Assembly: GCF_016097555.1 (NCBI RefSeq)
Contig: NC_054702.1
Location: forward strand, 81,936,124-82,000,123
From: Gigantopelta aegis
Taxonomy: Eukaryota > Mollusca > Gastropoda > Neomphalida > Peltospiridae
DNA length: 64,000 nt
Direction: 5' to 3'
Below, piece by piece: positions 1-64,000 of this stretch; positions within the stretch are counted from its first letter, which is position 1, and each line of letters begins with the position of its first letter. A model generated the notes under the pieces. That model saw only the letters and a program-made list of their open reading frames with translations. It made no database searches and was not told the origin of the DNA. A program made the position numbers and the translations under genes.

Positions 1-115
1 ACTAGAGTACATTGATGTAATAATCATCGGCTATTGGATGTCAAACATTTGGTAATTTTGACGTATAGACTTAGCGAGTAAAACAACTACATTTTCCCAA
101 AATAGCAACAACCAA
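1..115 (-). mobile_element. SINE fragment (main tRNA-derived family), 3' part
   Basis: Matches the family's 3' region: CATCGGCTATTGGATGTCAA, then ACATTTGGTAATTTTGAC. Cut by the window start. Confidence 0.75.
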
Positions 116-199
116 CAAGATAAATAGTAATACACATCATTCTGTTATTATTGGAATGATCTGTTCTGAATAGTAAAATGGAACAGTAAAAAAAACAAA

Positions 200-290
200 T
201 CCGAATATTTTGCTACAATTCCGGTTTTCCAAACGTAAGACGAAAATTCCGACTTTTCCGGAAAATTCCGGAATCTGCAGTAAACTTATC
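200..290. mobile_element. Fragment related to the end of the 3740-4889 element
   Basis: It contains CAATTCCGG, GACGAAAATTCC and TTCCGGAAAATTCCGGAA words in the same order as about 4820-4876. Only one end is present. Confidence 0.45.
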
Positions 291-1227
291 ATTATGAAAT
301 ACACGAACATCGGCACTTGAACAATAATCAATTAAAAACAAAGAGAAAGAATATTAATAAAAACTTTAATGAAGAAAAATAGTGTTGCATGTATAGCCTA
401 TACAAAGCCACTATATATTATATAGTGTATTTTTATAATTGTATTGTTGTTTGATTATTTGGCCCTGCTGAGTTTCAATTGACTACACAGTGCGTCATCA
501 ACCCCGACAAATTATATATTATTATGTATATAATACCCAGTAGTTTTCATGACAATTACAAACGATAAAATATCTAGCAATTGAAGTAGGCCTACGTATT
601 GTATTATATAACGCATGATAGCGTAGAATATAGATTAAACAACAAATTATAAAATATAATAATTAAATGGACTATTGTAAAATTTTAGCTTCAGCAAGAC
701 GTCCATTTGAATTGTGCAGGTGGTTGACCAGAACCGCCATAGAAACTTCGCTGCCAGTTTAGATACCGCATAATTTCAAGTGCAAACGCATCTAGTGCAA
801 TTGCCAAATGCCAATTTGGGGTCGAAATGTGCAAAATTTGGTGCATAGCTGATTTTGACTCTGTAGGGGGTTGACAACGAAAATCCACCGGGTGCCACCC
901 AGGTACCCTTGAGGAATTTAAAAAATCCAAGATGGCGGCCAAATCAAAGAAATGGCCACAGCTTGCTTATGACTGAACAGAGGACAATAATTGTTGCAAC
1001 TACCCCATGGTTTAAGGTGCCAAGGAAGACAATGGTGCCACCAACATTCATATTGATGAATGGGTCACGTAAATACAAGACAGTTGCCAATATGGCGGTT
1101 AAAATTGAGAAACTGGCAATAACTTCCTTATTATTCTGATTTTAGGTGGCATATTACTTGCTTTTTATTCAGTGTTGAATACCATTATGGTACATGTCAG
1201 TGTCGCCAATGTCTTTGTCATCATCAT
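291..1227. other. Intergenic, nothing recognised
   Basis: AT-rich sequence. Short open frames at 691-942 and 909-1139 have no recognisable domain and no supporting context. Confidence 0.6.
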
Positions 1228-1534
1228 TGAGGCGAGACGTAGCCGACTGGTAAAGTGTTTGCTTGATGCGCGATTGGTCTAGTGTCGATTATCGTCAGTG
1301 GGCCCCATTGGGCTATTTCTCGTTTTAGCCATTGCTCCACAGCTGGTGTAACAAAGGCCATGGTATGTACTATCATGTCTGTGAGATGTGCATATGACAG
1401 ACTCCTTGCTACTAATGGAAAAATGTAGCAGGATTTCAGACTATATGTCAAAATTACCAAATGCTTGACGTCCAATAGCCAATGATTTATACATCAATGT
1501 GCTGTAGTGGTTTAGTTAAACAAAACAAACGAAC
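1228..1534 (+). mobile_element. SINE, near full length
   Basis: The tRNA-like head has box A-like GTAGCCGACTGGTAAAG, followed by the body with CCCATTGGGCTATTTCTCG and the CCAAATGCTTGACGTCCAAT region. The tail is TTAAACAAAACAAAC. Confidence 0.85.
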
Positions 1535-2180
1535 GTTTTTGTCGCCATCATCCTGCTGATCGTCTTCTTCTGCTTATCAGAGTTCAGAGTTCTTGGATTG
1601 AAAATGGAACAACTGAGTTATTCTGATGATATAAACTGATTTTCTTGCGAGACGGTTGGGGGCTGCAGGCATTTTTAAGTTACCATCGTATTATCTATAG
1701 TCACAAGCATTTCTCACCAGCAAGCGGGCCAGTCTCAAAAACTGCTTTTTGAGATGAAGCCTGTAGATGAGGCCATTTCACTTTTTTTTAAAGAGTTGTC
1801 GTCAAAGCTGTATGGATGCCCTTTCTTTCCCGTCTTTGAGACCCAAACTTTATAGTGAGCATCGGACATTGAATCACCTGATCCACTGCTATGTTATAGA
1901 AGAATGCAACGTATGATTTTGCCTTCTTCATACCTGTTCCCATGTCTGATATTATGACTTCAGTATTTCGAACGCATTTGCCTTCCCAAGGTCATAGTAT
2001 GCTACAACTGTATTGCATCCTATGTGGTGGTTCAAAATTCTGACAATGTCTTTGTGCCTTTCCTCCAATATTCACAGATACCCGTTGAGAGCATGTAGGT
2101 AACGTATGTATTGTTGATTTTACATGGTGACTATGGTGGTGGTACACAATCGGATAACAGATGACCTGCATACATTCGCA
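1535..2180. other. Intergenic, nothing recognised
   Basis: Mixed composition between a SINE and the 43-bp minisatellite. A short open frame on the minus strand runs into the repeat. Confidence 0.6.
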
Positions 2181-2400
2181 TTCGTCAATCACTAGCTGCA
2201 TCATTAGTTGGGGGATTATGACATCCGTCAATCACTAGCTGCATCATTAGTTGGGGGATTATGACATCCGCCAATCACTAGCTGCATCATTAGTTGGGGG
2301 ATTACGACATCCGCCAATCACTAGCTGCATCATTAGTTGGGGGATTACGACATCCGTCAATCACTAGCTGCATCATTAGTTGGGGGATTATGACATCCGT
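2181..2400. repeat. 43-bp minisatellite, about 5 copies
   Basis: The unit contains CAATCACTAGCTGCATCATT and AGTTGGGGGATTATGACATC. Copies are almost identical (GTCAATC/GCCAATC and ATGAC/ACGAC variants). Confidence 0.92.
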
Positions 2401-2406
2401 CTCCTC

Positions 2407-2456
2407 GTGGGTGGCGGGATGTAGCCCAGTGGTAAAGCGTTCGCTTGATGCACGGT
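2407..2456 (+). mobile_element. SINE head fragment
   Basis: Only the tRNA-like head remains (GATGTAGCCCAGTGGTAAAG). It directly follows the 43-bp minisatellite. Confidence 0.7.
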
Positions 2457-3183
2457 CAGTATGAATACAATCTTAAGGACATGCATTCCAGCTTTTTTTT
2501 TTTCATTCAGAGCCTTGGCTTCCATTTCAGGTAAAGATTTAAAACTATAGTACCATAAATAAACTACATCAAAAATAGATATAGTTTCTAACAGGTAAGG
2601 CCAAGTTTCTGGAGACAAAACAAACATGTGGTACATTTCACAGTGTTTAATTAAAATAATGTCATTGTAGTTCCAGGTGAAAGCAATAATTAACCAACAG
2701 TACAACCACAGATGTTATATATGCACCAAAGCTTTCTGGTTTGCATAAGATGATTCAGTTGAATAAATTAGTCCTATCTATATTGAATGTGCAGACACAC
2801 AGAGTATTATAACAATACTGTACTAGAAACTTCACATTTTGAATTAGAATAGTTTTTTTGCAACTCTACCGTTAAATCATTATGTACCACTGTGTTCATT
2901 AACAATTTTCTTGCTCAAATTTTAAAGTTCAAAATGAAACAAATCAACATTCATATCTCTTCTTCACATAAATGTTCTTATCCACATTACCGGTAGCTGA
3001 ATATACACAACAGGGCTACACCTGGCCTAAAAACAGTATTTTTTGTCACACCTTTATGAAGAAAACAAAGGGGCAAGATACAGGTATTACTTTAACCGAT
3101 GGTGAAGGTGACAGTGTTAACTATTGTGTTAAAAGTTTCGCGTTTAGATTCGTTACATGCAATGTATTCGTTAAAGTAAATGT
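2457..3183. other. Intergenic, nothing recognised
   Basis: AT-rich, with only short unsupported open frames on each strand. Confidence 0.6.
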
Positions 3184-3290
3184 AAACCGACTGCGAGTGT
3201 GTTCTGTATTGTGATTGGTTAATTACATTCTTTTTCTGGGATCAAATTGACGATAACACCCGGAAAGCTAATGACGTCATTAGAAAATGT
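3184..3290 (+). repeat. Dispersed repeat shared with 14780-14905
   Basis: Reads CTGTATTGTGATTGGTTAAT, then CCCGGAAAGCTAATGACGTC. No coding potential seen. Confidence 0.65.
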
Positions 3291-3739
3291 ACTTACATTT
3301 TTAAAATGAGTTATGCACACATTTAATTCCATTATAGTAACTGGACTCTTGCAATATCTTACAACTGGAAGAAAGTTGTTCCAGAATGTTAGGATGTATG
3401 TACTAGATATGTGGAGTAGCTGTTGGAATCTTCTTGTATTAGAATATCATGAGTAAGTTGTGACATTTGCATATGTTGTTGTAACACTGAATTACAATAT
3501 TGGAAGCATAATGGTTCTGGCATTCATCCTTTTGAAGATGTGTTTTCTAACATGAGACACAAGGCAATCAATAATTTAGAAATATTTTCTAGTTCTATGA
3601 GTCTTATAATTTTAGCATTATATTTCTATACTGTGACATCACTCCTTTCAGTTCATATATTATGCATGCAATGGTACATCTTACACACCATCACATACGT
3701 GGCTTATAGAATGACATGATCAACAAGAAGCAACGGCAG
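3291..3739. other. Intergenic, nothing recognised
   Basis: AT-rich sequence up to the hAT-like end at 3740. Confidence 0.6.
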
Positions 3740-4889
3740 CAGGGTGACCAACTAAATGGAAATATTTTCCCGGAATTTTCTGATATTTTCATTTTATGCG
3801 CGCAAACACCCTTTTCAAAACAATAATTTAAAGTATGCGGAAATATCATTTTCATAAAAGTTATTTTAAACAGTGTGAAAAATGTCATGTTTGGATATAT
3901 TTGCAAAATGACAATACAAATGAGTATATCATTATTTATATGTGAATTGCAACTTCCTCATAAAAAGACACACACACACGCACATACCATGCACCAAAAT
4001 CATCAACAAGTTCACACAAAAAATCCCACTTTATTAGCAGATATTGTATTACAGTTTAAGACTCCTACCTACAGATTAGCAATAAAGTGACAAACAAACT
4101 TGGGACAAATGTTATCTTTATGTACAGGTAGGTACATTGGCACATATGCACTATTTCATGATATGCATGTAGTGGGGTCGAACTGATTTGTGGCGAACTG
4201 GTCGGGGAGGAAATGTCTGCTACCCACATTAAGACTGGCTGCCGTTTTGCATTATGCTTACATTACTATTACAGTTACACTTTTGGGGCACCAGTGTACA
4301 CAAAATTGTGTTGTTATTTAACTTACTTGAATAAAATAATATCGGTAGGTATATTAATGTCATGGATGCATCATATAATAGATTAGTGCTGGCCAAATAT
4401 TATTTAGTCAAATTTTGCATGGAAAGAAGATAATTGTTGGTTGGGTTTTTTGGTGTGATCGTAGCATTCTTCTGTTATGCTTTCATCCACGGTGGAAAAA
4501 TTGCATACATCGCCATAGAACTGATGCGTGCCCCATAGGAACATAAGTCTATGATATTTAAAATATCTTTAAAATGAATATATAAACTATTCAAGTGCAA
4601 AAATAAGAAAGAAAATTTTCATATATGGCTTCAGTTTACTCTACATTTTCATTGGTCGGCTGTTGACAATAGACACATGCCTGCGGCCTTGGTAATGGCA
4701 CAAAACTAGATAAAACTGAACTTGGGTTGAAATGAGTGACAAAGGTATTTAATTCTAAGAATATAGAATGTAATATGAATTAGTTGCTTAAAAAATTTTT
4801 TTTGGTAAATTTGAAAACAATTCCGGAATTCCAAGTATGTGATGAAAATTCCAGATTTTTCGAAAAATTCCGGAAAGTTGGTCAGCCTG
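3740..4889. mobile_element. Probable hAT-like element with ends CAGGGTGACCAACT / AGTTGGTCAGCCTG
   Basis: Inverted ends about 14 bp long bracket 1.15 kb of AT-rich DNA. Next to the right end is a stretch rich in TTCCGGAA words, and a similar stretch occurs at about 200-290 as a separate fragment. No coding remains and no clean target duplication seen. Confidence 0.5.
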
Positions 4890-5104
4890 CAGCAGTCTAA
4901 CTCCTGACCAATGAGACCAATGAACCAATGAAAAGGGCTCATTACCATCTAGAGACATGTGCTAGACTGTTTTTGTAACATAGCTTTCTGGCATCTTTCT
5001 ACCAGTTGATTAACTAGAATGAATATAGGCCAGTCAAAAATATAGTACTGTTGTTAGTTTTTCAATTGAAGTAAAAGTTTGTTCTGTGTATCAATACCAC
5101 TAGT

Positions 5105-5300
5105 GTAAATTGATTAATTAATCATCAGCTATCGAATGTCAAACATTTTGTAATTCTAACATAGTATATGAAGAAATCTGCTACATTTCTCCATTAGCAG
5201 CAAGGGATCTTTTATATGCACTTTCCCAAACAGGACAGCATATACCTCAGCCTTTTGTAACCAGTTGTGGGACACTGGTTGAAACATGGAAAAACAATAT
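5105..5300 (-). mobile_element. SINE, partial
   Basis: Contains TCAAACATTTTGTAATTCTA, AGCAGCAAGGGATCTTTTAT and CCAGTTGTGGGACACTGGTT of the main family. The head is missing. Confidence 0.75.
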
Positions 5301-6044
5301 AAGCTCAAAATGGGCCACCGTAGTTTTTCAGATAAACCACATAACACAAAGCATTTGTTTCCATTAATACATTCTTTTAAAGAGTATTTAAAACACATCA
5401 TACCTTGGTGGAGTGCAATAATCTGAAATGTATAGCTGCTAACAAAAACGTGGTACCATCATTCAGATTCTACCCAGAATTAGTTTTATGATACACTGGA
5501 CTTAAAGACAAGTTTTAGAAATATAATCATGATTACAAGTGCGTGATATCAGTATTTTCCATAGCTCATTACTCTGTTTTAGCATTTAGCTTGAACTTGA
5601 AATTTTGCCAATACTGATGTGAATCTGTCATTTATTTACCTTCGATATTCAATTGCTGATGTTAAATTAGTGGTTGGTGTTTCTTAAAACATTCATCCTT
5701 TGTTCACTCATTCATTGTAAAGTCTTAACATATTTACATACATTATACACATAATATATAAGTTTTGACCTAATGGTTTCTCCAGCACCAAAAGGGTTCA
5801 ACCCAATGTGATTCAACTGAATGTATGTATGTATGTATGTATGTGTATATATAGATATATAGATATATCAAGATGATTAAAGATAATAAAAACTGTAAAA
5901 AAACATCAATCACATGTCCAATTCATCTTGAAATTCATTAAAAAATATATATTGGACAACATAAAATATATTAAAAACAATTAACACCAAACCAGAGGTT
6001 TGGGGTATGTGCATTTGGTTTAAACACCAAATATGGAATACATG
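5301..6044 (-). other. Downstream flank and probable 3' UTR of SIRT2
   Basis: Carries a candidate poly(A) hexamer at 5631-5636 and a short (TATG)n run at about 5822-5843. No other feature seen. Confidence 0.5.
5631..5636 (-). terminator. Candidate SIRT2 poly(A) signal
   Basis: AATAAA on the minus strand about 410 bases beyond the SIRT2 stop codon. It is the first canonical hexamer I found downstream of the gene. Weak evidence on its own. Confidence 0.3.
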
Positions 6045-9000
6045 TTAGGGACTTTTCTTCTTGGATGTTTTGCTTTGCATTTTTAAAGGTGTTTTCTTTG
6101 CCGTTGCTTTAGATGCTTCTTTAGTAATTTCCTTATCAATCTTGGCATGCTCTGTGGCTACGAGTTTCTTCAGTTCAGGCTGAAATTGAAAGATAAAGAA
6201 CAAGTTTAATCCTGCAGTTTGCTATCACACTTTGTGACCCATTTCAAATTTCAAAACTAGTATGTATGCCTACTGGGTTTGAAGCCCACCTTAGGTTATG
6301 GGAGGTTTTCCATCCCTATACAAGCTAACAACTACTCAGTGTCATTTAGCTTGCCAGAATTGTCTGTTTTCAAGATGCTGCAAAAACAAATTTAAGGGCT
6401 GAGCAAAATTAACAGTGACATGTTTTTGCACAAGAATAATTGAAATATCTTCAAAACAGTAAAACACTGGCACTGCACATTCTTTCGACATTCTACACTA
6501 ACAAGTTACTCATGTTATTTAATATTCTAATACAACTTTCATATAAGCCTTTTTTCCATTGGTTAATTTTCATGATAAATCGGACAATAGATGTATGCTG
6601 CCATGGGCAACCAGCATTTATTACAATAACAAAATTCCAAGAACTCGTCCAACACCTGTATGCTGTCACTTAGCCTCATGTTTGGTGTTTTCGTTAGTAT
6701 ATTAATTCCGCGTCTTCCATTATATTTAAACGTCGATATAAATAATTTTCCACAAAATTACTAACTTCAGATGAAAATGATGTTATTGTTACTATTTTGT
6801 TATTAGTAACTGTTAACACTTCATTAGCGGCAATGAGCATGCACTCACCCACCCCAAGTAAGGTCCGGTCACTGATCAATTGCAGCAGTCACAAGCATGT
6901 GTCTTGTGGTCTGCTCTTCTAGTTTGTTCTTAAAAGGGTGCAAGTAGGTTTATCAGAAATAATTATATCACAATCTGAAGTACTTAGAAAAAGTGTTTAG
7001 AACTTACTTTTTGTGACAATAAAATTGATAAAGAAGACAAGATGGAAATGAATTGATTTTTTAAACGCAATTTTAAACAACATTAACTGCTTTAAAATAT
7101 CGCACAATTCTGAAAAACTTTTGAGAATAATACTTGCCCTTTAGTAAATGCATATTAGTTTATGTATTTATATCAACTTTAAGTGAAAATATGTTAGCAA
7201 GTTATAAACTTGTAGACCTACCCCACAAACGTGGTTTTTGTACAAAATTAAACCAGGCGAATTCCTTGAAATAATTCAATATGAAGTTGAAACACCACTC
7301 ACAAATGTAAAGTCCAATCATATCCATATGTTTTGCAACAGAAATTGACAACCAACGACAAATTTTATTTTAGTGTATCCTGTATTACAATAAATCATGT
7401 TCAAAAGACAGACTACAGTGCTGATAAATTTACCATTTGGTTCGCTCCTAAGTTAGTGACGTCATGTGAAGTGAACAAAAAAAATATTACATCATACATT
7501 TACTTACTACAAGCGTTTTCCTTGAATATTGTAAGTAAGGAGTAAGTAAGGATAATATTTTTTTTATATTTGTGGGATTCTTTAATAAAAACACAATAAA
7601 ATGTCTTATAGATACTCCTAATAGGTGTAGTATTAGAATAGGGATAATATCACTGTGTTTCGTTGTTCACTATAAGGATTTATCACAAAATGTTTGGATT
7701 TAGGGACTCAACTTCGTCTCGTCCCTAAATCCAAATTTTGTGATAAATCCTTATAGTTAACAATGAAACACAGTGATATTATCCCCAAATCAATAGTTTT
7801 ATGTACATTTAATAAACCTTCTCATTACTAATGACAACTACTAGCAAAATAACAGGTGTACAGGCTTCCATTTTTGTAGGAGGGCAATCTGATTTTTGCC
7901 CTAACTAAACAAAAATGTCCGAATCTGGATAACAACATTTATTTATATTAGCATCACTGTCCAATGGCTATATTGGGTTGCAAATGAATTACTAGGCATT
8001 TTTACATTGATTACAACTAATATTGTGGACAGGATGATGGAAATACTTGGTGAAAAGGTTTCAGGCAAGCTCATTTTGCCCGAATATCTCTATATTCTTT
8101 GCCCGAATTTGAAAATTTGCTCCAGCACTGGGGGCAGGCACTTATGCAAAAAAAATAAAAAAATACTTACACCCCATCCCAGCAAACCAGCCAGTGCATA
8201 GCAGCCATCATCACAGGTAGATTCCTTGAACACATCTCTGGGGGGAAAAAAAAGGATTAACGGTTATTTGTTTCTTTTCAGATATGTTATTTTCAAAATA
8301 GTTAGAAAGGTCTGCCTACATTTAACTGCACTGAAATTGTTTTGCATTTGAACAGCTGTAAACAATCCAACCTTATATTATATTTATCCAGAAGACTTTA
8401 AAAACCAGGATATGTGCTTATAAAGCTTTAGTCTAGACTCAAATAACTAACAATGTTACATGCATAGAGTTTGTATGGTGTTGCCATTATTATGATGTCA
8501 CTCTATTAAGAGTTGTGAGTCTAGACTCAAATAACTAACAATGTTACATGCATAGAGTTTGTATGGTGTTGCCATTATTATGATGTCACTCTATTAAGAG
8601 TCGTGAGTCTAGACTCAAATAACTAACAATGTTACATGCATAGAGTTTGTATGGTGTTGCCATTATTATGATGTCACTCTATTAAGAGTCGTGAGTCTAG
8701 ACTAAAATAACTAACGATGTTACATGCATAGAGTTTGTATGGTGTTGCCATTATTATGATGTCACTCTATTAAGAGTCGTGAGTCTAGACTAAACGTTTT
8801 ATAAGCATGGGGTCCCAATCCATGTAATTGACAGGTGTGTAGTGCCAGTTCTGACAGTTCGTCTACCATTTGGGATTAGAATATTTACGTTAATAGTGGT
8901 GAAAAGTAGACATCTTTTCTGTGTTGTTAAACTATAATTTATTTTGTTGGTACACCTAAAGCATACAGTATGGCAGATATCTGCTAGACAGAAATGAATA

Positions 9001-12000
9001 TTTGTGAACACTGAAAAGTAAAAAGTAAGTAAAAGGAGAACTCTTCCAGCTTAGCTTACATTAACTTAGTTAAATTAGTTTTAAAATGCCAGATGAACTT
9101 TGATAACACGGCAAAAAAAGAAAGAAAAAAGAAATGTTTTATTTAACAACGCACTCAACACATTTTATTATGGTTATATGACGTCAGACATATGGTTATG
9201 GACCACACAGATTTTGAGAGGAAACCCGCTGTCGCCACTACATGGGCTACTCTTTCCAATTAGCAGCAAGGGATCTTTTATTTGCGCTTCCCACAGGCAG
9301 GATAGCACAAACCATGGCCTTTGTTGAATCAGTTATGGATCACTGGTCGGTGCAAGTGGTTTACACTACCGGTACCTATTGAGCCTTGCGGAGCACTCAC
9401 TCAGGGTTTGGAGTTAGTATCTGGATTAAAAATCACATGCCTCGACTGGGATCCGAACCCAGTACCTACCAGCCTGTAGACTGATGGCCTAACCACGACG
9501 CCACCGAGGCTGGTAAAAATTAAATAACACGGCAAATGCAGAATAGTTCTCAGGCATAAAGTTTTCTTTTTATGTCAAGTGTTGCATGAAAACTAGGTCA
9601 CAGTGATTTAGTTACAGATGGCATATACCAGCTTCTCATGGTTAAAGTTGGTTTTGTTTAACAGCACCACTAGAGCACACTGATTTATTAATCATCGGCT
9701 ATTGGATGTCAAACATTTGGTAATTCTGACTCGTGGTCATCAGAGGAAACCCGTTACATTGTTTTTAATGCTGCAAGGGATCTTTTATATGTACCATCCC
9801 ACAGACAGGATAGAACATACCACGGCCTTTGATAAACCAGTCGTGGTGCACTGGCTGGAGCGAGAAATAGCCCAATGGGCCCACCGACAGGGATCGATCC
9901 CAAACCAACCACGCATCAAGCAAGCGCTTTACCACTGAGCTATGTCCAGCCCCAACTTGTCATGGATACACAGTTTGACAACATTAGTCCCACACGCTTT
10001 AATGAAGTTCTGCAGGACATATCACCTGTAGTTGTTTTCTCCATCAAAGTCAAAACCACCTCCTCCAAAGAACAGGGCAGCAAACGGGTCCATCTAAAAC
10101 AAACATATACATTTATTTTTTTAATAGTATAAAAATTTAAATATTTTACCATTTGAGCCAAATGTAAAACTTTCATGTAGACCTAACTGCAACTGGTTGA
10201 TGCCAATTTCATATCAGAAAACTAAGGCTTGTTTAATAAATTTCAATTAATTATTCTGCAGGTTAAATAAAAACAGGTAATTTCATAAACAATTTAAAAA
10301 AACCCATTAAAAATAGATCTACTTTTCTTATTAGTGTGTGTGTGTGTGTGTGAGAATGAGTGGATGAATGAATGGACTGACAGATGGAGGGATGTAGTGC
10401 TCAAGACTTCATCATCCTATCCACCGTATGTTAATTTTTTGTGATAATCTGATCAGAAGCTGGTTCAATCAGTGACATAATTTATATTTTTGGTAACAGG
10501 GGCCTTGACCTGTGATGCAAAGAGGTGATGTGCTGATCCTATTTCCTACCTTTGACACAGAGGCCAAATGTGAACTCATTCAAATATACTCAAAGGCAAA
10601 AGTTATTGTGACACACAAAAGACAAAGATAATTGATGATAAGTTTTTACTGCTGTGTATGAAACATTATAACATGGAAAGAGAAATGTCCGAAGGTATGG
10701 AAACGAGCAATAGTCCATGAAAAGGGTGCACCTGCCATATGCAAATGAGCCACAACTCTAGAGGGGGTCCAGAGCGAAGTTCACACAGTCAGTAGCGAAT
10801 GTGTCCACCTTGAACATTGATACAGGCACCGTCGTCTCATTGAGGCCATTAAACGCTGGAGAAAGGGATGGTACGGGCTGTGAGGGTTGCTGGCTGGAAC
10901 CTGTTTCGCAGATGTGTGGTTCGGATCCATGTGTCTTGGCGAGGGTTGTCACGGTTGGTCGGCCACTATGTGGACGATCCCTGACATGGTTGTTTTGTTG
11001 ATATCGTTGCTATAAGTGTCATATGGTGTTTCTGTGGATGTTGAATTGATGTGCGACATCACGCTGCGAGGTCCCAGATTCAAGCATCCCTATGACTTGC
11101 CATCTGTCATTTTCATTAAGGCGTGGCATGAAGAAATTGCATCAAACAGTTCACTAATGGTGTTTTTCTGACTTCTGGACTTCTGAAGGCTGCACAGAGT
11201 GGCAATGATTTTCGACTGAATGTCTGGTCTTATATGGTGAACACTGGACAGGATTTCTCCCGAATATTCCATGTTTCTTGCACAAAGCATGCAATCGCTG
11301 CAACAACTGCTTGATTGCATTTCTTTGAGCTGTTTTATGCACATTTTCTCTGGTTTACATCCATAAATCCATTCACAAATTTATTACTCCAAACAATCCA
11401 TGTCACAATAACTTTTGCCTTTGAGTATATTATGATTCTATTCCTATGTATGAAGTTTCATGATAATTGGCTGAGAAATAAAGTCACTAAAATAGTGATA
11501 TTGTCGTGTCACATACATATGGGCAAGAGGCTATACTCCATCAATGACTCCTTGCATGGGGATAATAAGGTAAAGCAATACAATGCTTTCTACTATATTT
11601 TCTATTAAAAAGGGTGGAAATATGATGTGAAATATACAAATCAGATCTATTTTTGCACACTTGATATACAGCATAGGACTATCAACTTTTACCTGATTGT
11701 GACAATCACCATACTGAACTGAATAATTGTACGTAATATTTAAAATATTGTTTATCAATGCATAAATATCAAATGCATTTGTGTTCACATTAAAAACTCA
11801 CTCCAGTCATTCCTTTCTCCAAATTAATATACAGTCTTGGTGTTGTAACAGGAACTCTGCAAATAGAAAGTAGAAAATAAATAATCTTCAAGATATTCTG
11901 TTTAGTTTCCAAACAGTTCTTTGTTAATTTTGATGTCATTTTTTATTTATAACAGAATTAATCATAAAATAGAAATTGTGGATTTTAACAGTGAAGACAT

Positions 12001-15000
12001 TAGGCTACAGAAATTTAGTTACTTCTGTGGTGCAGAAATGGAAAATATTTCACTAGCCCTCTGGACCAGAACCAACTAAAACATACTAGCCCACCAGTAT
12101 TTTTACTAGTCCGCCAGCCCATAGAACAATATATTATTGTTTAACAATACTGTAATATACATTTCAAATGATAGATACAAATTTGACAAAAACATTATTA
12201 ACAACACTTGGTTGGCCAAGTGATCAACATCACGTGGCAAACAAAATCAAGCCTGCCCCCCCCCCCCCCCCCACCCCCCAAACCTTGATTAACAAAACAA
12301 TAATTATTTAATATATTCGGGAAAAGACAACTTTTTCACATTTCTTTCATATAGATTTAGAAAATTCAAGTTACATCACGAAAATATTTAACAGAACAAT
12401 CCATTCAAAACACACTGGCAACATACTTTCAATGTAAACAAACAATTTTTAGGTAGTATTGACCTTTGACAGGCTTTGTTTCAGGAATGTTGTGCTTGCA
12501 GTTTGTAACTCCAAAGCCGTTTATTCTCAATGCAGTACATGTATTGTATATTTCGTCATAATTCTGAACAGTTTGTTTGAATGATTTAGAATTATGACAT
12601 GGCTGATGCAGAGTTACAGATTCGATGGGGAAAAAAAAGGTTTAGCCATTGGACTAGTAGTTGTATTTTTTAACTCATACGTCAGAATTTGTACTCATAT
12701 TTGGTGAGCAGGCTTGTACTTTCTGCACCTTTGGTTTCTTGGTTTTTGGATACTTTTTTCCTCCTCAAATCATGTGTTGGAGGGGACATTTTATAAAAAT
12801 TTAACAGGAATGAAACAGAAAGTTTGTTTTACACACATTAAACCATGGCTCTTATGTATGACAACATACATTAACGGCTATACTTGGACTAGAAAATAAG
12901 ATAAGATAACTGACTGCCACAGCATTTTCAAGGGGTCGTTTTATTCACCTTGCCAGAAACAACAACAACAAAGGCCTTCAATATAAAAAATGGGGTCAAT
13001 CCTACATCTATCACACCTCAACCAATCATTCTACCACTGGGTCAAAACACCAGGAACTAAATCTGCACTACTGGCCTTGGTCTACTGGCCTTGGTGGTGT
13101 AGCAGTTAAGCCATTAGACTTAACTTTGGTAGGTACTGAGTTTGCATCCTGGAACCAGCTCCCACCCAGAGTGAATTTAACAACTAAATGGGTAGGTGTA
13201 AGGCCACTACACTGGACTTCTCTCTCACTCACCACTCACCACTAACCCACTGTCCTGGACAGCCAGCCCAGATAGCTGAGGTGTGTGCCCAGGACAGTGT
13301 GCTTGAACCGTAACTGGATATTAAAAAATATGTATAAGCAAACAAACAAACGGGGAATTAAAGCTGTGTTAATTACAAGGGACTCTCAAAAGGTAGCCTA
13401 TTGGGAAGGGTGAATTCATCAATCATTAAGTTACATATTATTACATACATGTAGATAATTCAGTGAAGAACTAGATACAAACCTTGCTGTCAGGGAAGCA
13501 AATGGCTGTACAACTAAAGATGTCCCCATCACTATCAGCATATCACACTTGTTCATATCCTGAAGTGAAAAGGACAAAACTGATAGTCAAAAATGATTTC
13601 ACCCTGGTGCCTTGGACTCTATTCTATGCAATTTGTTCGTTACAGATGCCTTTTTACCATATAATTAGAGTATTTACCATATACCTTGTAAGCAATAGTA
13701 CAATTATAATTAATGATAATTATACAATTGCTTACATATACAACATGGAATTAGTGGTAAAGGCATGGTGGCAAACCAAGTAGGGCACCACAGCACTTTT
13801 CTTGCCATTGACAACGTCCAATTTTAGGGACACAATGACAAGTAAAGAGGGGGAAAACCATGACACTTGCTATCACTGGCCTGGTAAAAGCAAGACCCTG
13901 TTAAAAGTTTGCTCAACCATTTTGGTTACATAAATATACTTACATCTGTCACACACTCAGCAAATCTATCCGGAAGTTTCTCACCAAAGAAGACAATATC
14001 TGTAAAATTATTTACACAAACAAGGTTTAATGGTTTGACAAGAGCTATTTCTAAGATTACAATATAAATTATCGAAACCAATGCACACATTATGAACTTA
14101 AACCAAATGTAATCATTCTTGAAGGTACATTTAACACACGCACATATATATATTCATATTTTGTTTTTGAATAAATTAGGAAAAATTTAATTTTTGGACC
14201 TTCCGACATCGTCTTATTTGGGTTGATCTCTCAGATGCCAGTCATCATGTTAGTTCTTTTTGGGTTTTTTGTCTTTGATTCAACATCAAAATTAAGAATG
14301 ACACGTCAAGCAATTTTTCAATTCAAATTGGTAAAAATAAAAAGTTAAAAAATGGAATTATCTTTTGCTAATTTTTATGTGGAATAGCATGTTATTTACT
14401 ACTTAATGCACTATATACAGCTTTTCATGTAATACAGCACAAGTTTCATTGAAAAGTACCTTTAAATTGCTGCTAATGGCTGAAGGTATGCCAATAATTT
14501 AAAAATATATAGTTGAATTAGGAGATAACCATACTGAGTTTTTAGATTTGCAGGTGTTATTGTCTATTTGATACCGCAAATGTTATTTTTTTAAATTAAA
14601 CATTTGTGGGCATCAACTAGACAATAACACCCACAAATCTAAAAACTCAATATGGTTATGTCCATTGTAAATTAAATCGTTTTTCTACAGAACTGACTGT
14701 ATATTTGGTATTTCTTGAAAAAAATACCTGGCTTCAATCTAACTGTAGACCCCTGAATCATCAACTTCACCTGTTCCAATTGCTAATGACGTCACCTTTA
14801 ATTACGTCATTAGCTTTCCGGGTGTTATTGTCTATTTGATCCCGGAAAAATAATGTAATTAACCAATCACAATACAGAAGACACTCACCGTCAGTTTACA
14901 ATTAATAGAAAAGAGAAAGAGTTCTAAACTTACAAGTCAATATAATAAATGAAAACAAAGCTTGTTAAGTTTGTAAGTACTCACCTGGTTTAACAACACC

Positions 15001-18000
15001 ATCACAATCTGGTTGGTCACATTTTGGGACTGTATCGGTGAATATTTTGTCTGTAAATCAAACATAAATACATCAGTAACTCTCAGTTCAAAGGAAACAA
15101 CAATACTAGCTAGTACAACTCTTATTTCAAGTGCACTAACAATTATACCAGTAACTGTGAATTCATATAAAAACGCCGACTGCACAAGGTACTGAGAAGT
15201 CTAAGAGAGACCCAACATTTATTACTCTCTTTGGTACATTATACATTAATGGCTAAATTTAGGAAGCCTGTTTTTCTTAAATGCAGGTATTTAAGAAGTG
15301 TAAATGTATGTGGTTACACACATGCAGGCCAAAAAACAGGCTTTGTAAATTCGGCCCTAAATGTCACGGATTAAAGACAATGCTATCTGTCCTAATGGCT
15401 CGCTGAACAGTCACTCCCAACTCAATTTATGGTTAGAGGCACATAGAGCCTCCACGAGTACTAGAGTACATAGGCACGGGTTGAGTATAGCAAGACTCAA
15501 GTCCGTTTACAGGACTCGAGTACTCGTGTAAGGAACAGGATAGGATAACATTTTAATGCACCTACACATGTATATCCAATTAAAATTCAAGCACTGTGCA
15601 AGGAAGAGCATTCTCATTCAATTATATTTTGTACGTCATTTTGCAATATGCTTGCAGCAGGTTACATTAAAGGACTATGAGAATGTCTGCAATGAAATAC
15701 AATGGCATGATTTCGCATTCCATGTTCAGCATTGGAATTAAGATACCTAATACAATTTTACTTTATTTTTTAGTCTCATTGTCATCTAGTGTAAGTGTCG
15801 GGTACTCGAGTCTGAGTCGAGTTTGACCCTTGAGTACTCAAGTCCAATATTTTGGACTCGTGGAGGCCCTGGATACATACAAAATCTATTATCGTAAGCA
15901 GTAATCACAAATGGTATAAATAAACAGAATATAGCTGTAAAAAACATGAAGCCAATATACATTCATTCTCATTACAATCATAAGTTCCATATGTTTACTA
16001 ATTGTAAAAATGTATCCGTTATCAACAGACAGCTTTTTACTGAAACTAAATGAACTTCCAGGGGGTAATAGTAACATGATGCATCAAACCAAACTTATTA
16101 GCTTCAATCTACAGTTATGCTAAATAATGGTGTGTGCACACCTTTAATCCAGTCTTGTGTAAACTCCTTTCCACAGATCAGACAGTGTGACGTGTGAAAC
16201 GTGCCGTGTGCTTCGACAAGTTTGTCTCCATCCAGACCACTCACTCTTTCCAGTGTGTCAATATTCTAAAATAAAATCAATTATCGGTAATGTAATATCT
16301 TTACAGCAGAATACTGGGGTCGTATTGCATTGTTATAGTTCATACAGTAGAATGACCATGATATTACACTGACTTATATGGCTGTCCACCTATAATTATA
16401 AAATATGTTTTCTTTAACATTATGCAGAGTTCGACAAATCCGCTAGCCCGACGCCCGTGGCTAGTGGTTTTTAAGTTCCTTCCTTATCGCTCGATCGTGT
16501 TTGTTGTTTGTTTTTTGTTTTTTTCTCTCGACTGAAATTTCGTTTAATAAATTTGATTGTGATGTTTGTCATCGAATAATATCAACAACGCAATCAGTAT
16601 ATAATAATAATCCACTTGAATTAGGTCTGCAAACTGCAGTAACATGCTATTTCTACATCGCCACAGTTACAGCATGCATTGTTAAGTTTTGCCCTTTCAA
16701 GTTTCTGGCACAGGAAATAAGTCTAATGACATGCGTGTTTTGATTGGTTGGACACGTCACGTGGTAGTTAATCTCGCACATATGTTTTAGGCGAAGAACT
16801 TGGAAATCACCAATCGCGACGACAGGTTAATCTCAATCAAGTAAACCCCAGTCATGCTTTGAATTTCAGTTTGTTTTATTTACCTATTGTTTTCTAATTT
16901 AACACTTCGCTGACATGTGGTTATCGGCAATCAGGAAAACATTTACTTTAATGGTAACCGCACATGCAATGACTCTGCTTGGCCTATTACGTGTAGCGGT
17001 CTGGATAATGCGTCACAGCTGCCGATAAATATGATACCTTTTTTGTTCATTAATTAACAACGGATTAGATGTCGCCGTTATATTCTTTTGATATCAGTGT
17101 GACACGGGATAATGCCCTGTATTTGAGCAATTGGCATCACCGTCCCTGGCGACATAAATAGTAGGGTCCTGAATGTATAACCCACTACCGAATACACTGA
17201 ACCATCTATTACCATGTGTCACACTGTCGTACCCTCATTTAAATTTAATTATTTTGATAGTGGTTTTAGATGTCAACCATGAGTTTGCTCAATTATTTTT
17301 CCCCGGAGGGAGGGCAAAAGCGAAAACGGAACAATGACAATGGATCACACTTGACAAAAAACCAAACGTACAACACGACATGAAATGAAAGTTACAACAT
17401 GATTTAAGTGTTTGTTTTATTTTACTGTTATACTTGAAAATGTGTTATGTTACAAAAATTATATAAAAATCCAACTATAATTGATCAGGAATTTGGGCTA
17501 GTGCTTTATCTTGGTGGGCTAGTGGTTTTCACAAACCCACTAGCCCTGTGGCTAGTGACTTTTAAAAATATTTGTCATACTCTGCATTATGAAGTGAACA
17601 GGCACTGGGAAATTTATGAAAAACTGAAACAACTAACAGTTAGACAGAATTGTCTTATCTTGATTTAATTTTTCAATTTCCATTAATTAAATATCAATTT
17701 AGAACATCTATCAGCAAATATACCTTTAGTCTGGTCAGTTTTAGATAATAGATGTTGAACATATTTTTTTTACCTGTGTGTAATGTCTAAGAAGTTTGCC
17801 TTTATCATGAAGCATTTTGATGAAGTAGTGACATGGTGTTGGCTGCAAGAAAGGAAAACAAAATTATACTACAATTTCGTCTATTATAATTTTTTTAATT
17901 ATTAATATTTTTATTGGAATCATGCTTGGGTGTTATCAATGCAGGTGGTGATGGTAGGTAGATGCCTCTCCAGAAAAATTAAAAAGTACCCTATATAGTT

Positions 18001-21000
18001 ATCAAGTGTCCATTTGGCTAGCTGTAGAAGACATATATATATATATATATATAGCTTTATCTCATTCTTTATTCTTCCCAACCACACTGAAGTTATTTTA
18101 GGCTATCTGCAGTGCTATTGTTGAGACAAAAATATGAATAATGCTGACACTAATTTTTATTTTAATACATAATCTCTAATTATTAAATGATTGAATGAAT
18201 AAAAAAAATTAATGGAAAATCATACATGTATGCAAGTCAAAGAACAAACATGGGAAAAGAAATTGAAATTGCAGCAAAAAAAACATAATTCCGTCTTTAT
18301 ACTGGTATTTAAAAAAAACACCCCAAAAACCACTGAATTACTAGTATATCACATATATAAAACAACTTTTGTCATATTCACCTTAAAGTGTCCAGGAAAA
18401 AGTTCTTTTGCCAGCATAAAGAACGGTTCTGGATTTTCCTGTAATATACAAACAGAAATGAAATATATATATGTATTTTTAAAAGAATCTGTTATTTTCA
18501 AGATAAAAAGATGTTTATTTTGGAATCATTATCAAAATTGTGCCCATTATCTTATGCAGCAGACACCAATTCAAAGGTATAGACATATCACACCAATGTT
18601 ATGAAAACACAATTTTTGACACTGTATGTAGTGTATGGATACCATCTGTAAGACTGTTATACCTTCAGATATGGTGTCACATCTATGCTGGGATGGAATA
18701 TGGAAGAATAGAAAAACATGTTTCTATAAAGGGAAATAATTCAGCTTAATGAAGTTATTTAATTGAAAAAACTTATCACTTTGAGTTAAGACATATTTTT
18801 GGCACAGGCCCATAGTAGGGAGGGGGGGGGGGGGGGGGGGGTGGCCAGGGGGGACTGGGCCCTCCCAATAATTTTAGTGTTTTTTTTTTTTTTTTTATAA
18901 CCATTACATCTCGAATGAATGTAAAAGTTGTAGTGAGACTAACGGATCGAGATTAACGGCGAGAGTTACAGTAACAGGCAAATAACCTTTGAATCAGGTC
19001 TCCGGACCCCTAAATACCTTGTGCCTTTGGCACTTGTTCAATTGGGCCCCCCTAATAATGTCCACCATGCTACGTGCCTGTGGCATAAAAGATAAATCAT
19101 TTACGAATGACTGACATACCTTAAAGTAATCTATCGCAAATATAGCTTGTGGATCAGGCAGATTGTATTTCTGTAGGTTGTGATATAAACCACTTTCTGG
19201 GCTACGGAAATCTGGGATGCCAGCAGCTACAAATATTTTTTTTTAAACTTAAAAATCAAAAAGTTAAGTTAAAACAAGTAGTAAGCAAAAAAAAACAACA
19301 CATACATGTATAATATGAATTTTCAGTTATTAGCAAATGATGGAATTACCATAACACAATAAGACATTTAACGGTATTAATATGTAAACTAAATGCTTTC
19401 TGGCAACTCTTAAGTATCAGCATGTAAAAATGTAAGAAGAAAACCATTAAAAGGTATAAGCAATAGTAATTCCCTATCCCTAGTTATGATTATTTTCAGC
19501 AGCCCTTGCAGTTTGCTTCATCAATATTTTGCTGTCTGAAAAATGTCAACCTACATTGTGAAATTTTAAACACATATTATCTATCAATTTAACTGTTCCT
19601 CCAAACCGATCCTTGACATAATCTCATAGTATAGTGTACAGAAATACAAAATCACATGAACACAGTCATTTGTGGTTTTAACTAGTAACTGGTAATAAAT
19701 ATATCTTATTTTGCCTGGTTTCTGCAACTAACAGTGCTTTTTCTTCACATTTTAACATATACAGTCAAATGTTATCTTGATGCTGAACCAAACGGTGAGA
19801 ACTAACAGTTGTTAAGAAATAAAACTAACAGTTGTTAAGAGATAAAACTAACAGTTGTTAAAGATCAAAGTAACAGTTGTTGGTGAAAAGTGTGCCATGG
19901 GCCCATTTCTCAACCATGAGATACCCGTGGCTGATGAGACAATGTTTGACTGTATTTCTTGCTTTTCTAAATGACCATCAGGTTTCACCTCATGTTGATT
20001 ACATGCAATCTTTTTAAAATTAGCTCCACTATTACATGTGGATCTAACAGCAGCCAGTTGGAGCTCATGTCCACCAATCAAAACCTTACTTGCAGAATCA
20101 TGCCAGTAATTTAAAAATAATTTGAAAACATTCCGAATTATCCTGAGGGTATACGACGTTTCGTGTGAATTACGAATGCCGTATTTAGACCAGTAGAACT
20201 AATTTTAATCAGATTGCTAACAACACTGCGTAGACTCCAATGTCCAGGTAACATTTCGTCTGTAAATAATAATTTAAATATTGACCAATCACACTTCACC
20301 TTTTAGAACGTTATTTGGGAGTATACAAATTCTAAAAATATCAGGCGAGTCTATTTTAGTGGCCGCAGTACAACGAACCATACCAATACGTACGGGATGG
20401 GTTATCAGTCTTCAATTTTACATTACAAATTATTTATTTATTTAACAAAAATTATAATAATAAATCAGTCTTCAGTTTTACATTACAAATTATTTATTTT
20501 ATAAAATAAAACATGTTTTAAAGCATTCGTAATTCACGCGAAACATGTCGTATACCCTCAAAATAATTCGGAATGTTTTCAAATTATTTTTAAATTACTG
20601 GCATGATTCTGCAAGGTTTTGATTGATGGACATGAGCTCCAACTGGCTGCTGTTAGATCCACATGTAATAGTGGAGCTAATTTTAGCTAGATTGGATTAC
20701 ATGTACCTGACATACCATTAGGATCACATGATTTGTTGTTTTAAACAAGAACCGTGTAAACAAAGTACTGTAAATCTGGAAGATAATGCATTGTAATAAT
20801 ATTACATTGGGACAGGTAATCACTGTTTCTTGTTCATTACAGGATTACATTTTAATGACAGGTAATCACTGTTTCTTGTTCATTACAGGATTACATTTTA
20901 ATGACAGGTAATCACTGTTTCTTGTTCATTACAGGATTACATTTTAATGACTTAAAACGGTACTTTCATGCTAACAGATGCACACATATGTTGGGTTGTT

Positions 21001-24000
21001 TTTTTTTCTTTCTTTTTTTTATAAATTCATTGTATTGACATATGTCAAGAAATTATTGTGTCAATACATCCATCAGATGCATTAATATCTTGCTCGCATT
21101 AATTTCATGATTAACAGTATATACAGCGAGCTATAAAATGTTAAACTGAACACAGATTAATAAAGTAACAGGTGAGTATTCAATTCATGCAGTCACAAGT
21201 TTAGAAGAACAATGTGTCACATCTGAAAAATAATGTGAGGTTAATTAAGTGCAATGCTGAACACAACAAATGTAATTAATTAACCCAAAAGCACAGCATT
21301 CATAATGTGTATTGCAAGTCTATACCAACAAGTCAGAATATATCAGAATATGTCTTTACAGAAGAAACCTAATTTGTTCTAGAGCCAAAATCATATGGCA
21401 ACCTGAATGACAAAATAATTAAATTATAACCAACAGTGTGAAGTAACTGTAAAAATAAAACTTGATGCAATGCTTAGAATGAATATTTGACACCCTATAA
21501 CAAACAAAAGTACCGGTCATAAACAAAGATTTTTGTTTTAATTTAGGCAATATAAAGTCTGTATTATTAAAAGTGTTGACATTAATTGTCACCATATATG
21601 AATCCTTGATGCTGCACAGTCAAGTAATCTTCATACTATTGTTTGGTAATTTACTCCTTTACTCTTTGTTTGGTAAATGGATCTCCTGATAAAAATCTAT
21701 TTCTAATTTTTTTTAAAGTATATATTTGACAATGAATTTATTCATTTTTGTTTATTTCTTTTTAAAAATAATTAATATAAATTAAAAAATTTAATACTTT
21801 TTTCTGAAAATCAGTTTGGCAGCCAGACATTCACCGAGTACTGACTTGTATCCAAATTAATATGGCAAGAATGTGTTCAAACATTCTAGCCATTCTGCTG
21901 AATCATTGCTTGTGGGTGCCGCTTACTGTTCATCTGTTCCACTTATTTCAAACGATAATTATAATTAAATATTACTAATTTAGCAGCTAACACCACTGTT
22001 TTCCATTTCACTGTTAGGATTAATCCATGTCGGTGGACCCATTGGGCTATTTCTCGCTCTAGCCAGTGCACTACAACTGGTATACCAAAGACAGTGGTAT
22101 GTGCTATCCTGTTTGTGGAATGGTGCATATAAAAGATGATTTAAAGATGCCTTGCTAATAATAGAAAAATATTGTGTCAAAAATTACCAAATACTTGACA
22201 TCTAATAGCCGATGATTAATAAATCAATGTGTTCTAGTGATGTCGTTAAACAAAACAAACTTTTTCAATTTTACTGATATATATCAGTGGTTTTATAGTC
22301 AGGAATTGTGTTTTATTGATGAGGACAGTCAGGGCTCACCCAGTGCCCACAGCCAGTTTAGCCAACTGCTAATTGTTATATGAAGCAACTACAACATTTA
22401 GGAGCTGGTAAATAAAAATGGTGTTTAAATTAGCCACATTTTAATAATTTTTAAATAAATACTAAAACAAATACATGTATCTAAAAACTGGCTAAAACTA
22501 AATTCTGTCCAGTGTGATCCCTGGATAGTAGGACCAATAAAATAAAAATAAAAAAAGGAAGAGAGAAAAAAAAAAAAAAAGGCAGAGGATTATTAAGTTT
22601 TTTCTTCTACCATTTACAACTGTTGAGACATATTCAGATAGTCCGACTGTATTTGACTTTGTGACACACAAGAGAAAACCTCACATGTTGAGATTCCTGC
22701 CCCGGCTATAGTCACCACATTGTTACACTTATCACTCAAAATATACTTTGCCACTCCTTCTATTGTGACCTCTGGCAATAACTTTTCTGGAGGGGTGGCA
22801 GAAATATGAAGAGCACTGACCATAAAGTTTTGAAGCCAGCTAGTCTCTGAAAATATATGCATTGTCATCACATATTCACATGGTTACAAAAGAACAATTC
22901 ATAATACATGGACGTTTTCAACACACAGCATGGATTATATTTGCCGACCTCATTTCTGGAAAAGAAACAGACGTTTTCATATGGTCTAGTCTAATTTGGC
23001 ACATGGATATAGTCCAGAAGTTAAAACTTTAAAAGACACAAAATTTCATTTATAGACTTTCTGAATGAGAACGTTTTTGATATATAGTTACTGAACTTTT
23101 TTTTTTTTTAATATTTAAGGTTTTAAAGTGCATTAATTCTTTACTCCATACTGCATACCTGAAAGCTGTTTACTTTTTATACCTTATAAGACATCATTAA
23201 TAGCTGACCTCTTTAATTCTTTATTGGATATACATGTATATGATTATTTATGATTAAAAAAAAAAAAATTCTACATAAATACATGTATTATGCAAAACAT
23301 GAGGAAAAAGAATTTTTAATCCTGCAGTAAAAATATGATTCCTGTAGATTTCTTGGTGTAAAATTCATATTATATTGAACAAAAAAAATTAAACAAATAA
23401 TAAATAATAATTAACTTTTTATATTGCTATGTACATGTATCCAAAGGTGCAACCATGACTGAGGTTCTCTTTATCTAATAGTGCATGAGAAAGGGAACAA
23501 AATATGACTACTAATTTTTATTTGGGAAAGTAAATTATAATATAAAATTGGTAACTAATATAGTCCAACTCACGTTTCATTGATCTAGGACATACAATTC
23601 GTGAGAATAAATGCTAGATACAAAATCCAAATGTAATATTCAGTGCAAAAGATGATACTATTAACACTGACAAAATCAACAACGTAGCCTAAATTTTCAA
23701 ATCCACAAATTTAGCTTAAAGGTTTAAAGCCTGAAATGTATCCTAAAACGGGGGAAAAAAAGAAAATGAAAAAAGTGACATAGGAAAACAGACATCACAG
23801 ATGATATTATGAACATCCTTATGTTGTTAAATTAACATATTATTGAAAAGTGTTAATCGCTGGACAATTCCATGTACCATGAGACCATGTACAACAGGAT
23901 AAAACTATGTCAGACACAACAGAGTTGTTGAAACTCACATGTGGATATGCCTGCTCCTGCCATGGTAATAATATTTTTACACTTGTCACTCAGAATATAT

Positions 24001-27000
24001 TTAGCCACACCCTCAAAGGTGACTTCTGGTAACAACTGTTGTGGTTGTTCAGATATTTTCAAGGTATCCTTCAGTTTTTGTTCTAGTGAGTCCACTGAAA
24101 TAATAAAAAACACAACAAAAACAAATTACTGAAGGAATATTATATTGAGAGTGAAATTTTAAGACTATCATCAGTTTGCAGGCTGGTTTAATAAGTTTGC
24201 ATGCTATTTTAATCATTGTTTTAAACAATATTTTTTACATCTTCTTATGGCAGTGGCATTGGTCAACAGACTTAAACCTATGACTTTTTCCTACAAATTT
24301 AAAACAGTTACATTCATATAAAGCAAGATGATATACACTTTGAAGGTAAAACTATTACTCACTTTCATTTTTGTGAAATGCAAATGTGATTGTACATCTG
24401 CATGCACCTAAACTGAATCCAAGGGGTGATAATTATTGAGTTCCACATTTGAACAAACAGCTCTTCCCCTCTGAGACAGATTAGTTGAGCTGTTATTTTT
24501 CCCCCATTGAGGATATTTAACAGTGTTTCATTTCCTCACAAATATAAGGACTAATTAAACAGAAATGCATCACTTGTGCAAGCAATAAATATATAGTTTT
24601 TGAATACATTAAAAAAAAAAGAGTTACTTAAATTGTTCAGATAAGTTTAAGTTTTTATGTATTTAAAGGCATAATGTCACGGATTTAAGGACTGCACTTC
24701 TCTAAAAATGGATAATAAATAAAAATTACATTAATTGTTGGAAACTAAATCTAGCTATCGCATCACCTTAACTGAACCATGATGGAGTGAAATCCATGCC
24801 AACCCTCTCAGCAATTTTAGTTTTTGAATTATGGACCACTGCCATAATTCAATTATTTTTACAAAATATCATTAATAAATGGAGTATGGTGGTTATGAAG
24901 ATGGTTGAATAAAGTGCATTTAGGGACAAATCGAATTATTTTTGTTCAGGTAATAATTTGTTAGACCATTAAATAGGTCAATGATCTGTGACAATATGCC
25001 TTTAATAGTACACTCAGGATCATGGAACAGTAAGGAAAGTAACTCTGTAGTGCTCAATTTTACTCAGTTATGGCCATCGTACTCAATTATGATTTGGGTT
25101 AAGTGAAAAAATTACTCACTGACATTACTAATGCTCAATTAACTTGATTAATCACATCACTAATGATAATAGTTAGATAATTATTCCGTTTTACTTGCTA
25201 AATATGCAATATATAAAAAGTATCACACATATTTACTTGGTACAATTTTATTCTCATGTTTTTTTTATCTAAATGACAAAATGCTATATATAACACATGT
25301 ACAGTTTAGTATAGACTAGATGCTGCTAAAAGGAATGGAAGGAAGGAATCAACATCATAATCCAATGAAACAAGTTCAGAATTTATCAAAAAGAGACCAG
25401 AACTATAAGTTCTACGGAATGATGCAAATCAAATATTCCATAAATTATCTTTACCTTTCTTATCGCCATCACCCGTTTTGCTCCCTGATGCATCAGACAA
25501 CTGCTATATAAAAAATAAATATATAATGTTCACTGTATAAATAATCTACAAATACATAAAAGATATGACATGATAGATAAATGAACAAAAGTATACACTG
25601 CACAGGTTTGGGGTTAATGGTATCAGATATACTACTCAAAAGAATTTAAGGGTCAGACGATATTTTCGACATTATTTTCTGAATGTCAATTATATTAGCT
25701 AGACCATAATGTCACGCATGGTATTGTTCCATTTTGACGAAAGTGGGTCTAAGCAACCCATAAATGAATTAAAATCCACTGTCATTGACACTGTCGACTA
25801 GTTCTAATGGTGAAAACATGCTTACATTTGCACGTAAATTAGGGCGAAAGCGAAAAGTCTGCTAAGTGCCCATAATTTGCTTTTTCACAAAGCGCTTCAT
25901 TTGCACGCTTTGCACGTGTATTCCATGCTCTCAATGCTGAATTTCCGTATAATTGGAGCTTGCGTTCGTGTACGGTGCACACTCCAAATTCGACAATGGT
26001 ACGACTTCAACTGACTATCGAAGATCGAGGAAGGGCTATTGCTTGGCTTCAGGATGGCAATACGCAAAGAAATGTTGCTCTGAGACTTGGTGTCAGTCAG
26101 AGTGTCGTTGGCCGACTGTGGCAACGGTACCAAGCAACAAATTCTGTTCGAAATCGTCCACGTTCGGGAAGACCCCGAAGCACTACAAATAGATAGGACT
26201 GCTACATCACCAATATGGCTCTACGTCAACGCACAACCACTGCACGCTGATTACGTGACAATCTGCGGACTGCGACTGGAACTCGAGTGTCTGATCAAAC
26301 CATACGCAATCGTCTGAGAGCCAATAATCTACGCTGCCGTCGCCAGGCTGTTCGACCACCATTCCTACCACATCACAGAACGGCCAGACGTCACTGGTGC
26401 ACGCTTCATCTGCGGTGGCAACGTGTTCAGTGGGGTCGAGTCATGTTCACTGATGAGTCCAGGTTTAGTCTCCAGTTCAACGACGATCGGGTTCGTGTCT
26501 ACAGACGTCCTGGGGAGCGCTTCGCTGACGTTAACGTTAGACAACGTCACCGGTTTGGTGGTGGCAGCGTCATGGTGTGGGGCGGCATCTCTATCCACCA
26601 CAGGACCCCTCTCTATGTGGTGGATGGCAATCTGAATGGAATCCGCTATCTGAATGAGATTATCCGGCCGTTGGTTCTCCCAGGCCTTCAGCAGATTTGC
26701 GGCAGGACAGTTCTGCAGGATGACAATGCCAGACCCCACCACGCCAGGGTGGTAACAGACTTTCTCAGACAACAAGGTATCGCCAGGATGGATTGGCCAG
26801 CATATTCGCCTGACTTGGCCCCAATAGAGAATGCCTTGGACGAATTAGGCAGGAGAGTTCGGGATAACCATGCCCCTCCAGCCAACCTTCATGATCTGGG
26901 TCAACTTCTTATGGCAGAGTGGCAGGCCATTCCCCAAGAGTTCTTCAGACGTCTGATCAACAGCATGCGGCAACGATGTGTTGAGTGTATTCGCGCCAGG

Positions 27001-27677
27001 GGTGGATTCACACACTATTAAACGAATGTTCTAATGTGTAAAATCCATGTTTGACAACCTTCAACTTTGACAGCATGTCATGTGACTTTCTTGTATACAG
27101 TGACGTTTATTTGTGGTTTTTTGTAAATATGGAACAATAAATAAAAAAATTGCTGTAGTTTACATCATCAATCTAATACACTCTGAAACTTATTTGGTTA
27201 TAAATTTTTGACCCTTAAATTCTTTTGAGTAGTATATTTTAATAACACCTGTACTGAACTAATGGATGGATGGATGGATGGACAGAAGGATGAATAGATG
27301 GATAAACAAATGTATGGAAAGCAAAAACTATAACAAATGAGACAGTGCTAGACTATAAGTATGCAAAAAACTTAAGTCTTTTATTAACTGGGAAATCTGA
27401 AAATCTGGTCATATTTCTGTGAGGACAGAGAATCATTCCCACTACTTTATCATTTATGTCATGTATTCATAGTTAAATGTAACCTTGACTAACATTACAA
27501 CCCAACATACATACATGTATGTTTTAAGCTTAGTCTAACAAGTCTAGTAGGATTATGGCAATGCATACAGAATAATAACTCTTTAAGTTGTAACTATGCT
27601 ACATGTAGTTACATAACATATATATATATTGTTCAAGGTATTCTTACTTCTTTGGAATCTTGTGCTCCATCAGCCAT
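6045..27677 (-). CDS. SIRT2: SIRT2-type NAD-dependent protein deacetylase (class I sirtuin), 14 coding exon positions
   Basis: Sirtuins of this class remove acetyl groups from lysines (tubulin, histones and others), consuming NAD and releasing nicotinamide and O-acetyl-ADP-ribose. Exons read on the minus strand: 27648-27677, 25455-25503, 23939-24094 or 22685-22846 (alternatives), 19120-19226, 18382-18438, 17774-17842, 16142-16265, 14985-15050, 13944-13999, 13483-13559, 11802-11856, 10026-10093, 8171-8237, 6045-6179 (stop TAA). All junctions are GT/AG and phases agree. The product is 371 aa with the first alternative exon (373 with the second), against 389 in human SIRT2. Visible motifs (371-aa numbering): GAGIST 73-78 followed by [14 protein letters not shown] with N157/D159; catalytic H176 in EAHG; zinc cysteines C184, C187, C208, C213; VMGTSL near 248-253; YRDV near the C-terminus; then a lysine-rich tail. 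The start is the first ATG (ACC ATG context) on a 30-nt exon. The acceptor of exon 2 is a TAGCAG tandem acceptor, so one Gln may vary. Sirtuin identity is certain; SIRT2 rather than SIRT1/3 is supported by the N-terminal [14 protein letters not shown] block and by the length. Confidence 0.95.
7641..7786. repeat. Near-perfect hairpin (arms about 66 bp, loop about 13 bp)
   Basis: GGGATAATATCACTGTGTTT through TTTAGGGAC is followed after a short loop by its complement with few mismatches. Probably a foldback MITE; the transcript of this SIRT2 intron would form a long stem. Confidence 0.8.
8416..8806. mobile_element. MITE whose core is an 88-bp tandem repeat (four copies)
   Basis: The outer ends GCTTATAAAGCTTTAGTCTA and complement flank four nearly identical 88-bp units (8431, 8519, 8607, 8695). 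Each unit begins with a GTCTAGACTMAAATAAC motif, so the TCTAGA word of the inverted end is part of every unit. The layout resembles tandem-core MITE-like elements known from bivalves. In SIRT2 intron 12. Confidence 0.75.
9133..9515 (-). mobile_element. SINE of a second tRNA-derived family, full length
   Basis: The head, read on the minus strand, is GCCTCGGTGGCGTCGTGGTT with box B-like GGTTCGGATCC. The body shares AGCAGCAAGGGATCTTTTAT with the main family but the tail differs (CAACACATTTTATTATGG). A close copy lies at 41037-41402. Confidence 0.82.
9652..9955 (-). mobile_element. SINE, full length, ending beside SIRT2 exon 12
   Basis: Complete from the TTTTGTTTAACAGCACCACT tail to the tRNA-like head (box B GGGATCGATCCC). 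The head end lies about 70 bp from exon 12 (10026-10093). Confidence 0.87.
10587..11427 (-). mobile_element. Internally deleted Tc1-like transposon in a SIRT2 intron
   Basis: Perfect 27-bp terminal inverted repeats starting TACTCAAAGGCAAAAGTT, flanked by TA at 10585-10586 and 11428-11429. The 841-bp interior holds only remains of the transposase N-terminal helix-turn-helix region on the minus strand (about 11110 down to 10860); the catalytic domain is absent. It is a non-autonomous derivative of a different Tc1-like family from the 25630 element. Confidence 0.85.
13072..13345 (+). mobile_element. SINE of a third tRNA-derived family
   Basis: The head is GGCCTTGGTGGTGTAGCAGT with a GGTAGGTACTGAGTTTGCAT anticodon/box B region. 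The body contains CCACTACACTGGACTTCTCT and the tail is rich in AAACAAAC. Confidence 0.75.
13760..13875. repeat. Dispersed repeat shared with 56205-56345
   Basis: GGCATGGTGGCAAACCAAGT and ATTTTAGGGACACAATGACA match the ALKBH6 intron copy. Possibly SINE-like. Confidence 0.55.
14524..14660. repeat. Hairpin / foldback MITE
   Basis: Arms of about 47 bp start ATAACCATACTGAGTTTTTA and return as the complement. The arm word GGTGTTATTGTCTATTTGAT also occurs in the neighbouring repeat at 14780-14905. Confidence 0.7.
14780..14905 (-). repeat. Dispersed repeat shared with 3184-3290 (inverse orientation)
   Basis: Contains ACGTCATTAGCTTTCCGGGT and AACCAATCACAATACAG. The complement is found at 3184-3290 with few changes, so both belong to one repeat family of unknown type. 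Confidence 0.65.
16425..17584. mobile_element. hAT-like non-autonomous transposon in a SIRT2 intron
   Basis: The ends are CAGAGTTCGACAAAT and the complement of CAGAGTATGACAAAT, flanked by CATTATG (16418-16424, 17585-17591). Both ends also contain short CACTAGCC/GGCTAGTG inverted words. The 1,160-bp interior encodes nothing recognisable. Related CACTAGCC words recur at about 12055-12120. Confidence 0.78.
18803..19082. mobile_element. Small hAT-like MITE next to SIRT2 exon 4
   Basis: The ends CACAGGCCCATAGTAGG and the complement of CACAGGCACGTAGCATGG are imperfect inverted repeats. The interior has a long G run (about 18821-18841), a T run and GGGCCC blocks. Its right end lies only 37 bp beyond the exon 4 splice donor at 19119. 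Target duplication not resolved. Confidence 0.55.
19997..20704. mobile_element. Large foldback element (arms about 185 bp), SIRT2 intron 3
   Basis: The left arm 19997-20184 and right arm 20521-20704 are complements with few mismatches, including GTATACGAC and the block GGAGCTCATGTCCA. The roughly 335-bp centre holds a 40-bp direct repeat starting CAGTCTTCA. No target duplication resolved. Confidence 0.75.
20811..20956. repeat. 46-bp minisatellite, 3 copies, SIRT2 intron 3
   Basis: The unit starts GACAGGTAATCACTGTTTCT; the three copies are identical or nearly so. Confidence 0.9.
22015..22265 (+). mobile_element. SINE, 5'-truncated, SIRT2 intron 3
   Basis: The main-family body from GGACCCATTGGGCTATTTCT to the tail GTCGTTAAACAAAACAAAC. 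The head is missing. Confidence 0.82.
22685..22846 (-). CDS. SIRT2: SIRT2 alternative exon 3B (NAD-binding loop, 162 nt)
   Basis: This is a second copy of the same exon, 1,092 bp downstream of 3A. It opens after TTTTCAG and closes at ACA T|GTGAGG, with the same phases as 3A. It encodes [20 protein letters not shown], then [20 protein letters not shown] and [14 protein letters not shown]. The first 20 or so residues differ completely from 3A, while the catalytic-core half is nearly identical, with conservative changes. If 3A were spliced to 3B, the T ending 3A plus the AG opening 3B would make a TAG stop, so only one of the two can be used in a full-length protein. No stop, frameshift or damaged splice site is visible, so it does not look like a dead copy. 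Confidence 0.85.
23939..24094 (-). CDS. SIRT2: SIRT2 alternative exon 3A (NAD-binding loop, 156 nt)
   Basis: The exon opens after TTTCAG and closes at ACA T|GTGAGT. It begins in phase 1, completing the G left by exon 2, and ends with a single T that exon 4 completes to TCT (Ser). It encodes 52 residues: a variable N-terminal part ([20 protein letters not shown]), then [20 protein letters not shown] and [12 protein letters not shown], the first part of the Rossmann fold with the dinucleotide-binding loop. It lies upstream of exon 3B in transcription order. Confidence 0.9.
24667..25001. mobile_element. TTAA-flanked MITE, ends AGGCATAATGTCAC
   Basis: 335 bp with TTAA on both sides (24663-24666, 25002-25005) and imperfect inverted ends AGGCATAATGTCACGGAT / AGGCATATTGTCACAGAT. 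TTAA targets are used by piggyBac and Kolobok elements; no coding region. In SIRT2 intron 2. Confidence 0.7.
25630..27234 (+). mobile_element. Tc1-like (DD34E) DNA transposon, nearly complete, in SIRT2 intron 1
   Basis: Both ends carry the inverted repeat TACTACTCAAAAGAATTTAA, continuing to about 26 bp, and are flanked by TA duplications (25628-25629, 27235-27236). The 1.6-kb element contains one transposase frame. Close match of the ends and a mostly open frame suggest a fairly recent insertion. It lies opposite to SIRT2, between coding exons 1 and 2. Confidence 0.93.
25996..27021 (+). pseudogene. Tc1-like transposase with two in-frame stops
   Basis: A single frame of 341 codons from ATG 25996 to TAA 27021. 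The N-terminal helix-turn-helix reads [20 protein letters not shown], then the GRPR linker, then the catalytic domain: first Asp in [10 protein letters not shown], the [13 protein letters not shown] block, second Asp in QDDNARPH, and Glu in [10 protein letters not shown] with 34 residues between (DD34E). Two stop codons (26194-26196 TAG and 26248-26250 TGA) interrupt the linker without changing frame, so this copy should not make a whole enzyme. The catalytic triad itself is intact. Confidence 0.92.
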
Positions 27678-27736
27678 GGTGACTAGTGATTATGTTTGAC
27701 AAATTTCTAAAAATAGAAATACAGCTAATCACCTAG

Positions 27737-27738
<2 letters not shown>

Positions 27739-27800
<62 letters not shown>
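27739..27800. repeat. (AT)n tract of about 60 bp upstream of the SIRT2 start codon
   Basis: Pure AT dinucleotides ending about 60 bp before the ATG in the sense of the gene. Either promoter-proximal or within a 5' UTR intron. Confidence 0.95.
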
Positions 27801-27802
<2 letters not shown>

Positions 27803-28260
27803 AAAGGTAGATTTTGTTAAAGTGAAAACTTTTTGGGGCTAAACTTTCCTTATTTCTTCACTGCTATAAATGTTTGACAAATGGATTTAAATTAGGCTAC
27901 ATAAGGTTTAATAAATTTGCCTTTAATATGACTAGCAAAATAAAAATGGAGATCTGTTGACATTACTGTATTTAAAATTAAAGCTTATGACCAGTAATTC
28001 CTTGTAAAGTAGTCACTTTAATTATATTATGAAAACTGTTAAAAAAAATATTTGTATGTGTATGGTACACATATTTCCTCTACTCCCAGTCCCCCACAGA
28101 CACATATCACATGGATTTGTACATGATCGACTCCTCCATCCCACGCCCAAAGACACCTCTTTGTTCTTCCCCACCACTATTTAGTAAATATTTCCTAGTT
28201 GGGCAAGACTTCATTATCCGCCCACCCCAATATTTGGTACATTTATTTTTAGCGGTCGAC

Positions 28261-28586
28261 CTATTTACAGCCCGGAGCCCGAAAGTAACCCAGAATCAAA
28301 AACAGAACCCGGATGTTAATGCCGATGTATATACTGTTCATATTTAGCACAAAGATACACCTCGGTATGATGTATTTAAATATGTTTTAAAAAAAAATGT
28401 AAAGTCAAGATAAAAAATTGTAATGTTTTTCTTTAAATATTTTTTTTCATACATTTTTTTTTTTTAACATATATAAATACATCATGCTGTATCTTTCTGC
28501 CAAATATGAACAATGTACACCTAGGCATTAACGTCCGGGTTGTGTTTTTGTATCCGAGTAACTTTCGGGCTCTGGGCTGTAAATAG
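28261..28586. mobile_element. Foldback MITE with ends CTATTTACAGCCC
   Basis: CTATTTACAGCCCGGAGCCC at the left returns as its complement at the right (GGGCTCTGGGCTGTAAATAG), with further matching arms of about 60 bp. It lies upstream of SIRT2. Confidence 0.7.
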
Positions 28587-28592
28587 GCTAAC

Positions 28593-29369
28593 CCATTTTT
28601 AGGGTTGTTGGGGTACGTTAGAGTTGTTCATCATAATTAACCTCGAATCGACAAATGCAAGTGCAAACACAATGCTTAATTTTGATGAACTAGTCACAGT
28701 TATGTTAGGGTTACTGCTAGGCGCTAGGTACATCGATGTACGTCAAGTTTTATTTTGTTGAACTAGTTAACAGTAGGTTAAAACAGAAAAATTTAAAGTT
28801 TAACGACTCAAAAAGTGACACTCACTGATGTGTACCGTATCTGACTGAATCAGTCACGACTTACAATGTCAGCGAAGGAAATTGAAAACAAACAGTTCAC
28901 TGTTGCACAAGCGATTATTTCTGATCCCACCAACACTTTCTCTCGGGTCTCTTACACGTCTCATTCAATACAAGACAACTTGTTCCTAAACGTAACAGTT
29001 ATTTCTTAACGGAAGTTGACACAAATCGACATTCGGATAACCTCGCATCTTTTCGGATGTTACGAAAAAGAGTGAAATGTTCCGAAATATTTATTCGGAA
29101 TATTTCGGCTGATTACGGAATCTTCCGCTGGGGCTTTAGGGGTGGTGCTATAGGCCTAATTATAATACAAATACAGCATTAACCCTATGGGGTTGTTCTT
29201 TTGAAGTACTTGTGTGTCAAATCAAATAGCCTTTCAAATGATGTTATAATAGTAGCCTACTTTGGCGATTACTTTGAATTAAATCATGATACCGGTAGGC
29301 CTACTGTTTAATGCGATCTGCGGTATCTGCTGTAGACTTAATGACTGAGCTCAAAGAAAGAAAGCAGAA
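28593..29369. other. Intergenic upstream of SIRT2
   Basis: Apart from the possible promoter and first exon (28865-29030) I see only TTCGGAA-rich repeated words at about 29035-29125. Confidence 0.5.
28865..29030 (-). promoter_or_regulatory. Possible SIRT2 promoter and non-coding first exon
   Basis: On the minus strand an ETS-like ACTTCCG lies near 29010, and a strong donor GTAAGT begins at 28864 (exon end 28865). Just upstream of the SIRT2 ATG a pyrimidine-rich CTATTTTTAG near 27705 could be the matching acceptor, which would make a 5' UTR intron that includes the (AT)n tract. This is inference from motifs only; transcription could equally start just upstream of 27677. Confidence 0.35.
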
Positions 29370-30093
29370 AATCAAAACATTGGTATGATTCAGATTGTGC
29401 AATCCTTAAGAACAGTTTGAAATTATTATGCTCCAAATTGCGTAGATACCCATTCTCTCCTCAATTATTACATGAATTCACAACTACTCGTTCTAAATAT
29501 AAAATAATAAGAAGAAGAATTTATATCGACAAGGTATACTAAATCAGCTTGAAAGTTTGCACGACGTAAACCCCCATTCTTTCTGGAAATCATTCAGTAA
29601 ACTAAAAGAATCGAAAACAAGCACATGTGGAGAGAAAAAAATAACTCTTGACAGTGACCTTTCTTCACAAATGGACGAACTTAGTAGGCTACGTCAATTC
29701 AAATAATGATAAAATATTCAATGAATGAAATAAATCTATATCTATACAGGAAAACTTAAAATACAACAAAGCATGTGGTCCGGATCTTGTTTTAAATGAA
29801 ATGCTAAAAACTGGTCAATCACAAATGGTTCATGTGCTGCGTAGGCCCCAAGATCTTCAACCTCATTTTGGTGAACGGCATTTTCCCAAATTCATGGAGA
29901 TGTAACTTTTTAACACCCCTTCATAAAAAAAAAAGGAGATAAATACAACCCAGGTAATTACAGAGGCATCGCTGTAGGAAGCAATCTTTGTAAGCTGTTT
30001 TGCAGTAACTTACATAATAGGCTCCGTGATTTTGCAGAGTCGCACAGTCTTCTCAGATTAGTTTTAAAAAACAACGTCATACAGCTATCACAT
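29370..30093 (+). mobile_element. LINE remnant (non-LTR retrotransposon), start of the reverse transcriptase
   Basis: Broken frames on the plus strand read YNKACGPDLVLNEMLK, then FNLILVNGIFPNSW and GDKYNPGNYRGIAVGSNLCK, which are typical blocks at the start of a LINE reverse transcriptase. Several frameshifts and stops. Continues in 31720-32247 and 32635-33955. Clade not assigned. Confidence 0.8.
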
Positions 30094-30476
30094 AGAGACA
30101 TTCCTGACTTTGCTGCATTGTAAGATGTTTCCGACTAATAAAATATTTGTACGATTAAACTTGCATATTAAATATATTTTCTTGTTTAGAATATCAGTGT
30201 CTGTATATGCAATGTGTTTCTGGTCATCGTCATATTTTTAAGAAGCCCAAACTGGGTTTTGTCTTCAAATAATTTCGTACGTACGATTTTTTTTTTTTTT
30301 AGGAAATAAGATGAAATTTAACCTAGTATAAATATTAGAACGATCAGAAACAGGTTTATTATACAGCCACTAATATTTTATGCACACAAATACATTTGAT
30401 ATGTAATTACAATCGTTACAAAGTCTCTGTTAGTTGATAACTTCTTAAAAAGTGTAGAAAACCCAGGAATGTCCCT
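30094..30476. mobile_element. TTAA-type MITE, AGGGACATTCC family, copy 1
   Basis: About 383 bp, closely matching 32248-32630 over its whole length and in the same orientation. The right side has TTAA (30477-30480); the left end is altered. The left flank is LINE sequence while the right flank is an unrelated GC-richer block, so this locus has probably been rearranged. Confidence 0.75.
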
Positions 30477-30480
30477 TTAA

Positions 30481-31715
30481 AGACCATTCTGTCTCGAGCT
30501 CGTCGCAGTAAGACGTGTTTGTGCACACTGCATGTTCTTTCGCGGCTCGACTTGGGGATCCTTCACTTTTGTTGTTTTTATCAGCGAAGTGAAGTTTTCT
30601 ACTGGGATGTATGCAGGCCATTGGAAATGATTGAACGCTGGAACGCTTCTCGTTTCGACAGTCTGCACCACCAGGTTGGATTCTTTTTTAGCGAGAATCC
30701 TTGCCTCCACGTCATTTCTCCGTTTGACTATGTTGACTTTCTTTTTCGTGACTCGTATGACGGCCATTCTGCAGAATGCCACGGTTGTTCGCGTTTAGTA
30801 TCTACATGTCCGAGCCTGTCCTGCTGGAAGATTGACCACCCCACTCTAAGAAGAAATAGGAAGCGGGGTCGGCCCCTACTACTTTTTTCTTTACTTTACT
30901 TTGTTTTATTGTGATACCATCTCGTATCCTCCGGAGTCGGGCCCGTCCGTACCACTATACCAACCTATGACGACCGATTCTCTCTCTCGTTCAGACGGAT
31001 CCGGCTTCTTAAGATCTGTATTTCAGCACAGCACTACACCTTCAACGTCTATTGACTGTCAATCTAGGGGTTTTCTTGACGGGATGCAACCCATCTCGTC
31101 CCTACAAGCTGTGCACCCAAACTGCCTTAACGAGGCTACTCACGTGGACATATAGATCGGACTTTAAACTTTTAGACCTACGTTCAAAAGTTTATGTCGA
31201 AATTACTTTCTGTTTTTAATATTATTAAATAGTCCGATCCTCTCTTCTTTCTCTTATTTATTTTTGGACTGTCCTCCTAAAATGCTCCAAATTATATAAA
31301 TATTCGACTGAGCAGTCAATTCTTTTTATTTTTGGCTTGTAACTTCTTTTTTTTAAATTCTAACTTTTTTTTACTAATTGCTATTTTCAAAATTCTGCCC
31401 ATTTTCAACTCTACCCCCCCCCCCCCCCCATCTTATCTAATTTCGTTTTGACCACCCGATCTAATCTAGCGACCAAATTTAATGAGTAGAATTTTCTTTA
31501 TTAATTATATTTGAGATGTGCATCAAAATTTTAAAGGCCCACTATTTAATTTTTGGATGTAAATTTCAAAATTGTCTGCTTCATTTTTTTTCTGTCCCGG
31601 GAAAAGCCCCTGGCTATCCAGAGACAGGCCCCGGGACGGACATGCTCGAAATTCTAGTGGTATATGAGCATGTAAAAATTATTCGCACTTGCACTCGCAT
31701 TAAAGACCGTGGCTG
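30481..31715. other. GC-richer block of unknown origin between LINE pieces
   Basis: Open frames overlap on both strands: plus 30519-30914 (131 aa) and 30901-31155 (84 aa), minus 30477-30782 (101 aa). The minus frame ends exactly at the TTAA next to the MITE at 30094-30476. Base composition to about 31150 is clearly richer in G+C than its surroundings; after that it is T-rich with a C run near 31416. I recognise no domain. It could be the 5' or ORF1 part of a retroelement. Confidence 0.4.
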
Positions 31716-31719
31716 AGAA

Positions 31720-32247
31720 ATATACTCTAAGAACCAAAGAAATATCTATTCTGTTTCTTTAATGACTTCAAAGCTGCATTTGATTCTATATTAAGGGACG
31801 CGTTAATGTACAAACTTTTACTTGCCGACATAGGTGGTAGCTTTTTTTAAATACTTTTTAAAATTTGCACTCTGTCTAGTACTCTATTAAACTTAATAAG
31901 TATCACAGCAGCAGTTTCCAATCTAATGAATGAGTCCAATACTATTCAACCTGTATGTTCGTGATCTACCGGATATTTTTATACCAAACTGTGACCCGGT
32001 ATCTTTATATGATACACAATTAAGCAGTCTCATGTTTGCTGATGATCTTGTTTTATTGTCAAAATCTCAGTTATGATTACAAAACTCTCGACTGTCTTAG
32101 TACCTATTGTAAAAAATGGGGGCTTACCGTCAACTTGTCAAAAAACTAAGATTATTGTATTCAACAAAAGTGGAAAACTTATAAAAAGATTTCGTTTTAC
32201 ATGCAATACAATTGCTATTAACATTGTTCAGTCTTATTGTTACTTAA
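31720..32247 (+). mobile_element. LINE remnant, catalytic part of the reverse transcriptase
   Basis: Reads FFNDFKAAFDSILRDALMYK and SPILFNLYVRDLPD, then LMFADDLVLLSKSQ (the catalytic FADD box), then TVNLSKTKIIVFNKSGK. Frame breaks are present, and a TTAA MITE interrupts it at 32248. Confidence 0.82.
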
Positions 32248-32630
32248 AGGGACATTCCCGAGTTTGCTGCATTGTAAGATGTTTCTGACTAATAACATAT
32301 TTCTACGATTAAACTTACATATTACATATATTTTCTTGTTTAGAATGTCAGTGTCTGTATATTTAATGCGTTTCTGGTCGTCTTAATATTTGTAAGAAAC
32401 CCAAACTGGATTTTGTCTTCAAATAATTGCGTACGTACGAAAAAACAGTATTTTAGAAAATAAGATGAAATTTAACCTAGAACAAATATTAGGACGATCC
32501 GAAACACGTTCAACATATAGCTACTAATATTTTATGCAGAAAAATATATTTGTTATGTAATTACAATAGTTAAAAAGTCTCTGTTTGTCGATAACATTTT
32601 AAAAGGTGCAGCAAACTCAGGAATGTCCCT
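32248..32630. mobile_element. TTAA-type MITE, AGGGACATTCC family, copy 2, inside a LINE
   Basis: The ends AGGGACATTCCCGAGTTTGC and complement are near-perfect, with TTAA at 32244-32247 and 32631-32634. It interrupts LINE reverse-transcriptase sequence after codons reading VQSYCYL. Confidence 0.85.
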
Positions 32631-32634
32631 TTAA

Positions 32635-33955
32635 GTATATTGTTTACCGTCTCCGGTAATTTTAAAAGTGCATGTGACATACATTGTGGTCAGGCTACCA
32701 AAGCCATCTTTAAACTCAAACAAATTGATGTTAGAAACAATATATCGACAGCCTTAAAGTTATTTCAGTGCTTAATTCGTCTCATTTAAATGTATTGGTG
32801 TGAGGTTTGGAGCCCCTATTATCTCAAAGGAGTAGACCGTTGAAGTTTCAAAAATATGTGACAATACTCCATTCGAAAGTGTTCAAATAAAATTTTATAA
32901 ATACCCACTTGGTGTTAACAAAACAAGCACCCATGATGCTATACACGATGAACTTGGCCAGTACCCACTACTTATTACATGCTTACCTCTTGTAGCAAAA
33001 TACTAGATTGAGAACACACGATTGTTCGTCAATAGTGCATAAGGCGTACTTGGAATCATATTATTCTAATAACTCGTCTAATTCAACCTGAACATTTCAT
33101 ATAAAAATTATGTGGATCAGTTTTGGCTTTGGTCAAATATGGGACAGTCAAGGCTCTTTATACCCTCACCGAGATACACGTAAGTTGAAACAAGAACTCA
33201 AGTCGAAATATATAACATTCTGGTCAGATACTATTCAAAACAATGATTCTAAACTCAGAACAGTCTATTTAAATCAGTTTAAATTAGAAACTACCTCCTT
33301 TGCACACCAAACTTCGAACAACGCAGATAATTTACTAAAATGAGGATCAGTGCACACAATCTTCATATTGAACTTGGAAGATTCTGCAAATCTAAAAAAA
33401 CTACTAGTAATTGAACCGAGGACTTGTTTTGTTTGTAATACTCAAGCTGTGGAAGATGAAAAACATTTTATTTTAGACTGCCCTATTTATTATGTTGAAA
33501 GGGAACAACTACTTGATAAGTTAAACTCCTGTTCTGACTTCTCTACTCTAAATAACAATTTATATTTATTATGTTGAAAGGGAACAACTACTTGATAAGT
33601 TAAACTCCTGTTCTGACTTCTCTACTCTAAATAACTATTTATATTTATTATGTCAATCAATAATGATGACATTGACATTCTTAACCATGTATTGACATTT
33701 ATTAACGGCTCTATTTTTAAACGTAATTTAATTTAATTATTTCCAAATACTTTGACAATTTTATTTTTATGACATACTTTATTATTACATAGTAATTTTA
33801 TTTCTATAAATATAATAGGCTACAAATTGTGCTTCCGTCTGGCCTGTACATTATTATTATTATTATTCATTGTTGTTGTTATTGATGTTGTACGTTTGTT
33901 TTTATCTGTTTGCCGACACCAATATGCAATAAATTAAATTGAAATTGAATTGATA
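32635..33955 (+). mobile_element. LINE remnant, C-terminal part and 3' end
   Basis: After the MITE the frame resumes with a FKLKQIDVRNNIS-like stretch and ends with RTCFVCNTQAVEDEKHFILD and CPIYYVEREQLL, the cysteine-rich tail common in LINE proteins. A roughly 77-bp piece is duplicated in tandem (about 33493-33640). The 3' end is AT-rich with TTGAAATTGAATTGA repeats near 33940. Confidence 0.78.
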
Positions 33956-33996
33956 GGACATAAGAATCATTAAAATATTAGGTAATGCGATATCTA

Positions 33997-34350
33997 GGAG
34001 CCGTTCAACAATTCGAATTTAGACGGAGGGGGTGTCATAGGATACGTTACAAAACGTTATTGGGGGATGCGCTATTCAAACAATGGTCCCATTTGTTTTA
34101 GTTATGAAGTGAAATGCTGGGGGCAGTGATCGCTGTTTTGTTCTTCGACAGATGATTCTGCATCTTAATATTTATTACCAAACCAAATACTTTTTGGGGT
34201 TTTTTTTCATCATGAAGTAAGGTTAGATTGACTATAGTTAGTTTTGAGGGGAGGGGGGTTGGTGGACTTAGCCGTTACAAAACTTTATAAGGGGGAGGGC
34301 CCGGAGGGGTACATAAAATGATCTGAGGTAGGCATTTGTTGAACGGCCCC
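33997..34350. mobile_element. Small TIR transposon, ends GGAGCCGTTCAACAA / GGGGCCGTTCAACAA
   Basis: Inverted ends of about 15 bp bracket 354 bp containing GGAGGGGG and CCCCTCC words near the ends. Superfamily not determined. Confidence 0.6.
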
Positions 34351-34516
34351 TTAATTAAAAGGATATGGGTACTCTGTTAAGGTGTCTGTATCCAATTTAG
34401 GTTCAGACATGTCTACCCTGGGTACCTCTAGCTTCACCAATGAAAAGTGCAGAGTATTTAGTTACAGCATTAGATAGAGATACACTATCATACAGGCAAA
34501 TTTAGTCAGATGGGAG

Positions 34517-34549
<33 letters not shown>

Positions 34550-34830
34550 TAGACTGAGTAATTAAGCTTATAGGTGGCCCAGTAATGGTCTACCAGAAAA
34601 TATATTGAAAGGAAAATTTGATTGAGGGGAGGTTTCAACCCCCCCCCCCCCCCCCCCCCCCGCTGTATCATTATATATCATATAGAATATAGTATTTTAC
34701 TGTAATCAATACATAAAACACCATTATTGTAATGAAATAAAACAATGACTATCTAACAGGGCCGTACCTAGTTGGAATAGCAGCATGCCACACCAACCCA
34801 CTCCCAACCAAAAAAACACCACAATTTCCT
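34351..34830. other. Intergenic, nothing recognised beyond simple repeats
   Basis: (GT)n and poly-C tracts in otherwise ordinary AT-rich sequence. Confidence 0.6.
34513..34661. repeat. (GT)n tract and a 22-bp C run
   Basis: (GT)n at about 34517-34547 and a poly-C run at about 34640-34661. Other C or G runs occur at about 12257-12272, 18821-18841, 31416-31430 and 50712-50727. Confidence 0.9.
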
Positions 34831-34834
34831 TTAA

Positions 34835-35662
34835 AGGGACACACCCTATTTACAGTTATTTGTTAACCATTACAGCATTGTTTTTCGCTATTAAGCCCCA
34901 TTTTTCACAAATAAAATTGCACTTTACTTACATTTTAATATTTAGAATACACATTTCCATTCACCTGAAGTGCTTTTTGGTAATCTTTATGTTTGTAAAA
35001 CCATGAAATGCATTTTTTGCATTTTTTCACAAGACGTGATATCGAGAAAAAACCGTTAAGCAAGCGAGGTCCAATCTATTTTTAGAGGGAATCTTCCTGT
35101 GTAAACGTCACAGATGTTGGTATACCACGTGACTGTTATCATTTTGGTCGGTTTGTTTTCTGGTGCACGGTTCGCGCAATCAACATCCGATTTGTTGTTG
35201 TTCATTTGTGAGATTTTTCTTCACAGTTCGTGAACATTTTCAGTAACAATAAAGTTCAGACAAGTAAGTGTCTCAATACAAAACGTTACAAACCCTTAAA
35301 ACCAATACTTTTGCTAAGTCTTACGATATCTGGAGGGGACACAACCAGGACAGAACAGTTGGAACATGTCCAGGAGAGGTGAAAAGAACCCACCCCAAGT
35401 CTGTGCGCAATCTGTGAAATTTGTCGTGACGTAGGCGTTGTAGGCGTTGTTGTGCTTCGAGCGACATTTACCGGTGACATCAGAATACTAACTTTCAAAA
35501 TTATTTCAAGCAATTGGGACATGGGGATTCCCATGGTATTTATCGATATAAAACCTGCTTTTTCACTCCATTTGATAAAAACGTGATCCAAGTGTGTTAC
35601 AGGTTTGTAGATTAACCAAATTATAATTTATTTTCGCTGGATGGAACTAGGGTGTGCGGTTT
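34835..35662. mobile_element. TTAA-type non-autonomous element, end AGGGACACACCCTA
   Basis: The left end follows TTAA (34831-34834). A worn right end near 35650 carries TAGGGTGTG followed by TTTTAA. The interior has no recognisable coding sequence. Confidence 0.5.
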
Positions 35663-37188
35663 TAAAAAGTACAGTTTAATATGCACCCACACTCCCCCTG
35701 CACTTAAATTTTAGTTATGAACAACCCTGAATCATAATCAGAAGAAATCCTCCACTAATCTAGATGAGAATAAAACTGATGGATATAGTGAGAGAAAACA
35801 CCACTAAAAAATACATTAAATTTTTTATTTCTATGGTGGCATGTACCAGAGACGTGATAAAACGAACAAGGATGAAGGGACAGGTTAAAACCCACTTTGT
35901 GTAATTTTTGTACATAAATGATACACAAGGAATGAACTATACAACTAGCATTAACTTGTTTTTAAAATTGTTACCTATACCGAACTAAATCCTCAACAAT
36001 GCTTCAACTTTAGCGTTTATTAAATAACATTTTCATAAAAAGCAAATTTTAGCAAATCCGATATACCAGTAGCTTAATACATGTACATAAATAAACATCA
36101 GCAGCATTGAGGACCATCACTGAAATTAATAATGGATTTCTGACAGAACTAATATTCAGAGGTGGATCAGGGCTGAGGGTGGAAACCCACCCCAACCCAC
36201 AAATAAAGTCCACAGCTTTTTTTCTCGACTTATTTTAAAATTTTCATTTGGTTCTTTTTACAAATTGGTCTGTGTGCTTTTTTTCTTAGTCCCCCCTCCC
36301 CACCATAATATTTCAAGTAAGCACCCCTGATACATTATATGTTGTTGAAACTGTTCCAGAAATTATCACACTGGAGAAGGGTGGTATCACATAATTAAAA
36401 CCCCATTTTCAATAACGATTTTTATGCAAATAAGTAAGATTACGTCATGTTTTGTAGGCGATGGATTTGAAAAACAATGCACCCACGCTACTCAACCCAC
36501 TCCAATGTGATATTTTCTAAAACAGTTCTAAGCAATATGTAAAACTGATGTCATAACCAATCGAAATGCTTAATTAACTACTGGTATTTACAACAAAACT
36601 TTCAGTATACATTTTCTCCAATGACAAAACAGAAAAATAAAGCAGCACTAAAAAGGCTGAATTAATTCGAGTGCATATGAAATAGTTGAACACATGATGA
36701 TACGGAACTTATAATGTGCTCAGTGATATGTGAAAATCAAAACACTTAAAACAGCTGAGAAAATTAATGACCTAACATTTTGTTCAAATGAGATTGTGGG
36801 TGAAAGAGGCTGGGAATTGTTTGAAAAAAACTAGATTTTTGTACAGACAACTGGTTGACTATTATCATCGCCAGAACTATATGATGCTTAGAAATGATCT
36901 ACATAAATTTTACACCTTAAGATACAATTATTAAAACCCAGGTTAACAAGCTAGATTTTGACAATGTTGTTTCTGGTTGCTTAATATTCCATTACACCAA
37001 AGTTACACAGGTGAAGTACCACAGAGCAATGTCTGCACAGTTCAGTTGTTAAAACGTCCACAAAGCCACAAGTACCCATGTAAACAAGAGAGCAATACTG
37101 TTTTAAATCCAACACTGTGCTCTCTAAATCAGAGTCTTCTGTGTGTCCCACCCAACAGATTGTGCATTTTAAGCACATTCTTCCTTCT
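35663..37188 (-). other. Downstream flank and probable 3' UTR of EIF4A3
   Basis: No transposon recognised. The part nearest 37188 should be 3' UTR; I could not fix a poly(A) site. The hexamer AATAAA on the minus strand at about 36016 is a distant candidate. Confidence 0.45.
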
Positions 37189-40100
37189 TCAGATCAAATC
37201 AGCAACTGAAAAAAAAAAAAATGCAAAACATGTTGTCATTTCAAACCAAATTATTCAGATGATGGATAGATAGATAAAATTGGAAAATTGGAAACTGCAA
37301 TACATATGTATGAGCAAATATTGCAGCTCATTTCTGAATCATAATATAACTATACAGTGATAATTGCAGTTTTTTAAAACCATTTTTGTCTATATTTAAA
37401 ATACTATCAGTCCTCATTACCACAAATATTGAATTTAATTTGTTTGAGAACTAAGTTTGAAACAAATTTACCAGTATTGTCAACATAGCATATTCATACA
37501 TAAATATTAGTTCTTAACCATAAAACATTTAAAACATGTCTTGGGTCAGTGAAATCTGATAAAAGGTATCAAACAACAATGTTATATAGCAATTGTGGCG
37601 TGAGCCTAATAAAGACTATTCATATTACCATTCATGGGCATTTCATCAATCTGTGTTGAGTAGTACTGTTCAATATCTCGCAGAATTCTGATGTCGTCAT
37701 TCTTCACAAAGTTGATAGCAACACCCTTTCGGCCAAAACGACCAGATCGACCAATTCTACAAATTAATTCATTAATACAATTTACAAGAATTGATGAAAC
37801 AACCAGCTAACATCCTATGTTTCAAAAGATTAAAACCCATTTATGTCATCAAAATATTTTCAAACTGAGATTTCGGAATACACCACTGATTTTTGTGTTT
37901 TTACCTGTTGCTATTTATTTGCAAGGATTTTCCAAATGTTTTAAAACCATTTATACCTTTTAATTCTTAACAAAACAATAAGCAAACATCTCTCTCCCCC
38001 ACCCAAAGAGAAATCACTATTTACTTTGGGTTATAATAAAGATGGAATCAATTATTTGTTTTCCATTGACATACCTGTGAATGTACAATTCTCTGTTGTT
38101 TGGCAAGTCATAGTTGATCACCAGTGAAACCTGCTGCACATCTATTCCTCTAGCCCAAACGTCTGTTGTGATCAATACACGGCTGGGAAAAAAAAAAAAA
38201 AAAAAAGCTTTTAAATACATTTTAAAAATTAATGAAAGTTAAGAGGTTTCATTATTAGTTGCATGTGTTATATGACCAGTGCTCGAGGTGAATCGGTGAA
38301 TCAATTTGTCTGAGTAAAAATGGACTCTTGATAGTCATGTGTACTGCACTGGTGGTGGGAGTTATTTTTTAAAATTAAGAATGATTACCAAATTTTGAAT
38401 TTTAAAGAAAATCTCACAAATTTATCAAAAATCCACTCCGGTCACTTTTGACCATGCTGTTCACTGTTTTGAAATGCAATAATGAAGAGGTTCTAAAACT
38501 AAATACTAAATTTTTATGTACATGGGAACTAATAAACAGAATGAATATAACTCACCGGGCCTCATAACGGAACTCTTTCATAATTCCATCTCTCTCTTTC
38601 TGTGGCATGAATGAAACAACTAACCTGGCCGCATAACGGAACTCTTTCATGATTCCATCTCTCTCTTTCTGTGGCATGATGATTCCACCTCTCTCTTTCT
38701 GTGGCACAACTAACCCGAATGGAACTCGCATAAATGAAACAACGGCCGAATAACGGAACTCTTTCATGATTCCATCTCTCTTTCTGTAGCATGAATGAAA
38801 CAACTAACCTGGCCGCATAACGGAACTCTTTCATGATTCCATCTCTCTCTTTCTGTGGCATGAATGAAACAACTAACCTGGCCGCATAACGGAACTCTTT
38901 CATGATTCCACCTCTCTCTTTCTGTGGCATGAATGAAACAACTAACCTGGCCGAATAACGGAACTCTTTCATGATTCCACCTCTCTCTTTCTGTGGCATG
39001 AATGAAACAACTAACCTGGCCGCATAACGGAACTCTTTCATGATTCCACCTCTCTCTTTCTGTGGCATGAATGAAACAACTAACCTGGCCGAACAACTAA
39101 CCTGGCCGCATAACGGAACTCTTTCATAATTCCATCTCTCTTTCTGTGGCATGAATGAAACAACTAACCTGGCCGCATAACGGAACTCTTTCATAATTCC
39201 ATCTCTCTCTTTCTGTGGCATGAATGAAACAACTAACCTGGCCGAATAACGGAACTCTTTCATGATTCCATCTCTCTCTTTCTGTGGCATGAATGAAACA
39301 GAATGAACTGACTAACCTGGCACCAGATCGGAACTCTTTCATAATTCCATCTCTCTCTTTCTGTGGCACGAATGAAACAGAATGAACTGACTAACCTGGC
39401 ACCAGATCGGAACTCTTTCATGATTCCATCTCTCTCTTTCTGTGGCATATCACCATGCATTGAGGACACTGTGAAGTTGGCTTCTCTCATCTTCTCCGTC
39501 AGCCAGTCAACCTAACAAAGAAAAACCAAACTCATCAGTTTATCTGCTGAAACAATACTGCTTCAAGCCATGCTTCACATACATTATAAAATTATATCAG
39601 AAAGAATAAGGGCAAAAGTATTCAATAACTAACTGAACTTTACATTTGGTGATTAGTGTGTGATGAGTACAAGACAATAACCACATGATTTATTCCCATC
39701 ACAGTATCTCCACAAATGATCAGCTGACATGGATCCATATTACATTATTGTTCATCACCTTTTTAAAAACATTTTGCTGAACATTTTTAATGTAAACACC
39801 TAAATTTATACAGTATACAACCAACCTTCCTCTTGGTGTTGCAGAAGATGACAGCTTGCGTGATTGTGAGTGTGTCGTAAAGGTCGCAGAGTGTGTCAAA
39901 CTTCCACTCCTCCCTCTCCACCGCCACAAAGAACTGTTTGATGCCCTCCAGTGTCAACTCATCACTGAAAGTAGATACAAACTAAAATAACACAAACATT
40001 CTAGCAATTTCCATCTTATCCTATAAAATAAAAATAACATTATTGTTATAAATTGTAAATTATGTAAAAAAGGTTTACAGACATATAACTTGACGTTTTC

Positions 40101-43100
40101 AACATTTTTTTAAGCATAAAGCTAGCTTAAAATATGTTGCTAGTTTGAATCTTAAAATGATTAATCATGCAAGCATTTTTAACCAACACCACATCCTAAA
40201 TAAATAAATAACAAATGAAATTTTCTTTGTCAATGCACCTTATGGTAATCTGACTGGGCTGTGTTCTTATTGAATACCTATATCAATGAAAATCCAGCCA
40301 TGCCTTCCCCTACACTCCTTCCCCGACTCGCACTACTTTACTGCAACTGGCAACCAAAAAAATTTATGCAAATCTTTTCAGGTGTCTTCTCATTCATTAA
40401 ACATAAAACTAAAAACACAAATCGTATCATTCCTTCCAATATAACCAAACAAGATTATACTAAAGTGTATTAATACAACTTTCTTCAGCTCTTCCACACT
40501 GACCGTTTGACCAATATTCTGATGGGATCTGTCATGAATTTGCTTGTCATCTCCAGAATTTCATGTGGCAATGTAGCAGATATTAAAAGGACTTGTGTGG
40601 CTGGAGGCAAATATCTGTAGACATCATAGATCTGTTCTTTGAATCCTGGTAACAAAAAACAAAAAAAATTCATTAAAGGGACAGACGTGAGTCTGTGACT
40701 TTGAAATGGTGAAATACCCTCTAAAAATAGACTAAAACTCGACTCCATAGCAGTTACTTCTCAGACGCACATGCGTTTTTAAAAATATGAGAAATACATT
40801 TTGTGATATTAAAAATACCAGGATGACCAAAATCACTTCGAATGTATGGAAATGGATAATCTAAACAATAAAATCTAAGTAAAGAATGATTTCAGTTATC
40901 AAAAACGGCTCTAACAGTAAAAAATATGCCTTAGTGTTTAAAAACTAGGGTATGTCCCTTTAAAAATTATGAACTGAAATAATTTCCCACATACAGTGAA
41001 ACCCCTCTAAACCAGACACCCGTGGGACCAAAAGAAAGAAATGTTTTATTTAACGACGCACTCAACACATTTTATTTACGGTTATATGGCGTCAGACATA
41101 TGGTTAAGGACCACACAGAGGAAACCCACTGTCGCCACTACATGGGCTACTCTTCCGATTAGCAGCAAGGGATCTTTTATTTGCACTTCCCACTGGCAGG
41201 ATAGCACAAATCATGGCCTTTGTTGAACCAGTTATGGATCACTGGTCGGTGCAAGTGATTACACCTACCCATTGAGCCTTGCGGAGCACTCACTCAGGGT
41301 TTGGAGTCGGTATCTGGATTAAAAATCCCATGCCTCAACTGGGATCTGAACCCAGTACCTACCAGCCTGTAGACCGATGGCCTACCATGATGCCGGTCCC
41401 CTTAGGACCAAGACAAATGTCCAGTTTTAAGAGGGATCTGGTTTACAGAGGTTATGTCCTGGTTTTTAAAAATGGACTGGGTAAAACGTCTGGTTTTGAA
41501 GGAATTCCGGTTTACAGAGGGTCCGGTCTTGAGAGGTTTCACTGTATTCTACACACATCAAGTCTATTTAGTTTCCACAAATCATTCAGTTCAAAAAACA
41601 AATTTTAGGACTTTTTTTATGCCTTTTACAAAAATTTGTTATCCTTTAATCTGACATCCAATAAAAAAATTACCTCGATGCTTTATGACGGTAACAAAGA
41701 TTCAATTAATATGAAATTTTAAACAATATCTTCTTAATCTTAAATACCTAATTTAATCAAGATGTTTCTATTTAAAAACGTATGCATTGTATAATCATTG
41801 TATAAAGATTTCCTGAATCATGTTGCAGAACTCCAGTAGTTATCTCTATCGTTTACCTTTGTTTAACATTTCATCTGCTTCATCCAGTATCAACATTTTA
41901 ATTGACCGTGTACGCAGGTTTCTTCGACGAATCATGTCTGCAAGAGAAAAAACAGATATTATATAAACACAATCTGGTATGAGTCATCTTATTTTGAGAT
42001 GTGCTAGGTATAAAAAAATAAATTATATAGATAAAGACAGCATTTACAGTAATATTACTTGTAACAATTACTTCTACATTTGCATAGCAAAACTGAAATA
42101 AACACTTCGACTCATGAATTCTTATCCCAACCCGTGCACAATAACTGGTATATCATTAAATGTGCTGTTCTGTCTGAGGGGAGTGCATAATAAATAAAAA
42201 ATGTGTCCTACTAGTGAAAAATGTAGGTTTCAATTGAAGACTTTGTGTCAGAATTAAGAAATGTTTGACATCCAAAACCCAAAGACTCAATGTATTCTAG
42301 TGGTGTAATAAATCAAAAACAAATCTCAATTCATGAAAAGTTAAACAAATTTGATTGTTTCTTTTCATTTGTAATGTAAATTCACTCCAAATTCCATGAC
42401 TTTTCTGGTCTGGAATATACTTGTAAATTCCATGACCTGTAGGAGAACTGCAACATTTATAAATAATTAAAAACTTAACTATTTTAAGATCACTGTTAGC
42501 AGTTATCAATATACCGACTGATACGGTAAGTTCTGCTATTACATAATTAAATTTGCCTACCAAAAACTCTTCCTGGTGTTCCTGATACAACATGCTGTCC
42601 ATAGTCAAGCTTCCTCATGTCTTCTCCGATGTTAGTACCACCAATACAAGCATGACACTGAACATTCATGTAGTCACCCAGGGCAAGGATAACCTTAAAA
42701 TATTAAACATAACATTTATTCATGAATTACTGAGACTCTCACACAAAATTATCTGTAACTTGGGTTATGTGCTCTTGATTTAACCTCTTTACCTTTATTT
42801 TAAAAAAGAACATATAGCTATTAACATCAGGTCATGAGGTTTGTCAAACGTTCTTTCACGGTAATACAGCATGTACTAGAGAGCTCTGCTAGTTGGTTTA
42901 AAAGATATTTAGTCAAAGTCGGTCAAATAAGAAATAAGCTGTATTATGTCTGGCTGAATATTTAATAACATCTACTCCATACCTTCTGGATCTGAACAGC
43001 AAGCTCTCGAGTTGGAGAAAGGCACAAGGCTTGCGTCTCTCGAACCTGTGTATCCAAGCACTGCAGTATGCTGACAGAAAAGGTAGCAGTTTTACCAGTG

Positions 43101-46100
43101 CCTGATTGTGCTCTGAAATAGCCAAATAAAACATAGTTAAGTACATATTTGTATGGGTTTTTTTATAGAACATAATTTAAAAAATGAATACAACAGCTTA
43201 TAAATATAGCACCAACAGACAGCATGCACATGGCTGTTAACATTAATATAGCTGTTAGACAATGACATAGGTGCCTTGTACAGTTGATGAAGAAGATTCA
43301 AATCCTGCATTGCAGTTTATTAACACTAAATAACATCAGAATATATCCACTAGTAGTACCAACAAATACCAAGTACTTACTGTGCGATGACATCCCTTCC
43401 TTTAACTATAGGCTTCACTGCTCTTTGCTGAATAGCAGATGGTTTCTCAAATCCTAAAAATAAATATAATGAATTCAATTACATGTACATGTAGCGTAAC
43501 TTCATTCTGGGATTTATTATTACATACATACGTGTACAGGGAACATTTTGTTTTCAAACTCTTGATTAGCGATATTTTTAAAATAGTCAATTGAAAATCA
43601 ATTAGCAACTACTGTTTAATGTTTTAAAATTGTGTAGCAATCTATGAAACTTGTGTAGTGAATCGCGACACGATACTGAACAAAATGTTCCCTGGTGTAC
43701 ATACAACACACTGAATATATAATATACATTTTTTTAAATAAATAATAAATAAAAATAATTCATAAGCTATATGACATAGACACAGATCTTCCAAACAAAA
43801 ATCTCAACTAGGCCATTTAACACCAGGATAGATGGAGAAATGGTCATCTGTGTTATCTTAGAAACTTATGATTTCTACATGTATGATGTACACTACATGA
43901 GCATATATCCATGTATTTCAAGCATGGTGCACTGGCTGGAACAAGAAATAGTCCAAAGAGCCCACCAACGAGATCAATCCTAGACCAACCATGAATCAGG
44001 TGAGTACTTTACTACTGGGATACATCCCGTTCCTGCTGTAACAAGTCTTGCCCAACCAGTAGGGATGGGACCGTTCGGTTTTTGTTTTTTCGGTTCGATT
44101 TTCGGTCCACGGTTCGATTTATTCGTGGTTCAATTTATTCACGATATGTTTTACAAGTAGTACAAGTATATCAGTTATCATACATACATTTTTATAAACT
44201 ATTTTAAGAGCAAGACATTTTATTTTTAATGGCCATTTGTAAACTATAAAATTATATTTTGATTAGAAAACAAAAATTGCATTTTTACCATGCCATGTTA
44301 GCGTGTTGATTCTGGGATACTTGGGCAATATGTATATTTGAGTTCAAAGAGATGGCAAAATAATTTCGTGGCGAGAATGCTAGGGATAGTCTCTCCAGTA
44401 TTTTGTTTTCAAAAATTCAGTTGTCTTTAGATGCATTCTGGCGTACATAATACATGTTCTCATTCTGTAGGAAATCCATTGTTACATGTGCCGTATGCGG
44501 CCTGGCATTGTCCTGCTGAAAGAGTTCTCTCTGTCAATCCAAAATGGGAAGCATGTGACGGCGAAGAATTTCATCCCGGTAGCGTACAGCTGTCAGGTTG
44601 CCTTGTACGAACACAAGTTCACTTCTGCAGGGCATAAAATTTAATTTTTTCAGACAAATTATGTCGTTCGTGTGGTTTTAGTGTTTGCATGAACGATTTT
44701 CTCCAGTGGTTCAGATACAAATGAAAAGGTTAACCGGCAATGGTAATCAAATGAGAATCTAAGATGGGCGATTTTTGTAGCTTTTCTCCAAATTCTTATC
44801 ATAAATACTAAATTATTATTATTTGGTATGCTGGGACTAACTTGAAAGCTGCCATTTACATTTCAGCACACTACCCCATCAGTTCTGTTACAGGGAAGTA
44901 CTTGTTGGCACCAAACAATAGTCTGAACAAAATGGGGATTACCCGGAAGCTTTGAGCTTAAAGTACTGAACGGAAATACACGAAGTTCTGCAAATCCTCG
45001 ATCGATCCAATCGATGCTGCAACTCAGTGTTTCATCATGTTCTAATTTCCACTTCGTTATTTTAAAGTCCCTTATTAAACGTACTATTTTCTTCGCTGTG
45101 TATGTCATATTTTAATAAATTGATTTAGCAAGGGTTGTACTTATTTTCATTACAATACATGTTTCTGAATTAATGCATATATTTCAATGTAACCATACAG
45201 GTCACTGAGGTGTCAAAAAGTAAATAAATATACAGAACTTCACATGGGTTTTTTCCGCTTCCTATTTATTGCACAAGTTTATTGTGCGCAAGAATATTTA
45301 CCACGAGACTACGTAGCGGTCGAGTGGTATGTTCTTGTTCACAATAAACGTGTGCAATAAATAGGAAGCAAAAATAATGTATGTGAGGTTCTGTATTTAT
45401 TACATACCTTTAAAAAAAATATATATATTAACAATGTATCTTAAACCGCTGTTCAATGCTCCTTTCATGAGCTCAGTTTTAGTGTAACGTACCACCATTT
45501 TTAAAAAGTATTTTCACTTAACAGTGTCCTTTTTGCATTTTTTCGCATTAGGTCCTGACATTTTACAATGCTATAACTAAATGCCGGGCTAAGGTGATGT
45601 CACGTTTAATAAATACTCATAAACCGCTTTAATTTCCATCCTGCGTATTGTTTTTCACACATAGCGAAATGATCAAAGGGAACGTGCGACTATGTTACTA
45701 AATGTTATTGACATTTCTAATGACAGTGCCGACTTTGTAATTGACTGCGATGTCAAGTTCAAACTGATCCATTGGTTTTTTCTCACACCTGCAATGCTAG
45801 GCCTGTTCTCTTATTATTTTATTCCAAAAATAGTTATATTAGCCAAAACACGTCAGTTTACATTTTCTGACGAGCGATTATAGTTTCTGCACGAATGATC
45901 CGCCGTTTGTGTCGATATTGGTTTTGCATAATTGACAGACGAACGACAAAATTGTTGGTGCCTGTCACGGTACATGCTCTTAATTTGTTTCGCCTGTGGC
46001 GATTTTAATTGTGTTAGGGTGCCGTGTGCAGTTTATTGCCCGTAGCCCAGGTGGACAACTTGTTACGTAATACTTCTCGCGCGATTCTTGCGTTCCAATA

Positions 46101-49100
46101 TGCACTTAGTCCCGCTGTGGAGGCCATGTGGCGAGTAGTTACGTAATACCTCTGCGAGTGCGGGTTTTACAACTGCGATTTGGCGACGATGGCGTCAGTA
46201 GTCTGACGATCAGAGAGAATATACCGAGGTAGAATATGAGATGATACGTGAGGTGCCGCTTTGTTCTCCCCCAGGCCAATTCTGATTTTGGAATAAATAG
46301 CTAGAATTTAGAGAGATCTAGGAAAACGAATTAGGACGGCTCGAGGGGATCACGAACGTAGTCCGTTAGGACTTGGTAAATATCATTTCTGCTCTGTGTA
46401 TAACCTTGATGTGATTGATGTGACTTAAATATTTTAATACTGTATTATACCAATATTCTTTAGACAGTGTCTTCGGTCATCTGACGAAGTAAATCGTAGA
46501 CTTATTGTTCTAACATTATATGAGTATTTGGTAATGTAAAGCTTAGCCAGTCATCCTAGAAGACCCTGGGTACACTGTAGGTTATTGTCTTTATTGTGAT
46601 AAGTATTAATTCTGTGTTACAAGATTACTGAAAGAGTAGTTAGGGTTAATTAAAAATTAACCCGTTAGGAATAGAGCTGTAATTCCTTTATTAATTAAGT
46701 TCCCCAAGAATCGTTCTAAATTATCACACGTTACTGAACGAGTAGTAAGGGTTAATTATAAATTAACCAGTTAGGAATGGTGTTGTAATTCCTTTATTAA
46801 TTAACTTCTCCTGTAAGCGTTTCTCAATTATCACACGTGTGGGTGTGGTGTAACGGTGAAGTGATTCGCATATTGTGTAACTAGACACCCAGAGATTAAC
46901 TAATTAAGTGATCAGTTCTGGGTTGTTATTATTGTTGTTATTAATTTACTACTACGGCTGTACATTTGTCAGCGTAGATTAATACAGATTCCATAGTGTA
47001 TTGTGTTTTTGTTGTGTTTTCTAGAGAAATAACGTGCTATAATAATATATACTTATATAAGATCGTATCTCTGATCATACCTAGAGACGAGCCATACTAG
47101 GTTTAACAGCCTGTTACAGAGAGATCTAATAGATATACAGTTAGGAGAGAGATTTTGATAATCGTGTTTTATTCGGTTACGGGAATTATAGAATCCCCGT
47201 GACAGTGCCAAATTTTATGCCCTGCTTCTGCTGGTGCACATACGAGATGGCTCCCCACATCATGACACTCCCTCCACCGAATCTGTCAACTTGGGCGACA
47301 CAGTTCACTGCGGCATCTGTAAACACATTGTCATCCATCATGTCGCTGTAGAAGGAAACATGACTTGTCGCTGAACCATACTCGCCGCCAGTTTCCCAAG
47401 TTCCACCCCTGTACATTTGTGCACCAGCGAACACATAAATGTTGTTGACATCACAGGACGGGCCCAACATACAGTCTCCTAGGCCGTAAACCAGCTTCTC
47501 GAAGTCGGTCCCAAATGATTTGTGCAGACACCCTTCTCAAACCAGGTATGCGTCCAGCAGTGTTCGTTGTTGTGGCAGTTCAGTGACGCAAGTGCAGAAC
47601 CCTGATGTAGTGATCTTGTGCTGCAGTTGTGATGTGAGGTCTTCCACTTCTGGGCCGGTCTTCAGCTGATTGAAACTGCTGGTACCCAGAGACATAAAAT
47701 GGTGCTCTGATGGACGTTCTTGTGGCGTGCGACTGCTGACTGCGATTCACCTAACTGGAGGTGGCATATTACAATGTTTCGTTTCGGCAGGCTTAGTCTT
47801 GGCATCTTGTAACTTGTCTATATCGAAATGGAAATGAGGCATTATTGCGAGCATTGCAGCTTTAAATACCCATCACTACCCCAATCTTTTCCTAGAGTTT
47901 CACATGTATTCGCCAAAATCTGACCATTTCATGCCGATTTCCTGCAACTGTCGCACAACGTGCGTTAAGTTTATATTAGGGTGCATTTGGGCATGCTGTC
48001 CCATTCCAGGAGCATTAGCAAACATGGTCATTCAGCAACATTATAAAAAAAAACCTCTATATTTTGTAAAATCAAACACTTTTCTTCTTTCCCTATCACC
48101 TATGCGTTTCTTTTTTGACAGAGTACATCTGTAATAGTGAATTATTTAACTCGTTATTATTTTTATTTTATTTTTTGCTTGTGTTGAAAGTGAAAAAATC
48201 AATCTGCAAAGAAGATTTATTTAATAAAAGAAGAAAAAAGTGCAAAATAGTTTGCGTACATTGTAGTTCAGGAAATGATTTCGTCCCAATAAAAAATTAC
48301 GGAAATTAACGATGATGAATCATTTTAAATTAACATGATGGAAATTGGGCGCCACTTTATAATTTTTGAAGTTAACATGTTTACTTTTTTTTAAATTTTG
48401 ACAACTGGGACTGAACATACTTAAAAAGTTTATTCTCATGGCCGATTAATCACTGATTCACTGAGGTCAGTCCCTATTTTAGGATGTTATGTGGTCCCGG
48501 CAAGAAATATGCGTTCTGTGACTTTGTTTGCATGTATTGTGTGTATCTTGCAAACAAATATTAGATTATTTACACCTCCATGGAATATTTATTACATCCC
48601 TCATGGTAAGGTTAGAAAACATATATCATTACTGTTACTATTATCATTACAACATTATGAACATACGATATTTAATGTGAAAATATCAATATTGTAAGTG
48701 GAAAGTTACCCCACTTTATATTCATGAATAATTAATGACCATTCATGAATTTTAATCATTTAATGATGCTGGAACGGTTGGAAATCTTGCCATTTAGAAA
48801 AAATAACAATTATAATAAGACAAATTTAAAAGCCTTAAAAAGGGAGTGCGGTTGGACAATTTACCCTAATACTATCGGTATCAGGTCGTTTCGCCCTTAT
48901 TCCTGATTGCCCCATGTCGTTTCGCCCCCATACCGGGTCGTTTCGCCCTCTATACAGAGTCGTTTCGCCCTCATGTTTATGTTTGTGAATGATGAATAAA
49001 TTTGTTTACGTGACTCTAGTTGCAAATCGGATATAGATTATCAATTTGTAACCCTTTATCAACATAAACACCATTTATATGTATATGTTATTATGTGCAA

Positions 49101-50482
49101 TAGTTTAAAGAACCCCTCCCCTCACACCATCCCAGTTCCTACGTCGCCTGATGTATTTTATATTAATAAGTACAAAGACTAGCCTACACAATGATATTGT
49201 CGACTGAACATATTAGTTATAAAGTGCTTTGGTGTGTGTGTGTGTGGAGGGGGGGGGGACACTGCTTTTTTGCAAATTTGTGAAATTGGCCTCTGTAATA
49301 TCCATTGACGTGTCATGTTTACATCTATGCTGATGAAATATTAAAAGGTCCATTTGCTTCAGTTTACATTTAAAAAATGCTTGTTGTATGCTATATATGG
49401 CATTGTTGTTGTCCTTGTTATTAAAATAATGCGTATTTTGTTATTAAAATGTTTTAAAATAATGCGTGTTTTGTGCTTTTTTAAACAGGTTTTAACATAA
49501 CATATCGATGTCTGTTCTCGTTACAGCCAGTTTAGGGCAAAATACATGCAATTTTCTGCGGTCTGCCATTTTGTTTTTTTTATGGAATACTCTTATAGAG
49601 TGGTGAAAGACTCTAAAATATTAATATAAAATCAATGATCTCTAGTGGTATCTTTAAACAATCAAATAATATTAATAATAATAAAATAATATGACATCAT
49701 CACATTTGCATTTATATCATAACATGTTATTACATTCAACGGTTGTTAGATTAAGTCATATCCTTTCACCCCTCTTGTAGAATATTCTATAAAAAGTCAA
49801 AATGGAAGCCGGCACAAAATTACATGCTTTTTGCCCTATGCGATCTCAGCGAAGTCGATACAGGTGACATGGTTATCATCTAGTATGTGGAATCCATGCC
49901 ATTGTTTTTTTCAAGATTTCTGTCTGGACAAAATGTGGGTAAAATCTAACGAAAAATAAATTTGTTGTAGTTGTCCACATTTTGTTTCGGACCACCCCAA
50001 TACATAGGGGCGAAACGACTCATAATGGAGGACGAAACGACTCATTCTAAGGGTGAAATGACTCGGGGCGAACGACTCGGGGGCGAATAGGAATAAGGGC
50101 GAAACGACCCGGATTCAATACTATCACTAACCCTAAACCTAAGACTGAATGCTGAAAGGTTCGGAAGTCTTGCCAAATTCAGAAATTGGTTAGGTGGGGG
50201 AAAAGAACGAACTCTTGCCTCATTTATGTCATTGATTATGATGATGATTATCATGAATCGGTGATTCAATTGATTGACAAAAACTACGAATAGAAAACTA
50301 CGCATTTGAAATATTATTCTCAGGCAAATGATATGTTTGTATGTTTTACCATATGCATAAATTCCTCTCAAAAGTTCTTCTCGAAGGCCCATATTATCAA
50401 ACGTCGGTGTAACTTCAACTTCTTCGCTCGTTTCGAATTCAACATTTCGTAAATCATCTTGCAACACACGCCGCGACGCCAT
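37189..50482 (-). CDS. EIF4A3: eIF4A3 (DDX48), DEAD-box RNA helicase of the exon junction complex, 11 exons
   Basis: The family's role is to clamp RNA in an ATP-dependent way as the core of the exon junction complex, marking spliced mRNA for export, translation and nonsense-mediated decay. Exons on the minus strand: 50350-50482 (ATG at 50482), 43381-43453, 42983-43112, 42561-42693, 41857-41937, 40504-40645, 39826-39964, 39396-39511, 38075-38182, 37629-37756, 37189-37205 (VADLI, stop TGA). The product is 399 aa against 411 in human. Motifs: Q motif [10 protein letters not shown] from 45; Walker A AQSGTGKT 70-77; PTREL 102-106; TPGR 151-154; DEAD 175-178; SAT 206-208; ARGID 326-330; HRIGRSGR 351-358. 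The N-terminal [19 protein letters not shown] and the C-terminal MPMNVADLI separate eIF4A3 from eIF4A1/2, although the Walker block reads AQAQSG as in eIF4A1. Exon 6 uses a weak donor (CG|GTCAGT). Intron 1 is 6.9 kb and full of transposons; intron 8 carries a minisatellite made from exon 8. Confidence 0.96.
38555..39395 (-). repeat. Minisatellite made from the 3' end of EIF4A3 exon 8 plus its splice donor (69-bp unit)
   Basis: Directly downstream of exon 8 (39396-39511) about 11 further copies of the exon's last 50 or so bases, followed by its 5' splice site, lie head to tail. A typical unit is 69 bp and reads [20 protein letters not shown], with variants (RYSAR, RYEAR, D/G changes). Most copies keep a donor-like CCAG|GTTAGT, and the last copy has GTGAGT at about 38555. 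The genuine exon copy is recognisable because it alone reads EFRSGAS, as in human. Long open frames across the array (for example 38562-39290) arise because the unit is a multiple of three; they are not separate genes. Unit lengths vary near both ends. Confidence 0.93.
40677..40959. mobile_element. TTAA-flanked MITE, ends AGGGACAGAC / AGGGACATAC, EIF4A3 intron 5
   Basis: 283 bp with TTAA on both sides (40673-40676, 40960-40963). The ends resemble the AGGGACATTCC family but the interior is different. It starts 32 bp upstream of exon 6, close to the acceptor. Confidence 0.72.
41037..41402 (-). mobile_element. SINE of the second family, full length, EIF4A3 intron 5
   Basis: Same structure as 9133-9515 with modest divergence. 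Flanking GGACCAA words near 41030 and 41404 may be its target duplication. Confidence 0.8.
42236..42312 (+). mobile_element. SINE 3' fragment
   Basis: AAATGTTTGACATCCAAAAC and TGTATTCTAGTGGTGTAA match the main-family 3' end. EIF4A3 intron 4. Confidence 0.6.
43537..43694. mobile_element. MITE with CAGGGAACATTTTGTT ends and 5-bp duplication, copy 1
   Basis: 158 bp, flanked by GTGTA on both sides (43532-43536, 43695-43699). It lies in EIF4A3 intron 1 close to exon 2. CAGGG ends with a 5-bp duplication suggest a hAT-related family. Confidence 0.78.
43920..44042 (-). mobile_element. SINE head fragment
   Basis: GGTGCACTGGCTGGAACAAG through ACTACTGGGATACATCCCG on the plus strand is the complement of the main-family head. 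EIF4A3 intron 1. Confidence 0.7.
44050..44180. mobile_element. hAT terminus-like fragment
   Basis: TAGGGATGGGACCGTTCGG followed by repeated CGGTTCGATTT words, a pattern typical of hAT element ends. I did not find a partner end. Confidence 0.4.
45221..45402. mobile_element. Palindromic MITE copy 1 (ends near TAATAAATACAGAACTTCAC)
   Basis: About 180 bp with long inverted arms: one half contains GCTTCCTATTTATTGCAC and the other GTGCAATAAATAGGAAGC. A second copy is at 52397-52575. This copy lies within the hAT-like element of EIF4A3 intron 1. Confidence 0.8.
45963..47204. mobile_element. Solo LTR of an LTR retrotransposon (1,242 bp, TG...CA, 5-bp duplication)
   Basis: The segment opens TGTCACGG and closes CCGTGACA and is flanked by a GTGCC duplication (45958-45962 and 47205-47209), which is what remains after recombination between two LTRs. 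It contains a tandem duplication of about 110 bp (about 46617-46728 and 46729-46838). The family is not identifiable without internal genes; a Gypsy-type origin is a guess. It lies inside the hAT-like element, so it is the younger of the two, and clean ends suggest moderate to young age. Confidence 0.82.
48877..50116. mobile_element. Mutator-like non-autonomous transposon with arrays of GTCGTTTCGCCC near both ends
   Basis: A 9-bp duplication AATACTATC (48868-48876, 50117-50125) flanks 1,240 bp. The ends share GGTCGTTTCGCCCTTATTCC. The left end carries four direct copies of a TCGTTTCGCCC word, and the right end carries about five in inverse orientation with varied spacing. The interior is AT-rich with no transposase seen. 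The 9-bp duplication fits Mutator-like elements; the superfamily call is inference. The right end lies 233 bp from EIF4A3 exon 1. Confidence 0.78.
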
Positions 50483-50985
50483 TTTCTCGATGTTTAATTT
50501 TCCTTCTAATTGCTTAGAGCACCCACTTTTTCACAAAAGCGATTTTATCTTTCGCTTAGATTCAGTAGCGATATATAATTATCACAACGATTTTAGATTG
50601 TTACGTTTTAATTTTGTTTGTTAGTAATATGGTTTTAAAATTAAAATTTTATTTTAGAAAAATAAAACGCCTATGAAATGTATCAAAGGCCTTCATCAAA
50701 TCAAAATAAATGTCCCCCCCCCCCCCCACCACCCACCAGTGAATTTGGCGAAACTCAAAATACGGAAGTCGTTAATACTAGTGCATTATTATGAATGATG
50801 TAGTTGTGGTGGCATATCCTTGCTGGATTCATTGCGAACCCAAAAGCCTACATATTATAAACAATTAACTGTATACTATATCACCATTACTATGACAAGT
50901 AAACCATAATTAACTATGGTTTGAGATCACTGGCTACATTGATGATTGTGTTATGATGTGATCATACATCCCATTTCATTTTGCT
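50483..50985. promoter_or_regulatory. Head-to-head promoter region between EIF4A3 and ALKBH6
   Basis: The start codons of EIF4A3 (minus) and ALKBH6 (plus) lie 503 bp apart with no transposon recognised between them, the usual arrangement of a shared bidirectional promoter of housekeeping genes. The interval contains a C-rich tract with CCACC repeats at about 50712-50738. I see no clear TATA box. That it drives both genes is inferred from spacing. Confidence 0.6.
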
Positions 50986-63041
<12,056 letters not shown>

Positions 63042-63043
63042 AA

Positions 63044-63049
63044 AATAAA
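63044..63049 (+). terminator. Poly(A) signal of ALKBH6
   Basis: AATAAA begins three bases after the TGA stop. If used, the 3' UTR would be only about 20-30 nt, unusually short for an animal gene. Confidence 0.6.
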
Positions 63050-63209
63050 GACTTTTCATTTTACAAATATTATTTCTGTTGAAAAAACAACAACATTGTT
63101 TTATTACATGTTGACTTCACCTGCTTTCTCAAATAAGAATGTCATAATTCTAGCACTACTCTTTAAGTTATTTACTAAAATATACTTTTATGTGTAAAGA
63201 CAGTTTCCA

Positions 63210-63301
63210 TCCCAACTGGTGGATTCCAGGTATCCCAGTTGGTGGATTCCAGGTATCCCAGTTGGTGGATTCCAGGTATCCCAGTTGGTGGATTCCAGGT
63301 T
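63210..63301. repeat. 23-bp tandem repeat, 4 copies, just after ALKBH6
   Basis: The unit is GGTATCCCAGTTGGTGGATTCCA. It lies about 170 bp downstream of the stop codon. Confidence 0.9.
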
Positions 63302-63823
63302 ATTGAAATTATAATCTAAGAATATCACAGACACACGATTCCAGACATAAGGTTGATTTCATGTCCTATACTAATGTTGCAATTATTAAATTGTTATACA
63401 GTAGAGATATAAACATGTCAAACCTCTTGGGGGTTTTGGGAGAGAAAGAATTGATTTTGATATTGGTAGCCAAATTACACAACTCTCATATATTGTCTCT
63501 GCTCAGGGATGGGGTGATAGGGGTGGGGATGGGGATGGGGTGATAGGGGTGTGGATGGGGTGATAGGGGTGTGGATGGGGTGATAGGGGTGTGGTGGGGA
63601 TGGGGAGATAGGGGTGGGGGCAGTATGTAGTTCAGTGGACCCCCTTTTTTTTTTTCTGTGCTATTTCTTAATAGTAGGAGCAGCATCTGATTTCTTCTTT
63701 CACTCTAGATAAAGAATCCTAATATCGTTATAGCTTACATTTGTACATGTATGTGTTGAGGTATTGTCTAACATACCTTCCTTTTTTCTATATCCTGCCC
63801 TGTCCATCCATCTGAAATGTTAA
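63302..63823. other. Downstream flank of ALKBH6
   Basis: Holds the G-rich array and a T run at about 63645-63655; nothing else recognised. Confidence 0.6.
63506..63620 (+). repeat. G-rich array (GGATGGGGTGATAGGGGTGT), potential G-quadruplex
   Basis: About 20 runs of three to five G on the plus strand in 115 bp. It lies 460-580 bp downstream of ALKBH6. Confidence 0.85.
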
Positions 63824-64000
63824 AGGATAAATATCCTCATAATATAAGCCACCATGAGTTTGCTGCCATGTTAAGATCTTTCAGACAAATGGAGCCAGTT
63901 TAAGGACTAAACATGCATATTAAATTCATTTTCTTGTTCAGAATATTAGTATCTGTATATGCAATGTGTTTCTCATCATCTTAATGTTTTCAGCAGCTAA
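63824..64000. mobile_element. TTAA-type MITE, AGGGACATTCC family, copy 3, cut by the window edge
   Basis: Contains the family's GAGTTTGCTGC, the CATATTAAATTCATTTTCTT stretch and ATGCAATGTGTTTCT in order. It is more diverged than copies 1 and 2 and runs off the end of the window. Confidence 0.65.

Follow-up and report, generated by a model that had tools for sequence, protein, structure and literature searches.

The window, the whole 64,000-nt stretch of Gigantopelta aegis DNA analysed, carries on its minus strand a gene assigned to SIRT2, in which 13 exons per isoform were placed (exon 2, exon 3A or 3B, and exons 4–14; Table 1). Exons 3A and 3B are neighbouring homologous exons of similar length, both of phase 1-1, and human SIRT2 matches each of them independently by tblastn.

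A SIRT2 gene with two copies of exon 3

The gene model was assembled by in-silico splicing from exon 2 onward and covers exons 2–14; the 5' limit of exon 2 is a TAGCAG acceptor, which leaves the first 3 nt open. Spliced with 3A, the exons encode a product of 360 aa, and with 3B one of 362 aa, both open to an identical stop codon, and the junction of exon 4 with the preceding exon reads SAGIPDFRS. Each isoform scores ~422 bits against human SIRT2 (the 3A query without 15 exon-2 residues) and matches the Pfam SIR2 profile PF02146 in full (1–180 of 180). A PDB sequence search returned SIRT2 for all of the best 25 matches (top 422 bits), with SIRT3 next at 283 bits, among the best 60 of 102. On this whole-protein best match and the complete SIR2 domain, the gene is classified as SIRT2, a class I sirtuin.

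Table 1. Coordinates of the placed exons and associated features in the window
Feature	Position	Strand	Details
Exon 2	25455..25500	-	46 nt as placed; open frame up to donor; ends phase 1
Exon 3A	23939..24094	-	156 nt; TTTCAG acceptor, GTGAGT donor; tblastn to human SIRT2 38–89, E 4e-10
Predicted nuclear export signal, 3A	24054..24086	-	in register with human SIRT2 41–51
GAGIST codons, 3A	23940..23957	-	from translation
3B acceptor region	22847..22948	-	AG-free 100 nt, pyrimidine-poor tract
In-frame ATG codons upstream of 3B	22860..22868	-	two, at 22868 and 22862; no stop before 3B; possible alternative start
Exon 3B	22685..22846	-	162 nt; TTTCAG acceptor, GTGAGG donor; tblastn to human SIRT2 36–89, E 2e-8
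Predicted nuclear export signal, 3B	22803..22835	-	in register with human SIRT2 41–51
GAGIST codons, 3B	22686..22703	-	from translation
Exon 4	19120..19226	-	107 nt; TTTGTAG acceptor, GTATGT donor; in phase with 3A or 3B
Exons 5–14	6045..18438	-	in-frame 360/362-aa products
Exons 5–9	18438-18382, 17842-17774, 16265-16142, 15050-14985, 13999-13944	-	AG before, GT after each
Exons 10–14	13559-13483, 11856-11802, 10093-10026, 8237-8171, 6179-6045 (stop)	-	AG/GT-flanked; last without GT

The junction codon with exon 2 is GTG for 3A and GAG for 3B, and both copies join exon 4 through TCT. Joining 3A to 3B generates TAG with 11 more exons (4–14) downstream, ending the protein ahead of most of the catalytic domain. 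Skipping both copies keeps the frame (exon 2–exon 4 codon GCT) and removes the GAGIST loop, which is identical in 3A and 3B and which corresponds to the NAD-binding loop of the sirtuin fold. The initial annotation is thereby upheld in its coordinates, lengths, phases, splice dinucleotides and reading frames for the pair, in its naming of the gene as SIRT2, and in its view that double inclusion is non-productive and that double skipping deletes the loop in frame. The junction TAG has a chance probability of ~0.22 from base composition and is suggestive only as a sign of exclusion.

Within the window, tblastn of human SIRT2 and both isoforms recovered exon 3 twice and every other exon once, with no extra exon copies. 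Weak rows (E 0.65 to 5.7) at 48344, 19902, 39963 and 59072 were treated as chance matches or as belonging to other genes; the sole other row touching the exon 3 part of human SIRT2 spans 11 residues (39963-39931, E 5.7) and lies outside the gene. The exon DNA of each copy was found in one place in the 1.15-Gb assembly by a search so insensitive that the 3A query missed 3B, and the assembly protein search listed 3A and 3B with no further close locus. Specifically, of 30 candidates scored with the 3A protein, 23 rows reached E <= 0.01, and 12 of these lie on C4 inside this gene. Further rows lie on C9, C8, C3, C14, C962 and C1785, and the sirtuin classification covered those on C9 and C8. The top row, on C9 (56% over residues 43–138, one long frame), was considered as a retrocopy or second SIRT2; a piece of it scores 115.6 bits against SIRT3 and 111.1 against SIRT2, a small margin, and the locus is taken as another sirtuin, as is that on C8, a piece of which scores SIRT1 first (SIRT1 77.7, SIRT2 52.7). 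Pattern searches yielded 26 (viral_contigs) and 240 (genome_contigs) matches for 3B and 19 (viral_contigs) for 3A, none confirmed; these viral and prokaryotic collections have no bearing on conservation.

Divergence of the core and N-terminal halves

Between 3A and 3B the 32 core codons show 24 base differences, with 20 in third positions and none in second positions; 11 codons are identical, 16 are silently changed and 5 are conservatively replaced. Because 27/32 core residues are identical, the likeness of the two exons is not due to chance. Core dN is 0.094 with saturated dS by the NG86 method and 0.124 with dS 1.61 by LWL85, and 8 of 13 fourfold sites differ. The predominance of third-position, silent and conservative change indicates, in this one-genome comparison, long purifying selection on both copies.

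The N-terminal halves each align to human SIRT2 37–57, with 10/5000 and 0/5000 shuffles scoring as well; their mutual match is weak (117/5000 shuffles as good). Judged from these alignments, the two halves are diverged homologues. The human nuclear export signal comprises residues 41–51 (PMC1949146). An N-terminal CRM1 export signal is predicted in register with this segment in both copies, its spacing pattern being reproduced by 197/20000 shuffles of 3A and 449/20000 of 3B. Both copies place L, L and I at the positions of human L41, L49 and L51, and at the L44 position 3A has K and 3B has F; the export segment as a whole is charged in 3A, and aromatic and hydrophobic in 3B.

These comparisons sort the earlier description of the two exons. 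Its account of conservative change in the core agrees with the codon counts. Its statement that the N-terminal halves are unrelated is contradicted by their alignments to human SIRT2, and its suggestion of a changed cofactor pocket edge is weak, given the identical GAGIST and the conservative nature of the five core changes.

Splice signals and competing accounts of the pair

The donors GTAAAG, GTGAGT and GTGAGG, paired with AG acceptors, look U2-type. The 3A–3B intron measures 1092 nt and the last intron (3B to exon 4) 3458 nt. Given this 1092-nt intron and the U2-type donors, it is unlikely that exclusion is enforced by steric block or by a U2/U12 clash. In a search for competing RNA structure of the docking–selector type, the best intron–intron duplexes were not above shuffles (3, 5 and 6 of 11 as strong) at the coarse resolution of non-overlapping 50-nt tiles, which took in the 3458-nt last intron up to its nucleotide 1385, and an Rfam search of window positions 19000-26000 gave no matches. 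The AG-free stretch before 3B is the longest of the 14 placed acceptors, the other 13 having 18–74 nt. The acceptor pyrimidine fraction is 0.53 for 3B, 0.76 for 3A, 0.53 for exon 9 and 0.35 for exon 4, so the 3B tract is not the gene's poorest. A strong-looking acceptor at 22957-22956 was considered and rejected, the stretch up to 3B having stops in the 3B frame.

We consider it probable that the locus holds a tandem-duplicated SIRT2 exon pair whose productive mRNA contains either 3A or 3B, and we infer that both exons are used. It is doubtful that 3B instead serves chiefly to open the coding sequence of a shorter transcript arising from a promoter in the 3A–3B intron, with 3A confined to the long one. 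The in-frame ATGs directly before 3B and its pyrimidine-poor acceptor would suit such a start, as would human SIRT2 isoform 2, described in PMC10794644 as N-terminally shorter by 37 aa with the export signal retained; yet a first exon would have no need of an AG acceptor, and that of 3B lies in the phase of 3A and at a near-identical place relative to the export segment.

Recent disuse of one copy, now a well-preserved dead exon, is unlikely, although the simulation leaves room for it: with 0.1 neutral substitutions per site on the branch, 801/3000 runs reproduce the observed state, and the acceptor of 3B is poorer than that of 3A. The fit falls to 31/3000 runs at 0.2 and to 0/3000 for an unconstrained copy at each of 0.3, 0.57 and 1.13 substitutions per site, and frames, splice dinucleotides and exact phases are intact in both copies. 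That 3A and 3B are ordinary cassette exons, included together or singly without exclusion, is very improbable; both lengths are divisible by three and the intron between them leaves ample room for normal splicing, but their joining would cut the protein at the TAG. An assembly artefact or recent local duplication, such as two haplotypes in tandem, is barely credible; nothing was found in its favour, third positions differ in 20/32 core codons, and ungapped similarity between the copies continues for just 8 nt of donor sequence beyond the exon (repeat D1 of the direct-repeat search), their surroundings being otherwise without similarity.

If a single copy is chosen per transcript, either choice would produce a SIRT2 that is intact from exon 2 onward, and double-inclusion mRNA, with its junction stop, would presumably be discarded by nonsense-mediated decay. 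The choice could be set by competition of the 3A acceptor with the poorer 3B acceptor, whose branch point is possibly distant. The pair would tune two parts of the protein, the N-terminal segment that carries the export signal and the strand leading into the NAD loop. Because export spacing and GAGIST are kept while the export segment has diverged, the two forms may be distinguished by their nuclear export or N-terminal contacts, not by their basic chemistry; skipping of both copies would leave an in-frame product that lacks the GAGIST loop. More tentatively, and on present evidence with less than even likelihood, the pair may represent an old, lineage-wide SIRT2 splice switch that swaps the entire export segment together with the strand ahead of the NAD loop and supplies two active deacetylases of different nuclear–cytoplasmic balance and a catalytically dead both-skipped form.

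Relation to known exon substitutions and SIRT2 isoforms

The initial annotation knew of no described case of such SIRT2 exons, and among the literature matches listed (including PMC1949830 and PMC7824890), as far as their available text extends, none describes a comparable mutually exclusive exon pair in SIRT2. The phrase "mutually exclusive" does not occur in the accessible main text of a human and mouse sirtuin isoform survey (PMC7824890), and "SIRT" and "sirtuin" are absent from the main text of both PMC9741552 and PMC5740500. The available portions of PMC8641155, PMC8116494 and PMC10825154 list SIRT2 for a change in expression, a cassette event and the skipping of an exon. For the scallop Argopecten, a bivalve, the SIRT2 entries Air14083.2 and Air14083.3 are counted by the authors as tandem copies (PMC12102419); the number they share could indicate that they are two transcripts of a single gene, and an exon-level description was not found in the text available from that paper.

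As a class, homologous exon substitution is established and for the most part ancient, with 236 human events analysed (PMC9741552). Tandem substitutions of the OGDH exon 4a/4b type share with 3A/3B adjacent homologous exons of equal phase and near-equal length, an old divergence, and the conservative exchange of a single protein segment. In contrast to them, the proposed exclusion in SIRT2 would depend on a stop codon at the exon junction, not on a frame shift or steric block. For distant-branch-point exons of the OGDH type, which have a long AG-exclusion zone and a remote branch point, ~280 nt is given as canonical (PMC7969005); the AG-free stretch of 3B extends 100 nt.

Human SIRT2 isoforms 1, 2 and 5, in the available text of PMC10794644, likewise involve alternative splicing in the N-terminal region with the export signal. 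Isoform 5, which is nuclear and inactive, lacks residues 6–76; it is comparable to skipping of both 3A and 3B, and its junction (76) falls inside the exon unit represented by 3A/3B (human 38–89). The human isoforms remove a segment, whereas a second version of that segment is not described in that text. If both Gigantopelta forms are made, homologous exon substitution would count a sirtuin among the enzymes it tunes, the switch would sit on the segment that sets the working place of human SIRT2 in the cell, and the two would constitute a natural isoform pair separating export-signal effects from catalysis. Should the splice switch prove true, outcomes that humans obtain through other isoforms would here be reached through exon duplication.

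SIRT2 gene model and the two versions of exon 3

The SIRT2 gene is encoded on the minus strand, with exons running from 25500 down to 6045 in a window of 35.5% G+C. The gene model comprises exons 2 and 4–14 together with two versions of exon 3, designated 3A and 3B, and stops short of the region upstream of 25500. AG precedes every placed exon, and GT follows all but the last. Spliced in silico from exon 2 through exon 14, the 3A form reads open over 360 aa and the 3B form over 362 aa. Against human SIRT2, the 3A product scores 422.2 bits, with SIRT3 second at 283.1 bits, and the 3B product, whose query additionally included 15 exon-2 residues, scores 422.3 bits. Both forms cover positions 1–180 of the Pfam SIR2 profile, while the match of a product lacking 3A and 3B begins at profile position 6.

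The frame logic proposed in the initial annotation is borne out by the junction codons: GTG and GAG where exon 2 meets 3A and 3B, TCT where either copy meets exon 4, TAG between 3A and 3B, and GCT where both copies are skipped and exon 2 meets exon 4. With TAG at the 3A–3B junction and exons 4–14 still downstream, double inclusion is predicted to be non-productive. By itself, this TAG is weak evidence for exclusion, because T plus two bases gives a stop with a chance of ~0.22 at this composition. Two in-frame ATGs lie immediately before 3B, at 22868 and 22862. They make an alternative promoter possible, in which a transcript starting before 3B would provide a short, ATG-initiated N-terminus; human SIRT2 isoform 2 is likewise 37 aa shorter N-terminally.

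DNA searches of the assembly containing contig C4, which holds the window (1.149 Gb, 5216 contigs), place 3A at one position and 3B at one position. The search with 3A left 3B unreported, so diverged copies would be missed at the DNA level. A genome search with the 3A protein listed 23 rows, 12 of them within the SIRT2 gene, recovering both copies there and other sirtuins elsewhere. The top row is a locus on contig C9 that looks SIRT3-like by a small margin; a locus on contig C8 looks SIRT1-like, and weaker rows fall on four further contigs, outside this classification. No second SIRT2 was found in the assembly by these non-exhaustive DNA and protein searches.

Coordinates of the exon 3 copies and of other features in the window
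Feature	Coordinates	Strand	Length or unit	Description
Exon 3A	24094-23939	minus	156 nt	
Exon 3B	22846-22685	minus	162 nt	
Tc1/mariner-like transposase	25876-27021	plus		~375 nt from exon 2 on its upstream side; strand opposite to SIRT2
Transposase, main frame	26251-27018	plus		DDE_3 and HTH_Tnp_Tc3_2 matches (Pfam)
Frame adjoining the main frame	25876-26196	plus		
Inverted-repeat arms	19990-20710		98 nt at 89%; 69 nt at 97%	within the 3B–exon 4 intron; candidate foldback or terminal-inverted-repeat element
Tandem repeat	20811-20951		46 nt	~3 perfect copies, 3B–exon 4 intron; donor-like and acceptor-like motifs on the plus strand
Two-piece region	39931-40760	minus		pieces together presumably resemble an eIF4A-type DEAD-box helicase
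Frame of the region	40485-40760	minus		0 matches in a Pfam search
Short piece of the region	39963-39931	minus	11 residues	weak match in the human SIRT2 search
Large array region	57908-60992			contains both minisatellites
Minisatellite	57908-58885		49 nt	
Minisatellite	59531-60992		68 nt	~22 copies

Divergence, age and selection of the exon pair

The two copies share a 32-codon core, from LLPEVT to the NAD-binding loop GAGIST, the loop itself being identical in both. Of the core codons, 11 are unchanged, 16 show silent differences and 5 encode a different residue (F/I, K/N, I/V, I/V and M/I). The replacements align to human L64, R77, V79, I80 and L82, which we take from the sirtuin fold to lie in a helix and in the strand preceding the loop. 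The 24 base differences comprise 4 at first, 0 at second and 20 at third positions, giving dN = 0.094 with saturated dS (NG86), or dN = 0.124 and dS = 1.61 (LWL85). Ungapped DNA similarity stops 8 nt past the exon, within the donor region.

Fourfold sites differ at 8/13 positions (Jukes-Cantor 1.29, 95% limits 0.41 to unbounded). At an assumed neutral rate of 1–4 per 1e9 years per site, the duplication would be of the order of 160–650 million years old, or of the order of 50–200 million years at the lower Jukes-Cantor limit. The core residues agree at 27/32 positions between copies and at 18/32 between each copy and human, suggesting that, barring gene conversion, the duplication postdates the split from the human lineage.

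Loss of constraint on one copy was simulated with the 3A core as the starting sequence (3000 runs per branch length) and counting outcomes with at most five changes and no stop. Such outcomes numbered 801/3000 at 0.1 substitutions per site, 31/3000 at 0.2, and 0/3000 at 0.3, 0.57 and 1.13 alike, which indicates that both copies were under selection through most of their history. It is possible that one copy has recently gone out of use. The divergence of 3A and 3B makes it very unlikely that the pair arose by recent duplication or through an error in the assembly.

N-terminal halves and the predicted export segment

The N-terminal halves, described at first as unrelated, prove otherwise: against human residues 37–57, shuffles scored as well in 10/5000 cases for 3A and 0/5000 for 3B, and the score between 3A and 3B was equalled by 117/5000. 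In human SIRT2, residues 41–51 form a CRM1 export signal that survived every single alanine change; double changes such as L41 plus L49 abolished export, whereas L44 plus L51 left it intact (PMC1949146). Predicted 11-residue segments in 3A and 3B occupy the place of human 41–51. In both, human L41, L49 and L51 correspond to L, L and I; the counterpart of L44 is K in 3A and F in 3B. The four-position spacing pattern recurs in 197/20000 (3A) and 449/20000 (3B) composition-keeping shuffles. Judging from this shared place, residues and spacing, both forms seem to retain the export segment, although its character has changed, being charged in 3A and aromatic and hydrophobic in 3B.

Possible mode of exon choice and relation to known systems

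The 3A acceptor carries a good tract (pyrimidine fraction 0.76); that of 3B, poorer at 0.53, equals exon 9 (0.53) and exceeds exon 4 (0.35), and is thus unexceptional in pyrimidine content. The 3B acceptor is exceptional in its AG-free zone, at 100 nt the longest among 14 acceptors, the others spanning 18–74 nt. Steric block is improbable, the 3A–3B intron being too long at 1092 nt, and intron–intron pairing, compared coarsely with 11 shuffles and with the last intron covered in part, proved no stronger than theirs. The 3A/3B ratio would be set by splicing-factor balance at the 3B acceptor, and any double-inclusion product would be removed through the junction TAG. In OGDH, exclusion is enforced by distant branch points, with a canonical zone of ~280 nt (PMC7969005) compared with 100 nt AG-free at 3B.

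In agreement with the initial annotation, which knew of no described case, such a pair of SIRT2 exons was not found among the open papers listed. SIRT genes are unnamed in the main texts of PMC9741552 and the human survey PMC5740500, and the term 'mutually exclusive' is absent from the main text of a human and mouse sirtuin isoform survey (PMC7824890). Unpublished genome annotations may already contain both forms. As a lead, the scallop SIRT2 entries Air14083.2 and Air14083.3, given as copies (PMC12102419), could be transcript variants of a single gene. Homologous exon substitution is a well-known and mostly ancient class (PMC9741552), to which the SIRT2 pair would add.
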